Source: Bacteroidales bacterium
GTDB lineage: Bacteria > Bacteroidota > Bacteroidia > Bacteroidales > P3
DNA length: 64,000 nucleotides
Reading direction: 5' to 3'
Assembly (NCBI GenBank): GCA_017483575.1
Contig: JAFUWF010000019.1
Coordinates: forward strand, 62,001 to 126,000
Positions 1 through 64,000 of this stretch are shown piece after piece. Position numbers and translations under genes: made by a program. The notes below the pieces were generated by a model. That model saw nothing but the letters and a program-made list of their open reading frames with translations. It did not search any database and was not told where the DNA came from. Numbering within the stretch: the stretch's first letter is position 1; each line of letters opens with the position of its first letter.

Positions 1-1
1 C

Positions 2-58
2 TTCGAACTTGAGGTGCGCGCCAACGAATTTATGGACCTCCTTCACGAACCCGCATGA
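2..58 (+). CDS. exbB: ExbB/TolQ/MotA-family proton channel, C-terminal end only
   Basis: An open frame enters from the left edge and stops at a TGA. The 18 visible residues end in EFMDLLHEPA, which resembles the C-terminus of Bacteroidetes MotA/TolQ/ExbB proton-channel proteins. The next two genes are ExbD-like and TonB-like, so this is most likely the ExbB partner of an inner-membrane energy-transduction complex that powers TonB-dependent outer-membrane transport. Only the last few residues are visible, so the call rests mainly on context. Confidence 0.7.
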   Translation, partial: FELEVRANEFMDLLHEPA

Positions 59-111
59 TAATGTTAAGTGTTTAACGGTTATTGGTCATTGACGGCTGAC
101 GCGCCAGTTCT

Positions 112-140
112 CAATAACCAATAACCAATAACCAATAACC
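112..140 (+). repeat. Heptamer array (CAATAAC)x4
   Basis: Four perfect tandem copies of CAATAAC fill the gap between exbB and exbD. A short inverted partner (GGTTATTGG) lies at 77-85. The same heptamer, read on the other strand, recurs at 15262-15296 and 48329-48356. Confidence 0.9.
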
Positions 141-143
141 TTT

Positions 144-557
144 ATGATCAAGACACGCAATCAAATCAAGATAGAGACCTCCTCGTCGTCGATGTCCGAC
201 CTGGTGTTCCTGCTGCTCATCTTCTTCATGATCACCTCGACGCTCATCGCCCCCAACGCCGTGAAGCTCATGCTTCCCGAGAGTTCGAGCCGCACCATGG
301 CCAAGCAGAACGTCACCGTCTACATCGACACCGAGCACAACTTCTACGTCGGCGATGTGGCGGTGCCCGTCAGCGACCTGCAGCAGCACATCGCCGCCGG
401 CATCGAGGGCGGCATCGAGGATGCCTGCGTCGTGCTCCGCGCCGACAAGGAAGTCCCCGTGCAGGATGTCGTCAACGTCATCGACGCCGTCAACAATATC
501 AACAACGCCTCCGGCACTAAGCACAAGGTCATCCTGGCCACATCACCCAAACAGTAA
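144..557 (+). CDS. exbD: ExbD/TolR-family biopolymer transport protein
   Basis: 137 aa, the usual ExbD length. A short cytoplasmic N-terminus (KTRNQIKIETSSSSMSD) leads into one transmembrane helix at about residues 18-37 (LVFLLLIFFMITSTLI). The aspartate just before the helix is the conserved proton-relay residue of the family. The rest is a periplasmic domain. It sits between exbB and a TonB-like gene with a 6-nt gap to the latter, so the three probably form one operon for TonB energisation. The start is the first ATG after the heptamer array. Confidence 0.93.
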   Translation: MIKTRNQIKIETSSSSMSDLVFLLLIFFMITSTLIAPNAVKLMLPESSSRTMAKQNVTVYIDTEHNFYVGDVAVPVSDLQQHIAAGIEGGIEDACVVLRADKEVPVQDVVNVIDAVNNINNASGTKHKVILATSPKQ

Positions 558-563
558 AGCACC

Positions 564-1307
564 ATGAATGCAAAGGTCAAATCCGGAATAGCCACCGCGG
601 TCATCGTCCTGCTGTCCATGCTGTTGATGAGCCTCAACATTTTCGCCTACACGCCGCCCGACCCACCCATTCCCGAGGAGGGCGTGGAGGTGAACCTCGG
701 CGACTCCGACTTCGGCCAGGGCGACAGCCCCGAGCCCGCCAGCGAGGCCGCCAACTACGCCCCTCCGGCATCGCAGCAGCAGGTGGTGACGCAGCGCACC
801 GAACCCACGGTCCCCGTGCCCTCCAGCCCCAACCCCGGCAACATCACCAACCCCGCCGCCCAGGAGCAGCCTGTGGTGGAGAACAAAGAGCCTGAAATCA
901 ACAAGAACGCCCTCTTCCCCGGCAAACGCAACCAGACCTCCGGTAGCGGCAGTCAGGGCATCAGCACCGGCCAGGGCAACCAGGGCAACCCCAACGGCAC
1001 CCCCACCAGCAACAACTACACCGGCAAAGGTGGCGGCAACGGCAACTACAACCTCACCGGCCGCGAGGCCGTGTCGCTCCCCAAGCCCGAGTACAACTCC
1101 AACCAGCAGGGCAAGATAGTGGTCCGCATCTGGGTGGACCAGCAAGGCAAGGTGGTGCGTACCGAAGCCCCCTACCAGGGCTCCACCATCACCACCGGAC
1201 GCCTCGTGGACCAGGCCAAGGCCGCCGCCAAGCGCGCCCGCTTCAACGCCTCCACCTCCGCACCCGAAGAACAGATCGGCACCATCACCTATATCTTCAA
1301 AATATGA
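564..1307 (+). CDS. tonB: TonB-family energy transducer
   Basis: 247 aa. One N-terminal membrane anchor at about residues 7-28 (GIATAVIVLLSMLLMSLNIF) is followed by a long Pro/Gly/Asn/Gln-rich spacer to about residue 165, suited to spanning the periplasm. A compact C-terminal domain (VRIWVDQQGKVVRTEAPYQG onward) looks like the TonB C-terminal fold that contacts TonB-dependent receptors. Gene order exbB-exbD-tonB supports the role. The stop overlaps the next start (ATGA), suggesting translational coupling. The spacer is low complexity and weakly conserved by nature. Confidence 0.85.
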   Translation: MNAKVKSGIATAVIVLLSMLLMSLNIFAYTPPDPPIPEEGVEVNLGDSDFGQGDSPEPASEAANYAPPASQQQVVTQRTEPTVPVPSSPNPGNITNPAAQEQPVVENKEPEINKNALFPGKRNQTSGSGSQGISTGQGNQGNPNGTPTSNNYTGKGGGNGNYNLTGREAVSLPKPEYNSNQQGKIVVRIWVDQQGKVVRTEAPYQGSTITTGRLVDQAKAAAKRARFNASTSAPEEQIGTITYIFKI

Positions 1308-1675
1308 GACTCGACAAATACCTCTGGGCGGTGCGCCTCTACAAGACACGGTCGCTGGCGGCGGATGCCTGCCAGTGCGGCAAGGTGAGCATGTCCACCG
1401 ACGGACGCACCCTCAAGCCCTCGCACGAAGTCAGGGAGGGCGAACGCTACAGCCTCAACATCGACCAGCTGCACAAGGAGATAGAGGTCCTGGCCATCCC
1501 GCCCAATCGCGTCGGCGCACCCCTGGTGCAGGGCTTCATGATTGACCGCACGCCCCAGGAGGAATACGAGCGCATACAGATGGCTCGCCAGTACGCCTTC
1601 GAGAAGCGCGACCGTGGCGTCGGACGCCCCACCAAACGCGAACGGCGCGACATCGAGCGCTTTAAATATGAATAG
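1304..1675 (+). CDS. S4-domain RNA-binding protein (Hsp15/HslR-like)
   Basis: 123 aa. The N-terminus MRLDKYLWAVRLYKTRSLAA starts a classic S4 RNA-binding motif. The basic C-terminus (VGRPTKRERRDIERFKYE) matches Hsp15-type proteins, which in E. coli bind stalled 50S subunits still carrying nascent chain. The ATG overlaps the tonB stop by 4 nt. Nothing suggests a link to TonB function beyond co-transcription. Confidence 0.85.
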   Translation: MRLDKYLWAVRLYKTRSLAADACQCGKVSMSTDGRTLKPSHEVREGERYSLNIDQLHKEIEVLAIPPNRVGAPLVQGFMIDRTPQEEYERIQMARQYAFEKRDRGVGRPTKRERRDIERFKYE

Positions 1676-1767
1676 TCCCGGAGGGAAAAATCCGAAGAAA
1701 AAAATATTTTTCCGAAAAAAGTTGCAATAAAAACAATTCATCCCGTACCTAATAACGAATCGAGCCT

Positions 1768-2301
1768 GTGGAAGACAAAGAGATAGTCCAGAAGATCCTT
1801 GCCGGAGACACCGAGCAGTACGCCCTCATCGTCAAGCGCTACCAGCAGATTGTAGCCAACCTCACGTACAAGCTCTGCGGCACGCGCCTCGATGTCGAGG
1901 AGGTGACACAGCAAGTCTTCGTCGAGCTCTACACCGCTCTGCCGCGCTTCCGCTTCGATTCGAAGCTGAGTTCTTTCATCTACCGCATCACAGTCAACGT
2001 CGTCTGCAAGATGCTCAACAAAAGCAAACGCTACGTGAGCACCGACGAACTGGAGAACCCGCCCGAGGAAATCTCGTCCGATCGCAACGCCGAACAGGAG
2101 ATTATCCACCGCGAACAGTTGGAACAGCTACGCACAGCCATCGGGCACCTCAAGGACGAACAGCGCACCGCCCTGGTACTCTACACCTTCGAGGACTTCT
2201 CCTACCAGCAGATTGCCGACGTTATGCAGTGCACGCTCGCCAAGGTGGAATCGCTCATCTTCCGCGCCAAAAAGAACCTGGCCAAAGAAGTGAAACAATA
2301 A
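1768..2301 (+). CDS. ECF-type RNA polymerase sigma-70 factor
   Basis: 177 aa, normal for an extracytoplasmic-function sigma factor. Region 2 spans about residues 15-80 (YQQIVANLTYKL through the -10 recognition helix). Region 4 lies at about 115-175 with the helix-turn-helix FSYQQIADVMQCTLAKVESL. The start is a GTG at 1768; no in-frame ATG gives a full region 2. It is followed 10 nt later by a small membrane protein positioned like an anti-sigma factor and then a Spy-like periplasmic protein, so the group looks like an envelope-stress regulon with its sensor. Confidence 0.92.
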   Translation: MEDKEIVQKILAGDTEQYALIVKRYQQIVANLTYKLCGTRLDVEEVTQQVFVELYTALPRFRFDSKLSSFIYRITVNVVCKMLNKSKRYVSTDELENPPEEISSDRNAEQEIIHREQLEQLRTAIGHLKDEQRTALVLYTFEDFSYQQIADVMQCTLAKVESLIFRAKKNLAKEVKQ

Positions 2302-2311
2302 CGAAAACGAG

Positions 2312-2647
2312 ATGAATATAGAAGAACAACTACAAATCCTGTCGCGCCAGACCTACCCCAAGCAGGTCGATGTGGTCGACGCTGTGATGGCTCAGGTGAG
2401 GCAGAAGCCCTACCTGCAGCCCGTGCACCGCACCACCCTCTGGCGCACCGTGGCTCTCACCGCCGTGGCCGCCGTGGCCGCCGTGGTGGTTTTCAACGTC
2501 AACTCCTTCCGCTCCTACGATGAGGAAGGCATCGGCTCCATGATAGCCTCCGTGTCCGACTACGACTACTACTCCACCATCGAGTCCGCAGCACCCAACC
2601 CCATCGAATACCTCTACGACGAGGAAACCATCGAAACCATAGAATAA
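2312..2647 (+). CDS. Small single-pass membrane protein, putative anti-sigma factor
   Basis: 111 aa. About 45 cytosolic residues, one transmembrane helix at about 47-64 (VALTAVAAVAAVVVFNV), then an acidic periplasmic tail ending in DEETIETIE. No zinc-binding HxxxCxxC motif is present. The anti-sigma role is inferred from position (directly downstream of the ECF sigma gene) and topology; the sequence alone does not identify a family. Confidence 0.6.
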   Translation: MNIEEQLQILSRQTYPKQVDVVDAVMAQVRQKPYLQPVHRTTLWRTVALTAVAAVAAVVVFNVNSFRSYDEEGIGSMIASVSDYDYYSTIESAAPNPIEYLYDEETIETIE

Positions 2648-2667
2648 CCATCAAAAAACCGATAATC

Positions 2668-3096
2668 ATGAAACGTATCTTCGTTATAGCCCTGGCTCTA
2701 TTCCTCGGCATGCAATGCTCCGACGTCCTCGCCCAGCGTCCCCACCGCGAAGGTCCGAAGCCCGAACCCCGCCCCGACATCACAGAACTCGTCAGCGACC
2801 TCAGCGCCAACCAGAAACGCAAACTGGAAACCATCACCAACGAATCCAAGGACCGTGTGGAAAAACTGCGCAAGGAACAGAGAACCGTACGCGACAGCAT
2901 CAACCGCTACATGGAGATGGACGGCGACCAGAGCCGCACCCTCTACCCCCTCTTCGACCGCGAAGCCAAGCTCCAGGCCGAAATCTCGCGCGAAATGTAC
3001 GTCACCAAGGTCCGCATCGACGAAATCCTCACCCCCGAACAACGCAAAGAACTCCAGGCTGCCAACAAGCGCCACCACAAGGGAAAGAGGAAATAA
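2668..3096 (+). CDS. Spy/CpxP-like periplasmic protein
   Basis: 142 aa with a signal peptide ending near residue 22 (ALALFLGMQCSDVLAQ). The mature part is highly charged and helical, with an EILTPEQRKELQ segment resembling the LTxxQ repeats of Spy and CpxP chaperones. It is the last gene of the sigma/anti-sigma trio, consistent with an envelope-stress chaperone or a periplasmic sensor component. An AT-rich palindrome follows directly. Confidence 0.7.
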   Translation: MKRIFVIALALFLGMQCSDVLAQRPHREGPKPEPRPDITELVSDLSANQKRKLETITNESKDRVEKLRKEQRTVRDSINRYMEMDGDQSRTLYPLFDREAKLQAEISREMYVTKVRIDEILTPEQRKELQAANKRHHKGKRK

Positions 3097-3098
3097 AC

Positions 3099-3260
3099 CC
3101 CTGTAAAATAGGCCCCAACTTCGACCCAAGTCATATAGTATACATATACTTCTCATATAGTATTCATATACCGTATATAAATACTATATGAGAAGTATAT
3201 GTATACTATATGTATACTATATAAGAACAGTCGAATAAAACACCTGTTTGACCCCTGTTT
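3099..3260. repeat. AT-rich palindromic element, copy 1 of 4
   Basis: The 300-bp gap between the Spy-like gene and leuS holds this element. Its centre is a long inverted repeat of TATAGTATACATA-type sequence (about 3132-3222). A conserved GC-richer flank reads, on the minus strand, ACAGGGGTCAAACAGGTGTT then TTATTCGACTGTTC. Related copies lie near 12.9, 22.8 and 50.5 kb. This copy is inverted relative to the other three. Confidence 0.9.
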
Positions 3261-3318
3261 GTTGCCTGCGGTGGTGGAGGTATTTCCGGTCTCGTTGTTG
3301 CAAAGGGGTGAAGAAAAA

Positions 3319-3351
3319 TTTGGTGGAATGGATGTTTTTTATTATATTTGC
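3319..3351 (+). promoter_or_regulatory. Bacteroidetes-type promoter of leuS
   Basis: TTTG at 3319-3322 and TATATTTGC at 3343-3351, separated by 20 nt. This matches the -33/-7 pattern of primary Bacteroidetes promoters. The leuS ATG is 45 nt downstream. Confidence 0.7.
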
Positions 3352-3396
3352 ATTTTGCGGCCGAGTGAAGGGTCGCGGATAAAAGATTGATATAAA

Positions 3397-6336
3397 ATGG
3401 AGTATAATTTCAGCGAATTGGAGCCACGGTGGCAAAAGTACTGGAAGGAGGAGGGAGTGTACCACGTGGAGAACGGCGGTGAGCCGTCGCGACCGAACGG
3501 AAGCAACGGTTCTGTTAGACCGCATTTTTATGTTTTGGACATGTTTCCTTACCCCTCGGGTGCAGGCCTTCATGTGGGCCACCCTCTGGGATATATTGCG
3601 AGCGATATCTACGCCCGCTACAAGCGTTTGCGCGGATACAACGTGCTGCACCCCATGGGCTACGACGCCTACGGCCTGCCGGCCGAGCAGTACGCCATCC
3701 AGACGGGTCAGCACCCGGCGGTGACTACGGAGAAGAACATTGCGCGCTACCGCGAGCAGCTGGACAAGATTGGCTTCTCGTTCGACTGGGACCGCGAGGT
3801 GCGCACCTGCGACCCGAAGTATTATAAGTGGACGCAGTGGACCTTCATCCAGCTCTTCAACAGCTACTACTGCAACCAGGCCCGTCAGGCGCGCCCCATC
3901 AGCGAGCTGGTGGAGGTGTTTGCCAAGCAGGGCACCGAGGGGCTCGACCTGGCATGTACGGAGGAGATGCATTTCTCGGCCGACGAATGGAACTGCTGGG
4001 ACGAGGCCAAACGCCAGCAGGTGCTGATGAACTATCGCCTGGCCTACCTGGCGGACACCTACGTGAACTGGTGCGCCGAGCTGGGCACCGTGCTGGCAAA
4101 CGACGAGGTGGTGGGCGGACTTAGCGTCCGTGGCGGCTACCCCGTAGAGCGCAAGTTGATGCGTCAATGGAGTCTCCGCATCTCGGCCTACGCCCAGCGT
4201 CTGGTCGATGGGCTGGAGCAGGTGGACTGGACCGACTCGCTGAAGGAGATTCAGCGCAACTGGATCGGCCGCTCGGAAGGCGCCGCGGTGTGGTTCCCGT
4301 TGGCGGGGACACACTCCTCAGTCAGCCCTGAGCGGGCTGACAGCTCCCCTAACATAGGGGAGCATCAAGATGGAACTGCTTTTGAGATTTTCACTACCCG
4401 TCCTGATACCATCTTCGGCGTCACCTTTATGGTGCTTTGTCCTGAGCATGAGCTGATAGGGAGCATCACCACCCCGGAGCAGAAAGCCGAGGTGGAGGCC
4501 TACGTCACCTGGGCCAAGAACCGCTCGGAGCGCGAGCGCCAGGCTGAGGTGAAGAAGGTGAGCGGTGTGTTTACCGGTGCCTTCGCCGTCAACCCCTTGA
4601 CGGAAGAGAAGATACCCATCTACGTGAGCGACTATGTGCTGGCGGGCTATGGCACCGGTGCCATCATGGCCGTGCCGGCGCACGACAGCCGCGACTTCGC
4701 CTTCGCGCGCCATTTCGGCCTGCCGATACGCCAGGTCGTCTCCCTGGAGAAGGACGTCACCAGCGACCCCGCCACCTGGTCGGAGAGCATGGACGCCAAG
4801 ACGGGCTACTCGGTCAACAGCGGCTTCGTCACCGGCATGAAGGTGAAGGAAGCCATGGCCGCCGTGATTGACAAGATTGAGGAGATGGGCATCGGCCACC
4901 GCACGGTGAATTTCCGCTTGCGCGACGCCATCTTCAGCCGCCAGCGCTACTGGGGCGAGCCGTTCCCCATCTACTATAAGAGTTATGAGGTGGGAGGTAA
5001 GAGGTATGAGGTCGCGTGTGCGATTCCGGAGGAGTGCCTGCCGCTGGAGCTGCCGGAGGTGAGCGAGTTCAAGCCCACCGCCACGGGCGAGCCGCCGCTG
5101 GGCCACGCCAAGCGCTGGGCCTGGGACACCAAGACCAATAGTGTAGTCGATGTCTCGGACATCGACAACGAGACGGTCTTCCCCCTGGAACTGAGCACCA
5201 TGCCGGGCTTTGCGGGCAGCAGCGGATACTACCTGCGCTACATGGACCCGACGAACGACAAGGAGTACTTCTCCGAAAGCGCCGTGGACTACTGGCAGAA
5301 CGTCGACCTCTATGTCGGCGGCGCCGAGCACGGCACGGGTCACCTCATCTATGCGAGGTTCTGGAACAAGTTCCTGTTCGACCTTGGCCTGGCCAAGAAG
5401 GAGGAACCCTTCCAGAAACTGATCAACCAGGGCATGATCCAAGGCCGCTCGAACTTCGTCTACCGCTCGAAGGCCGACAACAACCTCTATATCTCGAAAG
5501 GCCTGATAAAGAGCATGGACGACGTCACGCCCATCCATGTGGACATCAACATCGTGGACAACGATGTGCTGGATGTGGAACGGTTCCGCGAATGGCGGCC
5601 GGAGTTCAAGGAGGCACGCTTCGAGCTCGAGGACGGCAAGTACATTTGCGGTTGGGAAGTGGAGAAGATGAGCAAGAGCATGTTCAACGTGCAGAACCCC
5701 GACGACCTGGTGGCGCGCTATGGCGCCGACACCCTGAGGCTCTACGAGATGTTCCTCGGCCCTGTGGAACAGGCCAAGCCGTGGGACACCAACGGCATCG
5801 AGGGTGTGCACCGCTTCCTGAAGAAGTTCTGGAAGCTGTATGACAACTGCCTGAGCAATCAGAGTAATCAGAATAATCCGAGCTCTCTGAAGACCCTCCA
5901 CCAGACCATCAAGAAGATTACCGACGACATCGAGCGCTTCTCGTTCAACACGGCTGTGTCGACCTTCATGATTTGCGTCAACACGCTGACCGACCAGAAG
6001 TGTGCCAGCGCCGAGGTGCTGAAGCCCTTGGCCGTGCTGCTGGCCCCCTTCGCGCCGCATATCGCCGAAGAGGTGTGGCACGGACTGGGCGGCGAAGGCA
6101 CGGTGTGCGATGCCGAGTGGCCTGTCTACGACGAGAAGATGCTGGTGGAGGACACGGTGAAGTATCCTGTGCAGTTCAACGGCAAGATGCGCTTCATGCT
6201 GGAGCTGCCTGCCGCCGCCACGCAACAGGAGGCCCTGGAGGCCGTGAAGGCCGCCCCGGAGAGCGCCAAATGGATGACCGGCGAACCGAAGAAGGTTATT
6301 TTCGTACCTAAGAAGATTATCAATATAGTATGCTAA
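3397..6336 (+). CDS. leuS: Leucyl-tRNA synthetase
   Basis: 979 aa class Ia synthetase that charges tRNA-Leu. The HIGH motif appears as HVGH at residues 59-62 and KMSKS at 757-761. The editing (CP1) domain lies between them, with a [12 protein letters not shown] stretch typical of that domain. The protein is somewhat longer than usual because three repeat-derived peptides are inserted in frame: about 305-320 (MITE-like element), 529-539 (heptamer array) and 819-830 (nonamer array). The first falls in or next to the editing domain. The 3' end overlaps nusB by 7 nt, so leuS and nusB are probably co-transcribed. Confidence 0.97.
4308..4354 (+). repeat. MITE-like element A, left half, inside leuS
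   Basis: Begins with the CACACTCCTC end (4310-4319) and contains the AGCTCCCCTAACATAGGGGAGC hairpin. It is read in frame as part of LeuRS, with SSPNIGE encoded by the hairpin. Confidence 0.85.
4984..5011 (+). repeat. Heptamer array, 4 units, inside leuS
   Basis: Units TATGAGG, TGGGAGG, TAAGAGG, TATGAGG. This is the reverse complement of the family found at 20263-20290 in the alpha-2-macroglobulin gene. Confidence 0.85.
5851..5886 (+). repeat. Nonamer array, 4 units, inside leuS
   Basis: Units CTGAGCAAT, CAGAGTAAT, CAGAATAAT, CCGAGCTCT. The 36 nt add 12 codons without disturbing the frame. The same family recurs in the A2M gene and twice in pheT. Confidence 0.85.
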
Positions 6337-7301
6337 GCAGACATTTTTTGAGAAGCAAAGTGTTGCAGACGGTGTATGCCGGTCGCTGCGACGAGATGGA
6401 CGCCATCACGGTGTCGAAGAGCTTCGAATACAACATTGGGAAACTGAACGAACTGGGAGTGCTACAGGTGGCGTTGCTGCCGAGGTTTGTGGAAGAGGGC
6501 ATGCAGATGCTCGAAGAAGGCAAGAAGAAATTCCGCCCGACGGAGGAGGACCGCAACCCAAGCCTGAGGCTGGGGGAGAACGAGTTCATCCGCCGGATGG
6601 AGGACAACTTCGAGCTGAAGAAGCACCGCGAGGCGTGGTGCGGATGCTGGGACACGCACAGCGACCTGGTGAGAGAGGCTTTCTCGGACTTCCGCAAGCT
6701 GCCCGAATACATCAAATACGCCCATGCCGAAGAGCGCAGTTTCGACAAGGACAAGGAGTTTGCCATTCTGTTGTTCCGCTACCTGATGAACCGCGAGGCG
6801 CTGACGGCCGTGGTGGGCGAGAGAAGCCTGCTGTGGGAGGACGACTACGAGCAGATAGCACAGTACAACTTCATGATGCTGAAGACGCTGACCGAGGAGA
6901 ACTTCGACGAGGCCATGATGTGGCCCGTGATGTACGACAAGCGCGTGGAGAAGGACGAGGCCGACATGGACTTCGCCCGCCAGCTGCTGAGAGACACCAT
7001 GGCCTGCCGCGAGGAGGCGGAGGAACTGACCAAGAGTCACCTGCAGGGCTGGGAATTCGACCGTGTGTCGAAGATGGACATCCTGCTGATCAACATGGCG
7101 GTGGCCGAGTTCACCGGTTGCCCGTCGATTCCGGAGAAGGTGACTGTGGACGAGTACATCGAGCTTTCGAAAGAATTCAGTTCGGAACGCAGCAAGCTTT
7201 TCATCAATGGAATACTGGACAAACTGGTGATAGAGCTCCGCTCGAAAGGCCGTATCAAGAAGGCCGGGCGCGGACTGGTGGAAAACTATGACATGAAATA
7301 A
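6330..7301 (+). CDS. nusB: Transcription antitermination factor NusB
   Basis: 323 aa: a Bacteroidetes-type NusB with a long N-terminal extension (about residues 1-190) and the NusB fold in the C-terminal third ([19 protein letters not shown] ... [18 protein letters not shown] ... FINGILDKL). NusB binds boxA RNA with S10 and supports rRNA antitermination. It overlaps leuS and is followed by DUF1573, yajC, ybbR and coaE, an order conserved in the phylum. Confidence 0.95.
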
Positions 7302-7307
7302 TGGGAA

Positions 7308-7781
7308 ATGAGAAATAAGATGCCTATGAAATCTATTCGTCGTTCGCTTGTGGTTCTGGCCTGCTCGTTCGCGTTGCTGTCCTGTGGCAACAACGGAACG
7401 AATGGCGAGTTGGATGTGGACCTCATCAACAACCCCAAGAGTGCCGAGGGCTACGACAACGAGGCCAAGGTGCCCGTGATGACCTTCGACGAGGACCTGC
7501 ACGACTTCGGCCGCCTGTCGGCCGGCGAGAACATCAGCTACAGCTTCCACTTCCGCAATACGGGTGCCGCCGACCTGGTCATCAGCGGCTGCAGCGCCAC
7601 CTGCGGTTGCACGGTTGCCAGCTACCCCAAGGAGCGCATCGCCCCCGGCGGCGAGGGATACATCACCGTGTCCTTCAACAGCACTGGCAAAAGCGGCCAG
7701 CAGTATCAGGAGGTCACGGTGCTCAGCAACGCACAGCCCGCCCGCAGCAAGCTTAAGATTACGGCGCAGGTAGGGTATTGA
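7308..7781 (+). CDS. DUF1573 lipoprotein
   Basis: 157 aa from the first ATG; internal ATGs at 7320 and 7326 are alternative starts and the latter (MKSIRRSL) gives a cleaner signal peptide. The lipobox is ALLSC. The mature protein is one immunoglobulin-like DUF1573 domain (MTFDEDLHDFGRLSAGENIS ... CTVASYPKERIAPGGEGYI ... GKSGQQYQEVTVLSNAQP). Function unknown; such proteins sit on the periplasmic side. It lies 7 nt after nusB in the conserved cluster. Confidence 0.88.
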   Translation: MRNKMPMKSIRRSLVVLACSFALLSCGNNGTNGELDVDLINNPKSAEGYDNEAKVPVMTFDEDLHDFGRLSAGENISYSFHFRNTGAADLVISGCSATCGCTVASYPKERIAPGGEGYITVSFNSTGKSGQQYQEVTVLSNAQPARSKLKITAQVGY

Positions 7782-7782
7782 C

Positions 7783-7817
7783 AGTGAAGAGTTATGATTT
7801 GAAAAGTTAAGAGTTAA
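7783..7817 (+). repeat. Degenerate heptamer array, 5 units, between DUF1573 and yajC
   Basis: Units AGTGAAG, AGTTATG, ATTTGAA, AAGTTAA, GAGTTAA begin one base after the DUF1573 stop codon. Related to the AGAGTTA array at 30115. Confidence 0.7.
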
Positions 7818-7829
7818 AAAATATACAAT

Positions 7830-8153
7830 ATGAATTTGACACAGTTTATTCTTATGCAGGCCCAGCCTCAGGGAGGCGGAATGGGCGGTTCGATGATTTT
7901 CATCATCCTTATCCTTGTTGTCATGTGGGTGCTGATGCTCCGTCCGCAGCGCAAAAAAGAGAAAGAGGAACGCAAGTTCCGTGAGGGTCTCCAGAAAGGC
8001 GACCGCGTGCTGTTCTCCGGCGGCATCTACGGCAAGGTGCACAATGTCGATGCCACTACGGTGGACGTCGAGGTGTCCAACGGCGTGGTGATGACCGTCG
8101 AGAAGAGCATGGTGCAGCCCGCCCCCGCCGCCAATGGCGAGGAGAAGAAATAG
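7830..8153 (+). CDS. yajC: Preprotein translocase subunit YajC (copy 1)
   Basis: 107 aa. One transmembrane helix at about residues 20-38 (SMIFIILILVVMWVLML), the conserved LRPQRKKEKE sequence directly after it, then a small cytosolic beta domain (GDRVLFSGGIYGKV). YajC associates with SecDF. This copy is in the canonical place before ybbR; a divergent second copy lies at 45170-45466 on the other strand. Confidence 0.95.
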   Translation: MNLTQFILMQAQPQGGGMGGSMIFIILILVVMWVLMLRPQRKKEKEERKFREGLQKGDRVLFSGGIYGKVHNVDATTVDVEVSNGVVMTVEKSMVQPAPAANGEEKK

Positions 8154-8174
8154 AAAGTCTGACCGTTTGATTGT

Positions 8175-9146
8175 ATGAGAGGACGGCAGGTCAGAAGCTT
8201 CCTTGTCGTACTTGGGATTACCGCCCTGGTATGGTTGGCTATGGCCATGTCCGAAAGCCGCGAGTACAATCTGCCGGTGAAGGTGCGCTTCAGCGGCTAC
8301 GACGCCAAGCGCTACGCGGTGGCACGCATCGACACGAGCCTCACCCTCAAGGTGGAGGCTACGGGTTTCAATGCCATGTTCTACAGTCTGCGCCGCGAGC
8401 CGCCTACCGTGCAGCTGGACATGAATAGCGAGTTGGTGTACCGCTATGTGCGCCGCAGGGGCGAGGTGACGGACCTCTACCGCTCTGTGGCGGTGAACGA
8501 CCTCTCGTCCCAGATATCGACACAGTTGGATGCCATTGGTATCCACTACGTTGGCAGCGCAAAGGATTCGCTGCAACTGGTCCTCAACGAACGTGCCAGC
8601 CGTACCTATATCCCCGACCTCGGAGACCTTAGAATCAATTTCTCCGACGGATACGGCCTTTACGGCGAGCCGCAGGTGACCCCCGGCACGGTGACCCTCT
8701 ATGGCCCTCGCGACGTGCTTGATACCATCGAACGCGTCTGCGTGAAGCCCGTGGTGCTCAACAAGGTGCTGCAGAGCGGCACCTTCGTGGTCTCCCTCGA
8801 CGCCTCATGGCGCCAGGTGGGCGATGTATATTCCTCGGTCGACGCCGTATCGGTATATATCCCCGTCAAGCGCTTCATCGAACGCCGTTTCACCGTCCCC
8901 GTAACGGTGGACGATGCCGACTCCACTCATGCCCTGCGGCTCTATCCCGACCATGTGGAAATCGATGTGTGGGTGGCTCAGGACGAACTGGCCTCCGTAT
9001 CGGCCGACCGCTTCACCGTCTCGGCCAGCTATGACGACATCCTGTCCGGTCTCCAGCGTTTGAAGCTCCGTGTGAGCCGTTTCCCCCGCAATGTACGTAT
9101 CCGTAGCGTCAACCCCAAAGAGATCGAATACGTCATCATCAAATGA
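8175..9146 (+). CDS. YbbR/CdaR-like protein
   Basis: 323 aa. N-terminal membrane anchor at about residues 7-27 followed by YbbR-type repeats (KVEATGFNAMFYSLRREPPT, PGTVTLYGPRDVLDTIERV, VPVTVDDADSTHALRLYPDH). In Firmicutes a YbbR protein regulates c-di-AMP cyclase; here no cyclase is next door, so only the family is certain. The stop overlaps the coaE start (ATGA). Confidence 0.85.
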   Translation: MRGRQVRSFLVVLGITALVWLAMAMSESREYNLPVKVRFSGYDAKRYAVARIDTSLTLKVEATGFNAMFYSLRREPPTVQLDMNSELVYRYVRRRGEVTDLYRSVAVNDLSSQISTQLDAIGIHYVGSAKDSLQLVLNERASRTYIPDLGDLRINFSDGYGLYGEPQVTPGTVTLYGPRDVLDTIERVCVKPVVLNKVLQSGTFVVSLDASWRQVGDVYSSVDAVSVYIPVKRFIERRFTVPVTVDDADSTHALRLYPDHVEIDVWVAQDELASVSADRFTVSASYDDILSGLQRLKLRVSRFPRNVRIRSVNPKEIEYVIIK

Positions 9147-9724
9147 AGAAAGTGGGCATCACAGGAGGCATGGGGTGCGGAAAGAGCACCGTGGTGGGCG
9201 AATTCAGGGCCCTGGGCATACCGTGCTTTGTGAGCGACATTGTGGCTGCGGGCTACTACTACGACCTTGATTTCCTGGACGAACTGCGACGGCTGTTGGG
9301 CGACGAGGTCTTTCTGCCCGATGGCAGCGCCGACAAACGGGCGGTGGCGAAGACGGTTTTCTCCAACCGCCAGCTTCTCGAAGGGCTCAACGCGTTGATA
9401 CACCCCCGTGTGAAAGACGATTTCAAGGCTTTCTGCTATCTCTATGCCGACGCCCCGTATGTCCTCTTCGAGAGTGCCATCCTCTACGACTATGGCTTCG
9501 ACCGCCTGATGGACAGCGTGATATGTGTCTACCTGCAGCTCGACGAACGCCTTTCGCGTCTGGCCCAGCGCGACGGTGCGAGCCGCGAGGAGCTGATGGC
9601 ACGCATTTCCAACCAGTTGCCCGCCGAGGAAATGATGCGGAGGGCCGACTATGTGATTCTCAACTATGAAGGCAACCCACGCCAACGGCAGGTGGCCTAC
9701 ATCGATAATATATTAAGACAATGA
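9143..9724 (+). CDS. coaE: Dephospho-CoA kinase
   Basis: 193 aa. P-loop GITGGMGCGKST at residues 5-16 and the typical LIHPRVKDDF region. It phosphorylates the 3'-OH of dephospho-CoA in the last step of CoA synthesis. Overlaps the flanking genes by 4 nt on each side, so it lies inside a tightly coupled operon. Confidence 0.96.
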   Translation: MKKVGITGGMGCGKSTVVGEFRALGIPCFVSDIVAAGYYYDLDFLDELRRLLGDEVFLPDGSADKRAVAKTVFSNRQLLEGLNALIHPRVKDDFKAFCYLYADAPYVLFESAILYDYGFDRLMDSVICVYLQLDERLSRLAQRDGASREELMARISNQLPAEEMMRRADYVILNYEGNPRQRQVAYIDNILRQ

Positions 9725-12012
9725 GCAAAATCAAGACAATAGCAACGATAGCCCTGCTGGCTGTGGCCTCGGTGGCCAACGCACAGCAGATACGTCCCTT
9801 CCAGCGCGGACCGCAGTTCAACGACCGCAATTTCCGCTTCTACGACCCCGAGGTCAACTGGGTGGACTCCGTTTTCCATTCCCTTTCGCTCAAACAACGC
9901 ATCGCCCAGCTGATGGTGGTGCGCGTGCCGCTGAATATGGACAACAGCCAGGCGGCGGAATTCGCCAAGACCATGAACGGCCTCGGAGTGGGCGGAGTGT
10001 GCTTCTTCGCCGGCACCGCCGAGCGTCAGGCCATCATGACGCGCGACTTCCAGGCCACGGCCCGTGTGCCCCTCCTAGTGTGTCTTGACGCCGAATGGGG
10101 CCTTGGCATGCGCCTCACCGATATGTTCTCCTTCCCCCGCAACATTCGTTTCGGACAGCTGCCCCCGTCGGCCGACAGCATCGTCTACCGCATGGGTGAG
10201 GAAATCGGCCGCCAGTGCCGCATGATGGGTGTGCACATCAACTTCGCCCCCGTGGTCGACATCAACTCCAATCCCAGGAACCCCGTCATCGGAACCCGCT
10301 CCTTCGGCACGGACCGCGAGCGTGTGGCCCAGCTCGGCATCATGTACGCCAAAGGCATGCAGAGCCAGGGCGTGATGGCTGTGGCCAAGCATTTCCCCGG
10401 CCACGGCGACACCGATGTGGACAGCCACCTCGACCTCCCCGTCATCAACCACAATGCCCGCCACCTCGACTCCGTGGAGCTCTATCCCTTCAAGCGCATG
10501 ATCGAGGCCGGCGTGGAGGGCATGATGATTGCCCACCTGCAGGTCAACGCCTTCGACCGTCAGTATCCTTCCTCCCTCAGCCATTCCATCGTCACCGGGC
10601 TGCTGCGCAACAAACTGGGCTTTGACGGCATTGTCATCACCGACGGTCTGGACATGAAAGGCATCACCAACACCTACTCCCACGGCCAGGGCGAACTCGA
10701 AGCCCTCCGCGCCGGCAACGACATCCTCCTCTTGCCGCCCAATGTGCAGGAGGCCATCAATCTGATTGCCGAGAAGTCGGCATCCGACGACTCGCTGCGC
10801 TTCTTCATCGACCAGCACTGCCGTCGTGTCCTCCACGCCAAGTATAAGTATATCATCAAGAACGGTACCTCCCAGATTGCCGTTCCCGGCACCGACCGCA
10901 AGGCCGTCTGCCGGGAGATTGTGGCCGACCTCAACCTCACCCTCGACCACACCATAGACTCCATCGTGGCCAACGCCATCAACGCCCAGGCCACCCCCGG
11001 CTGCCAGGTGGTGGTGCTCCACAACGGCCGCACCCTCCTCAACCGCTCCTACGGCCACCTCACCTACGACTCCCAGTCCGACACCGTCACCCCCCAGACC
11101 GTCTACGACCTGGCCTCCGTCACCAAGGTGGCCGCCACCACCCTGGCCATCATGAAACTCTACGACATGGGCAAGCTCAAAATCGACGACAAGCTCAGCA
11201 AATACCTGCCCTACCTCAAGAACACCGACAAGGCCTCCATCACCATCAAGCAGACCATGAGCCACTGTGCCCGCCTGAAGGCCTTCGACGCCTACTGGCA
11301 GCACACCACGGGCTACGACTCCATCCTCGCCCTGGTGGCCAAGACCCCCCTCAACTCCAGCGAGGGAATGGTCTACAGCGACCTTGGCTTCATGCTCCTT
11401 TCCGATGTGGTGCGCCGTGTGAGCGGCATGCCCCTCGACCAGTTCGTCTCCGAGAACTTCTACCGCCCCATGGGCTTGGCCAACACCACCTTCAACCCCA
11501 CGCGCAGCGGCATCGACGTCACCCGCATCGCTCCCACCGAGAACGACAGCCTCCGCGGCCTCGTCTGCGGCATGGTCCACGACCCCAACGCCTACGCCAT
11601 GGGCGGCGTCAGCGGCCACGCCGGCCTCTTCTCCACGGCCGAGGAGGTGGCACAGCTCATGCAGATGCTCCTCGACGGCGGCGAGTACCGCGGTGTGCGC
11701 TACCTCAAACAAACCACCGTCGACCTCTTCACCCAGCGTCATTTCGCCTCCGCCGGCAACCGTCGCGCCCTGGGTTTCGACAAGCAACTCTTCAACCCCG
11801 CCCCCAACGCGCAGACCTCGCAGCTGGCATCGCAGAACTCCTTCGGCCACACCGGCTTCACCGGCACCATGGTCTGGGCCGACCCCGACAGTGGGCTCGT
11901 CTTCGTCTTCCTCTCCAACCGCGTGCATCCCTCGGCCGCCGTCAACCTGCTGGCCAAGATGAACACCCGCACCGACATCCAGACCGCCATCTACAACCTC
12001 CTCAAGAAATAA
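9721..12012 (+). CDS. Glycoside hydrolase family 3 / serine beta-lactamase-type fusion
   Basis: 763 aa, secreted (signal peptide ending at about residue 21, SVANAQQ). Residues about 50-385 are a NagZ-like GH3 catalytic domain: KHFPGHGDTDVDSH at 223-236 supplies the His/Asp catalytic dyad and D308 in VITDGLDMKG is the nucleophile. Residues about 410-760 are a beta-lactamase/DD-peptidase-like serine hydrolase with S466-x-x-K469, Y552 in YSD, and H710-T-G. Together these suggest a periplasmic enzyme acting on beta-N-acetylhexosaminides and peptide or ester bonds of wall fragments. Larger Bacteroidetes fusions, as I recall them, carry an extra domain between the two; here the junction is only about 25 residues. 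Starts by overlapping coaE. Confidence 0.9.
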   Translation: MSKIKTIATIALLAVASVANAQQIRPFQRGPQFNDRNFRFYDPEVNWVDSVFHSLSLKQRIAQLMVVRVPLNMDNSQAAEFAKTMNGLGVGGVCFFAGTAERQAIMTRDFQATARVPLLVCLDAEWGLGMRLTDMFSFPRNIRFGQLPPSADSIVYRMGEEIGRQCRMMGVHINFAPVVDINSNPRNPVIGTRSFGTDRERVAQLGIMYAKGMQSQGVMAVAKHFPGHGDTDVDSHLDLPVINHNARHLDSVELYPFKRMIEAGVEGMMIAHLQVNAFDRQYPSSLSHSIVTGLLRNKLGFDGIVITDGLDMKGITNTYSHGQGELEALRAGNDILLLPPNVQEAINLIAEKSASDDSLRFFIDQHCRRVLHAKYKYIIKNGTSQIAVPGTDRKAVCREIVADLNLTLDHTIDSIVANAINAQATPGCQVVVLHNGRTLLNRSYGHLTYDSQSDTVTPQTVYDLASVTKVAATTLAIMKLYDMGKLKIDDKLSKYLPYLKNTDKASITIKQTMSHCARLKAFDAYWQHTTGYDSILALVAKTPLNSSEGMVYSDLGFMLLSDVVRRVSGMPLDQFVSENFYRPMGLANTTFNPTRSGIDVTRIAPTENDSLRGLVCGMVHDPNAYAMGGVSGHAGLFSTAEEVAQLMQMLLDGGEYRGVRYLKQTTVDLFTQRHFASAGNRRALGFDKQLFNPAPNAQTSQLASQNSFGHTGFTGTMVWADPDSGLVFVFLSNRVHPSAAVNLLAKMNTRTDIQTAIYNLLKK

Positions 12013-12031
12013 CGCTTAAACCGAACAAAAT

Positions 12032-12859
12032 ATGGGCTTTATCACCAAGATATTTCTCACCAGCCTGGGCTGGAGCGTCGGCGGCCCCATCGGCGCCCTG
12101 CTGGGCTACCTGCTTGGCAACGTCATTTCCAAAGCCACCGACGGCAACCAGTCCTCCTCCTTCTTCAACACCGGCGACGGCACCCCCCACCGCGGCCCCT
12201 ACCGCAACACCGGCACGCAGGCCGACATCAACGTCGCCCTCATGGTCCTCATCGCCGCTGTGATGAAGTCCGACGGCACCGTGAAGAAGAGCGAACTGGA
12301 CTACGTCAAGCGCTTCCTCCTGCAGAACTACGGCGAGGAACAGGGCAAGCAGATGCTCAAGGTGCTGCAACAACTGGTGCAGCAGGACATACCCATCGTC
12401 GACGTCTGCGCGCAAATCAAGGTCAACACCGACTACAACACGCGCTACCACATGGTGGACTTCCTCTTCGGCATCGGCGGCGCCGACGGCGAATTCCAGC
12501 AGGCCGAGCTCAACATGCTGCGCCTCATCAGCCAGTACCTCGGCATCTCGCAGAGCGACTACACCTCCATCCACGAACGCCATGTGGGCTACCGCGACAC
12601 CGGCTACGGCGACTCCTCCAGTCGCTCCGGTGGCTCCGGCCGGTCGTCCTACAACAAGGACCCCTACAAGGTGCTGGGCATCAGCAGCAACGCCACCGAC
12701 GACGACGTACGCAAGGCCTACCGCAAGATGGCCATGAAGTACCATCCCGACCGTGTGGCCGGCATGGGCGAGGAGATGCAGCGCAACGCCGCCGAACAGA
12801 TGAAGGAAATCAACCAGGCCTACGACGAAATCAAACGCCGCAGGCCCAACCTAAAATAG
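12032..12859 (+). CDS. TerB-like / DnaJ-domain protein (DjlA-like)
   Basis: 275 aa. A glycine-rich hydrophobic N-terminus (FLTSLGWSVGGPIGALLGYL) could be a membrane hairpin. A TerB-like helical domain follows at about residues 68-180 (INVALMVLIAAVMKSDGTVK). The C-terminus is a J domain from about 210 with HPD at 238-240. The layout matches DjlA-type co-chaperones that stimulate DnaK at the membrane. It follows the GH3 fusion by 19 nt. Confidence 0.88.
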   Translation: MGFITKIFLTSLGWSVGGPIGALLGYLLGNVISKATDGNQSSSFFNTGDGTPHRGPYRNTGTQADINVALMVLIAAVMKSDGTVKKSELDYVKRFLLQNYGEEQGKQMLKVLQQLVQQDIPIVDVCAQIKVNTDYNTRYHMVDFLFGIGGADGEFQQAELNMLRLISQYLGISQSDYTSIHERHVGYRDTGYGDSSSRSGGSGRSSYNKDPYKVLGISSNATDDDVRKAYRKMAMKYHPDRVAGMGEEMQRNAAEQMKEINQAYDEIKRRRPNLK

Positions 12860-12884
12860 CTTTCCAACCCCCCGACAATCCCCC

Positions 12885-13040
12885 ACCAAATAGGTGTTTT
12901 ATTCGACCCTTCTTATATAGTATACATATAGTATTCATATACTTCCCATATAGTATTTATATACGGTATATGAATACTATATGGGAAGTATATGAATACT
13001 ATATGCCTTATGTCGAATTTGGGGGCTGTTTGACAGGGGT
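12885..13040. repeat. AT-rich palindromic element, copy 2 of 4
   Basis: Lies between two convergent genes. CAAATAGGTGTTTTATTCGAC leads into the palindrome (about 12914-13005), and TTTGGGGGCTGTTTG follows. Placement between convergent genes would suit a bidirectional terminator-like hairpin here, but other copies lie upstream of promoters. Confidence 0.88.
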
Positions 13041-13043
13041 TTG

Positions 13044-13910
13044 CTATGCCAGGCGTTCGACGACGGTGCCTATGAGTTGGCGCATCTGCGAGTGGTAGTC
13101 GTTGATGAAGGTGCCGTTGGGACGGTTGGCGATGATGAGGCAGAGGGTGAGGGCCTCGTGGCCGAGGAGGTGGGAGAAGCCGTAGATGGCCGAAGTTTCC
13201 ATCTCTAAATTCGTTACTTTCCACTTTCCGTTTTCCGTTTTCCACTCAAACGAGGCCAGTCTTTCGTTGAGGTCATCGATGGCGGGGTGGAGGCGGACGG
13301 CGCGACCCTGCGGGCCGTAGAAGCCTGGGGCCGTGACGGTGATGCCCTGGTGGTAGTCCGGGGCCAGGCTGTGGAGGAGCTGCTCGCTGCTGCGGACGCA
13401 GTAGGGGGAGGCGAGTCGGTGCCCGAGGCCCATGTGGACCATGAAGGCCTGGTTCATGTCCGACTGGGGGAAGTCCCATTCGCGGTAGAAGTTCATCAGG
13501 CCATCCATGCCGATGGCGTAGGCGGAGGCCACGACGGAGCCGCAGTCGATGTCGGCCTGCAGGGAGCCGCTGGTGCCTATGCGTACGAGCTGGAGGTGGC
13601 GCTCGCTTTCATCTTTCCACTGTCCATTTTCCACTCTCAACGCTGCATCGAGCTCGGTGAGCACGATGTCGATGTTGTCGCAGCCCATGCCCGTTGAGAG
13701 GGCGGTGAGGCGGGTGCCGTGGTAGGTGCCGGTGAGGGCGTGGATTTCGCGGTTCTGGGATTCGAATTCGACGGACTCGAAGATGTCTTTGAACATCTCT
13801 ACGCGGCCGGGGTCACCAACGAGCAGCACCTTGTCGGCCAAGGTGCTGCGGGTGAGTCGTATGTGGTAGAGGCTGCCGTCGGGGGCGAGGGGGAGTTCGG
13901 AGGGTTTCAT
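13044..13910 (-). CDS. Nucleoside phosphorylase (uridine phosphorylase type)
   Basis: 288 aa. Motifs of the PNP/UDP family: LVGDPGRVEMFKD (phosphate binding) near residue 30, GMGCDNIDIVLTE near 74, and NLEMETSAIYGFSHLLGHEA near 232 (ribose and base binding). It cleaves pyrimidine nucleosides with phosphate for salvage. Two heptamer arrays are in frame: one codes VENGQWKDESE near residue 92, the other EWKTENGKWK near 222, close to the nucleoside-binding segment. No partner gene nearby. Confidence 0.9.
   Translation of the reverse strand: MKPSELPLAPDGSLYHIRLTRSTLADKVLLVGDPGRVEMFKDIFESVEFESQNREIHALTGTYHGTRLTALSTGMGCDNIDIVLTELDAALRVENGQWKDESERHLQLVRIGTSGSLQADIDCGSVVASAYAIGMDGLMNFYREWDFPQSDMNQAFMVHMGLGHRLASPYCVRSSEQLLHSLAPDYHQGITVTAPGFYGPQGRAVRLHPAIDDLNERLASFEWKTENGKWKVTNLEMETSAIYGFSHLLGHEALTLCLIIANRPNGTFINDYHSQMRQLIGTVVERLA
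13221..13248 (-). repeat. Heptamer array, 4 units, inside the phosphorylase gene
   Basis: Plus-strand units TCCACTT, TCCGTTT, TCCGTTT, TCCACTC; read on the minus strand as GGAAAAC/GGAAAGT repeats. Confidence 0.85.
13614..13641 (-). repeat. Second heptamer array inside the phosphorylase gene
   Basis: Plus-strand units TTTCCAC, TGTCCAT, TTTCCAC, TCTCAAC. Same family as the array at 13221. Confidence 0.75.
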
Positions 13911-13970
13911 TTTTTTGAGTTGCTAAGTGGTTGAGTTGCTAAGTGATTGAGTGGGGTATGTGGTATGTTG

Positions 13971-15173
13971 TTAGCGGGAGCGGGTGGAGGAGTTGCGGGT
14001 GGAGGAGCTGTTTCGAGTAGAGGAGCTGTTGCGGGTGGTGGAGGAGGAGTTGTTGTTATTGGAAGAGGAGGTGGTGGCGCTGCTGCGGGTGCGGGAGTTG
14101 GAGGAGGTGGTGGTGGCGGAGGAGGAGCTACGGGTGGGAGTGGAGGTAGAGGTGGAGCTGCTGCGGGTGGGAGTAGTGGTAGTGGTGGAACTGCTGCGGG
14201 TAGGAGTGGTGGTAGTGGTGGAGCTGCTGCGGGTGGGAGTGGCGGTGCCGGTGGTGTTGTCGCGGGTGGGTGTGGTGGAGGTGGAACTGCTGCGGGTGGG
14301 AGTGGTGGTAGTGGTGGTGGCGCTGCCGTTGCGGGTACCGTTATTGGTAGTGGTGGCGCTGCCGTTGCGGGTACCGTTGTTGGTGGTGGTGGCGCTGCCG
14401 TTGCGGGTACCGTTGTTGGTGGTGGTGGCGCTGCCGTTGCGGGTGCTGCTGTTGGTGGCAGGTGTGGCGTTGCCGGAGGAGGGGGTGGTGGTCATGTTGC
14501 GGGTGGAGGAGGAGTTGTGTGCGCGGGTGTCGCCGGCGGAGGGGTTGGTGGCCGTGGAGGATCCGATGGTGGGTGCGGGGACCGTGGGACGCGAGGTGCC
14601 GGGAGTCCAGGAGCCGGAGGGCATGGGAGCGGGGGTGGAGGGGTGGCGCATGTAGTAGTAGGGCAGGGGAGGAGGAGGCACGCCGGGGCCGTAGGTGTAG
14701 GCGGGGGGCATCCAGCCGTAGCGGTGTATGTCGTAGTGGTAGGTGCGGGAGTAGCCCATGCGGTGTGTTGCGCGGGTGTAGGGGTTGTAGGGCGGGATGC
14801 GCCAGGCGATGGAGGGCACGCGGACGTCGACGCGGAAGCGGAGGTACTGTGCGGCGTTGTACATGCGGCCGGCGCTGTAGAGCCACACGCACTGCAGGTC
14901 GAGGGGCATGTAGACCTCGTCGCCGGTGTAGGCGTCGTAGCCGTAGATCCAGAGTTCGTAGTAGGCGGAGTTGACGCGCTCCATCCACACCTCGTTCAGG
15001 AGGACGTAGGTTTCAATCTCGTAGTCGTATCCGCAGTAGATCATGATTTCGCGCTGCGTGTTGAGGTAGTTGACGGTGCGTGCGGCCTGGCTGTAGGTGA
15101 AGTAGTGGATGGACCGAGCGGAAGCTCCCAGGCTCATCAGGACCATAACTACAATAATTGCAATTCGTTTCAT
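13971..15173 (-). CDS. Secreted Ser/Thr-rich repeat protein of unknown function
   Basis: 400 aa with a signal peptide (MKRIAIIVVMVLMSLGASA). Residues about 20-190 are unusually rich in Tyr, Trp, Arg and Pro (YYELWIYGYDAYTGDEVYMP, PPPPLPYYYMRHP). From about 195 to the end it is low complexity: four copies of a 12-residue unit (NGSATTTNNGTR, 36-bp DNA period near 14321-14460), then six or more copies of PTRSSSTTTTT-like units, ending in RNSSSTRNSSTRSR. The tail would be strongly basic and flexible on the cell surface or in the periplasm. No family recognised. A minus-strand TACTTTTGC box lies upstream. Confidence 0.75.
   Translation of the reverse strand: MKRIAIIVVMVLMSLGASARSIHYFTYSQAARTVNYLNTQREIMIYCGYDYEIETYVLLNEVWMERVNSAYYELWIYGYDAYTGDEVYMPLDLQCVWLYSAGRMYNAAQYLRFRVDVRVPSIAWRIPPYNPYTRATHRMGYSRTYHYDIHRYGWMPPAYTYGPGVPPPPLPYYYMRHPSTPAPMPSGSWTPGTSRPTVPAPTIGSSTATNPSAGDTRAHNSSSTRNMTTTPSSGNATPATNSSTRNGSATTTNNGTRNGSATTTNNGTRNGSATTTNNGTRNGSATTTTTTPTRSSSTSTTPTRDNTTGTATPTRSSSTTTTTPTRSSSTTTTTPTRSSSTSTSTPTRSSSSATTTSSNSRTRSSATTSSSNNNNSSSTTRNSSSTRNSSSTRNSSTRSR
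14315..14460 (-). repeat. 36-bp tandem repeats coding NGSATTTNNGTR
   Basis: Four copies with exact 36-nt spacing: CGCTGCCGTTGCGGGTACCG begins at 14321, 14357 and 14393, and a variant at 14429. Confidence 0.85.
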
Positions 15174-15205
15174 AAGGCTTTACTTTTTTATTGTTCATTA
15201 ATTCA

Positions 15206-15214
15206 GTACTGCAA
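15206..15214 (-). promoter_or_regulatory. Promoter -7 box for the Ser/Thr-rich protein
   Basis: On the minus strand TACTTTTGC, fitting TAnnTTTGC, 33 nt or more before the ATG at 15173. Confidence 0.5.
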
Positions 15215-15261
15215 AAGTACAAAAACTTTTCGATACGGCGGGAAAAAAGTTGAATTCGAAG

Positions 15262-15296
15262 GGTTATTGGTTATTGGTTATTGGTTATTGGGTAAT
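15262..15296 (+). repeat. Heptamer array (GGTTATT)x4 plus a variant unit
   Basis: Four perfect GGTTATT units followed by GGGTAAT, in the 225-bp gap between divergent genes. Inverse orientation of the array at 112-140. Confidence 0.9.
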
Positions 15297-15367
15297 TGGT
15301 TGGTATTGGTTATCAGGCGCTTGTGATTTTTATGAAAAATTATTATTGTAGTACCGTGTTTTTTGTG

Positions 15368-15376
15368 TAATTTTGC
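15368..15376 (+). promoter_or_regulatory. Promoter -7 box upstream of the OmpA-family gene
   Basis: TAATTTTGC fits TAnnTTTGC and lies 22 nt before the chosen ATG. The -33 side has only a weak match. Confidence 0.5.
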
Positions 15377-15398
15377 CCCAAAGAAAAAACTGCAAAGT

Positions 15399-16826
15399 AT
15401 GACGAAAACTTTGAAACAATTACTGATGGGACTGTTGGCATGCGCACTGGTTTTGGGCAGTGTGGATGCACAGGCTCAGAATAAGAAAAAGGGTTCGAAG
15501 AAGAAGGCCCAGACAACTGCCACGACGAAAAAAGGTTCGAAGAAGAAGAAAGCGGAGGCTCCCGCAGAGCCTACCACGGTGCAGTTGCCGGCGAACAGCA
15601 ACGACTGTCTGTTTGCCATTCCGCTGGAGATGGACAAGGCCTACGGCCCCACGTCGGCCCCCGACGGTGCCGGCCGCATACAGGAGGTGGTGGCCGACAA
15701 GGCCCATCCGAATGTCTTCGACCGTGAACACAACACGGTGTGGTACAAATTCACGGTGCCGTACAATGGCGACCTGGAGGTGGCCATCGTGCAGGAGTCG
15801 GAGTGGGACGACTACGACTTCCTTATCTACAAGAACACCGGCACGTACTTCTCCAACCAGGTGATGCTGAACAAGGTGAGCCCGGTGGCTGTGAACATGT
15901 CGGGCATCGACAGCGCGGCCATGTTCAACGCCGTGATGAAGAAAGGCAAAGGTCAGGGAACCGCCAAGAAGCAGGCCGAGCCCGCACCGGAGTTCACCAC
16001 CATGTCGGGCCTGAAGCCCCACATCGGCATGTTTGCCGATGCTACGGACAAGATGCTCACGAAACAACAGACCGGCCGCTTCATCAAGTCGATACCCGTA
16101 CACATGGGCGAGGAATACTACGTTGTGCTGGACAACCGCACCGTCAACGGCCAGGGCCATACCATCGAGGTCTCCGTGCACGTGAATGCCTACGAGCCCC
16201 TCGTGCTCTTCTACGACAAGAAGGGCCGCAAATATGTCGACGTGGACCTGATGATCCTGGAACGTGGCGGCAAGGAGAGCGAGCGTCCCATCGTGAAGGA
16301 CGAGCACTACAAGGGCGGCAAGGTGAAGTTTGTCCCCGGATTCAGCTACCTGCTCTATGCCAAACGCGACGGATACTTCTCTATCTACCGTGAGTTCAAC
16401 TCGCGCGACCTCATGATGCACGACACCATCATGCTTTTCAACATGGAGCGCACGGAGCGCGGCTCCAGCTTCCAGATCAAGGACCTGGACTTCGAGAGCG
16501 GCGAGGCAACGCTGATCGGCAACTGCGACTCGGTGCTGATGGACTACGCCATGATGTTCCGCAACCATCCCGACGTCAACTTCCTCGTCAAAGGCTACGT
16601 GCAGAGCTATGGTGTCAATGCCGAGGCCGACATGCTGCTCTCGCTGGAGAGGGCCAAGAGCATCAAGGCCTGGTTCGTAAAGAACGGCGTCGATGCCAAG
16701 CGCATCACCACGGCAGGCATGACGAAGAACGAAATCAAGCGTGCCGCCGCGGCAGCCCTCAACGAGAAGGGCGGCGGTTTCTCCTCCGTCAAGGCCGAGT
16801 TGATTATCACCGGCAAGGGCGATTGA
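15399..16826 (+). CDS. OmpA-family outer-membrane/peptidoglycan-associated protein
   Basis: 475 aa. The frame is open to a TTG at 15363, but the ATG at 15399 is preferred because it gives a signal peptide (MTKTLKQLLMGLLACALVLG...AQA) and follows the promoter box. A lysine-rich segment (NKKKGSKKKAQ) comes next. Residues about 60-350 are beta-rich and may bind envelope components. The C-terminus is an OmpA-like domain (LDFESGEATLIGNCDSVLMD ... LSLERAKSIKAWFVKNGVDA) that usually binds peptidoglycan. Confidence 0.82.
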   Translation: MTKTLKQLLMGLLACALVLGSVDAQAQNKKKGSKKKAQTTATTKKGSKKKKAEAPAEPTTVQLPANSNDCLFAIPLEMDKAYGPTSAPDGAGRIQEVVADKAHPNVFDREHNTVWYKFTVPYNGDLEVAIVQESEWDDYDFLIYKNTGTYFSNQVMLNKVSPVAVNMSGIDSAAMFNAVMKKGKGQGTAKKQAEPAPEFTTMSGLKPHIGMFADATDKMLTKQQTGRFIKSIPVHMGEEYYVVLDNRTVNGQGHTIEVSVHVNAYEPLVLFYDKKGRKYVDVDLMILERGGKESERPIVKDEHYKGGKVKFVPGFSYLLYAKRDGYFSIYREFNSRDLMMHDTIMLFNMERTERGSSFQIKDLDFESGEATLIGNCDSVLMDYAMMFRNHPDVNFLVKGYVQSYGVNAEADMLLSLERAKSIKAWFVKNGVDAKRITTAGMTKNEIKRAAAAALNEKGGGFSSVKAELIITGKGD

Positions 16827-16853
16827 AAACAAGAAATGAAGAAATGAAATAAT

Positions 16854-16881
16854 CAAAGAGACGTTGCAAGGCGTCTCTTTG
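16854..16881 (+). terminator. Hairpin between the OmpA-family gene and A2M
   Basis: CAAAGAGACG, an 8-nt loop, then CGTCTCTTTG. The U-tract after it is short, so it may be a weak terminator. Confidence 0.6.
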
Positions 16882-16900
16882 TTGTATAAAAACAGATACT

Positions 16901-19900
16901 ATGAAGAAACTGGTTTTTGCACTATTGGTGCTCGCTTTCACCACCGCCTCGGCGCAGACCGACTGGAAGAAGACCCACGACAAACTGATGGAGGACGGTT
17001 CCTACAAGGACGCCTACGCTGCGGCGGAGAATGTCTTTCGCCGTACCAAGAGCAGCCCCGAACTGCTGGCCGCGGCGAGGGCCATGGCAGAGAGTGCCGC
17101 TGCGTATCAGGAAGATGCCGCCGACAGCAGCCTTGCACGCTATCGTTCCATCCTGCCCCGCCTCGAGGCTCCCGAAAGGGCCGTCTGCTACGCCTGGCTC
17201 GGCGTGGCCGACAGCGCGCTGATGGAGGAGGCGATGCTGAAACAGACCCCCTTCGACTGCATCAAACCCTTCCTGGAGAACGAAGAGCACGGCAAGAACG
17301 ACGTCAACCTCACACCCACGGTCTTCGACGTCGTGGCGCAGCATATTTTGGCAGATGTTGTCCGCGACAGCATTGCGCTGATGCAGAATCTTATCGATTT
17401 CCACAGCGGCGACAGCGACGACCTCCGCATACTCCTCGACCTGCAGCTGATGCAGAAACTTTGGTCCTATCGTCCCAACGAAGCGAACACCGAGGAGCGG
17501 TTGAGGGGCTATATCAATAAGTATCGCGGCAGCAAGAGTCCCCAAGTGACGAAGTTTTATCATGAGATGGCGAGGGTGTATAGCATTCACGAGCGCTATG
17601 TGGAGGCCGTAGCCTACTGCGACTCGGCGATTGCCCTCTTCCCCCGGAGCAGCGGCGCCGTGGACTGCGCCAATCTGCGCACGGAGATATTGTCCCAAAA
17701 GATTGGCATACAGGCTTCTTCCCTGACCATTGCCGGACGACCGTCGCTGCATGTGCTGGAGGTCAGGAACCTCTCCCGAGTGCATCTGGCGCTCTATCCC
17801 TACAAGCAGAAGGGACGGGACTTCGAGTTCCCTGCCAAGCTGGGAAAGCCCCTGCAGGAGTGGCAACTGGACGTCGACGACAACGGCGACCACAAGGAGC
17901 ATAAGGCCATCTTCCACCTGCCGGCGCTGGAGAGGGGCACCTACCTGCTGGTGTCCTCGGTGGACGGCACTTTCGGCGTAACGGATGCCTATTCCGTCAT
18001 CAACAGCACGGACTTCCTCCTGCTGCGCAACGGCGCTGATTTCCAGCTGGTCGATGCCGTCAGTGGCGACCCCATCGAGGGACAGGAGGTGGTGCTGCTG
18101 GAATGGTACAGCCGCAACCCCGCCGACACCGCCGTCAGCTATCCCGACGGGCGCTTCCGCCTGGAAGTGATGAAAGGCCGCTCTATGGGCGTGCTGAGCA
18201 TCACCCGAGGCGGGCACTCCTTCCTGTTCAACAGCTACTCCGGCTGGGCGTATGGGCCACAACCCTCGCCGGAGATGACGGAGAATGCCCGGCTGATGAC
18301 CGACCGCCCCATCTACCGCCCCGGCGACACGGCGCACATCGCCGCCCTGCTCTATGAGGCCGACGGCGTCAATGGCCGCACCGTCGGTGGCCGCGAGCTG
18401 ACCCTCCGTTTCGACACCCCCAACGGCAAGCGCTACTGCGAGTGGAAACTGCGCACCGACGCCCACGGCGTGGCCGACACCCTCTTTGTCATCCCCACCG
18501 ACGTGCTGACGGGCACGTGGACCGTGACGTTGCACGACGAGGGTCGCAAGCCCCCCTATCTCGGCTACGTCAACCTCTGCGTGGAGGAATACAAGCAGCC
18601 AAAGTTCATGGTCTCCCTCGACGACCCCACGCAGAATACCGCCGCCGCTCCAGCCCTCGGCGAGCCCTACACCCTCCGCGGCCGCGCCACGGCCTACAGC
18701 GGCGCCAGCCTCGGCAGCGCCAAGGTGAGGTACACCGTTGTCCGCGAGTCCTTTTACTGGTTCCGTGGATATGAGCAGGCGCAGGACTATTCTTTCACCG
18801 ACAGCACGACGACCGCTGCCGACGGCTCGTTCGACATCACCTTCACTCCTCAGCCCGACAGCAGCATCGACCTCTCCCGCAAGCCCTACTTCCGCTTCCG
18901 CGTCATGGTCGACGTCACCGACCTCAACGGCGAGACCCACTCCGCCAGCGCCTCCTTCACCATCGGCTACTGCAACGAGCGGGTCAGCATCCTCGGCCCC
19001 AAGGAAGACATTACATCGTTGAATCAGGTGCAGCTCAGCTATACCGACCTCAACAGCCGCCCCCTCAGCGGCAAGGTCCACCTGAACCTCTACCACCTGC
19101 GCCTGCCCGACACCCTGCGCCTGGCGCACCCCGTGGTTGCCTACAACAGCGACGCTCAGATGACCCTATCGCGCAGCGAGTTCCGCCGCCTCTTTCCCCA
19201 GTATGCCTACTCCGCATGGGAGTACGCCGCCGACTCCCTGGAGGCCGACATGCAGCTCTCCGTTACCCTTCGTCCCGATGGCACGGACAACATCATCACC
19301 GTCCCCATCGAGGGCAAACGTCTCCCTTCGGGCCTCTATCGCATCGTGGCCAGGACCGACAATGTGGCCGACACCGTCTATGTCTGCCTCACGCTGCCCA
19401 AGGAGAAGAATATAGCCAACACTGAACTCCTCTGGGGACACCTTGACACTGCCAGTACCGCCCCTGGCGACCGCGTCACCCTCAGCTATGCCTCCGCCTT
19501 CGAAGGCACGCGCTTTTTCTACACCCTCACCGGCCCCGAAGGCAACGAGCTCGACAGCCGCTGGCTCCCCGCCGGCCGCCGCATCAAGCGCCTCTCCATC
19601 CCCATCGACTCCTCGATGCTCGGCGGCGTCTATGTGCGCCTGACAACTGTCCGCGACGGCATCGACATGGAGTGGACCAAGGAGATTGACGTCCCCTTCA
19701 CCCACAAGCGCCTCGACGTGGACATCGCCACCTTCCGAGACAAGCTCCAGCCCGGGGAGCAGGAGCAGTGGACCCTACGCACCACCTCAGACCTCCGACC
19801 TCAGACCTCTCACCTCATCCTCACCATGTACGACGACGCCCTCAACTCCTACGGCAGCCTCCCCAGCTGGAACTTCAGCCCCTGGCGTTCCGCCCACTGG

Positions 19901-22609
19901 GTGCCATACGAGCGTATGGACCTGGACCGCTACCGCTGTTCCTACTACCCGCTGCACGAATACCAGCAGTACGACGGCCCCAACCCCTACCGTCTCTCCC
20001 TCCGTTCCGGCTTCACCGAGGCCTACCGCTTCTACGGCCGCCGCATGTACAAGAACGCGCGAAGTGTCGCGGTGATAACATCCCTCTCCTCCGTTGAGAC
20101 CGAAGATGCCGTGGAAGAAGAGGTATTCAGCACCGCCCGCGGCGAGAGCAACATGGTCACCATGCAGGGCAACGTCCGCAAGCGCACGGAAAACTACGAT
20201 GAAGTGGCTATCCAGACCAGCGCCGACGAGGCTGAGGCCGATGCCGGCGACGCCCCCCAGTCTCCGACCTCCGACCTCATACCTCCCACCTCAATCCAGC
20301 TCCGCACCGACTTCAGCACCCTGGCCTTCTTCGTGGCCCGCCTGCACACCGACTCCACTGGCGCCGCCACCTATCGCTTCCGTGTCCCCGAGCTCCTCAC
20401 CCGTTGGAACGTCCGCGGCCTGGCCTTCACCGACGACCTCAAGCTGGGCACCCTCGACCGCACCCTCGTCACCCAGAAACCCCTCATGGTGCAGCCCAAC
20501 ATCCCGCGCTTCCTCCGCCAGGGCGACAGCCTGATGCTCATGGCAAAGGTGGTGAACCTCACCGACACGGCACGCCGCGTGCGCGTGGCCTTCTCCTATC
20601 GCAACGCCGCCGACAACAGCCTCCTCGACAGCACCGTGCAGTTCGTCAACGTCGACGCCCAGGGCAGCGCGCAGGTGATGTTCCGAATCTCCCAGCTGCC
20701 GAGCAACCTCCACGTCGCCACCTACACCATCACCGCCTCCGCCCCCGGCATGAGCGACGGCGAGCGCGGCCAGATTCCCGTCCTCACCAACCGCCAGGCC
20801 GTCACCGTCAGCCAGTCCCTCTACATCAACGGCCCCGGCACGAAAACTTTCCACTTCCCGCTACCTTTTTCCTCCCCTAAGCTAGGGGAGGTGGACGCCC
20901 AACGGGCGGACGGAGGAGTGTGTGAGCCCAAACTCCTCACCGCCGAGGTTGTCGGCGAGCCCTACTGGCTGGCCATCAAGACCATGCCTTACCTCAAGAC
21001 CCAGGAGAACCCCTCCACGCTCTACCTCGCCAACCAGTACTTTGTCAACAGCCGTGGTCCGGGTGTTCTTGCTGGCATGTCGAAAAGCAGCATTGAGAAA
21101 ATCACCCACAGCCTGCAGCAGGCGGCCGACCCATCGCCCCTCTCGCGCAACGAGGACGTCAAGCAGACCCTCCTCGAGGCCACACCGTGGACCCTCGACG
21201 CCGAGCGCGAGGAGGAACAGTTCCGCAACCTCGCCCTCTTCCTTGACACCGCCCGCATCAACAAGGAGATGGCGAAAACCGACGCCGAGCTCCGCAACCG
21301 ACAGAACGCCGACGGCGGATGGCCCTGGATGCCCGAAGGGCAAAGCAGCCTCTGGGTGACGCAGCAGGTGCTTACGCGCCTCGCCGAGACCTCCAACGGC
21401 ATCGGCGAAATGGTCGTCAAGGCCCTCGCCTACGTCGACCGCGAGCAACAGCATTATTATGAGAAATATATAAAGCCCCACTTAAAGAAAGGCTACAACT
21501 GCGAACCCACCAACATCGACTACCTCTACATGCGCTCCTTCCACGGCAAGGCCAAGACCGAGGCCTATAAGTTCTACTATGCCAACGCCCTGAAGAACTA
21601 CCGCCAATACGAAAACCTCTACACCCAGGCCCAGCTGGCCCTCATCTTCTATCGCAACGGCAACAAGCAGCAGGCCCAGGACCTTCTGCGTCGCATCAAG
21701 CAGAAATCGCTCGTCAGCGACGAGATGGGCATGTACTGGCGCGACAACCGCAGCGGCTGGTACTGGTACCAGCGCCCCATAGAGACCCAGGCCCTCCTCA
21801 TCGACGCCTTCGCCGAGGTCTCCCGCGCCGACACCATCGCCATTTCCCTCATGCAACAGTGGCTCCTCAAGCAACGCCAGACCACCCACTGGGGCAACGA
21901 CCTCGCCACCACGCGGGCCCTCGAAGCCCTCATGCGGAAAGGCCTCCGCAGGGGCAGCGACGAACCCGGCAGCCAGACGGTCTCCCTCGTTGTTTTCGGC
22001 GACAGCACACTCAGACCTCAGACCTCAGACCTCATCACTACCCTCGAAGACTACCGCTCCCACCGCTGGACCGGCCCCGCCCTCGACACACTCATAACTC
22101 ATAACTCATCACTCATAACTCTCAAAAAGACCACCCCCGGCATCGCCTGGGCCTCGGTCTGCTACCAGTACACCGACGACATCGACCGCATCCCCGCCAG
22201 CGAAACGGGCATTACCCTCAAGCGGAGTTATCTGAATCTGAGTAATCCGAATACTCCGAGTAATCAGACCACGCTGAAGGTTGGCGACCGCGTCCGCGTC
22301 CGCATCGAAATCACCGCCGACCGCGCCATGGACTACCTCCAGCTCGTCGACATGCGCCCCGCCTGCGTCGAGCCCGTCAGCACCCGCTCCGGCCGCCGCT
22401 GGGGAGGCGGACTGAGCTACTACGTCGAGGTGAAAAACACCGACACCCGCTGCTACATCGACCACATCGACAAAGGTCACTATGTCTTTGAATACGAGGT
22501 CTATGTCACCAACCCCGGCACCTTCCTCGCCGGCCCTGTCACCATGCAGTGCATGTACGCCCCCGAGTTCCGCGCCCTCGCTCCCGCCCAACGCATCGAG
22601 GTCCGCTGA
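16901..22609 (+). CDS. Alpha-2-macroglobulin family protein (thioester-less)
   Basis: 1902 aa, secreted (signal peptide MKKLVFALLVLAFTTASAQ). The N-terminal 250 residues look helical. An MG2-type domain starts near residue 466 (MTDRPIYRPGDTAHIAALLY), the A2M core lies near 1140-1220 (ELLTRWNVRGLAFTDDLKLG; PNIPRFLRQGDSL), and the helical thioester-domain equivalent spans about 1365-1700. The place where CxEQ would be reads KTQENPSTLYLANQYF, so the reactive thioester is absent. The last 100 residues match the C-terminal receptor-binding-like domain (GHYVFEYEVYVTNPGTFLAG). Bacterial A2Ms trap proteases in the periplasm; without a thioester it could still act by steric trapping. Six repeat-derived peptides are inserted in frame. 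Confidence 0.9.
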   Translation: MKKLVFALLVLAFTTASAQTDWKKTHDKLMEDGSYKDAYAAAENVFRRTKSSPELLAAARAMAESAAAYQEDAADSSLARYRSILPRLEAPERAVCYAWLGVADSALMEEAMLKQTPFDCIKPFLENEEHGKNDVNLTPTVFDVVAQHILADVVRDSIALMQNLIDFHSGDSDDLRILLDLQLMQKLWSYRPNEANTEERLRGYINKYRGSKSPQVTKFYHEMARVYSIHERYVEAVAYCDSAIALFPRSSGAVDCANLRTEILSQKIGIQASSLTIAGRPSLHVLEVRNLSRVHLALYPYKQKGRDFEFPAKLGKPLQEWQLDVDDNGDHKEHKAIFHLPALERGTYLLVSSVDGTFGVTDAYSVINSTDFLLLRNGADFQLVDAVSGDPIEGQEVVLLEWYSRNPADTAVSYPDGRFRLEVMKGRSMGVLSITRGGHSFLFNSYSGWAYGPQPSPEMTENARLMTDRPIYRPGDTAHIAALLYEADGVNGRTVGGRELTLRFDTPNGKRYCEWKLRTDAHGVADTLFVIPTDVLTGTWTVTLHDEGRKPPYLGYVNLCVEEYKQPKFMVSLDDPTQNTAAAPALGEPYTLRGRATAYSGASLGSAKVRYTVVRESFYWFRGYEQAQDYSFTDSTTTAADGSFDITFTPQPDSSIDLSRKPYFRFRVMVDVTDLNGETHSASASFTIGYCNERVSILGPKEDITSLNQVQLSYTDLNSRPLSGKVHLNLYHLRLPDTLRLAHPVVAYNSDAQMTLSRSEFRRLFPQYAYSAWEYAADSLEADMQLSVTLRPDGTDNIITVPIEGKRLPSGLYRIVARTDNVADTVYVCLTLPKEKNIANTELLWGHLDTASTAPGDRVTLSYASAFEGTRFFYTLTGPEGNELDSRWLPAGRRIKRLSIPIDSSMLGGVYVRLTTVRDGIDMEWTKEIDVPFTHKRLDVDIATFRDKLQPGEQEQWTLRTTSDLRPQTSHLILTMYDDALNSYGSLPSWNFSPWRSAHWVPYERMDLDRYRCSYYPLHEYQQYDGPNPYRLSLRSGFTEAYRFYGRRMYKNARSVAVITSLSSVETEDAVEEEVFSTARGESNMVTMQGNVRKRTENYDEVAIQTSADEAEADAGDAPQSPTSDLIPPTSIQLRTDFSTLAFFVARLHTDSTGAATYRFRVPELLTRWNVRGLAFTDDLKLGTLDRTLVTQKPLMVQPNIPRFLRQGDSLMLMAKVVNLTDTARRVRVAFSYRNAADNSLLDSTVQFVNVDAQGSAQVMFRISQLPSNLHVATYTITASAPGMSDGERGQIPVLTNRQAVTVSQSLYINGPGTKTFHFPLPFSSPKLGEVDAQRADGGVCEPKLLTAEVVGEPYWLAIKTMPYLKTQENPSTLYLANQYFVNSRGPGVLAGMSKSSIEKITHSLQQAADPSPLSRNEDVKQTLLEATPWTLDAEREEEQFRNLALFLDTARINKEMAKTDAELRNRQNADGGWPWMPEGQSSLWVTQQVLTRLAETSNGIGEMVVKALAYVDREQQHYYEKYIKPHLKKGYNCEPTNIDYLYMRSFHGKAKTEAYKFYYANALKNYRQYENLYTQAQLALIFYRNGNKQQAQDLLRRIKQKSLVSDEMGMYWRDNRSGWYWYQRPIETQALLIDAFAEVSRADTIAISLMQQWLLKQRQTTHWGNDLATTRALEALMRKGLRRGSDEPGSQTVSLVVFGDSTLRPQTSDLITTLEDYRSHRWTGPALDTLITHNSSLITLKKTTPGIAWASVCYQYTDDIDRIPASETGITLKRSYLNLSNPNTPSNQTTLKVGDRVRVRIEITADRAMDYLQLVDMRPACVEPVSTRSGRRWGGGLSYYVEVKNTDTRCYIDHIDKGHYVFEYEVYVTNPGTFLAGPVTMQCMYAPEFRALAPAQRIEVR
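19787..19814 (+). repeat. Heptamer array, 4 units, in A2M
   Basis: Units TCAGACC, TCCGACC, TCAGACC, TCTCACC; translated as part of TSDLRPQTSHL near residue 965. Confidence 0.88.
20263..20290 (+). repeat. Heptamer array, 4 units, in A2M
   Basis: Units TCCGACC, TCCGACC, TCATACC, TCCCACC; translated as PTSDLIPPTS near residue 1122. Confidence 0.88.
20871..20924 (+). repeat. MITE-like element A, right half, in A2M
   Basis: CCTCCCCTAAGCTAGGGGAGG hairpin, then GGGCGGACGGAGGAGTGTGTG end. Read in frame as SSPKLGEVDAQRADGGV near residue 1325. Confidence 0.88.
22011..22038 (+). repeat. Heptamer array, 4 units, in A2M
   Basis: TCAGACC three times perfectly, then TCATCAC; translated as LRPQTSDLIT near residue 1704. 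Confidence 0.9.
22091..22125 (+). repeat. Heptamer array, 5 units, in A2M
   Basis: CTCATAA, CTCATAA, CTCATCA, CTCATAA, CTCTCAA; translated as LITHNSSLITLK near residue 1731. Confidence 0.9.
22226..22270 (+). repeat. Nonamer array, 5 units, in A2M
   Basis: AGTTATCTG, AATCTGAGT, AATCCGAAT, ACTCCGAGT, AATCAGACC; 45 nt, 15 codons, translated SYLNLSNPNTPSNQT. Confidence 0.88.
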
Positions 22610-22690
22610 AACGGACCACAAACGGACCACAAACGGACCACAAACGGACCAACAACGGACGGCAAAATGACCAACAACGGACGGCAAACA
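22608..22690 (+). repeat. 11-bp tandem repeats directly after the A2M stop
   Basis: Three to four copies of AACGGACCACA decay into AACGGACCAAC and ACGGACGGCAA units. The array begins within the stop codon. The gap to arcA (407 bp) holds this array, palindrome copy 3 and the arcA promoter. Confidence 0.85.
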
Positions 22691-22693
22691 AAC

Positions 22694-22870
22694 CGGCGGA
22701 AAACAGGGGTCAAATAGGTGTTTTATTCGACTGTTCTTATATAGTATACATATAGTATACATATACTTCCCATATAGTTCTTATATACAGTATATGAATA
22801 CTATATGAGAAGTATATGTATACTATATGTATACTATATGAGAAGGGTGCTATTTGGGGGCTGTTTGGTG
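22694..22870. repeat. AT-rich palindromic element, copy 3 of 4
   Basis: GGGGTCAAATAGGTGTTTTA and TTCGACTGTTC lead into a palindrome at about 22738-22845 (TATAGTATACATATAG repeated, then its complement). TTTGGGGGCTGTTTG follows, as in copy 2. Confidence 0.9.
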
Positions 22871-22924
22871 GGGGTGGGAGAGGGGTGGTGTTGATGGCGT
22901 TGTGGAAAAAAAAGAGGGTGAAAG

Positions 22925-22957
22925 TTTGTGGGGGTGGAAAGTTTTTTGTATATTTGC
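22925..22957 (+). promoter_or_regulatory. Bacteroidetes-type promoter of arcA
   Basis: TTTG at 22925-22928, 20-nt spacer, TATATTTGC at 22949-22957. The ATG is 59 nt downstream. Confidence 0.7.
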
Positions 22958-23016
22958 ATTTTCAGACCATTTGCCCGTTGTTGGCAAAGTGGCTGTGTAT
23001 TAATGAATAAAGGAAT

Positions 23017-24282
23017 ATGAGCAAAGAAAATATCACCCCTTGCAAGGTCAATGTGTCGTCTGAGACCGGGACGCTGCGTGCTGTGTTGCTGCATCGGCCC
23101 GGCGTTGAGATTGAACGCATGACCCCCCTCAATGCTGCCCACGCCCTTTACAGTGACATCCTGAACAAGCCCATCGTGGACCACGAATACGCCAATTTCT
23201 GTGGTGTGTTGGAGAAGTGGACCGATGTCTACTACGTGGAGGATATTCTCGAGAAGTTGTTGGACGACAGCGAAGTGCGTCGCCATCTGGTGGAGGAGAG
23301 CTGCGATATGGACGACTGTGACGACGGTGTCAGCCGTCAGTTGATGCACATTGACAGTGCCACCCTCGCCAAGATCCTCATCGAAGGCTACGAGGATGCC
23401 AGCTGGGACGGCGTCAGCGACGACCGCTACCTGCTGAAACCGCTGTACAACCTCTTCTTCACCCGCGATGCGTCGAGTACGGTGTACGACCGCGTGCTCA
23501 TCAACTCCATGAGCTTCGAGGTGCGCGAGCGCGAGACGTTGATCTACGAGGCCATCTTCAAGCACTTCTTCAAGGTGGAGACGCTGAACGCCATGGCCTG
23601 GGACCGCGACGCGAGGACCGAGGGCGGCGACGTGCAGATTGCCGCTCCCGACCTGCTGTGCATCGGTCAGGGTATACGTACGAACACGAAGGGTATCAAG
23701 TACCTGGCTCAGGCTATGGGCCAGCGGGACGGTGGCCGGCAGGATGCCGGCACTCCATTCCACATCCTGGTGCAGGAGTTGCCGAAGAGCCCGGAGAGCT
23801 TTATCCATCTGGACATGGTGTTCACCTTCCTGGGCAAGCACCAGTGCATGGCTTTCGAGCCCATGCTGAAGAAGACGGGTCTCTTTGCCGGCAAGGATAC
23901 TACGCTGATTACCATCGAGAAAGGCGAGATCCGATACGAGAAGGTGCCCAATATCGTCAAAGGTCTGCAGACTTTGGGTTGGGACATCGAGCCTGTTATC
24001 GGTGGCGGCAGCGACCCGTGGAACCAGCTGCGTGAGCAGTGGCACAGCGGTGCGAACTTCTTCTCGCTGGGTGACGGCAAGATCATGGGCTACCGCCGCA
24101 ACACGCACACTATCGATGCGTTGGACAAGGCGGGCTTCGCGGTGCTCAATGCCGAGGACATCGTGAGCGGCAAGGTGGACATGAAGAGCTACGACAAGTT
24201 CGTCGCCGCCTTCCCCGGCAGCGAGTTGCCTCGCGCCGGCGGTGGCGCCCGTTGCATGACGATGCCGATACTTAGAGATTAG
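23017..24282 (+). CDS. arcA: Arginine deiminase family protein
   Basis: 421 aa. Guanidino-group-modifying fold with LFFTRD near residue 150, EGGDV near 206 (substrate-binding Asp), HLDMVFT (catalytic His) and the nucleophilic Cys in GGARCMTMP nine residues from the end (C413). These are the ADI signature residues, so it probably hydrolyses arginine to citrulline and ammonia. No arcB, arcC or arcD is adjacent, so it may act in acid tolerance or nitrogen use rather than a full ADI pathway. A small in-frame insertion (QRDGGRQDAG, about 238-247) corresponds to a GCCGGC hairpin. Confidence 0.9.
   Translation: MSKENITPCKVNVSSETGTLRAVLLHRPGVEIERMTPLNAAHALYSDILNKPIVDHEYANFCGVLEKWTDVYYVEDILEKLLDDSEVRRHLVEESCDMDDCDDGVSRQLMHIDSATLAKILIEGYEDASWDGVSDDRYLLKPLYNLFFTRDASSTVYDRVLINSMSFEVRERETLIYEAIFKHFFKVETLNAMAWDRDARTEGGDVQIAAPDLLCIGQGIRTNTKGIKYLAQAMGQRDGGRQDAGTPFHILVQELPKSPESFIHLDMVFTFLGKHQCMAFEPMLKKTGLFAGKDTTLITIEKGEIRYEKVPNIVKGLQTLGWDIEPVIGGGSDPWNQLREQWHSGANFFSLGDGKIMGYRRNTHTIDALDKAGFAVLNAEDIVSGKVDMKSYDKFVAAFPGSELPRAGGGARCMTMPILRD
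23731..23753 (+). repeat. Small GC-rich hairpin insertion inside arcA
   Basis: GGCCGGCAGGATGCCGGC forms a hairpin and codes residues that look additional to the ADI core. Only one copy seen here, so its status as a repeat is uncertain. Confidence 0.4.
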
Positions 24283-24283
24283 G

Positions 24284-24347
24284 GATCCCGCCTGCGGCGG
24301 AAATCTATAAATCCAAAATGGATTTCTGGATTACGCGAAGCGGGAAT
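24284..24347 (+). repeat. Palindromic intergenic element G, copy 1
   Basis: CCCGCCTGCGGCGGAAATCT, then ATAAATCCA, ending in GGATTACGCGAAGCGGGA. Copy 2 at 62969-63033 is the same unit on the other strand. Confidence 0.8.
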
Positions 24348-24386
24348 GGTTAAAGAGAGAAAGCAAACAAACTAACTAACAAAATA

Positions 24387-27300
24387 ATGAAGCAATACCA
24401 TCTAGCAAACAATGTTATCGGGTGGATTATCTGCGCGATAGCATGCACAGTGTACATCATGACGGCGGAGGCTACGGCGTCGTGGTGGGACTGCGGTGAG
24501 TACATTGCCACCGCGTTTAAACTGCAAGTGGGCCATCCTCCTGGAGCACCTACGTTCCAGCTGCTGGGACGCCTCTTCTCGATGTTCAGCGACCCCGAAA
24601 GCGCCGCCCATGCCGTCAACGTGATGTCGGCAGTGTGCAGCGGCTTCACCATACTTTTCCTTTTCTGGGGTATCACCCTGTTGGGCAAGCATTTGCTGCC
24701 CGACCCGAAGAATCCCTCGTTGAAAGACCCGCGCACCTGGGCGGTGTTTGCCGCCGGTGTGGTGGGCAGCTTGGCCTATTGCTTCAGCGACACCTTCTGG
24801 TTCTCGGCTGTCGAGGGCGAGGTGTACGCCATGAGTTCGTTCTTCACGGCGTTGGTGTTCTGGGCCATCCTGAAATGGGAAGAGCAGAGTGACGACCCGC
24901 ACTCGCTGCGTTGGCTCATTCTGATCAGCCTCTTGGTGGGTGTGGCCATCGGCGTGCACCTGCTGAACCTGCTGACGGTGCCTGCTATCTTCTATGTGGT
25001 GTACTTCAAGAAATGGGAGAAGACCACGTGGAAGGGCTTCATTGTCACGGGATTGCTCTCGCTGGTCACCCTGGCGGTGATCCTGTGGGGCATCATTCCG
25101 GGCATTGTGAATGTGGATTCGGCCATCGACGTGCTGTTTGTCAACTCGTTCCATCTGCCGTTCAACAGTGGCACCATCTTCTTCTTCACCCTGCTGGCCG
25201 CCGCCGTGGTGTGGGGCCTGTGGTACACGCAGAAGAAGGGTCATCCGGTGCTGAATGCCGCTGTGCTGAGTTTTGCCATGCTGGTCATCGGCTATTCTAC
25301 CTTCTTTGTGCTCGTGCTCCGTGCCAATACCAATACTCCTTTGAACGAGAATGCGCCGAAGGATGCCGTGTCGATGCGTGCCTACCTGGGTCGTGAGCAG
25401 TATGGCGACACGCCGCTGTTCAGTGGCCAGTACTACACCGCCGGCCGTCCTATCGACAGCGAGAAGGGTTACACCAAGTATGTCCGCGGCAAGGATGAGA
25501 AGGGGCGCGACCGCTATATCCCTGCTTCCTATGCCGTGAAACTCGTTTACCGCGAGGAGCATACCGGTTTCTTCCCGAGAATGTGGAGCAGCGACGGCAG
25601 CCGTCAGCACCCGAAGTTCTATGAGTACTGGGCCGGTCCCGCACAGAGTGGCATGAAGCCAACCTTCGGGCAGAACCTGACGTTCTTCAACCGTTACCAG
25701 TTGGGCTGGATGTACTGGCGCTACTTCATGTGGAACTTCGCCGGTCGCCAGAATGACGAGCAGGGCCACTACTTCAACGATGACGGTACGCGTGACTACC
25801 TGCATGGCAACTGGATCAGTGGCATCAAGTTCTTGGATGAGAGTCGTCTGGGTCCGCAGGACAACCTGCCCGCCAGTATGGAGAACGACAAGAGCCGCAA
25901 TGTGTACTATCTGTTGCCGTTGTTGTTGGGTATCATCGGTTTGATATTCCATATCCGTCGTCACCCCAAGGATGCGTTCATCGTGTTCATCATGTTCTTC
26001 ATGACGGGTTTGGCCATTGCCATCTACCTGAACATGCCGCCGCGTCAGCCGCGTGAGCGCGACTATGCCTTTGTGGGTTCGTTCAGCTTTTTCGCCATCT
26101 GGATTGGTCTGGGCGTGATGGCCCTGGCCGAATGGGTCAGCGCCCTGTTCAAGAAGAACAAGGAGAAGGTCTACAAGTTCGTCATGCCTGTGGTGTTTGT
26201 GCTCTGTTTTGCCGGGGTGCCGATGCTGATGGCCTGCCAGAACTGGGACGACCACGACCGCAGCGAGAAGACCGCAGCGCGCGACTTCGCCAAGAACTAC
26301 CTGAACAGTATCAAGAAGAACGGCGTGCTGATTACCTTCGGCGACAACGACACCTTCCCCCTGTGGTATGCCCAGGAGGTGGAGGGTGTGCGCACGGATG
26401 TACGTATACTGAACTACACGCTGAGCGGTATGTACTGGTATGTGGAGCAGTTGTACAACAAGCTGTACGAGAGCGATCCGCTGCCCTTCACGCTGCCCAA
26501 GGAATTCTATGGGCTGGGTAAGGACCAGTACGCCGTCATGGACAATTCGGCCGACTACATTGAGGTTACCGAGGTGCTGGGCCTGCTGCGCGACTACCCC
26601 GAGCGTTTCACCGTGAAGGATCCCCGCAGCGGCGATTCCTTCATGGCCATCCCCACCAAGCGCTTCAAGATTACGCTGGATGTTCCCGCGTTGGTTGCTG
26701 CCGGAGTCATTCCCGCCGAGATTGCCGACCAGGTGGATCCCGTTATCCGTTGGGAGGTGAAGAACCCGTGGCTCTACCGCCACGAGCTGATGTTGCTGGA
26801 TATCCTCGGCACCAATAGGTTCATGCGCGACATCTGCATCAACAATCCTGGCTCGAGCAACATCCCCGATGTGTATCCGTTGGCCTACAGCTATTCCATT
26901 CAGGAGGGCTTGAACTACAAGTTCATCCCCTATCCGAAGCAGCAGCGCTACACCGAAAACAGCGCCGACTACTTCATCAACGGAGTGGACGGCGAGCCGC
27001 TGAAGTGGGGCAATCTGGACCGCGACATATACGTCGACCCGGTGAGCCGTCAGCAGTTTGTGCCCATCACGCACCAGAACATGCTGGTGTTGGCGCACGA
27101 CGAGATGGTCAAAGGCCATGCCGACAAGGCCAAGGCCCTGCTGGAGATGTACGACAAGAACTTCCCGGATGCCAACTTCAATCCCGATGTCTACACGGTG
27201 TATGTGCCGCTGGGTAGTGCGCCGATCGACGTGGTGGCCATGTACAAGGAACTCTTCGGCCAGGAGCGCGCCAAGCAGCAGTGGCAGAAGGCCTTCGACT

Positions 27301-27494
27301 ACTACAGCCAGATGATTGAGTACCTGAGCCGTTTCAATGGCGACAAGGCACAGGGCGCCAGGAGCGAACTGATGTACAACGTGCGCATCATGGCCCTGCT
27401 GCGCGACATTGCCGAGGGCACCCTTGAGGACCCTGCGGCGGTGCAGCTGGCCGAGGGCGTGATGATGCCGTTCCGTTCTTTGATGTACGAATAA
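24387..27494 (+). CDS. DUF2723 polytopic membrane protein
   Basis: 1035 aa. The N-terminus (ASWWDCGEYIATAFKLQVGHPPGAP) carries the DUF2723 signature, including an Asp-x-Gly-Glu-type loop as in GT-C glycosyltransferases. About a dozen hydrophobic segments lie up to residue 640, followed by a large soluble C-terminal domain. Related eukaryotic TMEM260 is an O-mannosyltransferase, so a protein-glycosylation role is plausible but inferred. Located downstream of arcA with element G between. Confidence 0.85.
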   Translation: MKQYHLANNVIGWIICAIACTVYIMTAEATASWWDCGEYIATAFKLQVGHPPGAPTFQLLGRLFSMFSDPESAAHAVNVMSAVCSGFTILFLFWGITLLGKHLLPDPKNPSLKDPRTWAVFAAGVVGSLAYCFSDTFWFSAVEGEVYAMSSFFTALVFWAILKWEEQSDDPHSLRWLILISLLVGVAIGVHLLNLLTVPAIFYVVYFKKWEKTTWKGFIVTGLLSLVTLAVILWGIIPGIVNVDSAIDVLFVNSFHLPFNSGTIFFFTLLAAAVVWGLWYTQKKGHPVLNAAVLSFAMLVIGYSTFFVLVLRANTNTPLNENAPKDAVSMRAYLGREQYGDTPLFSGQYYTAGRPIDSEKGYTKYVRGKDEKGRDRYIPASYAVKLVYREEHTGFFPRMWSSDGSRQHPKFYEYWAGPAQSGMKPTFGQNLTFFNRYQLGWMYWRYFMWNFAGRQNDEQGHYFNDDGTRDYLHGNWISGIKFLDESRLGPQDNLPASMENDKSRNVYYLLPLLLGIIGLIFHIRRHPKDAFIVFIMFFMTGLAIAIYLNMPPRQPRERDYAFVGSFSFFAIWIGLGVMALAEWVSALFKKNKEKVYKFVMPVVFVLCFAGVPMLMACQNWDDHDRSEKTAARDFAKNYLNSIKKNGVLITFGDNDTFPLWYAQEVEGVRTDVRILNYTLSGMYWYVEQLYNKLYESDPLPFTLPKEFYGLGKDQYAVMDNSADYIEVTEVLGLLRDYPERFTVKDPRSGDSFMAIPTKRFKITLDVPALVAAGVIPAEIADQVDPVIRWEVKNPWLYRHELMLLDILGTNRFMRDICINNPGSSNIPDVYPLAYSYSIQEGLNYKFIPYPKQQRYTENSADYFINGVDGEPLKWGNLDRDIYVDPVSRQQFVPITHQNMLVLAHDEMVKGHADKAKALLEMYDKNFPDANFNPDVYTVYVPLGSAPIDVVAMYKELFGQERAKQQWQKAFDYYSQMIEYLSRFNGDKAQGARSELMYNVRIMALLRDIAEGTLEDPAAVQLAEGVMMPFRSLMYE

Positions 27495-27500
27495 AACGTT

Positions 27501-27755
27501 ATGACCAAGCAGAAGAAACCCCACACCAAGAAGTACACCCTCACGCTCACCGAGCGTGAGGCTGTACGCTTGGGTCTCTACGCCGACCGCTGTGGCATCA
27601 GCCGTCCGCAGGCGTTGCAACGCCTCATGAAGCAGGCTTTTCGCGACCTGGGCAGCATGCCGGACTGCGAAAGGGACGAGAAACAGCTGGGGCTCTTCGA
27701 CACCCTTCAGATAGACATTTTCAACAATACAGCAGTAGTTAACAATAAAGAGTAG
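27501..27755 (+). CDS. Small ribbon-helix-helix-like protein
   Basis: 84 aa. HTKKYTLTLTEREAVRLGLY has the strand-then-helix look of a CopG/Arc-type DNA-binding fold, and a second helix follows (SRPQALQRLMKQAFRDLG). It lies 6 nt after DUF2723 and 7 nt before atpB. Family not firmly recognised; a regulator is a guess. Confidence 0.55.
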   Translation: MTKQKKPHTKKYTLTLTEREAVRLGLYADRCGISRPQALQRLMKQAFRDLGSMPDCERDEKQLGLFDTLQIDIFNNTAVVNNKE

Positions 27756-27762
27756 TTTTTTT

Positions 27763-28881
27763 ATGAAGAAGATACTGACATTGGCCATTGCGGCGCTCTT
27801 TGTGGCGCTGCCCCTCGGCGCCAAGGCCGAGGACGGAGAGGCTCTGGATGCCGGTTCGATGATTATCGGCCATGTGACCGATGCCCACTCGTGGCACCTG
27901 TTCGACTACAAGTCGAAGGACGGCACGGAGCATGCCGTTGCCATCCCGTTGCCGGTGATCCTTTGGAACGACGGACACCTGGATGTGTTCATGTCCAGCA
28001 AGTTCCATCATGGACACGAGACTTATAAGGGTTACGCCCTTGTGGGCGGTGGCCTGGAGAAGGAGGAGGTGGTCTGCGTCGATGAAGCAGGCACACCTGT
28101 TGTCGATGCCGAAGGCAATGCGGTAAAACCGCTGGATTTCTCCATCACCAAGACCTCGGCGGCCATCATGATTGCCGTGGTGCTGCTCATCGTCATCATC
28201 TTCATCGCCAAAGCGGGCTACAAGAAGCGCCCCAACCAGGCGCCCAAGGGCTTGCAGAGCCTGGTGGAGTACCTGGTGGTATTCGTGCGCGACGACATTG
28301 TGCGCCCCATGATAGGCGAGAAGCACTACCGCAAGTACCTGCCGTATCTGCTGACGCTCTTCTTCTTTATTTTCTTCTGCAATGTGTTGGGTCTCATCCC
28401 CATCTTCCCCGCCGGTGCCAATATCAGCGGCAGCCTGGCCGTTACCGCCACGTTGGCCGTCATCACCTTCCTCATCACCAACATCAGTGGCAACCGCCAC
28501 TACTGGACCGACATCTTCAACACGCCCGGCGTTCCCGCATGGCTGAAGGTGTTCCCTCTGATGCCGTTGGTGGAGCTGGTGGGTGTGTTCACCAAGCCCA
28601 TCGTGCTGATGATCCGACTCTTTGCCAATATGACGGCCGGTCACATCGTGATTCTGGGCTTCATCGTCATCATCTACATCATGAGCCAGCTGTTTGGCAC
28701 CATGGTGGGTGGCGCGGTGTCGGTGGTGAGCGTGTTCTTCTGCGTGTTCATCAGCCTGCTGGAGTGTCTGGTGGCTTACCTGCAGGCCTTTGTGTTCACC
28801 ATGCTCTCGGCCCTCTATATCGGCATGGCCGTTGAGGAACCTCATCATGAAGAGGAGGTGGCTCCCGCCGAGGTCAATTGA
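27763..28881 (+). CDS. atpB: F1Fo ATP synthase subunit a
   Basis: 372 aa, with the Bacteroidetes-type extended N-terminus and signal peptide (ending at about AKAED). The membrane domain has five to six helices; the essential arginine that faces the c-ring is R285 in KPIVLMIRLFANMTAGH. It conducts protons in Fo. Oddly it is not followed by atpE/F/H/A/G: the next gene is pgk, and upstream is a small RHH-like gene, so this is a detached ATP-synthase gene. Confidence 0.95.
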   Translation: MKKILTLAIAALFVALPLGAKAEDGEALDAGSMIIGHVTDAHSWHLFDYKSKDGTEHAVAIPLPVILWNDGHLDVFMSSKFHHGHETYKGYALVGGGLEKEEVVCVDEAGTPVVDAEGNAVKPLDFSITKTSAAIMIAVVLLIVIIFIAKAGYKKRPNQAPKGLQSLVEYLVVFVRDDIVRPMIGEKHYRKYLPYLLTLFFFIFFCNVLGLIPIFPAGANISGSLAVTATLAVITFLITNISGNRHYWTDIFNTPGVPAWLKVFPLMPLVELVGVFTKPIVLMIRLFANMTAGHIVILGFIVIIYIMSQLFGTMVGGAVSVVSVFFCVFISLLECLVAYLQAFVFTMLSALYIGMAVEEPHHEEEVAPAEVN

Positions 28882-28917
28882 TAACAACAAGTATAACCCA
28901 TTAAACCCCATTTCTTT

Positions 28918-30114
28918 ATGAAAAGTATAAAAGATATCAATTTCGCAGGCAAGAAGGTCTTGCTGCGCGTGGACTTCAACGTCCCGATGAACGATAAGAA
29001 GGAAATCACCGACGACACCCGCATGCGCGAGTCGATGCCCACCATCGAGAAGCTGCTGAAGGACGGTGCCGCCATCATCATCATGGCCCACTTCGGCCGT
29101 CCGAAGAAGGGCGGCTTCGAGCCCGAGCTGACCCTCGAGCCCGTGGCCAAATATCTGGAGACCCTCGTCGGTCGCCCCGTGAAGTTCACCCAGGAGCTGC
29201 TCGGCAGCGGCAAGCCCGAGGCTATGGCCAAAGAGCTGAAGGGTGGCGAAGTGATGCTGCTGGAGAACATCCGCTTCTACCCCGAAGAGACCAAGGGTGG
29301 GGAAGACCTTGCCCGCCAGCTGGCCGCCCTCGGCGACTGCTACATCAACGACGCCTTCGGTGCCGCCCACCGCGAGCACTCGTCGACCGCCGTCATCGCC
29401 AAGTTCTTCCCGAACGACAAGTACTTCGGCTTCCTGATGGAGAACGAGGTGCGCAACCTCGAGAAACTGATGCAGAATCCTCCACGTCCGTTTACGGCTA
29501 TTATTGGTGGCTCGAAGGTCAGCAGCAAGATCGGCATCCTCGAGAACCTGCTCGACAAGGTCGACAACATGATTATCATCGGCGGCATGCGCTACACCTT
29601 CACCAAGGCCCTCGGCGGCCGCATCGGCAACTCCATCTGCGAGGACGACAAACTTGACCTGGCCAAGGAGCTCATGCGCCGCATGGACGAGAAAGGCGTG
29701 AAGTATTATCTGCCCGTCGACAGCGTCATCGGCGACAAGTTCGGCAACGACGCCAACACGCAGATTGTCGCCAGTGGCGAGGTTCCCGACGGCTGGGAGA
29801 GTATGGACTGCGGCCCCGAGAGCTGCAAGGCCATCCGCGAGATTATTATGGGCAGCAAGACCATCCTCTGGAACGGCCCTGCCGGCGTCTTCGAGCTTGA
29901 CACCTTTGCCAAGGGCACGCGCGACATCGCACAGAGCGTCGCCGACGCCTGCAAGCAGGGCTGCTTCGCCGCCGTGGGCGGTGGCGACTCCGTGGCTGCC
30001 GTCAAGCAGATGCACCTCGCCGACCAGATGAGCTACGTCTCCACCGGCGGTGGCGCCATGCTCGAATACCTCGAAGGCAAAGTCCTCCCCGGCATCAAAG
30101 CCATCCAGGACTGA
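28918..30114 (+). CDS. pgk: Phosphoglycerate kinase
   Basis: 398 aa, standard length. LLRVDFNVPMND near the N-terminus, AHFGRPKKGG, and the C-terminal nucleotide-binding GGGDSVAAVKQ and VSTGGGAMLEYLEGK motifs are present. Transfers phosphate from 1,3-bisphosphoglycerate to ADP in glycolysis. A strong terminator follows. It marks the left border of the AT-richer island. Confidence 0.97.
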   Translation: MKSIKDINFAGKKVLLRVDFNVPMNDKKEITDDTRMRESMPTIEKLLKDGAAIIIMAHFGRPKKGGFEPELTLEPVAKYLETLVGRPVKFTQELLGSGKPEAMAKELKGGEVMLLENIRFYPEETKGGEDLARQLAALGDCYINDAFGAAHREHSSTAVIAKFFPNDKYFGFLMENEVRNLEKLMQNPPRPFTAIIGGSKVSSKIGILENLLDKVDNMIIIGGMRYTFTKALGGRIGNSICEDDKLDLAKELMRRMDEKGVKYYLPVDSVIGDKFGNDANTQIVASGEVPDGWESMDCGPESCKAIREIIMGSKTILWNGPAGVFELDTFAKGTRDIAQSVADACKQGCFAAVGGGDSVAAVKQMHLADQMSYVSTGGGAMLEYLEGKVLPGIKAIQD

Positions 30115-30142
30115 GCAGTTAAGAATTAAGAGTTAAGAGTTA
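30115..30142 (+). repeat. Heptamer array, 4 units, abutting pgk stop
   Basis: GCAGTTA, AGAATTA, AGAGTTA, AGAGTTA: exactly 28 nt between the pgk stop codon and the terminator stem. Confidence 0.88.
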
Positions 30143-30180
30143 CGGCGGGCGCACATTGATGTGCGCCCGCCGTATTATTT
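30143..30180 (+). terminator. Rho-independent terminator of pgk
   Basis: A 12-bp perfect stem (CGGCGGGCGCAC / GTGCGCCCGCCG) with a 6-nt loop, then TATTATTTT. Confidence 0.9.
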
Positions 30181-30212
30181 TGCTCTATTGCTTTTGCTTC
30201 CCCTTTGCTTCC

Positions 30213-30329
30213 TTCCGTCCAAGACACTTTTTCCCCGACGAGAAGAAAGCCGACAAAAGCTACCGCAACATCAACCGCCGTGTGTCGCCGTCGGTATTCA
30301 TCGGTGCAATAACCGTTGATAGCAAATAG
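30213..30329 (+). pseudogene. Possible gene remnant at the island border
   Basis: An in-frame stretch without a start codon reads ...FPDEKKADKSYRNINRR then VSPSVFIGAITVDSK and a stop. Its codon use and GC match host genes, not the AT-richer island that follows. It may be the 3' end of a gene cut by island insertion. Parent family not recognised. With the array, the terminator and the downstream promoter it accounts for the 318-bp gap after pgk. Confidence 0.4.
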
Positions 30330-30330
30330 A

Positions 30331-30363
30331 TTTCGCCAATTCAGAAAAATGTCGTATCTTTGC
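30331..30363 (+). promoter_or_regulatory. Promoter of the restriction-modification operon
   Basis: TTTC at 30331-30334 and TATCTTTGC at 30355-30363, 20-nt spacer. The endonuclease ATG is 70 nt downstream. Confidence 0.6.
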
Positions 30364-30432
30364 AGTTTGAAAAATGTACATAAATATCGTAGACACAAAT
30401 AAACGAAGGGGCAACCCGTATAGTAGAAATAA

Positions 30433-31863
30433 ATGAACAATATGGCAGTTAACCAAAATACAATAACATCATTGCCCTATAATATCGAAGATGCTACAAG
30501 TATCTTTGAATACAGCAAAAAAATATTAGGTAAAACCCTACGAGACTTCGTGAGGGAAGGATATGAGCCGAAGAAGGGTAAAGGAAGCCTTGGACAGATG
30601 GTGGAGAACATATTCTTTATGCTCGAAACCAACAATTATGCCGGTGCTGATTTCTCCGAGGCTGGAATGGAATTGAAATGTACTCCTTTAAAGAAGAGCA
30701 AACAGGACAACTACCTTATTAAGGAACGTCTTGTGTGCAACATGATTAATTACTGCGAAGTGGTTGATGAAGACTTCGAACATTCGCACTTCTATTTGAA
30801 GTGCCAGTTAATGTTGTTGCTCTTTTACTTGCATAATAATAACTGCGATACACTCGATTTGGAGTTCATCTTTTCCGTCCTGTGGAAACTCCCAAAGAAG
30901 GATTTGTTGATTATCAAGCATGATTACGAAGTCATCATTGACAAGATAAAACAGGGTAAGGCTCATGAGTTATCCGAGGGCGATACAATGTATCTTGGTG
31001 CATGTCGAAAAGGACAGAAAGGCGAAAGCCTGATGAAACAGCCCAATAACGATATCGATGCTCCACGTAGAGCATTCAGCCTCAAAATGGCGTATATGCG
31101 TACTGTGTTGGAGTACGTTGCCAAGAGTGGTAAAAATGCAATCTCAAACGTACCAGGAGTTAAATCAGAGCTTGTCAGTACCAAGGCACTTCTGAATCAC
31201 TCTTTTGACGACATTCTACTCAATCGGTTCAAACCGTTCTTAAACGTGTCCTTTGAAAAGATTGCGAAGAGGAAGAATGTCAATATCGAGAATAATCCAA
31301 AAAACAAGTTTGCACTTATTGCCAATGCTATCGCAGCCTCAGCCAAGTGTTCCAACGTGAACCGCTCTGAGGAATTTCTCAAAGCAGGCCTTACAATGAA
31401 AACAATTCGCGTGCAAGCCAGTGGCATCATAAAGGAGGCGATGTCATTCGAGAATATAGACTACCTAGAGGTGGCAGAATGCGATGAGTGGACTGACTCT
31501 CGATTGTATGAACTATATTCCAGTCGTTTTATGTTTGTCGTATTCAGAGAGCAAACAGCTGGCAAAGAGGATTATTTGCTGGATGATGTTTTTTTCTGGA
31601 CAATGCCACAAAAGGACTTGGATTGGGCAGAAGTTTACTGGGGTCATATCAGAACTAATGTTCTTTCCGGTCATATTTCGGAGGAATACTGGTGGAAAGG
31701 AGCAGATAGGAAGAAATTCCATGTTCGACCTAAAGCTTTGAGGGCATCCGACCTTGCACCAACTCCAGATGGTAAAGGTGCCAAAAAGTTCTGTTACTGG
31801 TTTAATAATGAGTATGTGCGAGAGATTGTAGAAAATAGAAGAAAGGAGAAGTTAAATGCCTAA
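30433..31863 (+). CDS. Sau3AI/MutH-family type II restriction endonuclease
   Basis: 476 aa. KGKGSLGQMVENIFFMLE and DFSEAGMELKCTPLKKSK are the MutH/Sau3AI catalytic region, with D73, E80 and K82 as the D...ExK active site. Length matches Sau3AI, which has a duplicated MutH-like fold and cuts at GATC; the C-terminal half here would be the second, probably non-catalytic copy. Its stop overlaps the methyltransferase start by 8 nt, so the two form an R-M pair. GC here is about 42% in a sample, below the host genes. Whether the site is GATC is inferred from the family. Confidence 0.88.
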   Translation: MNNMAVNQNTITSLPYNIEDATSIFEYSKKILGKTLRDFVREGYEPKKGKGSLGQMVENIFFMLETNNYAGADFSEAGMELKCTPLKKSKQDNYLIKERLVCNMINYCEVVDEDFEHSHFYLKCQLMLLLFYLHNNNCDTLDLEFIFSVLWKLPKKDLLIIKHDYEVIIDKIKQGKAHELSEGDTMYLGACRKGQKGESLMKQPNNDIDAPRRAFSLKMAYMRTVLEYVAKSGKNAISNVPGVKSELVSTKALLNHSFDDILLNRFKPFLNVSFEKIAKRKNVNIENNPKNKFALIANAIAASAKCSNVNRSEEFLKAGLTMKTIRVQASGIIKEAMSFENIDYLEVAECDEWTDSRLYELYSSRFMFVVFREQTAGKEDYLLDDVFFWTMPQKDLDWAEVYWGHIRTNVLSGHISEEYWWKGADRKKFHVRPKALRASDLAPTPDGKGAKKFCYWFNNEYVREIVENRRKEKLNA

Positions 31864-33607
31864 ACATCATATAAAGGTAGTGGAGCTATTTGCCGGTGTA
31901 GGAGGATTTCGCATCGGATTGGAAGGTGCATCGGATGCATACGAGACCATTTGGAATAACCAGTGGGAACCTTCGACATTGCATCAAGACGCATCCCTAG
32001 TATATAAAGCCAGGTTTGGATATAAGGGGCATGTAAACAAAGACATCAACCTCGTCAAGACAGAAGAAATTCCCGACCACGACCTTCTTGTGGGAGGCTT
32101 TCCTTGCCAAGATTACTCGGTGGCAGCAACATTGAGCCGTTCGGGAGGAATCGAGGGCAAGAAAGGTGTGCTTTGGTGGCAAATATATCGTATTTTAAAG
32201 GAAAAGGGGGACAAGCGTCCCCGATATATCTTCTTTGAAAATGTAGACCGTCTACTGAATTCCCCTGCTACACAACGTGGACGCGATTTCGCCATCATTT
32301 TGGCATCGCTGGCCGACCTCGGATATGTGGTCGAATGGCGTATCATCAATGCTGCCGATTACGGAATGCCACAGCGTAGACGCAGAACGTATATTGTAGG
32401 ATACCAAAAAGGCTCTGAAGTCGCCAATAAAATTGAGACGATGGAAAATTGGGTGAGGTTCGAGGGGGTTATGGCCGAAGCTTTCCCATTCAGCGTCGAT
32501 GAAGGAACACAATCGGAATTCGACATTGAAGGCTCTATACAAGAAGTGTCGGCAAATTTCAACAAAGGGCAGAAAGACAGTCCTTTCGAGAATGCCGGCA
32601 TCATGATTGACCGTCATGTGTATTCGGTTGAAGCCATACCTGTCTACGATGGCACACGCCAGATGTTGGGCGACATCCTTGTCGACGAGGACTTTGTTCC
32701 TGAAGAGTTCTTCATCTCGGAAGAAGAACTGCCCAAATGGCAATACGAAAAAGGAGCCAAAAAGATAAACCGTGTTTCAAAGGGAGGTTTTGAATATGTA
32801 TTCTCTGAGGGTGGAATGGCCTTCCCTGACTACTTAGACAAGCCATCTCGCACCATGATTACAGGAGAAGGAGGCTCGGCGCCATCGCGATTCAAACATG
32901 TGGTGCAGACTCCATCTGGTCGCTATCGCCGCCTGATTCCTATCGAGATGGAACGCCTGAACATGTTTCCCGACAATCATACGTATCATCCTGACGTGTC
33001 GGATGGGCGACGTGCTTTCCTGATGGGTAACGCTTTGGTGTGCGGCATCGTGCAAGAAATTGGACGTAGCCTCTATCAGTTCATCTACGATGAGGCACCT
33101 GTGTCAACAAAGCCCATCCATAGGCAGCGCAACCCGCGTCCGGCTCTGTCTCTGGACTTGTTCAACACCGAGACGAAAGAACTGGTTTACAACAAACCCA
33201 AGAAGACATACCAACTAGACCCCTCAAAACGTTTGCTTGTGGGAATAGTAAAAAAAGACAACGAAAAATATTTCCTCAACGAAGAACCAACCAAACTCTA
33301 CTATACGGACTCGATTCGAAAGTTCCCGTCCACCATCGCGCTCAACAAATTATACTACTTCATGCCCTACATCAAAGGAAAAGGGGTTCGGGACATCTAC
33401 TTAATAAAGCTACTGCGACTGGGAGACAAAACCGAGGTACACCCCGAAACCAAGAAAGACCTGAAAGCGCCCCGTTTCGTCCTCGAACTTGAATACCTTG
33501 AAAGCCTCCCAAAATATCAGATGCTAACATTGAGATTTCAACGCGCGTTTTCCGACACCTTCATGGGTCGAATAAAAGAGGACAATAACTCTTTAATTAA
33601 TATTTAA
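31856..33607 (+). CDS. DNA (cytosine-5) methyltransferase of the Sau3AI-like system
   Basis: 583 aa. Motif I ELFAGVGGFR near residue 10, motif IV with the catalytic C84 in GGFPCQDYS, motif VI ENVDRLL, motif VIII RRRRTYIVG, target-recognition region about 215-330, motif X GNALVCGIVQEIG. It would protect host DNA against the partner endonuclease. About 150 residues beyond motif X (from SLDLFNTETKEL) form an extension with no recognised role. Confidence 0.92.
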   Translation: MPKHHIKVVELFAGVGGFRIGLEGASDAYETIWNNQWEPSTLHQDASLVYKARFGYKGHVNKDINLVKTEEIPDHDLLVGGFPCQDYSVAATLSRSGGIEGKKGVLWWQIYRILKEKGDKRPRYIFFENVDRLLNSPATQRGRDFAIILASLADLGYVVEWRIINAADYGMPQRRRRTYIVGYQKGSEVANKIETMENWVRFEGVMAEAFPFSVDEGTQSEFDIEGSIQEVSANFNKGQKDSPFENAGIMIDRHVYSVEAIPVYDGTRQMLGDILVDEDFVPEEFFISEEELPKWQYEKGAKKINRVSKGGFEYVFSEGGMAFPDYLDKPSRTMITGEGGSAPSRFKHVVQTPSGRYRRLIPIEMERLNMFPDNHTYHPDVSDGRRAFLMGNALVCGIVQEIGRSLYQFIYDEAPVSTKPIHRQRNPRPALSLDLFNTETKELVYNKPKKTYQLDPSKRLLVGIVKKDNEKYFLNEEPTKLYYTDSIRKFPSTIALNKLYYFMPYIKGKGVRDIYLIKLLRLGDKTEVHPETKKDLKAPRFVLELEYLESLPKYQMLTLRFQRAFSDTFMGRIKEDNNSLINI

Positions 33608-33653
33608 TACAGAATGACTTTTCAAAAGATTCAGAATTAAAAAAAGAAATACA

Positions 33654-34589
33654 ATGGCAAATAAAACAAGAAATGTGGACGTTTTATCCGTTACAATTAC
33701 AAGCAAATCAACATTAGACTTCGTTGATATTCTCAATTATGTTAACCAAAAAGAGTATCGTACCAAAGATAAAATAATTAACTTTAGTTTGCACAATTGT
33801 ACTATTGAAGGTTGTGTTATTGGAATGGTTATCACAACGCAAAATGCAGATATTCCACCTAAAAGGGATAAGGAAAACGGCAACTGTTATGCAATTCAAA
33901 TAGATTTAGACCGAGAAGGTTTTGCATACGCAAATGTTTTCTTATATGACATCCGCAGAAATGTCCTCATCTACGAAATAAATAAAAATGGCTGTTTCCC
34001 CAATTTATTTGCTGAGTACATTTATTACCACTGGAATGCAGAAGAAAGCCATGAACGATTCGACATCAAATTTCCATCCGTATGTCGAGCAAATGAGTAT
34101 CAAAGAATGTTGCGAATGGACTACTATAAAAAATTGAAAATAGAATTACTTAATCCGGTAGAATTACTTCGTTGCTTTCAAGACGAAAATGACTCATTGT
34201 CAAATCTATTAAAACAACATGTTTCTGCTGGACAAGAAAGCAATGCTGACATTATTACCATTGAACAACTTGCATTACGAAAAAAAATTAATCCGATGGG
34301 ATTAAGTCATAGTTTAGTCAAGGGACTTATTGATGCTGTAAAAGCTAATATTGCTGATACAGGCCACCAGCATAATATTCAAACACTTAAAGTCGAAGGT
34401 TATACATACGACAGCGAAGATTCAAAAAAATGCAAACCAGTAGATCTTTTAGCCGACTCTTTTAAGGAATCTTTCAAAATACCAAATGTTAGAGTTCATT
34501 CCGATTTACAGCAACGGGAGAGAACAAATGGGATTGAAGACTTGTACAAAAGAATATTGCCCGAAATACAAATAATACGTGGAGAATAA
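33654..34589 (+). CDS. Unknown soluble protein, first gene of an AT-rich three-gene operon
   Basis: 311 aa with no signal peptide or membrane segment. Mixed alpha/beta, with a beta-rich N-terminal half (FSLHNCTIEGCVIGMVITTQ; ANVFLYDIRRNVLIYEINKN) and a helical C-terminal half. I do not recognise the family. GC is about 30-35%, far below the host. The stop and the next ATG overlap by one base (TAATG). It follows the methyltransferase by 46 nt. The setting in a defence-like island and the coupling to a membrane protein suggest a sensor or regulator of that protein; this is inference. Confidence 0.75.
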   Translation: MANKTRNVDVLSVTITSKSTLDFVDILNYVNQKEYRTKDKIINFSLHNCTIEGCVIGMVITTQNADIPPKRDKENGNCYAIQIDLDREGFAYANVFLYDIRRNVLIYEINKNGCFPNLFAEYIYYHWNAEESHERFDIKFPSVCRANEYQRMLRMDYYKKLKIELLNPVELLRCFQDENDSLSNLLKQHVSAGQESNADIITIEQLALRKKINPMGLSHSLVKGLIDAVKANIADTGHQHNIQTLKVEGYTYDSEDSKKCKPVDLLADSFKESFKIPNVRVHSDLQQRERTNGIEDLYKRILPEIQIIRGE

Positions 34590-35035
34590 TGAGTTTTAAA
34601 GGGAAAACCAATGATTACTGGAAAGAGACCCTGGGCGGCCCTCTTTGCGGTTGTATTGCATGTGCATTATTGCTATTCATATCCCCACCGACAAAAATAT
34701 TTGAAAATATGTACTCATCATTTCCTGCTATCGGAATGTGTATATTCGGTTTCCTATTAACAATTTTAAGTATTATTCTACAAGGAGATGGATCCGCAAT
34801 AAAATGGTTGAAAAGCAGACACACTATCTTCAACAGGTTTGTGAATTTTAATAAACGAGTTGTAATTCTTTCATTTTCTCTATCCATCGTATCTTTCTTT
34901 ATTGGGAATACCCCATTAAACACACATTGTTTCTATGGCCCCTGGGGAGGAATGTTCACATGGATGATGGTGGATATCGCGATATTTATTAATTTGTTTT
35001 ATAAATTGATACAAAATAGAAATGATTTACAGTGA
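34589..35035 (+). CDS. Small polytopic membrane protein (about four helices)
   Basis: 148 aa. Hydrophobic segments at about 17-34 (LCGCIACALLLFISPP), 45-65 (FPAIGMCIFGFLLTILSIIL), 90-108 (VVILSFSLSIVSFFIG) and 120-140 (GGMFTWMMVDIAIFINLFY). No family recognised. Size and topology resemble membrane effectors of antiviral systems such as KwaA, but no sequence match is claimed. It overlaps the upstream gene by 1 nt and the downstream NdpA-like gene by 14 nt, so the three are translated as a unit. Confidence 0.75.
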   Translation: MSFKGKTNDYWKETLGGPLCGCIACALLLFISPPTKIFENMYSSFPAIGMCIFGFLLTILSIILQGDGSAIKWLKSRHTIFNRFVNFNKRVVILSFSLSIVSFFIGNTPLNTHCFYGPWGGMFTWMMVDIAIFINLFYKLIQNRNDLQ

Positions 35036-36053
35036 AAGTATTGACAGGTTATCCGTACATTATATTGGAAATCGATTGCACTCCGAGCCAATAAATATAT
35101 CAGAAAGCAACATAATTGTTTCTACCGAAATAAAGCAACTGCTGATTGGCTATTTCTTGCCATCGTTCATGACGGACGACTACAATCAACTCTACCATGA
35201 TAGCGGCATTGAATACAATGTAGTATATGGCGCCGCAAATGCAATCTTTGACAATCCAGAGAACCTGTACGATCAATCGGTCAATCTTGCCAAGCATCTC
35301 TACGAGCAGAGTACACACCCGAAAATCAAAGGAGGGGAATTCTATACTGTCTATTTCAAAGACTGTGTTGTGGACGGCGAGACTCTGGATGCCGTTGGGT
35401 TGTTTAAATCGGAGAACAAGGACACTTTCTTGAAGGTGTTGCGAGAGGGTGGAAATTTCAATCTCGAAAGTGAGCAGGGTATCAATATCAAGAAACTTGA
35501 CAAGGGCTGCCTGATATTCAACAAGGACAGAGAAAACGGCTACGTTGTGGCCGTGGTTGACAACACCAACAAGGGTATTGATGCGCAATACTGGATTGAC
35601 GACTTCCTGCATGTGCGCCAACGAAAGGACGAATATTCCAACACGGAGAATGTGATGGCCATGGCCAAGCAGTTCATCACCAAAGAACTGCCTAAGGAAT
35701 TCGAGGTGCAGAAGGCCGACCAGATAGACCTGCTGAACCGCTCGTTGCAATTCTTTAAAGAGAAAGACACCTTTGATATCGAGGACTTCGCCAACGAAGT
35801 GATTGAACAGCCGGAGGTGATTGAAAGCTTCAAAAGCTATAAGAAGAACTATGAGGAGGAGCATGCTACGGAGATAGATGACTGCTTCACCATCTCGCAG
35901 CACGCCTTCAAAAAACAGCAGCGCAGTTACAAGCGCATCATCCGCCTCGACAAGAAAATCCAAATCATCATCGACGGCAACCGCGACCATATAGAGCAAG
36001 GCGAAGACGAAAAGGGCAAATACTATAAAGTCTATTACAACACCGAGGAATAG
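35022..36053 (+). CDS. NdpA/YejK-family nucleoid-associated protein
   Basis: 343 aa. Central segments (GGEFYTVYFKDCVVDGETLD; LKKLDKGCLIFNKDRENGY-like) and the basic C-terminus (RLDKKIQIIIDGNRDHIEQG) match the 37-kDa nucleoid-associated family (PF04245). Composition changes along the gene: about 35% GC near the start, 50-52% in the last third. It overlaps the membrane-protein gene by 14 nt and ends 4 nt before ygiQ. Members occur as housekeeping genes and in accessory islands; coupling favours a role with the two genes upstream. Confidence 0.8.
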   Translation: MIYSESIDRLSVHYIGNRLHSEPINISESNIIVSTEIKQLLIGYFLPSFMTDDYNQLYHDSGIEYNVVYGAANAIFDNPENLYDQSVNLAKHLYEQSTHPKIKGGEFYTVYFKDCVVDGETLDAVGLFKSENKDTFLKVLREGGNFNLESEQGINIKKLDKGCLIFNKDRENGYVVAVVDNTNKGIDAQYWIDDFLHVRQRKDEYSNTENVMAMAKQFITKELPKEFEVQKADQIDLLNRSLQFFKEKDTFDIEDFANEVIEQPEVIESFKSYKKNYEEEHATEIDDCFTISQHAFKKQQRSYKRIIRLDKKIQIIIDGNRDHIEQGEDEKGKYYKVYYNTEE

Positions 36054-36057
36054 TGGC

Positions 36058-37986
36058 ATGCCGCATTTTTTGCCGATAACATTGGATGAAGTCAAGCGCC
36101 TGGGATGGGAACAAGTGGACGTTGTGCTTGTTTCCGGGGATGCGTATGTGGACCATCCGTCGTTTGGGACGGCGGTGATCGGGCGGACGCTGGAGGCGGC
36201 GGGGTACCGCGTGGCGATCATCCCGCAGCCGAACTGGAGGGACGACCTCAGGGATTTCAGAAAATTCGGAAGGCCGAGGCTGTTCTTTGGGGTGACGAGC
36301 GGGGCGATGGACAGCATGGTGAACCACTACACCGCGGCGCGTCGTCTGCGACACGACGACGCCTATACGCCCGACGGACAGGCGGGCTTCCGGCCCGACA
36401 GGGCTACCTACGTCTACTCGCGGATTCTGAAACAGATTTATCCCGACGTGCCGGTCGTCATCGCGGGTATCGAGGCCTCGATGCGGCGGCTGGCGCACTA
36501 CGACTACTGGGACGACAAGCTGTTTCCAAGCATATTGATTGACACGCCGGCGGACCTGCTGAACTACGGGATGGGGGAGAGGACGACGCTGAAGATTGCC
36601 AAGCTGATAGAGAACGGAGAGTGGAGAACGGATAACGGAGAGCTGAGCGAGGCGGTGAGGAGGCTGCCGCAGGTGGCCTATGTGACACACACTCCTCCGT
36701 CAGCACTTCGTGCTGCCACCTCCCCTAAGTTAGGGGAGGGGGACCACTGCAAAGCGGTGGGGGAGGAGTGTGTGATGTCCTTGCACAGTTTCGAGGAGTG
36801 CCAGAAGAGCAAGCGCTGCGAGGCGGAGAACTACCAGATCATCGAGCGGGAGAGCAACAAGATAGAGTGTGCGACGCTCGTCCAGAAGCACGGCGACCGC
36901 TATGTGGTGGTGAACCCGCCGGAGCCGCCGATGACTACGGAGGAGATAGACGCGAGCTTCGACCTGCCGTACCTGCGGCTGCCGCACCCGAAGTACAAGA
37001 AGCGCGGCGCCATACCGGCCTTCGAGATGATACGGTGGAGCGTGAACACGCACCGCGGCTGTTTCGGCGGCTGCTCGTTCTGCACCATCAGCGCCCACCA
37101 GGGCAAGCAGATAGCCTCGCGCAGCGAGGCCTCCATCCTCCGCGAGGTGGAACTTATCACACAGGATCCCGACTTCCACGGCGTGCTGACCGACCTCGGC
37201 GGCCCCTCGGCCAACATGTGGCGCATGAAGGGGCGGAACCAGGAACTCTGCAAGAAATGCGCGCGCTACAGCTGCTCCATGCCGACGATGTGCAAGAACC
37301 TCGACAGTGACCACCGGCCGATGATTAACCTGCTGCGGAAGGTGAGTGCGCACCCGAAGGTGAAGCACCTCTATGTCGGCAGCGGCATACGGTGCGATTT
37401 GTTCGTCGGGACACACTCCTCCACCACCGCTTCGCGGCGGTCCCCCTCCCCTAACTTAGGGGAGGAGCCAAGTAACCACGGCTGGGAGTATTTTAAAGAA
37501 GTAGTTCTGCACCACACCAGCGGCCGCCTGAAGGTGGCTCCCGAGCATACCTCCGACCATGTGCTGGCCATGATGCGAAAGCCGGGCTTCGAGCTCTTCC
37601 GCGAGACCAAGCGCCGCTTCGACGAGATATGCAAGCAGGCGGGCCTGCGCTACCAGCTGATACCCTACTTCATCAGCAGCCACCCCGGCTGCCGCCTGCA
37701 AGACATGGCCGACCTGGCACTGAAGATGAAGCAGATGGGATACCGCCTGGAGCAGATACAGGATTTTACTCCAACGCCCATGACCCTCAGCACCGAGATG
37801 TACTACACTGGCATCGACCCCACCACGATGAAGCCCGTCTACGTGGCCACCACGCCCGGTGACAAGGCCGACCAACGGCGCCTCTTCTTCTTCTACAAGC
37901 CCGAGATGCAGCGCGACATCATTCAGAGCCTGCGCCGCAACGGCCTCGCACAGTTCATTGCCAGGCTCTTTCCGGGGAAGAGGTGA
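36058..37986 (+). CDS. YgiQ-family radical SAM protein
   Basis: 642 aa. The radical SAM cluster motif is C335-x3-C339-x2-C342 (HRGCFGGCSFC). The N-terminal UPF0313 region (LGWEQVDVVLVSGDAYVDHP ... MRRLAHYDYW) and C-terminal IPYFISSHPGC are typical. Reaction unknown. Three repeat-derived insertions are in frame: a heptamer array at about 185-196, an 89-bp MITE-like element at about 210-239, and another at about 452-471. All are upstream or downstream of the cluster motif and probably form surface loops. Start is the ATG 4 nt after the NdpA-like stop. Confidence 0.92.
   Translation: MPHFLPITLDEVKRLGWEQVDVVLVSGDAYVDHPSFGTAVIGRTLEAAGYRVAIIPQPNWRDDLRDFRKFGRPRLFFGVTSGAMDSMVNHYTAARRLRHDDAYTPDGQAGFRPDRATYVYSRILKQIYPDVPVVIAGIEASMRRLAHYDYWDDKLFPSILIDTPADLLNYGMGERTTLKIAKLIENGEWRTDNGELSEAVRRLPQVAYVTHTPPSALRAATSPKLGEGDHCKAVGEECVMSLHSFEECQKSKRCEAENYQIIERESNKIECATLVQKHGDRYVVVNPPEPPMTTEEIDASFDLPYLRLPHPKYKKRGAIPAFEMIRWSVNTHRGCFGGCSFCTISAHQGKQIASRSEASILREVELITQDPDFHGVLTDLGGPSANMWRMKGRNQELCKKCARYSCSMPTMCKNLDSDHRPMINLLRKVSAHPKVKHLYVGSGIRCDLFVGTHSSTTASRRSPSPNLGEEPSNHGWEYFKEVVLHHTSGRLKVAPEHTSDHVLAMMRKPGFELFRETKRRFDEICKQAGLRYQLIPYFISSHPGCRLQDMADLALKMKQMGYRLEQIQDFTPTPMTLSTEMYYTGIDPTTMKPVYVATTPGDKADQRRLFFFYKPEMQRDIIQSLRRNGLAQFIARLFPGKR
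36610..36644 (+). repeat. Heptamer array, 5 units, in ygiQ
   Basis: GAGAACG, GAGAGTG, GAGAACG, GATAACG, GAGAGCT. Confidence 0.85.
36686..36774 (+). repeat. MITE-like element A in ygiQ, both ends present
   Basis: Begins CACACTCCTCC, ends GGAGGAGTGTGTG, with the CTCCCCTAAGTTAGGGGAG hairpin in the middle. 89 bp, fully open in the ygiQ frame. Confidence 0.92.
37411..37469 (+). repeat. MITE-like element A, half copy, in ygiQ
   Basis: Begins ACACACTCCTCCACCACCGC and ends after the CTCCCCTAACTTAGGGGAG hairpin; codes SPNLGEE. Confidence 0.9.
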
Positions 37987-38094
37987 CACACTCCTCAGTC
38001 AGCCCTGGACGAGCTGCCAGTTCCCCTAACTTTGCTCCACTTCGGTCGCAGGCCATGTCCCCTACGGGGCCAGGCAGAGGGGAACAGTTGGATT
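37985..38094 (+). repeat. MITE-like element A, degraded, after ygiQ
   Basis: GACACACTCCTCAGTCAGCC start directly at the ygiQ stop; the hairpin region is altered (CCCCTAACTTTGCTCC) and a CCCCTACGGGG segment follows. The 311-bp gap to the P-II-like gene also holds degenerate 11-mers (GGGAGATGGTA-like, 38148-38210) and a terminator. Confidence 0.75.
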
Positions 38095-38234
38095 GTGTCC
38101 GCTAATAACCCGGACCAACAGCCTGCCATCTCCCGCCGAACTTATCTATGGATGGGAGATGGTAGGGAGATGGTAAGGGGATGGGAAGAGGATGGTAGGG
38201 GAATGGTGCTTAGTATCAGCCTGTTATGATTGAC

Positions 38235-38272
38235 GAAAAAACGCCGCGATTCCGATGGTGGAATCGCGGCGT
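38235..38272 (-). terminator. Terminator of the RND/P-II-like operon
   Basis: Stem AACGCCGCGATTCC / GGAATCGCGGCGTT; read on the minus strand it is followed by a run of six T residues (38235-38240). Confidence 0.85.
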
Positions 38273-38297
38273 TGGGGATGGATTAGGAGTCTGGTTT

Positions 38298-38600
38298 TCA
38301 GACCATTTGTTCGATGTTCCAGACGAAGGCGCGGATGCCGACCTCCTCGTTGCGCTTGTCGAGCTTGCGGACGGAGTTGAGGAGCTCCTGGACCTGGTCG
38401 TCCTCGACCACGGTGAGAATGGCATTGTTGAGTTCGGGCCAGGTGTGGGTGCCGCGGTGGGGGTCGCCGTTCTCGTGGCCACGGCCCTGGATGTTCTCCC
38501 AGAAGGTGAATCCGCGGATGCCGAGGGTGTCGAGCATGTACTCCACGCGCTCGTTGTTGGCCTGGTTGTAGACTATCATTACACTTTTCATAATTTTCAT
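38298..38600 (-). CDS. P-II-like, PG0541-type transporter-associated protein
   Basis: 100 aa. Ferredoxin-like fold resembling P-II (KSVMIVYNQANNERVEYML ... NNAILTVVEDDQVQELLNSV). PG0541-type proteins are found next to RND efflux operons in Bacteroidetes, as here, and may sense a ligand to tune the pump. Either of two ATGs (38600, 38591) could start it. Between it and the permease gene lies an inverted-repeat element. Confidence 0.8.
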   Translation of the reverse strand: MKIMKSVMIVYNQANNERVEYMLDTLGIRGFTFWENIQGRGHENGDPHRGTHTWPELNNAILTVVEDDQVQELLNSVRKLDKRNEEVGIRAFVWNIEQMV

Positions 38601-38605
38601 TTTTT

Positions 38606-38755
38606 AACGGCGAATTTTACGAATTAAACGAATTTGCTGCCGCTGATGAATTACAGGCTAATTACTCTAATTTGCTTGCGCAAGCACAATTCGAGTAATT
38701 GGATTGCAATTATGCATTGCGTAGCAATTAGTATAATTCGTTAAATTCGCCGTTT
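38606..38755. repeat. Inverted-repeat element H (MITE-like)
   Basis: Ends AACGGCGAATTTTACGAATT and, on the other strand, AACGGCGAATTTAACGAATT form imperfect terminal repeats around a 150-bp AT-rich core that itself has a TTGCTTGCGCAAGCA hairpin. Confidence 0.85.
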
Positions 38756-38758
38756 TCA

Positions 38759-41700
38759 TTATTGTTCGTCAAGTTTGATGTTCATGAATACGAATTTCTT
38801 GCGTTCCTTCTCCTTCTTCTCGATGTCGCCGCGGCGGTTGAAGGCGCCGTAGAGGACGGGAACGATGAGGAGGGTGACGAAGGTGGAGACCGTGAGGCCG
38901 CCGATGACGACGAGGCCCATGGTGGTCCACATCTCGGAGCCTTCGGCGGTGGAGGTGGCCATGGGGATCATGCCGAGGATGGTGGTGAAGGCGGTCATCA
39001 GCACGGGGCGCAGACGGCTCTGGCCGCTGAGGGCGATGGCCTCGTTGAGCGGGATGCCGCGTTCGCGCATGAGGTTGATGTAGTCGACGAGCACGATACC
39101 GTTCTTGACGACGATGCCGATGAGGAGGATGAGACCGAGGAGGCCGATCATGTCGAGGCTGTTGCCTGTGACGAACATCATGAGGATGACGCCGCTGATG
39201 GCGAAGGGGATGGAGAACATGATGATGAAGGGCTTGCTGAAGGATTCGAACTGGGAGGCCATGACGATGTAGACGAGCATGATGATGAGGAGTCCGAGGA
39301 GCATCATGTCGCGCGAGGAATCCTGCTGGTCCTTGTAGGAGCCGGCGAGGTCGACATGGATTTCGGAGGGGATGTCCATCTGGTCGAGTTCGTGCTGCAC
39401 GCCTTGAGCCAGTTCCTGCAGCGAGGTGTTGTAGGGCATGACGGTGAGCGTCAGGTAGCGTTGGCGGTTCTTGCGCTCGATGGTGGGCGGGCACCAGTAT
39501 TCCTCGATGGTGGCGAGTTCGTTGAGTTTGACGAGGCTGCCGGTGGCGGTGGGGATGGTGAACTGCTCGATGTCGGAGATGGAGGAGCGGTATTCCTCGC
39601 GGAGACGGACGACGATGTTGTACTCCTCGCCGTCCTCCTTGAGGTAGCCGGCGGCCATGCCGTTGACTCGGTTGCGGACATAGAGGGCCACGGTGCTTTC
39701 GTTGAGGCCGTGGAGGGCGAGTTTCTGTTTGTCGAGGGTGATCTTGAGTTCGGCGCGGTCCTCGTCGCGGCTGACCTTGGTGTCGCGGGCGCCGGCGACG
39801 TTCTGTTCCACGCGTTTCTTCAGCTCCTGGGTGAAGTTGGTGGTGAGGTCGAAGTCGTAGCCGTAGATTTCGACGGAGAGGGAGTTGTTGGAGCCACCGC
39901 CCATCATGCCGCCCTGGTTCACCTGGTAGGTAATCAGCTCGGGGTACTCGGCGAAGCAGCGGCGCAGCTCCTCCTGCATCTGGAAGATGGTCTTGGAGCG
40001 CTCGTACTTCTTGGTGCAGCGGATGGTCATGCTGATCTTGTTGTTGGTGGTGGAGCTGAAGAGGGCGGCCATGCCGGCGTCGTCGTTGGAGCCGGCGGAG
40101 GTGGAGACGACGATGACGTCGTCGCCGAGGATGCGGTAGACGTCCTCCTCCATGTGGCGGGCGGTCTTGAGGGTCTCCTCGATGCGGGTGCCGCGCTGCA
40201 GCTCGGCATTGATGCTGATGCGGCCGTTGTCCTGCTCTTTCATGAAGTCGAATCCGATGGCGCCGGTGAGGAGTGGCAGCAGGGAGACGAGGAAGAAGAG
40301 GAAGGCGATGATGGCGGTGAGAAGCTTGTGGCGCAGGCACCAGCGCAGGAGGTTGGCATAGCCACGGTCGATGGCGTCGAAGGCGCGGGTCACATAGCGG
40401 GTGTAGAACTTGCGTTGGCGTTTGCGCTCATACTCCTCCTCGTCCTCTTTTTTGAAGAAGAAGGGACGCTCCTTGAGCATCTTGGAGGAGAGCATGGGGA
40501 TGAGGGTGATGGCGACGGTGGTGGAGACGCAGACCACGATGGTCACAATCCAGCCGAGCTCCTTCATGAAGATACCCATCATGCCGGGCAGCATGGTCAG
40601 CGGCACGAAAACGGCCACGAGGACCAGGGTGGTGGCAATGACGGAGGTCCAGACCTCGTTGGTGGCGCAGATGGCGGCCTCGCGCGGGTTCTCGCCGCGG
40701 TCGATGTGCTTGGAGATGTTCTCCAGGACGACGATGGCATCGTCCACCACCATGCCGATGGCCACGGTCAGCGAGGCCAGCGAGATGATGTTCAGTGACG
40801 AGTCGGCCAGGAGGAGGTAGATGAAGGAGGTGACGAGGGAGATGGGGATGGTGAGGGCGATGATGATGGTGGAGCGCCAGTTGCCGAGGAACACCAGCAC
40901 CACGAGGACCACGAAGAGGAGGGCGTAGAAGATACTCTCGGTGAGGCCGTTGATGGCGTTGGTGATTTCTTCGGAGCCGTCGCGGATGTTGGTCACCTTG
41001 ACGTCGGGCGGCATGGTCTTCATGATGTTCTCCATCTCGGCGCGCACTTCGCGTGCAATCTGGACGGTGTTGGCGCCGGTCTGCTTGGTGATGATGAGTC
41101 GGGCGCCGTCCTTGCCGTTGATTTTCTCGTCGAGGGAGAGGTCCTTGATGGTGTCGCGCACGGTGGCGAGGTCGCGGACGAAGACTTGCTTGCCGGTGTA
41201 GGTGGTGGTGACGGCGATGTCGGCGATCTCGGAGCTCTCGACGTATTCGCCCTTGACGCGCATCTGGTACTGCTCCTTGCCCATCTTGACGGTGCCGGAG
41301 GCGAGGTCGAGGTTGTTGGCCGAGATGGCCTGTCCGACGAGCTCGAGGGGTATGCCGTAGGCATCGAGCTGCTTGGGGTCGAGGTCGATGTAGACGTAGC
41401 GCTCGGGGGCACCGCTGACGGTGATGTTGCCGATGCCGTCGACGCGGTTGAGCACGTTGACCACGTTGTCCTCGAGGATGCGGTCCAGTCCGGGATAGGA
41501 CTCCTCGGCGGTGAAGCCGTAGACCATGATGGGCATGGCGGAGGAGTTGAGCTTGAGGATCATGGGTCGGGAGACGCCGTCGGGCAGATTGTCGTAGAGG
41601 AGGTCGACGTAGGAGCGTATGTCGTTGAGCGCCTCGTCGATGTCGGAGCCCCACTCGAACTCCAGCGTCACCACGCTGATGTTGTCGCGGCTGTTAGAGG

Positions 41701-41941
41701 TGATGTTCTTCAGGCCGTCGACGCTGTTGAGGGAGTTCTCGATGAGCTTGGTGATGTTGGTCTCAATCTCGCTGGCGTTGGCGCCGGCGTAGGTGGTCAT
41801 CACGGTGACGTAGGGCGGGTCCATCTCGGGCATCTGGTCGATAGGCAGACGCGTCAGCGAGAAGAGACCGAGCACGATGACGGCCACGAAGATGAGGCCT
41901 GTCGTGATGGGCTTGTTGATTGCTGTCTTGTAAATTGCCAT
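38759..41941 (-). CDS. RND-family efflux permease (AcrB/HAE1 type)
   Basis: 1060 aa, 12 membrane helices in two repeats with large periplasmic loops. The proton-relay pair in helix 4 is D400-D401 (AIGMVVDDAIVVLENI). Other signatures include TRLPIDQMPEMDPPYVTV at the N-terminus and LIGIVVKNGIVLVDYINLM near the C-terminus. Exports drugs or other amphiphiles with the adaptor and TolC genes upstream. The transcription order is tetR, tolC-like, adaptor, permease, P-II-like. Confidence 0.95.
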   Translation of the reverse strand: MAIYKTAINKPITTGLIFVAVIVLGLFSLTRLPIDQMPEMDPPYVTVMTTYAGANASEIETNITKLIENSLNSVDGLKNITSNSRDNISVVTLEFEWGSDIDEALNDIRSYVDLLYDNLPDGVSRPMILKLNSSAMPIMVYGFTAEESYPGLDRILEDNVVNVLNRVDGIGNITVSGAPERYVYIDLDPKQLDAYGIPLELVGQAISANNLDLASGTVKMGKEQYQMRVKGEYVESSEIADIAVTTTYTGKQVFVRDLATVRDTIKDLSLDEKINGKDGARLIITKQTGANTVQIAREVRAEMENIMKTMPPDVKVTNIRDGSEEITNAINGLTESIFYALLFVVLVVLVFLGNWRSTIIIALTIPISLVTSFIYLLLADSSLNIISLASLTVAIGMVVDDAIVVLENISKHIDRGENPREAAICATNEVWTSVIATTLVLVAVFVPLTMLPGMMGIFMKELGWIVTIVVCVSTTVAITLIPMLSSKMLKERPFFFKKEDEEEYERKRQRKFYTRYVTRAFDAIDRGYANLLRWCLRHKLLTAIIAFLFFLVSLLPLLTGAIGFDFMKEQDNGRISINAELQRGTRIEETLKTARHMEEDVYRILGDDVIVVSTSAGSNDDAGMAALFSSTTNNKISMTIRCTKKYERSKTIFQMQEELRRCFAEYPELITYQVNQGGMMGGGSNNSLSVEIYGYDFDLTTNFTQELKKRVEQNVAGARDTKVSRDEDRAELKITLDKQKLALHGLNESTVALYVRNRVNGMAAGYLKEDGEEYNIVVRLREEYRSSISDIEQFTIPTATGSLVKLNELATIEEYWCPPTIERKNRQRYLTLTVMPYNTSLQELAQGVQHELDQMDIPSEIHVDLAGSYKDQQDSSRDMMLLGLLIIMLVYIVMASQFESFSKPFIIMFSIPFAISGVILMMFVTGNSLDMIGLLGLILLIGIVVKNGIVLVDYINLMRERGIPLNEAIALSGQSRLRPVLMTAFTTILGMIPMATSTAEGSEMWTTMGLVVIGGLTVSTFVTLLIVPVLYGAFNRRGDIEKKEKERKKFVFMNIKLDEQ

Positions 41942-41970
41942 AGGTTTCTAGTTTTTTTTTCTAGATATAC

Positions 41971-41997
41971 TGGTTGTTCTGGATGCTCTGGTTATTC
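41971..41997 (-). repeat. Nonamer array, 3 units, at the adaptor gene 3' end
   Basis: TGGTTGTTC, TGGATGCTC, TGGTTATTC. The adaptor stop codon (minus-strand TAA, 41992-41994) lies inside the last unit. Confidence 0.7.
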
Positions 41998-43026
41998 AAC
42001 AATCTCTAAGTTGTCGCCGTCGACGAGGCGGGCCTGTCCGGTGACGACGAGGCGGTCGCCGGCCTTGATGGCACCGGCCTCGACGGGGACGATTTCGATG
42101 CGGTCGTCGAAGCGCTGGCCCATGGTGACGGCCACGCGGCGGGCGGTGTTGCCGTCGGCCACGAAGACATAGCGGTCGTTCGATCCTGTGAGCTTCAGCA
42201 CGCTCTGGTAGGGGACGACGATGGCGTCGATTTCGCCGATGGCGAGGGTGGCGCGGACGTACATGCCGGGACGGATCTTCTCAGCGCTGTTGGGGATGTT
42301 GAGTTTGGCCTGGAAGGTGTGGCTGGCGGGGTCGATGGTGGGGTAGACAATCTCGATGGTGGCGGGGAAGGTCTGGCCGGGGTAGATGTCGCTGGCGATG
42401 TCGACCTTCATGCCCTGCTTGACGAGGGGGAAGTAGGTCTCGGGGATGTTGATGATGGCCTTGAGGCGGGAGATCTGGGTCAGCGTGAGGATGGGCTGGC
42501 CGGCATACATCTCGCCGTCCTCGTAGTTCTTGGCGCTGATGACGCCGGCGAACTGGGCTTTGACGAAGGTGTTCTGGTCGAGGAACTTCTCGCTTTCCAC
42601 CAGCTGGTCGTAGCCGGCTTTGGTCTGGTCGTAGACCTGCTCGCTGATGGAGCCGGAGGCCTTGAGGGCGGTGACGCGGTCGAGCTCGGTCTTGGTGGAG
42701 GCGAGGTTGATGCGGGTGGTGTTGAGCTGCGTCTGGTCCATGCGGACGAGCATGGAGCCCTTCTGGACGCGGCTGCCCACCTCGACATAGATGTGCTCGA
42801 TGTGGCCGGTGACGCTGGGGGCGATGTTCATGGTCTCGTAGCCCTCGAGGGTGGAGGAGAGCTCGAGGCTCTTGGCGATGCGCTCGCTCTGGAGCACTTG
42901 CACTTTCACTTTCTCGGCTTCTTTCTTGGTCGTAGTGGCGGTCTTGTCGTCGCCACCCTTGCCGCCGCAGGCCACCAGCGATAGCGTGGCGATGGCGACG
43001 GTTGCAATTTTCAGGTATTTATTCAT
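41992..43026 (-). CDS. RND efflux periplasmic adaptor (MFP) lipoprotein
   Basis: 344 aa. Lipobox SLVACGGKG at about residues 16-24. Barrel-sandwich/lipoyl half (GSRVQKGSMLVRMDQTQLNT), a helical hairpin, then beta-barrel segments (IPNSAEKIRPGMYVRATLAI). It links the permease to the outer-membrane channel. Located between the TolC-like and permease genes with short gaps. Confidence 0.93.
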   Translation of the reverse strand: MNKYLKIATVAIATLSLVACGGKGGDDKTATTTKKEAEKVKVQVLQSERIAKSLELSSTLEGYETMNIAPSVTGHIEHIYVEVGSRVQKGSMLVRMDQTQLNTTRINLASTKTELDRVTALKASGSISEQVYDQTKAGYDQLVESEKFLDQNTFVKAQFAGVISAKNYEDGEMYAGQPILTLTQISRLKAIINIPETYFPLVKQGMKVDIASDIYPGQTFPATIEIVYPTIDPASHTFQAKLNIPNSAEKIRPGMYVRATLAIGEIDAIVVPYQSVLKLTGSNDRYVFVADGNTARRVAVTMGQRFDDRIEIVPVEAGAIKAGDRLVVTGQARLVDGDNLEIVE

Positions 43027-43047
43027 TATTGTATGTTTTTTGTATCG

Positions 43048-44352
43048 TTATTGTTTCATGTTGAGCATGTCCTCCAGGGCCACCTGGGCGCTGATGACGC
43101 TCATGACGGCCTGGATGTAGTTGCTCTGGGCGCTGATGATGTCGGTGGAAGCCGTGGTGACTTCCAGGCTCGAGGCGCGGCCGTAGTTGTATTTCTCTGT
43201 CACGTTGTCGAAGACGCGCTTGGTGACGTCGAGGTTGCGGCTCTGGATGTCGTAGGTCTCCAGGGCGGAAGCGAGGTCGTAGCACAGCTGGTTGAACTGC
43301 ACCTGCAGGCCGTCCTCGGCCTGGCGGCGGCTGTTCTGGGTCTCCTGGAGGGCAATCTTGGCGCTCTTGACCGAGGCGTAGCGCGTGCCGCTGGTGAGCA
43401 GGGGCATGCTGATGCTGGCGCCGATCATGTTGGGGGGTGTCATGTTCATGCCTTCGTCCTTGCCGAAGTAGGTCTTGCCGCTGTATTGGTAGAAGAGGGC
43501 CACGGTGGGCAGGAAGTCCATCCATGCCATGTTGACGTTGCGCTTGGCCAGCTCTTCGTTCTTCTCGAGCAGCTGGTAGTTGTAGTTGTTCTCGGGGTGG
43601 AACGACTGCATGAGCAGGGCGGTGGCGTTGTCGACGTTGAGGATGTCGTCCACGTTGGTGGTCAGCTCCACCTGTGTGCCTACCTCGGCACCTAGCTGGA
43701 GGATGAGCGAGTTGCGGAGCATCTGGAGCGAGCGCTTGGTGCTGTTGATGCTGCTTTTCATCGAGGCCACCTGCACCTGCAGCTTGTCGGCGTCCACCTG
43801 CTCGGCGGCGCCCACATCGACGGCGCTCTGGCTGGTGGCGGCGAGGCGCTCAAGGTTGGCCAGGCTGGAGTCCAGCAGGCCCACGGTCTCCTCCATGACG
43901 AGGATGGATACGTAGACGTTCTTCACCTGGGAGCGGGTCTGCTGCTCGGTCTGCTGGCGCGAGATGTCGGTCATCTCCATGGCCAGGTTCTGCAGCATGG
44001 TGCCCACCACCTGTGCGCCGCTGAGGGCCATGGCGACGTTCACGCCGAAAGTGCCGTTGGGGTTCAGGGGAATCTTGATGCCGGCGCCGCCCCCCATCTT
44101 CATCTCCATCTCGTAGCCCAGCATGTTCTGGTAGTCGAAGGTGGCCTTGGCGGAAGGCAGCATGGAGGAGAGGGTCTTCCAGCGTTCCAGCTCGGCCTTC
44201 TTCACGTCGAGGTCGGCGTTCTTCATGGTCTGGTTGTGCTCGACGGCATACTGCTGGGCCTCGCTGAGCGACAGCCGCAGCGTCTGCTGCGCCCCCGCCG
44301 TGAGCCCCATGCCTGCCAGCACAATGGCTAATGTCAGTCTTTTCAGTCTCAT
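43048..44352 (-). CDS. TolC-family outer-membrane efflux channel
   Basis: 434 aa. Signal peptide (LTLAIVLAGMGLTAGAQQ) and the repeated long helical pattern of OEP proteins (LSLSEAQQYAVEHNQTMKNA; ALQETQNSRRQAEDGLQVQF). Forms the exit duct of the pump. 21 nt separate it from the adaptor gene. Confidence 0.92.
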   Translation of the reverse strand: MRLKRLTLAIVLAGMGLTAGAQQTLRLSLSEAQQYAVEHNQTMKNADLDVKKAELERWKTLSSMLPSAKATFDYQNMLGYEMEMKMGGGAGIKIPLNPNGTFGVNVAMALSGAQVVGTMLQNLAMEMTDISRQQTEQQTRSQVKNVYVSILVMEETVGLLDSSLANLERLAATSQSAVDVGAAEQVDADKLQVQVASMKSSINSTKRSLQMLRNSLILQLGAEVGTQVELTTNVDDILNVDNATALLMQSFHPENNYNYQLLEKNEELAKRNVNMAWMDFLPTVALFYQYSGKTYFGKDEGMNMTPPNMIGASISMPLLTSGTRYASVKSAKIALQETQNSRRQAEDGLQVQFNQLCYDLASALETYDIQSRNLDVTKRVFDNVTEKYNYGRASSLEVTTASTDIISAQSNYIQAVMSVISAQVALEDMLNMKQ

Positions 44353-44380
44353 TGTTACTATTATTACTTATTTGTTATTA

Positions 44381-45025
44381 TCAAAACATATTGTCTATGT
44401 CGAGTTCCTTGACCACCTGCTCGAAGTGGTTCACCTCGCGGTCGTAGCGCTCGAGGGTCTCGGTGGTCATCAGTCCGCGCATGTAGGTGAAGCATATCTC
44501 GTTGAGCTGGTGCTCGTAGGCATCGCGGTCTGGGACATCGGATATGCGACGCTGCTGGATGAGGTTGCAGAGGAAGTCGACGGCCACCTCCACATCGGCA
44601 TCGGGGCGCAGGTAGCCTTTTGTTTTTACGAAATTCAGGCCCGACTGCATCAACTGCCGCATGGCGGTGGAGTGGACCTTGAAGAAGCGGTCGTGGATTT
44701 CGGGGTAGTAGCGCTCTGCCTCCTCGATGATGCGGCGGTATTTGTGGATGAACATGGCGTTGGTGCGCAGCATGTACATGGCCACCAGCAGGGGCTCCTC
44801 CACTCGGCTGTGGGCCTGGCGGTGCATCTCGTCGGTGCGGTCGTGCACCAGCGTCAGGCATGCCGCCAGCAGCTCCTCCTTGTTGGCGAAGGTCTCGTAG
44901 AGCGTGCGCTTCGACATGTGCAGCGCCTGGGCGATGTCGTCCATCGTCACGCCACGGCAGCCGCGGGTGTTGAACATTTGTAGCGCGGTCTCCACGATTT
45001 TTTCTTTGTTCTCTTCTGTCGCCAT
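44381..45025 (-). CDS. TetR/AcrR-family regulator
   Basis: 214 aa. N-terminal helix-turn-helix (GVTMDDIAQALHMSKRTLYE) and a divergent ligand-binding C-terminal domain. As first gene of the pump operon it probably represses its own operon. It lies 28 nt upstream of the tolC-like gene. Confidence 0.92.
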   Translation of the reverse strand: MATEENKEKIVETALQMFNTRGCRGVTMDDIAQALHMSKRTLYETFANKEELLAACLTLVHDRTDEMHRQAHSRVEEPLLVAMYMLRTNAMFIHKYRRIIEEAERYYPEIHDRFFKVHSTAMRQLMQSGLNFVKTKGYLRPDADVEVAVDFLCNLIQQRRISDVPDRDAYEHQLNEICFTYMRGLMTTETLERYDREVNHFEQVVKELDIDNMF

Positions 45026-45098
45026 TGTCGGCTCTATATGGTTGTATTTTAGTTGTTAAAGCACTTTTCGTATATAAATAAGATACGCGAAAAGCGGT

Positions 45099-45107
45099 GC
45101 AAAGATA
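45099..45107 (-). promoter_or_regulatory. Promoter -7 box of the efflux operon
   Basis: TATCTTTGC on the minus strand, 73 nt before the tetR ATG. It directly adjoins the terminator of the upstream yajC copy. The inverted GCACTTTTCG / CGAAAAGCGGTGC sequence at 45061-45100 may be an operator. Confidence 0.6.
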
Positions 45108-45108
45108 C

Positions 45109-45146
45109 AAAAAAACTCCGAAAACCAAGAAAGTTTTCGGAGTTTT
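45109..45146 (-). terminator. Terminator of yajC copy 2
   Basis: Stem AAACTCCGAAAAC / GTTTTCGGAGTTT with a 7-nt loop, flanked on both sides by A/T runs, so it could work in both directions. Confidence 0.88.
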
Positions 45147-45169
45147 TTGCTGTTAAATAATCTTAACGC

Positions 45170-45466
45170 TTATTTCTCCTTGTGCTCGGGGATGGGCTGC
45201 AGGGTGCCGATCTGCACTTTCATGCGGGCGCCGGGAGCTGCTTCGACGATAGCCCAGCCACCGTCGCGACTGACGAAGCTGACATGTATGCCGCCGGCGG
45301 TCATCACTCGGTCGCCCTTCTGTAGGCCGTCGCGGTAGGCTTGTTCTTTCTTGGTTTTCTGGCTCTGCGGTCGGATGAGGAAGAAGTAGAACACCACTAT
45401 CATCAGTACAATCATGATGCCCGTTTTCCAGCCGTTGGCAATGTCGAGGAGTATGAAATCAGTCAT
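45170..45466 (-). CDS. yajC: Preprotein translocase subunit YajC (copy 2)
   Basis: 98 aa. One transmembrane helix (WKTGIMIVLMIVVFYFFLIR) then RPQSQKTKKEQAYRDGLQKG and GDRVMTAGGIHVSFVS, the YajC signature. It is monocistronic with its own terminator. Two yajC genes within 40 kb is unusual; this one has a shorter N-terminus and a more divergent beta domain than copy 1. Confidence 0.9.
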   Translation of the reverse strand: MTDFILLDIANGWKTGIMIVLMIVVFYFFLIRPQSQKTKKEQAYRDGLQKGDRVMTAGGIHVSFVSRDGGWAIVEAAPGARMKVQIGTLQPIPEHKEK

Positions 45467-45571
45467 ATCTTGATGTTTTTTTGTTAAAAATATGCCTTAG
45501 AAACGCAAAGCCGTTCATTTTATTGCATCCCGGGGCAATATTTTTTCGCCTCCTTCGTTAAATGGTATGTT

Positions 45572-46984
45572 ATGAATGGCATGAACGAAAAATACAACGC
45601 GCTGCGCCGCCGCTATCCCGTGTTCGCCTACGAGGCTTTCCACCACGAGTGGACCCCCGAAGGGCTACGGCTGTGTTTCGACTTCCGTATGGACGACGTC
45701 GTCTTCCATCCCGAGGCACTCATCGAGGAGCGCCCCTTCCTGAGCCGCGAGGTGCCGGCCGAGGCCTTGGACCGCATGGTGTTCGACATCGGCATGATAG
45801 AGCTGATAAGCTACTGGAAATGTGCCTGTCCGCCGACGGTGGAGGTACGCTGCGGCACGCTCACCGACGGGCAGGTGGCTTTCTGGAAGAAGCTCTACTG
45901 GAACGGCCTCGGCGAGTTCTTCTATACCAATGGCATTTCAGAAACGCAGAAGGCGTTTCTGAAAGTGGAGAGTGGAGAGTGGAGAGTGGAGAACAAGGCT
46001 GGCTCGGGCTGCGTAGCACCGCTCTCCACTCTCCGCTCTCCACTCTCCACTCAATATCTCGTCCCCATCGGTGGCGGCAAGGACAGCGTTGTCACCCTCG
46101 AGCTGCTTCGCCGGGCCGGCAAGACCATCCGCCCGCTCATCATGAATCCCCGCGGTGCCACCATCGAGTGCGCCCGTGTGGCGGGCTTCACGCTGGAAGA
46201 GGTGCTCGTCATCCGCCGCAAGATAGACCCTACGCTTCTGGAACTCAACAAGCAAGGCTACCTCAACGGCCACACCCCCTTCAGCGCCATGCTGGCCTTC
46301 TACACCCGCCTGGCCTCGGCCCTCAGCGGCATCCCCAACGTGGCCCTCAGCAACGAGAGCTCCGCCAACGAGAGCACCGTCATCGGCACATCGGTAAACC
46401 ATCAGTATTCCAAGAGCTTGGAGTTTGAGGATGATTTCCGCCGATATGTGAGGCCGACATCCCCCCTCGAGGGGGGCATGGGGGGTGATTTCAATTATTT
46501 CAGCTTCCTGCGCCCTCTGAGCGAGCTGCAGATAGCCATGCTCTTCAGCCGCTTCACGGCCTACCACGACGTCTTCCGTTCGTGCAACGTGGGCAGCAAG
46601 GAGGATATCTGGTGCGGCCATTGCGCCAAGTGCCTCTTCGCCTACATCATCCTCTCACCCTTCATCGAACCGACACGGCTGAACCAGATCTTCGGCAAGT
46701 CGATGCTCGACGACGAGACGCTGCGCCTCGAGTTCGACCAGCTGCGTGGCGAGGCCGAGACCAAGCCCTTCGAGTGCGTAGGCACCGTCAGCGAGGTCAA
46801 CCAGGCCCTCTCGATGACCCTCCGCCGCTGGTATCCCGTCGCGCGCCCCGCCCTCCTGAGGAATCTGGAACTCTCAGCCGCTCTAGATAATCTAGAAACT
46901 CTAGAGCATCTAGAACCCCAAGGCAACCTAACCCCAGAGGAATTCAATATTTTGCAACAAGCATGTACCGAGAAGAACAACTGA
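45572..46984 (+). CDS. murL: UDP-MurNAc-L-Ala-L-Glu epimerase MurL
   Basis: 470 aa, near the length of characterised MurL. A PP-loop-like ATP motif GGGKDS is at 167-172, and LSNESSANESTV near 265 and a cysteine cluster C348-GH-C351-AK-C354 are visible. MurL epimerises the terminal L-Glu of UDP-MurNAc-L-Ala-L-Glu to D-Glu with ATP going to AMP and PPi. The next gene is a MurD-like ligase, as expected for MurD2. Repeat-derived insertions are in frame at about 131-160 (inverted heptamer pair), 297-307 (SPLEGGMGG) and 437-449 (nonamers). An internal start two codons later (MNEKYN) is also possible. Confidence 0.85.
   Translation: MNGMNEKYNALRRRYPVFAYEAFHHEWTPEGLRLCFDFRMDDVVFHPEALIEERPFLSREVPAEALDRMVFDIGMIELISYWKCACPPTVEVRCGTLTDGQVAFWKKLYWNGLGEFFYTNGISETQKAFLKVESGEWRVENKAGSGCVAPLSTLRSPLSTQYLVPIGGGKDSVVTLELLRRAGKTIRPLIMNPRGATIECARVAGFTLEEVLVIRRKIDPTLLELNKQGYLNGHTPFSAMLAFYTRLASALSGIPNVALSNESSANESTVIGTSVNHQYSKSLEFEDDFRRYVRPTSPLEGGMGGDFNYFSFLRPLSELQIAMLFSRFTAYHDVFRSCNVGSKEDIWCGHCAKCLFAYIILSPFIEPTRLNQIFGKSMLDDETLRLEFDQLRGEAETKPFECVGTVSEVNQALSMTLRRWYPVARPALLRNLELSAALDNLETLEHLEPQGNLTPEEFNILQQACTEKNN
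45965..45992 (+). repeat. Heptamer array (GTGGAGA)x4 in murL
   Basis: Four perfect units. Complementary to the array at 46023-46050, 30 nt downstream. Confidence 0.95.
46023..46050 (+). repeat. Heptamer array (TCTCCAC)x4 in murL, inverted partner
   Basis: TCTCCAC, TCTCCGC, TCTCCAC, TCTCCAC. Pairs with 45965-45992 to form a 28-bp stem with one mismatch. Confidence 0.93.
46459..46490 (+). repeat. CCCCCCTCGAGGGGGG palindrome in murL
   Basis: A perfect GC palindrome followed by CATGGGGGGTGAT, coding TSPLEGGMGGD. Similar SPLEGG-coding insertions are familiar from other Bacteroidetes genomes, but only one copy is in this window. Confidence 0.6.
46882..46917 (+). repeat. Nonamer array, 4 units, in murL
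   Basis: TCTAGATAA, TCTAGAAAC, TCTAGAGCA, TCTAGAACC; codes LDNLETLEHLEP-like residues. Confidence 0.88.
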
Positions 46985-48336
46985 AAGCCCTCCTCGCAGG
47001 GCACCGCATACTCATCGCCGGCTACGGCCGTGAAGGCAAGAGCGCCGAAAGGCTGATACAGAGACTTCTGCCCGATGCCGACTACACCGTCGCCACGCAA
47101 GTGGAAAGCGGCAAATGGAAAACGGAAAGCGGCGAATGGCGACAAGATTGGCCCTTCGACATGGTCATCAAGTCCCCTGGTATCCCCAATTTTCAATTCT
47201 CAATTCTCAATTTTCAACTCACTTCCCTCACCGACCTCTTCCTCCAAGTCTATGGCGACCTCACCATTGGCGTCACCGGCACCAAGGGCAAGTCCACCAC
47301 CGCCAGCCTCATCCACCACCTGCTGCCCGGCTCTATCCTCGCCGGCAACATCGGCATCCCCCTCTTCGACATCCTCGACGACCTCCACGAAGACTCCCTT
47401 GTCGTGGCCGAGCTCTCCTGCCACCAGCTGGAGAATATCCACCGCGGACCCCATATCGCCGTGTTGCTCAACCTTTTCCAGGAACATCTGGACCACTACG
47501 AGGACTACCTCGGCTACAAGATGGCCAAGATGCAGATAGCCCTCCGCCAGCAACCCGGCGACCATTTCTTCTACTGCACCGACAACCAGGAGCTTTCCGA
47601 CCTTACAGCGGCGCATGTCTCAGACATGCGCTCCATGCTTCACCCCTACAGCCTCAGCAACGCCACTGCCGACGAGCGCCGCCTGATAGACGCCTGCCCT
47701 CTGAAGGGCGAGCACAACAGGAGCAACATCTTGGTGGCTTGCCGCGTCTACACACTCCTCAGTCAGGCGCAGGCGCCTGACAGCTCCCCTGGCTTAGGGG
47801 AGCTGCCAAATAGCAAGGCCTCGGTAACTTGCTCCTCCCCTAAGTTAGGGGAGGGGGACCGCCGCGCAGCGGTGGTGGAGGAGTGTGTCCACCGTCTTTC
47901 CATTTTCCACGGCCTCCGTCACCGCATAGAATACCTTGGCAACCATGCCGGTATCCACTGGTACGACGACAGCATCTCCACCATCCCTGAGGCCGCCATC
48001 GCCGCCGTCCAGGCCCTTGGCCGTGTCGACACGCTGATACTCGGCGGCTTCGACCGCGGCATCGACTACAGCCCGCTGGTCGACTTCCTGACCGAACACC
48101 CCGTCCCCAACCTCGTCTTCGTCGGCCAGGCCGGCCGCCGCATTAATTCTCAATTCTCAATTCTCAATTCTCAATTCCTCGTCGAGGATGACTACACCAA
48201 GATTGTCCCCTGGTGCGCCACGCACACGCCGCAGGGTGGGGTAGTGCTGCTCTCGCCCGCCGCGGCGAGCTACGACGCCTTCAAGAACTTCGAACACCGC
48301 GGCGACTTCTTCGCCGAACTGATAAAAAGGTTATAG
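46963..48336 (+). CDS. murD2: UDP-MurNAc-L-Ala--L-Glu ligase MurD2
   Basis: 457 aa. Mur-ligase ATP loop GVTGTKGKST at 103-112, central-domain VVAELSCHQLENI and NLFQEHLDHYEDY, C-terminal domain NHAGIHWYDDSISTIPEAAI and LILGGFDRGIDY. MurD homologues add Glu to UDP-MurNAc-L-Ala; pairing with MurL implies L-Glu is used. It overlaps murL by 22 nt. Four repeat insertions are in frame: 47-60, 76-86 (heptamers), 264-309 (a full 138-bp MITE-like element) and 394-405 (heptamers). Its stop codon comes from a fifth array. Confidence 0.85.
   Translation: MYREEQLKALLAGHRILIAGYGREGKSAERLIQRLLPDADYTVATQVESGKWKTESGEWRQDWPFDMVIKSPGIPNFQFSILNFQLTSLTDLFLQVYGDLTIGVTGTKGKSTTASLIHHLLPGSILAGNIGIPLFDILDDLHEDSLVVAELSCHQLENIHRGPHIAVLLNLFQEHLDHYEDYLGYKMAKMQIALRQQPGDHFFYCTDNQELSDLTAAHVSDMRSMLHPYSLSNATADERRLIDACPLKGEHNRSNILVACRVYTLLSQAQAPDSSPGLGELPNSKASVTCSSPKLGEGDRRAAVVEECVHRLSIFHGLRHRIEYLGNHAGIHWYDDSISTIPEAAIAAVQALGRVDTLILGGFDRGIDYSPLVDFLTEHPVPNLVFVGQAGRRINSQFSILNSQFLVEDDYTKIVPWCATHTPQGGVVLLSPAAASYDAFKNFEHRGDFFAELIKRL
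47101..47142 (+). repeat. Degenerate heptamer array, 6 units, in murD2
   Basis: GTGGAAA, GCGGCAA, ATGGAAA, ACGGAAA, GCGGCGA, ATGGCGA. Confidence 0.8.
47187..47214 (+). repeat. Heptamer array, 4 units, in murD2
   Basis: CAATTTT, CAATTCT, CAATTCT, CAATTTT; codes NFQFSILNFQL. Confidence 0.9.
47751..47888 (+). repeat. MITE-like element A, complete, in murD2
   Basis: 138 bp from CACACTCCTC to GGAGGAGTGTGT with two hairpins: CAGCTCCCCTGGCTTAGGGG and CTCCCCTAAGTTAGGGGAG. 138 nt is 46 codons, all open in this frame. Confidence 0.93.
48144..48178 (+). repeat. Heptamer array, 5 units, in murD2
   Basis: TAATTCT, CAATTCT three times, CAATTCC; codes NSQFSILNSQF. Confidence 0.92.
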
Positions 48337-48356
48337 GTTATTGGTTATAGGTTATT
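48329..48356 (+). repeat. Heptamer array, 4 units, supplying the murD2 stop codon
   Basis: GGTTATA, GGTTATT, GGTTATA, GGTTATT. The murD2 TAG (48334-48336) spans units 1 and 2, and the array ends 3 nt before the next ATG. Confidence 0.9.
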
Positions 48357-48359
48357 GAT

Positions 48360-49439
48360 ATGGAAACGACTGACTATAAAACAATACGACAGACTCTCCA
48401 TGAGCATCCGCAGACGGCAGGAAACGAGCAGTTTGCGCACGATTATATCATCCAACACTTGCAGTCGCTCCATCCCGACCGGGTCTACACCCATGTCGGC
48501 GGCTGGGGCGTCATCGCCGTGTGGGGCAAGGACCCGCAGGCGCCCACCGTCGCCTTCCGCGCCGACACCGATGCCCTGCCCATCGGCCACCGCTGTGGCC
48601 ACGACGGCCACACCACCATCCTCCTCCGCCTGGCAGAGCTTGTCGACAGTTACGTATGTTGCAACATTGTTGCAACACACAACATCCTCCTCCTCTGGCA
48701 ACCCGCCGAGGAGACCGGCGAGGGCTCGCAGGCCGTGCTCGAGAGCGGCATCCTGCAGCAGTATAACATCAAGGCCTTCTATGCCTTGCACAACCTCCCC
48801 GGCTATCCTCTGGGCACCGTGGTGCTCTGCCCTCGCACCTTTGCCGCCGCCTCCACAGGCATCATCTACCACCTCGATGGCCGCGAGACCCATGCCTCTA
48901 CGCCAGAACTGGGCATCAACCCCGGCCTGGCAGTGGCGGAGATTATCAACAGATTCGACGGGTTCAACAAGTCTGAAGGGGAATTCAGACAGAGCACCCT
49001 CATCTGCGTACACCTCGGCAGCCCCGCCTTCGGCACGTCGGCAGGCCATGCCGAAGTGATGTTCACCCTCCGTGCCTTCACCAACGAAGCGATGGAAAAA
49101 CTCCTCGCTGAGGCTAATCAAGCAGTGGATGAAATGGCGTTACGCTACAATCTGAAAGTCAGTCGCATGCTTAAAGAGCCTTTCCGCGCCACGGAGAACG
49201 ACGGCGACTGCGTTGAGGCCATCGAGCGGGCTGCTGAGGAACTCCCCCTGCGCGTGCGCTACCAGATGGAGCCCAACCGCTGGAGCGAGGACTTCGCCGA
49301 GTACCTGCTGCACTTCAAGGGCGCCATGTTCGGCCTCGGCAGCGGCGAGCACCATCCCGAGCTCCACCACCCCGACTACGACTTCCCCGACGCCATAATA
49401 GAAACAGCTGCAAGACTTTTCCTGCAGCTGGCGCAATAG
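48360..49439 (+). CDS. M20-family amidohydrolase/peptidase
   Basis: 359 aa. Metal-site motifs FRADTDALPIGHRCGHDGH near residues 73-91 and WQPAEETGEG near 122-131 follow the M20D pattern of hippurate/aminoacylase-like zinc enzymes, and HHPELHHPDYDFPD near the end has the last metal ligand. A dimerisation domain lies between (about 175-285). Substrate unknown; likely an N-acyl amino acid or dipeptide. It is 23 nt after murD2 and may share its transcript. Confidence 0.9.
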   Translation: METTDYKTIRQTLHEHPQTAGNEQFAHDYIIQHLQSLHPDRVYTHVGGWGVIAVWGKDPQAPTVAFRADTDALPIGHRCGHDGHTTILLRLAELVDSYVCCNIVATHNILLLWQPAEETGEGSQAVLESGILQQYNIKAFYALHNLPGYPLGTVVLCPRTFAAASTGIIYHLDGRETHASTPELGINPGLAVAEIINRFDGFNKSEGEFRQSTLICVHLGSPAFGTSAGHAEVMFTLRAFTNEAMEKLLAEANQAVDEMALRYNLKVSRMLKEPFRATENDGDCVEAIERAAEELPLRVRYQMEPNRWSEDFAEYLLHFKGAMFGLGSGEHHPELHHPDYDFPDAIIETAARLFLQLAQ

Positions 49440-49442
49440 CCA

Positions 49443-49634
49443 AGCCCCGAAGGGGCGTTAGTGCATAGCCGTGGGCGTGAGCCCACGGGTGAACGATACG
49501 TCATCCGGAATATTGAGCCCCGAAGGGGCGACACTAGCAATCGTTGTGCCGCCCCTTCGGGGCTCGTATTTTTGTCTGTTCATGTTCCCGTGGGCTCACG
49601 CCCACGGCTAAACACTATCGCCCCTTCGGGGCTT
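49443..49634. repeat. Head-to-head pair of GCCCCGAAGGGGC elements
   Basis: The 208-bp gap holds two inverted units of about 95 bp. Each has a GCCCCGAAGGGGC palindrome, a CCGTGGGCGTGAGCCCACGG hairpin and a second GCCCCGAAGGGGC. The second unit is the reverse complement of the first with changes in the spacers. Confidence 0.92.
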
Positions 49635-49647
49635 AATCGGATGCTAA

Positions 49648-50268
49648 TCAGCTCTTTTTCTTTGTGCTGGTGGTGCTGCCAGTCTTCTTCTCCAGGGTGA
49701 TGTAGTTGGGGAAGGGAACCTGGGTGGTGCCGACGCTGAGGCTGGGGCGGACGCGGAGGCCCACCTTGGAGGAGACGCCCTCGGAGGTGAAGCTGGACGC
49801 GAAGGTCTTCAGCGCGTCAAGACCCTTCTGCGAGAAGAGCTGACCCAGGTCTGTACTCACCGGCAGCGGCACGGTGGTGGTGGTCGAAGGCTTGATCGTG
49901 TAGTTCTTCGACGACACCCCGTTGGCCATATCCGTACCGTCGATGGCCAGAATCCAGTCCAGTGCCGTCATGGCGGCCTGCGTCTGGGTGGGGTTCGTCA
50001 CGTCGACGTTCACGTTCAGGTTCAGTGGCACCTGCTTGCTCTGGTAGGCGGCCACGAGCTTCACGATGTCGGTGGCAGAGAGGTTGCCGTTGGTCAGATT
50101 CTTCACGTTGACGCCCGCCACACTGACATTGGAGACGTTCTTCAGCGCAAATTCGCAGTTGGCAAGGTTGGCCACGCTGGAAAACTGCGAGGCTATTTGT
50201 GTGAGTACATCACACGAACTCAGCAGGATAGAACCTGCAAGGACTAATGCAAAAGTTATCTTTTTCAT
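49648..50268 (-). CDS. LEA-type-2-like lipoprotein
   Basis: 206 aa from the ATG at 50268 (an upstream in-frame ATG at 50283 lies before the promoter box). Lipobox ILLSSC at about residues 14-19. The mature part (LANCEFALKNVSNVSVAGVN; VPLNLNVNVDVTNPTQTQAA) resembles the LEA14/WHy beta-sandwich. Ends in a Ser/Thr/Lys tail. Role unknown, probably periplasmic face of the envelope. Confidence 0.75.
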   Translation of the reverse strand: MKKITFALVLAGSILLSSCDVLTQIASQFSSVANLANCEFALKNVSNVSVAGVNVKNLTNGNLSATDIVKLVAAYQSKQVPLNLNVNVDVTNPTQTQAAMTALDWILAIDGTDMANGVSSKNYTIKPSTTTTVPLPVSTDLGQLFSQKGLDALKTFASSFTSEGVSSKVGLRVRPSLSVGTTQVPFPNYITLEKKTGSTTSTKKKS

Positions 50269-50271
50269 GCT

Positions 50272-50280
50272 GCAAAGATA
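50272..50280 (-). promoter_or_regulatory. Promoter -7 box of the LEA-like lipoprotein
   Basis: TATCTTTGC on the minus strand ends only 3 nt before the start codon, implying a leaderless or nearly leaderless mRNA. Confidence 0.6.
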
Positions 50281-50404
50281 CAACTTTTTTCAATAACGGA
50301 GAAAAAAAATAACATCCACCTCCAACCAACCGCCCTGCGACCATCAACCAACCGCCCCACGACCGCCAACCAACCGTTGTACCCCAACTTTCGTTCAGGC
50401 AAAA

Positions 50405-50570
50405 AACAGGGGTCAAATAGGTGTCTTATTCGACTGTTCTTATATAGTATACATATAGTATACATATACTTCTCATATAGTTCTTATATATAGTATATGA
50501 ATACTATATGAGAAGTATATGTATACTATATGTATACTATATTAGAAGGGACGAATCGGGTGGGGGGTAG
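50405..50570. repeat. AT-rich palindromic element, copy 4 of 4
   Basis: AACAGGGGTCAAATAGGTGT then CTTATTCGACTGTTC flank a palindrome with 39-bp perfect arms (50442-50480 and 50504-50542) and a 23-nt loop. The 571-bp gap also contains element A (50586-50732) and the glnS promoter. Confidence 0.93.
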
Positions 50571-50585
50571 GTAGGGGTCTTCCAG

Positions 50586-50732
50586 ACACACTCCTCAGTC
50601 AGCGTCAAGCCGCTGCCAGCTCCCCTAACTTAGGGGAGCAGTTAGATTTTAGGTAACAATGACATAGCTATCCTGTTTCCTCCCCTAGGCTAGGGGAGGT
50701 GGACGCCCGCAGGGCGGACGGAGGAGTGCGTG
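50586..50732 (+). repeat. MITE-like element A, complete, upstream of glnS
   Basis: 147 bp from CACACTCCTC to GGAGGAGTGCGTG with two hairpins, AGCTCCCCTAACTTAGGGGA and CTCCCCTAGGCTAGGGGAG, 48 nt apart. Confidence 0.93.
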
Positions 50733-50770
50733 GGAAAAAACGCCTGTTGTGCGGTTGTTGGAAAATAAAT

Positions 50771-50802
50771 TTTGTTGGTTTCCAATCTTTTTGTATATTT
50801 GC
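50771..50802 (+). promoter_or_regulatory. Bacteroidetes-type promoter of glnS
   Basis: TTTG at 50771-50774, 19-nt spacer, TATATTTGC at 50794-50802; ATG 52 nt downstream. Confidence 0.75.
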
Positions 50803-50854
50803 AATTTGGTTTAATCGTGAAATTATATTAAATCTATATATATATCAAATCATT

Positions 50855-52549
50855 ATGGAAGAGAACACCGCTGCCGAGAAGCAACTGAATTTTCTTGAAG
50901 AGATTATCGAACAGGGCCTGAAGGAGGGCAAGTACACCAGTATCCAGACCCGTTTTCCACCTGAGCCCAACGGCTACTTGCACATCGGACACGCCAAGTC
51001 GATATGCATTAATTTCGGTCTGGCAAAGAAATACGGTGGCAAGACCAACCTCCGTTTCGACGACACCAACCCCGTGAAGGAGGACACCGAGTATGTGGAC
51101 TCCATCCAGGAGGACATCCATTGGCTGGGTTTCGACTGGGCGGAGAAGCACTATGCTTCGGACTACTTCGAGCAGCTGTACGAGTGGGCTTGTGTCCTGA
51201 TCAAGAAGGGTATGGCCTATGTCGACGACCAGACGCTGGACGAGATACGCGCCGGCCGCGGCACCGTGACCACTCCCGGCACCAACAGCCCCTACCGCGA
51301 CCGTTCGGTGGAGGAGAACCTCGACCTGTTCCAGCGCATGCGTGCCGGCGAGTTCGAGGACGGCAGCAAGGTGCTCCGTGCCAAAATCGACATGGCTCAC
51401 CCCAACATGATGTTCCGTGACCCCATCATGTACCGTATCCTCCATGCCCACCACCACCGCACGGGCGACAAGTGGTGCATCTATCCCATGTACGACTACG
51501 CTCACGGCCAGAGCGATTCCATAGAGCACATCACGCACAGTATCTGTACGTTGGAGTTCGATATCCACCGTCCCTTGTACGATTGGTTCATCGAACAGCT
51601 GGGTATCTGGCCGAGCCACCAGTACGAGTTTGCCCGCCTGAACATCAACTACACCGTGATGAGCAAGCGCAAGCTGCTGCAGCTGGTGAAGGAGAACTAC
51701 GTCAGCGGCTGGGACGACCCCCGCATGCCGACTATCTGCGGTTTCCGCCGCCGTGGCTACACGCCCGAGAGCATCAAGGCTTTCTGCGAGCGCATCGGCG
51801 TGGCCAAGCGCGACAATATCATTGACTACGGTCTGTTGGAGTTCTCGCTGCGCGAGCACCTCAACAAGGTGGCCCAGCGCCGTATGGCGGTGCTGGACCC
51901 GGTGAAGGTGGTTATCGACAACTACCCCGAAGGCCAGACCGAGATGCTCACCGCCGTCAACAATCCGGAATGTGCCGAGGACGGTACGCGCCAGGTGCCG
52001 TTCGGCCGCGAGCTGTGGATTGAGCGTGAGGACTTTATGGAGGTGGCCCCGAAGAAGTACTTCCGTATGGCCATCGGCCAGGAGGTGCGTCTGCGCTACG
52101 CCTACTTCGTTACGGCCCAGAGCGTTGAGAAGGATGCCGAGGGCAACATCACTTGCATCCACTGCACCTACGACCCCGCCACACGCGGTGGCGACGCCCC
52201 CGACGGGCGCAAGGTGAAGGGCACCATCCACTGGGTGTCCGCCCACAGCGCCGTCGATGCCGAGGTGCGCCTGTTCGACCGTCTGTTTGCCGTCGAGGCG
52301 CCGGACGATGTCGAGGAAGGCCACACCTTCCTGGAGAACCTCAACCCCAATAGCCTTAAGGTGGTCACCGCCAAGTGTGAGCCTTCGCTGGCCGAGTGGA
52401 AGGCGGAAAGTGGAAAGTGGAAAGATGGCATCGTCCGCTACCAGTTCGAGCGCATGGGTTACTTCTGCACCGACCGCGACTCGACGCCGGAACATCCCGT
52501 CTTCAACCGCACCTGCACATTAAAAGATAGTTGGGCAAAGATAAAATAA
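50855..52549 (+). CDS. glnS: Glutaminyl-tRNA synthetase
   Basis: 564 aa. The ATG at 50855 is chosen because the longer frame starts inside the repeat element and upstream of the promoter. HIGH is at 43-46 ([12 protein letters not shown]) and MSKRK at 269-273 is the KMSKS equivalent. Class I enzyme that charges tRNA-Gln directly. A heptamer array at about 514-525 ([11 protein letters not shown]) lies in the anticodon-binding domain. The gene is followed 6 nt later by pheT. Confidence 0.96.
52394..52428 (+). repeat. Heptamer array, 5 units, in glnS
   Basis: GAGTGGA, AGGCGGA, AAGTGGA, AAGTGGA, AAGATGG. Confidence 0.88.
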
Positions 52550-52555
52550 CAGACT

Positions 52556-55054
52556 ATGAATATATCATTCGATTGGCTTAAAGAATATGTGGATTTGGGC
52601 GACATGACGCCCGAACAGCTGGACGACCTGCTGACCTTCAGCGGTCTGGAGGTGGACAGCATGGAGAAGGTGGAGACCATCAAGGGTGGTCTGGAGCATG
52701 TGGTGATAGCGCAGGTGCTGACCTGCGAGCCGCACCCCGACAGCGACCACCTGCACCTGACCACCGTCGACGTGGGCGGCGAGCGTCCGCTCAATATCGT
52801 CTGCGGTGCCCCCAACGTGGCAGCAGGCCAAAAGGTGGTCTGTGCCCAAATTGGCACCAAGATATACACCTCGGACACTGAATACTACGAGATTAAGAAG
52901 GGCAAGCTGCGCGGTGCCGTCAGCGAGGGTATGCTCTGCGCTGCCGACGAGCTGCAGCTGGGCACCGACCATGCCGGCATCATGGTGCTGCCCGACGACG
53001 CCCCCGTGGGAATGCCCGCCAAGGAGTACTTCCACGTGAAGGACGACTGCCTGCTGGAGGTGGCCATCACGGCCAACCGCATGGACGCCATCTCGCACAT
53101 CGGCGTGGCCCGCGACGTGGTGGCTGTGCTGAATACCCGCGAGGGTAAGAATTTGAAGATCAAGTGGCCGGAGGTTCAGAATAATCTGAATGCTCCGAGT
53201 ACTCAGAATCCTCAGAACGCCATCCGCGTCACCGTCGAGGAGCCCGAGCTCTGCCCGCGCTATACCGGCATCACGCTGCGTGGCGTGAAGGTGGCGGAGA
53301 GCCCCGAGTGGCTGCAGAATCGTCTGCGCACCGTCGGCCTGAGGCCCATCAACAACGTGGTGGACGTGACCAACTTCGTCATGATGGAGGTGGGCCAGCC
53401 GTTGCATGCCTTCGACGCCGACAAGATCGAGGGCGGCGAGGTCATCGTCAAGCGCCTGCCGCAGGGCACCAAGTTCGTCACCCTCGACGGCGTGGAGCGC
53501 ACGCTCGACCAGCGCGACCTGATGATTTGTAATCAGAAAGAGGGGATGTGCATCGCCGGCGTCTTCGGCGGCCTGAAGAGCGGCACCACCATGGAGACCA
53601 AGAACGTCTTCCTGGAGAGCGCCTTCTTCAACCCCGTCAGCATACGCAAGACCAGCCAGCGCCACACGCTGAAGACCGACGCCAGCTACCGCTACGAGCG
53701 CACCTGCGACCCCAACATTACCGAGTGGGCCCTGCGTCGCGCCGTGAAGCTCATCCAGGAGCTGGCCGGCGGCGAGGTCTGCGGCGAGATGGTGGACCTC
53801 TATCCGAAGAAGATAGAGCGTCCGGTGGTGGAGGTGAACTTCCGCCGCATGTTCGACCTCATCGGTCAGGACATCCCGCTGGAGGCTGTGCGCACGGCGT
53901 TGACCTCGTTGGATATAGAGATTGCACGCGAGACTGCCGAGGGTATGACCCTCCGCGTTCCCACATGCAAGGCCGACGTCTACCGCGAGTGCGACATTGT
54001 GGAGGAGATTATGCGTATCTACGGATATAACAATATCCACATCGGCACCACGGTCAACAGCTGCCTGAGCTATGGCAAGAAGCCCGACCCGCGCAAGCTG
54101 AAGAACGCCGTCAGCGACTACCTGACCGACAACGGTTTCAGCGAGATCATGAACAACTCGCTGACCAAGAGCGAGTACTATGACGACAACCCCGACTTCG
54201 ACCCGAAGCGCAACGTCGTCATCATCAACCCCCTCAGCAAGGAGCTGAACGTGATGCGCCAGACGCTGCTCTACAGCGGTCTGGAGTGCATCGCGCGTAA
54301 CATTAATTATAAGATACACGACCAGAAGCTCTACGAGTTCGGCAGAAGCTATCAGAAATCAGAATACTCCGAAAACTCCGAGTATTCCGAATTGCCCGTC
54401 ACTAAAAGGTACACCGAGACCGAGCACGTCAGCATCTTCATGACCGGCAAGATGGGCCCCGAGAGCTGGAAGGCGAAGGCTGTCGACGCCGACTTCTTCT
54501 TCCTGAAGGCCCACGTGATGACCGTCCTGCAGCGCATGCGCGTCAACATGGGCCGCATCGAGATTGTCCCCTCGCAGGCCAAATACTTCGCCGAAGGCCT
54601 CGACCTGGTGCAGCGCGACAGCAAGAAGGTCATCGCCACCATCGGTACCCTCGGCCGCGAGACGCTGAAGAAGATGGACATCAAGCAGCTCGTCTACTAT
54701 GCCGACCTCAACTGGACGCTCCTGCTCAAGCAGTACCCCACCAAGGAGGTGCAGTATCAGGAGGTGGCCAAGTTCCCCGAGGTGCGTCGCGACTTGGCCC
54801 TCATCCTCAAGCGCGACGTTACCTTCGCCCAGATCGAGCAGGCCGCCATGCAGTGCGAGAAGAAGCTGCTGAAGAGCATCAACCTCTTCGACGTCTACGA
54901 AGGCAAGGGCATCGCCGAAGGCTTCAAGTCCTACGCTGTCAGTTTCATCCTGCAGGACCGCGACAAGACCCTCAACGACAAGCAAATCGAGTCCACCATG
55001 GCCAAAATCCAGAAGACCCTCGAGACCCAGCTGGGCGCGAAGATAAGAGGCTGA
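52556..55054 (+). CDS. pheT: Phenylalanyl-tRNA synthetase beta subunit
   Basis: 832 aa. N-terminal tRNA-binding EMAP-like domain (LTCEPHPDSDHLHLTTVDVG; GAPNVAAGQKVVCAQIG), B3/B4 editing region (TITLRGVKV...VVDVTNFVMME), B5 domain (DIVEEIMRIYGYNNI) and the C-terminal FDX-ACB anticodon-binding domain (FPEVRRDLALILKRDVTFAQ). pheS is not adjacent. Two nonamer arrays are in frame, at about 207-221 and 602-613, both in linker-like positions. Confidence 0.96.
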   Translation: MNISFDWLKEYVDLGDMTPEQLDDLLTFSGLEVDSMEKVETIKGGLEHVVIAQVLTCEPHPDSDHLHLTTVDVGGERPLNIVCGAPNVAAGQKVVCAQIGTKIYTSDTEYYEIKKGKLRGAVSEGMLCAADELQLGTDHAGIMVLPDDAPVGMPAKEYFHVKDDCLLEVAITANRMDAISHIGVARDVVAVLNTREGKNLKIKWPEVQNNLNAPSTQNPQNAIRVTVEEPELCPRYTGITLRGVKVAESPEWLQNRLRTVGLRPINNVVDVTNFVMMEVGQPLHAFDADKIEGGEVIVKRLPQGTKFVTLDGVERTLDQRDLMICNQKEGMCIAGVFGGLKSGTTMETKNVFLESAFFNPVSIRKTSQRHTLKTDASYRYERTCDPNITEWALRRAVKLIQELAGGEVCGEMVDLYPKKIERPVVEVNFRRMFDLIGQDIPLEAVRTALTSLDIEIARETAEGMTLRVPTCKADVYRECDIVEEIMRIYGYNNIHIGTTVNSCLSYGKKPDPRKLKNAVSDYLTDNGFSEIMNNSLTKSEYYDDNPDFDPKRNVVIINPLSKELNVMRQTLLYSGLECIARNINYKIHDQKLYEFGRSYQKSEYSENSEYSELPVTKRYTETEHVSIFMTGKMGPESWKAKAVDADFFFLKAHVMTVLQRMRVNMGRIEIVPSQAKYFAEGLDLVQRDSKKVIATIGTLGRETLKKMDIKQLVYYADLNWTLLLKQYPTKEVQYQEVAKFPEVRRDLALILKRDVTFAQIEQAAMQCEKKLLKSINLFDVYEGKGIAEGFKSYAVSFILQDRDKTLNDKQIESTMAKIQKTLETQLGAKIRG
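53174..53218 (+). repeat. Nonamer array, 5 units, in pheT
   Basis: GTTCAGAAT, AATCTGAAT, GCTCCGAGT, ACTCAGAAT, CCTCAGAAC; 15 codons. Confidence 0.88.
54359..54394 (+). repeat. Nonamer array, 4 units, in pheT
   Basis: TCAGAATAC, TCCGAAAAC, TCCGAGTAT, TCCGAATTG; codes SEYSENSEYSEL. Confidence 0.88.
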
Positions 55055-55056
55055 TT

Positions 55057-55293
55057 ATGGACAGTCAGAATGATACATACCGAAAAGTTCACTTTGCAGT
55101 GATGGCTATCGAGGCTAGCGCAAGGAGGGCTAATGTCAGCGGAAAGGAAATGCATGACCGCTTGCAGGCCCAGGATTTGATTCGTCGTCGGCTTTTCCGT
55201 TATTATGACCAATTGCACACTCAGAGCCTGGATTGGGTAGTGGATGACACCCTTGAGACACTCACCAACTGGGAAAAGGAGGCCACCGTATGA
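55057..55293 (+). CDS. DUF3791-like protein, first gene of a toxin-antitoxin-like module
   Basis: 78 aa, helical (VHFAVMAIEASARRANVSGK; WVVDDTLETLTNWEKEA). It fits the small DUF3791 proteins that accompany DUF3990 proteins in gut bacteria. Starts 2 nt after the pheT stop and overlaps the next gene by 4 nt (ATGA). A role as antitoxin is inferred from pairing with an ADP-ribosyltransferase-like partner. Confidence 0.7.
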   Translation: MDSQNDTYRKVHFAVMAIEASARRANVSGKEMHDRLQAQDLIRRRLFRYYDQLHTQSLDWVVDDTLETLTNWEKEATV

Positions 55294-55790
55294 TGACGCT
55301 ATATCATGGATCTCACACCGCTGTCCCACAACCGCTGGTGAAGGTTGGACGCAAAAATGTCGACTTCGGGCAGGGCTTCTATCTCACGCGTCTTGAAGAA
55401 CAGGCATCGTCATGGGCTGAGATTGTAGCCAGCCGTCGTGGGCGTAATGTCGTTCCCGTAGTGAGTTATTACAATTTTGACAGGGAACAGGCTATTGCCA
55501 ATGGAGTACGCTTCATAACTTTTGAGACATACGACATTGAGTGGCTTGACTATGTGGTTGGCTGCCGTCAGGGGAAAGACCATTCTTTGGAATATGATGT
55601 GGTGGAAGGTGGTGTGGCTAACGATAACGTCATCGACACGGTTGAAGACTATGAGAAAGGCATTATCACTGCTGAACAGGCGCTCGGTCAGTTGCAGTAT
55701 AAAAAAGTGAATCATCAGCTCTGTATACTCGACCAACAAGTTGCAGACCGCTATCTGCAGTTTAAAGGAAGCAAAGAGATACTGCTATGA
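55290..55790 (+). CDS. DUF3990 protein, ADP-ribosyltransferase-like putative toxin
   Basis: 166 aa. LYHGSHTAVPQPLVKVGRKN and FGQGFYLTRLEEQASSWAEI have the His ... Tyr arrangement of the ART fold found in DUF3990. Such proteins are candidate NAD-dependent toxins. Flanked by two small helical proteins with 4-nt overlaps on both sides. Target unknown. Confidence 0.75.
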   Translation: MMTLYHGSHTAVPQPLVKVGRKNVDFGQGFYLTRLEEQASSWAEIVASRRGRNVVPVVSYYNFDREQAIANGVRFITFETYDIEWLDYVVGCRQGKDHSLEYDVVEGGVANDNVIDTVEDYEKGIITAEQALGQLQYKKVNHQLCILDQQVADRYLQFKGSKEILL

Positions 55791-55984
55791 GAGACAATGT
55801 ACTGTGGCGCAAAGAGAGCCATATTATCATCCTGTTGGCCGAGGCATTGCACATTGATGTCGAGCGGGCGCTCAACCTTTTTTATGGAACAGAGACCTAT
55901 CGTCAGCTTTCCGACCCTCGCTATGGTCTGCAACTGATGAGTGACCAGTATATTGTTGACAATATCCTTGCCGAACTACAATAG
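55787..55984 (+). CDS. Small DUF3791-like protein, third gene of the module
   Basis: 65 aa, helical (SHIIILLAEALHIDVERALN; YRQLSDPRYGLQLMSDQYIV). Overlaps the DUF3990 gene by 4 nt. Probably a second antitoxin or accessory subunit; family assignment is tentative. Confidence 0.6.
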   Translation: MRDNVLWRKESHIIILLAEALHIDVERALNLFYGTETYRQLSDPRYGLQLMSDQYIVDNILAELQ

Positions 55985-55990
55985 ACCATA

Positions 55991-56020
55991 GAGGCCGAGA
56001 TGGGCGTGAAGATTCGCGGA
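55991..56020 (+). pseudogene. Duplicate of the pheT 3' end
   Basis: Codons for EAEMGVKIRG align with the pheT terminus ETQLGAKIRG (7 of 10 identical), just beyond the DUF3791/DUF3990 module. Confidence 0.5.
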
Positions 56021-56044
56021 TACCACAAGCCCTTTGCTGTGGCA

Positions 56045-56085
56045 AAAAGAATCCCGATGAGATTTTCAAAAGTTTCATCGGGATT
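56045..56085 (+). terminator. Hairpin after the DUF3791/DUF3990 module
   Basis: AATCCCGATGA / TCATCGGGATT with a loop of about 14 nt, then TTCTCATTTTCTCATCGGGATT, a second partial copy of the arm. Confidence 0.6.
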
Positions 56086-56114
56086 TCTCATTTTCTCATC
56101 GGGATTGTGTGAAA

Positions 56115-56390
56115 TCATATCCATGTCCAGGACACACGGTATTTCTTGCCACAATGCTTACAGATGGCCGTCTTGGGTAGTTCGGGCATGACTTGTTTTC
56201 CTTGACAGTAGGGACATTCCACCTGGAAACGCTCGCATGCATGACATTGCAAAATCTTCTTCGCCTTTTTTTGCCCTTTACGACGCATTGCTATCCACTC
56301 GACCATGTGGATAATACTATTTATACTAGAGTCGAGCAAAAGAGGTTCTATTTTCAGCAACGGTCTTTCAAATTTGCATACATGCGGCAT
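56115..56390 (-). CDS. Small zinc-ribbon protein
   Basis: 91 aa at most; a later ATG (MVEWIAMRRKGQ) may be the real start. The C-terminal half has CHAC, CPYC and CKHC pairs, a double zinc-ribbon-like arrangement. A minus-strand TATCTTTGC box at 56413-56421 supports expression. Function unknown. Confidence 0.6.
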   Translation of the reverse strand: MPHVCKFERPLLKIEPLLLDSSINSIIHMVEWIAMRRKGQKKAKKILQCHACERFQVECPYCQGKQVMPELPKTAICKHCGKKYRVSWTWI

Positions 56391-56410
56391 AACTTCAACT
56401 ATTTATCCAG

Positions 56411-57010
56411 TTGCAAAGATACGAACAATTTCCGACATGGCGAAAAATATTTTGCATAGGGGCGGATGTTGAGGGCAATAATGCGGAGGATTTTGCGTTA
56501 ATAGGAGCGATGAAAGGCCTGGAGCAATACGATGTGAAGGTGCTGCTGGCGCTGGTGAAGAGCGTCAGCGGGCGCACCGATTTCTTCAAGCTGCTGGTGG
56601 AGAGCCACCCGGAGCTGGCGGCCTTCAGCAACGCCATCCGCGGCGACGACGATGCCATGGTGTGGCTCTTCAAGAACAACTACGCGTGGCTCGCCATCCT
56701 CAGCAACGCCTGCGACGGCGACGAGAAGGCCATCGACTGGGTACGCAACGGTCTGACGCCCGTCAACCTACGCTTCGCTTTGGCCTGCCGGCACGATGTA
56801 GACTCGCTCAAGTGGCTCTACCAGAGGAAGCTCGGCGTGCTGCTGATGCTGGTGCGCGAGGTGGAGAGGTTCCTGAAATACCAGGAGAAGGAATACATGT
56901 GGCCCTACGTGATGCACTTCGGAGGCCACTACCGCGCCAAAATGGAATTGGAAGAATGGAAAAACCAACAAGAACATGATACAGAAAAAAGTAGTAAAGG
57001 AGAACAGTAG
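56411..57010 (+). CDS. Conserved-looking protein of unknown function, upstream of rluB
   Basis: 199 aa from the first ATG; the ATG at 56510 (MKGLEQYDVK), preceded by AGGAG, is a serious alternative and avoids overlap with the divergent promoter. Helical repeats: ELAAFSNAIRGDDDAMVWLF, then WLAILSNACDGDEKAIDWVR and RFALACRHDVDSLKWLYQRK, which look like three related helical units of about 33 residues. It overlaps rluB by 35 nt. Confidence 0.7.
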   Translation: MQRYEQFPTWRKIFCIGADVEGNNAEDFALIGAMKGLEQYDVKVLLALVKSVSGRTDFFKLLVESHPELAAFSNAIRGDDDAMVWLFKNNYAWLAILSNACDGDEKAIDWVRNGLTPVNLRFALACRHDVDSLKWLYQRKLGVLLMLVREVERFLKYQEKEYMWPYVMHFGGHYRAKMELEEWKNQQEHDTEKSSKGEQ

Positions 57011-57986
57011 TAAAGGAGTAAAGGAGCAGTCGCATGGCCGCGCCGACAGCAAGCCCCGTAGGGGCGAAGGCTCACAGGCAGGGGTGAAGCGCAGCGATGC
57101 TGTGGCGTCGGCTCGGCCGACAACCCCTGCACGCAAAAGGTACGAAGACAAGGAACCCCGTAGGGGTGACAGGAAACCCTATGACCGCCCCACGCGCAGC
57201 ACTCGTCCTGCTGGCAAAAAGCCTCAAACCTCAAACCTCCGACCTCAAACCTCCGCCAAGCACCCCGAGGGCGCCATGCGACTCAACAAGTACATCGCCC
57301 ATGCCGGCATCTGTTCGCGTCGCGAGGCCGACGAGCTCATCGCTGCCGGCAGCGTGAAGGTCAACGGCAAGGTGGTCACCGAGATGGGCTACCAAGTCAT
57401 GCCCGGCGACGAGGTGCAGTACGGCGGCGAGAAGCTCCGCTCCGAGCGCCTGCGCTACTTCCTGCTCAACAAGCCCAAAGGCTTCATCACCACCACCGAC
57501 GACCCGCAGGAGCGCCGCACCGTCATGATGCTCATGGACGGCTGCTGCGCCGAGCGCATCTACCCCGTCGGCCGCCTCGACCGCGCCACCACCGGCCTGC
57601 TCCTCTTCACCAACGACGGCGAGCTCGCCAAGCGCCTCACGCACCCCTCCACGCAGGTCTACAAAATCTACCAGGTGGAGCTCAACAAGCCCGTCACCAA
57701 GGAGGACATGAAGCGCCTGCTCGACGGCATCGAGCTCGAGGACGGCCCCATGCACGTGGACGACATCCAGTACGCCGCCACCAGCAGCACCGTCGACAAG
57801 CGCATCGTCGGTGTCGAGCTGCACAGCGGCCGCAACCGCATCGTCCGCCGCCTCTTCGAAGCCCTCGGCTACGAAGTCCACAAGCTCGACCGCACCGTCT
57901 TCGCCGGCCTCACCAAGAAAGACCTCCCCCGCGGCCGCTGGCGCGAGCTCACCGACAAGGAGGTGGGGTACCTGAAGATGATATAG
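56976..57986 (+). CDS. rluB: RluB/RsuA-family rRNA pseudouridine synthase
   Basis: 336 aa. S4 domain from residue 101 (MRLNKYIAHAGICSRREADE) and catalytic Asp D202 in GRLDRATTGLLL. Converts a uridine of rRNA to pseudouridine. The first 100 residues are a basic extension coded mostly by repeat DNA: 7-8-mers at 56993-57029, GCCCCGTAGGGGC at 57053, ACCCCGTAGGGGT at 57154 and a heptamer array at 57222. A shorter product from the ATG at 57276 is possible, but the open frame upstream argues for the long form. Confidence 0.93.
   Translation: MIQKKVVKENSSKGVKEQSHGRADSKPRRGEGSQAGVKRSDAVASARPTTPARKRYEDKEPRRGDRKPYDRPTRSTRPAGKKPQTSNLRPQTSAKHPEGAMRLNKYIAHAGICSRREADELIAAGSVKVNGKVVTEMGYQVMPGDEVQYGGEKLRSERLRYFLLNKPKGFITTTDDPQERRTVMMLMDGCCAERIYPVGRLDRATTGLLLFTNDGELAKRLTHPSTQVYKIYQVELNKPVTKEDMKRLLDGIELEDGPMHVDDIQYAATSSTVDKRIVGVELHSGRNRIVRRLFEALGYEVHKLDRTVFAGLTKKDLPRGRWRELTDKEVGYLKMI
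57053..57167 (+). repeat. Two GCCCCGWAGGGGC-type palindromes in the rluB linker
   Basis: GCCCCGTAGGGGC at 57053-57065 and ACCCCGTAGGGGT at 57155-57167, each coding PRRG. Same palindrome type as the pair at 49443-49634. Confidence 0.8.
57222..57256 (+). repeat. Heptamer array, 5 units, in rluB
   Basis: CCTCAAA, CCTCAAA, CCTCCGA, CCTCAAA, CCTCCGC; codes PQTSNLRPQTSA. Confidence 0.9.
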
Positions 57987-57999
57987 TGCGTATCCTATT

Positions 58000-58494
58000 A
58001 TGACCAAAGACAACAACGGAATAAACCACACCAGCGGCGAGGCGGAGCATCGGGGGCTCATCGACTCCATGTCGCCGTTCCTCGACAACGGCAAGCCGAA
58101 GGTCGGCATCTTCTGGTACGACACGGCCAACCGGTCGCTCTTCGGCGTGGAGAAGATGGACGCCGAGCAGGCCACCTTCATCAACGGCCGCGCCACTATC
58201 TCCAAGTTGCACAAGACCTACTGGCAGAAGCAGCACCACCGCGCCGAAGCCAAGGGAGACACCTCGTCGATATTCTACAAAGAACACAACTACACGCTCA
58301 TCCCCCGTGGCCGTATCTTCCTCGACGAGGCCACCGACCGCTTCTACGTCTGCGTCGGCAACTGGCTGCATGACGTCGACGCCGACCACCTGCACGAGCT
58401 GATCGAGGACGAGTTCAACCTGCCCGTCGACTTCGAGTTCGTCATCGACTACCACTGGGACCTCGGCCACGGCTGGTCCGAAGAACTGTTATAA
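58000..58494 (+). CDS. Unknown protein, paralogue of the broken gene at 59112
   Basis: 164 aa, no signal peptide. GKPKVGIFWYDTANRSLFGV, YTLIPRGRIFLDEATDRFYV and LIEDEFNLPVDFEFVIDYHW-DLGHGWSEE are shared with the gene at 59112-59622. Looks like a small cytosolic domain of a Bacteroidales family; I do not know its function. 13 nt after rluB. Confidence 0.75.
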   Translation: MTKDNNGINHTSGEAEHRGLIDSMSPFLDNGKPKVGIFWYDTANRSLFGVEKMDAEQATFINGRATISKLHKTYWQKQHHRAEAKGDTSSIFYKEHNYTLIPRGRIFLDEATDRFYVCVGNWLHDVDADHLHELIEDEFNLPVDFEFVIDYHWDLGHGWSEELL

Positions 58495-58507
58495 ATACAG
58501 ACAGACA

Positions 58508-58990
58508 ATGAAGACGCCATACGATTTCCGACGAAGGCTGCGACACCGGCACCTACGGGCAATGGCTACAGGCAGCATGGTGGGTTTGGCTCCACTTATG
58601 ATGATGGTACTCCTAGGCTTGTGGTGGGACACGCATTGCACGGCGTACTTCGGTTCTCCGGAAAACCGTGAGGCAAGTTTCATGGAGACAAGCGAACGTG
58701 TGGTTATGTGGGTGGAGGCATATCAATGGGAACACGGACACCTGCCAGATACCCTGAAAACAGAATGGCTGTATAAGGATTGGGATTACGATTGGTATTA
58801 TTACGATACAACGAAATGGCACTGGCAAGAGTTCGTTTACCACCACTGGGATGATAGCGCATACATCATCGCGTCAGCAAATAGACGGTATCGTTACATT
58901 TCGGCACCCCAATTCGAAGGATTTCTGCTTCGTCGTTGGGATGAGGCGAGTGATAGTGAACGAGTGGACACCGTCTTCCGCTGTTTTTGA
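58508..58990 (+). CDS. Single-pass membrane protein of unknown function
   Basis: 160 aa. Basic N-terminus (RRRLRHRHLR), one helix at about 20-40 (MATGSMVGLAPLMMMVLLGL), then an aromatic, acidic extracytoplasmic part (DWDYDWYYYDTTKWHWQEFV). GC is lower than for its neighbours. No family recognised. Confidence 0.65.
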   Translation: MKTPYDFRRRLRHRHLRAMATGSMVGLAPLMMMVLLGLWWDTHCTAYFGSPENREASFMETSERVVMWVEAYQWEHGHLPDTLKTEWLYKDWDYDWYYYDTTKWHWQEFVYHHWDDSAYIIASANRRYRYISAPQFEGFLLRRWDEASDSERVDTVFRCF

Positions 58991-59111
58991 CATGTTATGT
59001 GAATATATAAAAAAGAGTTAATAGAAACGTAAAAATACAATGAAGACATCTGTCTTTTGCTATAGCACAATAAACATCACATTATCTCGTAATTAAGGCA
59101 AAAAGAACATT

Positions 59112-59622
59112 ATGACCGTTACAGAAGAAGAACTGCAGAGAATAGTGGCACGGGCCGTAAAGGTCGCGCTGGGCGAGATTGTCGGCGACGGCCATGCCGA
59201 TGATACGCCGCAAGCCGAGCAGCCGTCGAAACCCGTGGAGGTGAAACCTTTCGGCGACGCGGAGCTGGAGGACGCCATGAACCTGATGGCCTCCAACCGC
59301 GGCAAGGACGACGAGCCGAAGGTGGGTATCTTCTGGTATGATCCGAGCAAGGGTGACCTCTTCGGCGTCCGCTCGCACCGGGTGTCCGACTACCTGAAAC
59401 CCAATTCGCGCTCCGAGTTCGGCAGCGTCTCCTTACGAGATGACGCCGCGCGGACGCATCTTCTACAATCCCGAAACGGACGTGTTCACCATCGCCGTCG
59501 GCTCGTGGATAGAGCAGTACCCGCAGGCCGTGGAACTGATAGTGGACGAGTTCAACCTGCGCCAGTCCCGCTACGAAGTAAAGACCGCCCATCACTGGGA
59601 CATCGGGCAGAAGTGGCAATGA
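59112..59622 (+). pseudogene. Frameshifted/deleted paralogue of the 58000 gene
   Basis: The first frame gives MTVTEEELQRIVARAVKVAL ... EPKVGIFWYDPSKGDLFGV up to about 59425. The conserved continuation YEMTPRGRIFYNPETDVFTI ... HHWDIGQKWQ is in the +1 frame (stop at 59620-59622). Compared with the paralogue, roughly 30 residues between the two parts are missing, so a deletion with frame change is the likely cause; sequencing error alone would not explain the missing segment. Confidence 0.7.
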
Positions 59623-60428
59623 AGAAGTTATTGCTAATATTCGCGGCGGTGGCCGCGCTGGGAATGACGGCCTCCTGCCAGGCGCAGGGGGAACGGTTGC
59701 GACTGTTGGAGGACGGGGATACGCTGTATGTGACCGATCGGGGGCTCGCGCTGGCGGTGCCGAGGGTCGCGGATGGTATCTATGCCGTGGAGACCACTTT
59801 CGTGCAGAACGACACGACGTTCCTCTACCGCGAATATTCCTTCGACAGCATCGAAACGAAGCGACCCCTCCGCTCGTCGTACTTCATTGTGCCGCGCAGT
59901 GCCCCCGACTACCAGGAGCGGCTGCGGGGGGTGACCACTAGGTGGGACGAGGAGAAAGATGCTGAATACTACGCTTACATCATCGATGAGCAGCGCGAGC
60001 TCGGCTCGCCGCTCGTCCACAACGACCTCGGCGACATGCCCCGCATCTGGTACTACGTGATGAAATACGACGGCCACTACTACATCAGTGTTGACACCCC
60101 CTGGACCGTCGAACTGCGCGACACCGCCTACGTGCTCCATGGCATGGAGTTCGGCTTCGACGCCCTCCGCAATGTGCGCAGGGTGGGGGAGGGCTACCAT
60201 TACGAATTCGAGGAGCACTACTACGCCCACGAATGGCTCAGCGTCGACCTGACCCCGGTGCGCACGGTCAAGGGCCTCTGGCTGTGCACCGTGAACAACG
60301 GTGGCAACATAACGAAGACCTACATGACCACCTACGAGGAGGCCCCCCACTTCGATCTCATCGACTGGCGCTCGGAAGACCACATCCCCGAGGGCCTCTC
60401 CCGTTACGAAAAAGTCACCGCGCCATGA
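59619..60428 (+). CDS. Lipoprotein of unknown function
   Basis: 269 aa. Signal peptide with lipobox AALGMTASCQ. The mature part is beta-rich with no family I recognise (RLRLLEDGDTLYVTDRGLAL; YYVMKYDGHYYISVDTPWTV). The ATG overlaps the preceding stop (ATGA). The frame is also open far upstream, which falsely joins it to the 5' part of the broken gene. Overlaps the DUF1905 gene by 4 nt. Confidence 0.75.
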   Translation: MKKLLLIFAAVAALGMTASCQAQGERLRLLEDGDTLYVTDRGLALAVPRVADGIYAVETTFVQNDTTFLYREYSFDSIETKRPLRSSYFIVPRSAPDYQERLRGVTTRWDEEKDAEYYAYIIDEQRELGSPLVHNDLGDMPRIWYYVMKYDGHYYISVDTPWTVELRDTAYVLHGMEFGFDALRNVRRVGEGYHYEFEEHYYAHEWLSVDLTPVRTVKGLWLCTVNNGGNITKTYMTTYEEAPHFDLIDWRSEDHIPEGLSRYEKVTAP

Positions 60429-60703
60429 CCCATCGATTTACAGCCACCATCATCCGCAACGGCGACATGGACGCCGCCTACATCATCGTCCCCATCGACA
60501 TCCGCAAGGAGTACGGCAAGGGGCGGATGAAGGTGGAGGCTACGTTTGATGGCTATCCGTACAAAGGCAGCGTGGTCAACATGGGCGTGAAGGACGCCGA
60601 GGGCAACGTCTGCTACATCATCGGCGTCACCAAGGCCGTGCGCACGGCAATAGGGAAGGGGTTCGGCGACATGGTGGAGGTGGTGCTTGTGCCGGAAAAG
60701 TGA
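60425..60703 (+). CDS. DUF1905 protein
   Basis: 92 aa. HRFTATIIRNGDMDAAYIIV through VNMGVKDAEGNVCYIIGVTK follows the DUF1905 small beta-barrel family. Function unknown. Start chosen at the ATG overlapping the lipoprotein stop. Confidence 0.85.
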   Translation: MTHRFTATIIRNGDMDAAYIIVPIDIRKEYGKGRMKVEATFDGYPYKGSVVNMGVKDAEGNVCYIIGVTKAVRTAIGKGFGDMVEVVLVPEK

Positions 60704-60756
60704 ATTTTTAATGACGATACATATAATAAAATATATGTTTTGTCGTTAGAAAGGGT

Positions 60757-61425
60757 ATGATTGCGGAAAACATAGCAAAGATTCGGGCCGCGCTGCCCGA
60801 GGGCGTGAAGCTGGTGGCAGTGTCAAAACTCAAGCCCGTGGAGGACATCATGGAGGCCTATCGTGCCGGCCAGCGTGCCTTCGGCGAGAACTACGCCACC
60901 GAGCTGCGTGACAAGCACGCCCAGCTGCCCGACGACATCGAGTGGCATTTCATCGGCCACCTGCAGGGCAAGCAGTTGAAGTATTACATACAGTTTGTCA
61001 GCATGATACACGGCGTGGACTCCCTGGAGCACCTCGCCGATGTCAACCATGCCGCCGAGAAGGCGGGCCGCACGGTCGACGTGCTGCTGCAGGTGCATGT
61101 GGCACAGGAGGAGACCAAGTTCGGCTTTCTGCCAGAAGAGCTAGTAAAACTAGAAGAGCTAGAAAAACTAGTGCATGTAAGAATCTGTGGCGTGATGGGC
61201 ATGGCCAGCCATACCGACGACGAGGCCCGCGTCCGCGAGGACTTCCGCCGCATCCATTCCCTTTTCGATACCCTCAAGGCAGGTCCCTTCAGGGACCGCC
61301 CCGAGTTCCGCGAGGTCTCCATGGGCATGAGCCACGACTGGCCCATCGCCGTCGAGGAAGGTAGTACCCTCATCCGCCTCGGCACCAGCATCTTCGGCGC
61401 ACGTGATTACAGCAAAAAACAATAG
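60757..61425 (+). CDS. PLP homeostasis protein (YggS/PLPBP)
   Basis: 222 aa. The PLP lysine is K24 (KLVAVSKLKP). IEWHFIGHLQGKQ, GVDSLEHL and SMGMSHDWPIAVEEGSTLIR-LGTSIFG are typical. Binds PLP and buffers free cofactor; no enzyme activity is known. A nonamer array codes ELVKLEELEKLV near residues 127-138. Confidence 0.95.
   Translation: MIAENIAKIRAALPEGVKLVAVSKLKPVEDIMEAYRAGQRAFGENYATELRDKHAQLPDDIEWHFIGHLQGKQLKYYIQFVSMIHGVDSLEHLADVNHAAEKAGRTVDVLLQVHVAQEETKFGFLPEELVKLEELEKLVHVRICGVMGMASHTDDEARVREDFRRIHSLFDTLKAGPFRDRPEFREVSMGMSHDWPIAVEEGSTLIRLGTSIFGARDYSKKQ
61134..61169 (+). repeat. Nonamer array, 4 units, in yggS
   Basis: AGAAGAGCT, AGTAAAACT, AGAAGAGCT, AGAAAAACT; 36 nt, 12 codons. AT-richer than the surrounding gene. 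Confidence 0.88.
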
Positions 61426-61428
61426 TAT

Positions 61429-62325
61429 ATGCAGATATTCAAGAAAAACAAGAACATTGTTATGTCCTACGTGGTCATCACGCTGGGACTGATGACCTAC
61501 ACCTTCGGCTGGTCGGCCTTTATGCTGCCGGCGCAGATTGTCGGCGGCGGCGTCAGCGGCCTCTCCGCCATCCTCTATTATGCCGTGGGCATCCATATCC
61601 CCATCGGTATCCTCAACCTGGTGTTCAACGGCATCCTGGTGACCATCGGCTTCAAAATGCTTGGTTCCAAGTTCGGTGCCAATACCATCTACGGCATCGC
61701 CATGTCGTCCGTGTTCTTCATCATGTGGCAGCAAGGCCTGCATGTGGAGAACCTCTTCATGAATGCCGACGGCACCATGCAGTTCGACCCCTTCATGTGC
61801 GCCATCATCGGTGGCGCCCTCTGTGGCTTGGGTATCGGCTTGAGCTTCATCATGGGCGGCAACACCGGAGGTACTGATATTATCGCCTTGATAGTCACCA
61901 AGTACTATAACATCTCGCCCGGTCGCGTCATCATGCTTCTCGATATCGTCATCGTCGGTTGCTCCTACTTTGTCTCCGGCAAGTTGGGCAATGTCATTTA
62001 TGGTTACGTTGTCATGGGCGTTATGACCTATGTGCTCGACATGGTGCTCGACGGCAACAAGCAGAGCTACCAGGTGATGGTCTTCTCGCTGAAGAACAAC
62101 GAGATCGGCGAGGCCGTCACCCGCGAGGTGGGCCGCGGCGCCACCCTCCTCGACGCCGAGGGCTGCTACACCAAGCAGAACCAGAAGGTGCTCCTCATGA
62201 TGGTACACCGCACCGACAAAGCCCACGTCATGCAGATCATCCACCGCATCGACGAGAACGCCTTCATCTCCGTCAGCAAGGCCCAGGGCGTCTATGGCAA
62301 AAACTTCGAAAAACTGAAATTATGA
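61429..62325 (+). CDS. YitT-family membrane protein
   Basis: 298 aa. Five to six membrane helices (VVITLGLMTYTFGWSAFMLP; PIGILNLVFNGILVTIGF; GGALCGLGIGLSFIMGGNTG-GTD) with the YitT glycine-rich motif, and a C-terminal cytosolic DUF2179 domain from about 215. Transport substrate unknown. 3 nt after yggS, overlapping rpe by 4 nt. Confidence 0.9.
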   Translation: MQIFKKNKNIVMSYVVITLGLMTYTFGWSAFMLPAQIVGGGVSGLSAILYYAVGIHIPIGILNLVFNGILVTIGFKMLGSKFGANTIYGIAMSSVFFIMWQQGLHVENLFMNADGTMQFDPFMCAIIGGALCGLGIGLSFIMGGNTGGTDIIALIVTKYYNISPGRVIMLLDIVIVGCSYFVSGKLGNVIYGYVVMGVMTYVLDMVLDGNKQSYQVMVFSLKNNEIGEAVTREVGRGATLLDAEGCYTKQNQKVLLMMVHRTDKAHVMQIIHRIDENAFISVSKAQGVYGKNFEKLKL

Positions 62326-62966
62326 AACTCATATCTCCTTCGTTATTAAGCGCCGACTTCGGCAATCTCCAGCGTGACATCGAGATGCTCAATGCATCGG
62401 AGTGCGACTGGCTTCATGTCGACGTGATGGACGGCCTCTTCGTGCCCAACATCTCCTTCGGCCAACCCATTGTCAAGCACATCAAGAAGCACGCGCAGAA
62501 GCCCCTCGACGTGCACCTGATGATCATGGACCCCGGCCGCTATGTGCAGGACTTCCGCGATGCCGGCGCCGACATCCTCACCATCCACTACGAGGCCTGC
62601 CACCACCACGACCGCGTGCTCCACGCCATCCACGATGCCGGCATGAAGGGTGGGGTGGTGCTCAACCCCTCTTCGCCCGTCTGCCTCCTGGAGGATATCG
62701 TTCAACTCTGCGACGTGGTGCTCCTGATGAGCGTCAACCCTGGCTTCGGCGGACAGAAGTTTATCGAGAATACGTACAATAAAGTGCGCCAGCTACGTGA
62801 GTTGTGTGATCGCAAGAACCCGCAATGCCTTATCGAAGTCGACGGTGGTGTCAACCTCCAGAATGCCCCGCTGCTCTTCGAGGCCGGCGCCGATGTCCTC
62901 GTAGCTGGCAATACCGTCTTCAAGAGCGACGACCCGCTGCAGACAATACATGCTCTCAAACAATAA
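62322..62966 (+). CDS. rpe: Ribulose-phosphate 3-epimerase
   Basis: 214 aa TIM barrel. ISPSLLSADFGNLQRDIEML at the N-terminus, HVDVMDGLFVPNISFG (metal-binding His/Asp), MSVNPGFGGQKF and EVDGGVN are all present. Interconverts ribulose-5-P and xylulose-5-P. Start ATG overlaps the yitT stop. Confidence 0.96.
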   Translation: MKLISPSLLSADFGNLQRDIEMLNASECDWLHVDVMDGLFVPNISFGQPIVKHIKKHAQKPLDVHLMIMDPGRYVQDFRDAGADILTIHYEACHHHDRVLHAIHDAGMKGGVVLNPSSPVCLLEDIVQLCDVVLLMSVNPGFGGQKFIENTYNKVRQLRELCDRKNPQCLIEVDGGVNLQNAPLLFEAGADVLVAGNTVFKSDDPLQTIHALKQ

Positions 62967-62968
62967 AA

Positions 62969-63033
62969 CTCCCGCCCTGCGGGCGTAATCCTGAAATCTG
63001 ATCTGTTGGATTTATAGATTTCGCGAAGCGGAA
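62969..63033 (-). repeat. Palindromic intergenic element G, copy 2
   Basis: On the minus strand: TTTCCGCTTCGCGAAATCTA, TAAATCCA, ..., GGATTACGCCCGCAGGGCGG. Same core as 24284-24347 with the two GC arms exchanged in sequence. Confidence 0.8.
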
Positions 63034-63038
63034 ACAAT

Positions 63039-64000
63039 ATGAACAGAAGACCCCAACTCGTCATAGCCCCTGGCAAGGAGAAAGCCCTCCAACGCCACCA
63101 TCCTTGGATATTCTCCGGTGCAGTGAAACGCATCGAAGGAGACCCGCAAGAAGGCGACCTCGTGGATGTTGTCGACACCCACGGCCAATGGATGGCTATG
63201 GGACACTACCAGAACGAGAGTATCATCTGCAAGGTGCTTACCTTTGATGCCCACGAGGCGGCATCCCCCATCGAAGAGATTCTTCGTCGACGCATCCATT
63301 CGGCCGTGAACTATCGCGTGTTGCTCGGTTTCTTCGGCGACGAAAGGACCAACGTCTTCCGCATCGTCCATGCCGAAGGCGACTTTCTGCCTGGCCTAGT
63401 GGCCGATTGGTACAACGGCGTACTCGTCTTGCAAGCCCACTCCGTCGGCATGCACCGCCTCTTCCCCATGCTCACCGCCCTCTACGTCGACCTGCTGAAG
63501 CCCCTCGGCCTCCGCTCCATCTTCGACAAGAGCAGCGCCACTGTGTCCGTCGACTCGGTCGACGGATATATCTGGGGCGACGAACCCCTCGAGCACGAAA
63601 TTACCGAGCACGGCAACCGCCTCCTCATCAACTTCTTCGAGGGTCAGAAGACTGGCTTCTTCATCGACCAGCGCGAAAACCGCGCCCTCGTGCAAGAGTT
63701 ATCGAAAGGCCACCGCGTCCTCAACTGTTTCGGCTACACCGGCGGCTTCTCCCTCGCTGCCCTCCGCGGCGGCGCCGAGTACGTGGAGACCGTCGACATC
63801 AGCAAGAAAGCCATTGACCTCTGCAACCGCAATGTCGCCCTCAACTTCGGCCCCGATGCACCGCATAAAGGTGTTCCTGACGATGTGCTGAAATATCTGG
63901 CCACGTTGGACGATCGTTTCGACTTTATCATTCTCGACCCTCCGGCATTTGCAAAAAATCACAAAGCCCTGCAGGCCGGCCTGAAAGGCTATCGTTCCAT
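63039..64000 (+). CDS. RlmI/RlmK-type rRNA methyltransferase, cut by window end
   Basis: At least 320 aa, no stop before the window edge. N-terminal PUA-like region (LVIAPGKEKALQRHHPWIFS), an EEHD-like middle part (GQKTGFFIDQRENRALVQEL), the SAM-binding VLNCFGYTGGFSLAAL and catalytic DPPAF. Methylates a cytosine at C5 in 23S rRNA in E. coli; the exact target here is unknown. Element G separates it from rpe. Confidence 0.92.
   Translation, partial: MNRRPQLVIAPGKEKALQRHHPWIFSGAVKRIEGDPQEGDLVDVVDTHGQWMAMGHYQNESIICKVLTFDAHEAASPIEEILRRRIHSAVNYRVLLGFFGDERTNVFRIVHAEGDFLPGLVADWYNGVLVLQAHSVGMHRLFPMLTALYVDLLKPLGLRSIFDKSSATVSVDSVDGYIWGDEPLEHEITEHGNRLLINFFEGQKTGFFIDQRENRALVQELSKGHRVLNCFGYTGGFSLAALRGGAEYVETVDISKKAIDLCNRNVALNFGPDAPHKGVPDDVLKYLATLDDRFDFIILDPPAFAKNHKALQAGLKGYRS

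Follow-up and report, generated by a model that had tools for sequence, protein, structure and literature searches.

Element A, a short palindromic repeat with seven copies in the window (the whole 64,000-nucleotide stretch of Bacteroidales DNA that was analysed), is probably a non-autonomous, hairpin-bearing mobile repeat of the REP/BIME type, which is kept in genes only where it lies in frame in a tolerant loop of the encoded protein and is then translated. Palindromes that code for protein are known mainly from Rickettsia, with scattered examples among REPs.

Copies in the window and unit anatomy

All seven copies reported by the initial annotation are present in the window, with positions shifted by 1-2 bases (Table 1). 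A pattern search located CACACTCCTC at 4310, 36688, 37412, 37987, 47751, and 50587, GAGGAGTGTG at 20913, 36763, and 47878, and GAGGAGTGCG at 50721, and eight hairpins in the window are at most 4 mismatches from CTCCCCTAASTTAGGGGAG. Five copies do lie inside the LeuRS, A2M, YgiQ (two copies), and MurD ORFs, as had been claimed, and the hairpin is in the identical codon phase in 5/5 of them; the LeuRS copy reads as 18 residues. The gene name MurD2 has to be replaced by MurD, as the protein matches TIGR01087 murD above the cut-off. The division into halves and full copies is correct in that both forms exist, but a half is one unit (terminus, hairpin 1, and hairpin 2) and a full copy is two units placed head to head. 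Two full copies in the window carry two hairpins, in line with the initial description, whereas the copy at 36687-36773 is compact, with two termini and one hairpin.

Table 1. Copies of element A in the window and Y1 transposase genes fused in frame to host genes in relatives
Feature	Location	Strand	Context
Half copy, one unit, subtype A	4309..4371	+	In frame in LeuRS ORF 3397-6336
Half copy, subtype C	20861..20923	-	In frame in A2M-like ORF 16901-22609
Compact copy, 2 termini and 1 hairpin, units of subtypes C and D	36687..36773	.	In frame in YgiQ ORF 36058-37986, site 1
Half copy, subtype D	37411..37474	+	In frame in YgiQ, site 2
Truncated unit, subtype A, without second hairpin arm	37986..38032	+	Begins at YgiQ stop codon and therefore not intragenic
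Full copy, unit A and inverted unit D, 2 hairpins 51 bp apart	47750..47888	.	In frame in MurD ORF 46963-48336
Full copy, unit A and inverted unit C	50586..50728	.	Intergenic; no frame open across copy
Y1 (IS200-like) inside SpoU/TrmH-family methyltransferase	L245:628-2097; L243 (TrmH-like ORF); L251:1483-2763		One open frame; three species
Y1 in WYL/WCX-type regulators	L266:943-2733; L271:829-2523; L277:868-2559		Three species
Y1 behind HAD domain	L269:751-2160		Fourth species

The anatomy of the element was drawn from 91 units with a recognisable hairpin. Each unit is composed of ACACACTCCTC, hairpin 1, hairpin 2 (fixed as CTCCCCTAACTTAGGGGAG), and an end near CAGCCAGATAG, in this order, and the halves share a common inner end near GATAG. 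Three subtypes are set by hairpin 1, namely A (AGTCAGC..GCTGMCAG), C (CGTCCGC..GCGTCCAC), and D (CACCACCGC..GCGGTCCCC). At the foot of hairpin 1, CGTC is found in subtype C only, with AGTC in A and CACC in D, and the tail of subtype C contains CCA. Full copies are mostly 134-150 bp long (range 87-163), have near-perfect terminal inverted repeats, and usually pair A with C or D; C is paired with D in two (L047 and the copy at window 36687), and two more are without assignable subtypes. Half copies with a single terminus are common. No clear target duplication was detected in 30 full copies over lengths of 2-12, with only length 9 giving P = 0.03, uncorrected over the 11 lengths.

The pairing of hairpin 1 is retained via paired changes in two length groups. 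Among 27 distinct 33-base units, pair 16-28 is CG in 18, AT in 5, TA in 3, and AG in 1, and pair 19-25 is CG in 14, AT in 9, GC in 3, and CA in 1; among 18 distinct 34-base units, pair 18-27 is CG in 11, GC in 6, and CC in 1. In a third length group (n = 10), a simple stem search gave no useful hairpin 1 stem. The stem core measures about 5-6 bp by eye, compared with 8-9 bp for REPs in the available part of PMC3733652.

Other repeats were also observed. Inverted heptamer arrays (GAGTGGA.. / ..TCCACTC) at window 45961-46052 make a long hairpin inside ORF 45572-46984, and heptamer repeats of the AATTCTC and ACCTCAG types lie in frame in MurD (47174-47234 and 48145-48177), where relatives have similar peptides, and in A2M (19784, 20260, and 22008). 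Between genes, the window holds 11-bp tandem arrays at 3172, 12965, 22789, and 50492 and at 22609-22663 (AGTATATGTATACTATATG palindromic type; AAACGGACCAC), and an inverted pair of matches to Rfam Acido-Lenti-1 (RF01687) above the gathering score at 49443-49488 and 49588-49633, resembling the palindromes next to the Y1 gene of locus L195. Tandem arrays made of termini only, with a 22-bp period (ACACACTCCTCAGCCTTCCCTG), occur at L017:378-510, which has seven termini, and at the L004-type loci L009, L021, and L036.

Genic placement, reading frame, and empty sites in relatives

In the assembly to which the window belongs (1.96 Mb, a 77.7% complete draft), a search allowing up to 2 mismatches gave 93 hairpins (control, 0), and the terminus ACACACTCCTC is present 108 times (reversed-pattern control, 1), and such numbers are therefore not due to chance. 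The sequence around 100 of the 108 termini was taken, giving together with the window 45 records of 543,441 bases. The profile scan of the genome that the initial annotation had suggested was run on these records with a unit profile built from 48 units, and it recovered 106 units in 75 elements. By hand-sorting, 46 of the 75 elements are in open reading frames, a further 8 sit at the edge of a gene, and 21 are intergenic, where "genic" means that a frame runs through the element without a stop and that the element is surrounded by coding sequence or a recognisable protein. The host genes include those of LeuRS, YgiQ (twice), MurD, Mfd, PriA, RadA, MiaB, RibE, a TrmH-like protein, and IspE, the last with three elements in one gene. 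NCBIfam cut-offs were passed by LeuRS, YgiQ, MurD, IspE, Mfd, RadA, PriA, RibE, MiaB, and FolC, and also by a type III pantothenate kinase and an acyl-CoA dehydratase activase. The match of a RarA-like ATPase is below the cut-off, 2 of the 18 element-bearing proteins scanned gave no NCBIfam match, and TrmH-like, TruA, FolK, and UbiE are putative names read from the sequence.

Codon phase 2 is used by all 50 hairpins of 38 genic copies, in agreement with the proposed use of the single stop-free frame, although this result is partly circular because an open frame was part of the definition of "genic" and stops are present in both other frames; the other 8 of the 46 genic copies are fragments without hairpin. 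A less circular test is offered by copies with two hairpins, in which the hairpin spacing is divisible by 3 in 12/12 genic versus 7/12 intergenic cases (Fisher P = 0.04) and in 2/2 edge copies; intergenic copies likewise favour lengths divisible by 3. The terminus is read in all three frames. Among the non-genic copies, of which 28 of 29 were checked, only L044 is flanked on both sides by stop-free coding sequence; there, a histidine kinase gene ends on one side of the copy and a response regulator gene begins on the other, and therefore no broken gene was seen. As the copies sit in one stop-free frame, they are expected to appear as extra protein loops, and the frame constraint in single housekeeping genes suggests that the genic copies are translated into extra residues.

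Alignments with same-genus relatives were made for LeuRS (29 relatives), YgiQ (25, one of them partial at site 1), MurD (27), MiaB (7), RadA (7), RibE (6), the TrmH-like protein (7), the RarA-like ATPase (7), and Mfd (6), the last six being represented by 40 loci hand-chosen from the match list. LeuRS was matched throughout the genus search, with the closest relative 89% identical. Element A is missing from every relative examined at 10/10 sites, so that the half copy in LeuRS is absent from all 29 relatives and the full copy in MurD from all 27. Ancestral residues were thus found at none of the 10 sites in 6-29 relatives each, and the reading as insertions stands. Counting against it, genomes that carry element A have a site in common in each of two further genes, one transglutaminase-like and one UbiE-like.

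Nine of the 10 sites are in intervals that vary by at least 2 residues among the relatives alone, compared with 0.89 expected given the proportion of such intervals (P = 3e-10 if the sites are independent). The intervals were taken between invariant columns, with truncated relatives left out; this measure replaced an earlier one, affected by truncated orthologues and misplaced sites, in which 5/10 sites were near an indel. The exception is the RibE site, at which the length is constant among relatives. By alignment, the LeuRS insert lies between FPVEG and the strand preceding TTRPDT of 1h3n, a region that we take to be the editing domain, and the MiaB insert between residues 224 and 229 of 7mjv. 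The MurD insert is between the central and C-terminal parts, the alignment resolving no finer.

Spread of the element, refilled loops, and Y1 transposases

An order-wide scan with a stricter pattern matched 1 of 393 genomes, the window's own, in a sample with one other member of the genus only. Within the family, a 14-mer is present in 22 of 190 genomes, with at least 2 matches in 12, all in the genus of the window; the single matches in the other 10 may be chance. The genome G108 has 55 matches, and 10 of the 30 loci examined there are in frame and flanked on either side by coding sequence; one in-frame copy is in a MiaB-like gene, at a different loop. Among 15 public loci from assemblies of ruminant Bacteroidales or Bacteroidetes (UBA2939, RUG156, RUG134, RUG10805, RUG11699, Red_deer_4_mag_30, and RGIG3228), 4 are in frame. 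Viral contigs, searched with two patterns for phage carriage, gave no exact match, and Rfam gave no match overlapping five element copies in window 36500-51000 at E ≤ 1. No description of element A or of such loops in Bacteroidales was found in the literature at the level of titles and abstract openings, most subscription papers lying outside the search.

The loops that hold element A in the window's genome are filled by other repeats in relatives. At YgiQ sites 1 and 2, G042 has a different palindrome (CCCCTCTCCGATTGGAGAGGGG; LTPSPSPIGEGS when read at site 2), to which the palindrome at site 2 of G014 is related; site 2 is occupied by short tandem arrays (GGGAGTGAAA type) in G091, G115, and G060 and is a plain loop of 4-5 residues in most other relatives. 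The LeuRS loop contains inverted heptamer arrays in G018 and G043, similar to those at window 45961-46052, and a longer non-repeat loop in many relatives. Short palindromes are found in G090 in the TrmH-like loop, which carries a full element A in the window's genome. In a transglutaminase-like gene, RUG156 and UBA2939 share one element site with the window's genome. There, the composite elements of RUG156 and UBA2939 are identical at 119/123 positions and the 60 codons on each side at 263/360 (ungapped; Fisher P = 5e-10), and this greater likeness of the element than of its flanks suggests either conversion or parallel insertion. A UbiE-like gene also has a site common to other element-carrying genomes. 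In RUG134 (L067:885-1330) this gene shows an in-frame tandem expansion with units about 102 bp apart, from the second half of the element, and RUG10805 (L054) has an out-of-frame copy in an apparent truncated UbiE-like fragment. The sharing of loops can reflect saturation of few tolerant sites or conversion between repeats.

At the element A loop of the TrmH-like gene, G075, G073, and G020 carry a palindrome-flanked Y1 transposase, and the open frame continues through it (490 aa in G075). Pfam divides each chimera into SpoU_methylase in two stretches and Y1_Tnp, and full-length matches to the chimera are present in 3 of 120 genus genomes. The transposase part, compared between G075 and G073 (one pair), has a dN of 0.052 and a dS of 1.06. 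Y1_Tnp also splits WYL/WCX regulators in frame in G078, G051, and G101 (WCX near or below the Pfam cut-off), and in G057 it lies behind a HAD domain within a single frame. Inteins are in-frame mobile-enzyme domains inside host proteins, with splicing. The Y1 domains in the TrmH and WYL genes are likewise in-frame mobile-enzyme domains within a host protein, but Pfam matched no splicing domain in the TrmH-Y1 and WYL-Y1 ORFs.

No Y1_Tnp bounded by element A was found among the 3 in the window's own genome (77.7% complete) and the 17 among the matches listed in 8 relatives. Y1 transposases flanked by REP-like palindromes, not by element A, do occur in the window's genome, and with such flanks they were rejected as the cognate enzyme; only a Y1 fragment is near an element A copy. 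In G108 a partial element A unit is about 600 bp from a Y1 gene, and in G014, G054, G060, and G090 element A termini are present with no Y1_Tnp match in the domain search. We tentatively propose that a small set of housekeeping-protein loops in the genus may be a shared niche, which unrelated repeats (element A, LTPSPSP palindromes, inverted tandem arrays, and complete Y1 transposases) would colonise or exchange in frame. The transposase form would be stable, and the three-species TrmH-family Y1 domain would be under purifying selection and intein-like without splicing.

Relation to known repeats and explanations weighed

The parallel with Rickettsia palindromic elements (RPEs) drawn in the initial annotation holds for in-frame genic and intergenic copies. 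As described in the available parts of PMC2229807 and PMC10969869, RPEs are palindromic repeats of about 100-150 bp, in frame in many unrelated conserved genes and also intergenic, and element A is likewise a palindromic repeat, with in-frame copies in protein genes and further copies in intergenic DNA. It differs in its host (rumen-type Bacteroidales versus obligate intracellular bacteria), in its organisation as units and head-to-head pairs, in the refilling of its loops by other repeats in relatives, and apparently in sequence. REPs, in the available part of PMC3733652, are hairpins with complementary changes and a GTAG or CGTC tag, with defined stem lengths, found as singles and as head-to-head dimers of two paired subtypes; intragenic REPs are known there from several phyla, some in ORFs, with one Xanthomonas recB pair hit at about the same site. 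Element A shares the covarying hairpin, the singles and inverted dimers, the paired subtypes, and the copies in ORFs, and its subtype C may be likened to REPs in its CGTC foot and CCA-containing tail. Unlike REP/BIME, it has two hairpins per unit, an 11-bp conserved terminus, a larger genic share than is described in that part of the source, and no cognate RAYT found in its own genome (77.7% complete) and 8 relatives.

The initial label "MITE-like" is justified by the terminal inverted repeats of full copies, which together with a non-autonomous nature and a typical length of 137-150 bp are shared with MITEs as described in the available part of PMC10969869. If element A were a classical MITE, a DDE transposase would recognise the 11-bp terminal inverted repeats and the halves would be deletion remnants, as could be expected from the near-perfect repeats and from the 8/46 genic copies that are clear remnants without hairpin. 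However, the 30 full copies are without target duplication, the many single-terminus halves end at the common inner point near GATAG, and no parent insertion sequence with such ends was noticed among the termini listed; we consider this origin unlikely. As halves are common, target duplication is not seen, and hairpin 1 covaries, a REP/BIME-like element is better supported than a MITE. It is also improbable that the filled loops arose mainly by ectopic gene conversion, with a repeat-holding loop overwritten by another copy and no fresh insertion. Such a process would fit the transglutaminase-like gene of RUG156 and UBA2939, but relatives have repeat-free short loops at the RibE site, and most of them at YgiQ site 2, and the unrelated repeat families are without the homology that conversion requires.

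Strong mRNA hairpins would be in line with inserts that are cut from the RNA or bypassed by the ribosome, leaving normal proteins. Frame and stops would then be free, yet there is one open frame and a spacing divisible by 3 in all 12 genic two-hairpin copies, which makes this reading highly improbable. That there was no insertion at all, the loops being variable protein sequence of ancestral origin or else a product of faulty assembly, could be suggested by the variable loops at the sites and by the draft state of the genome. This deserves practically no credence, as the DNA is repeated at about 100 places and in other public assemblies, where some loci are again in frame; ancestral protein sequence is ruled out by orthologues without element A at 10 sites, and this reading is excluded for the sites tested.

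According to the preferred explanation, a mobile REP/BIME-type repeat, element A would be mobilised as a single-stranded DNA hairpin by a Y1 (HUH) transposase acting in trans, with no duplication of the target, and we regard such a Y1-mediated step as quite possible. Genic copies would persist only with a frame-keeping length, the hairpin in its open frame, and a tolerant loop, and those retained would be translated as additional residues. The same loops recur across species with unrelated repeats, which may have hit them again or overwritten them by gene conversion, presumably because tolerant loops are few and repeats are many.

Within one genus, 120 genomes provide sites in the same housekeeping genes that are empty, filled, or filled differently, and the rate at which mobile DNA becomes protein, the loops that are tolerant, and the housing of transposases in host genes are therefore testable. 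If the reading of the loops as a shared niche is true, a host gene can house a REP-type transposase in the manner of an intein, without splicing. The finding is also a warning that, in LeuRS, YgiQ, MurD, RadA, and other proteins of this genus, some loops are young, repeat-derived sequence.
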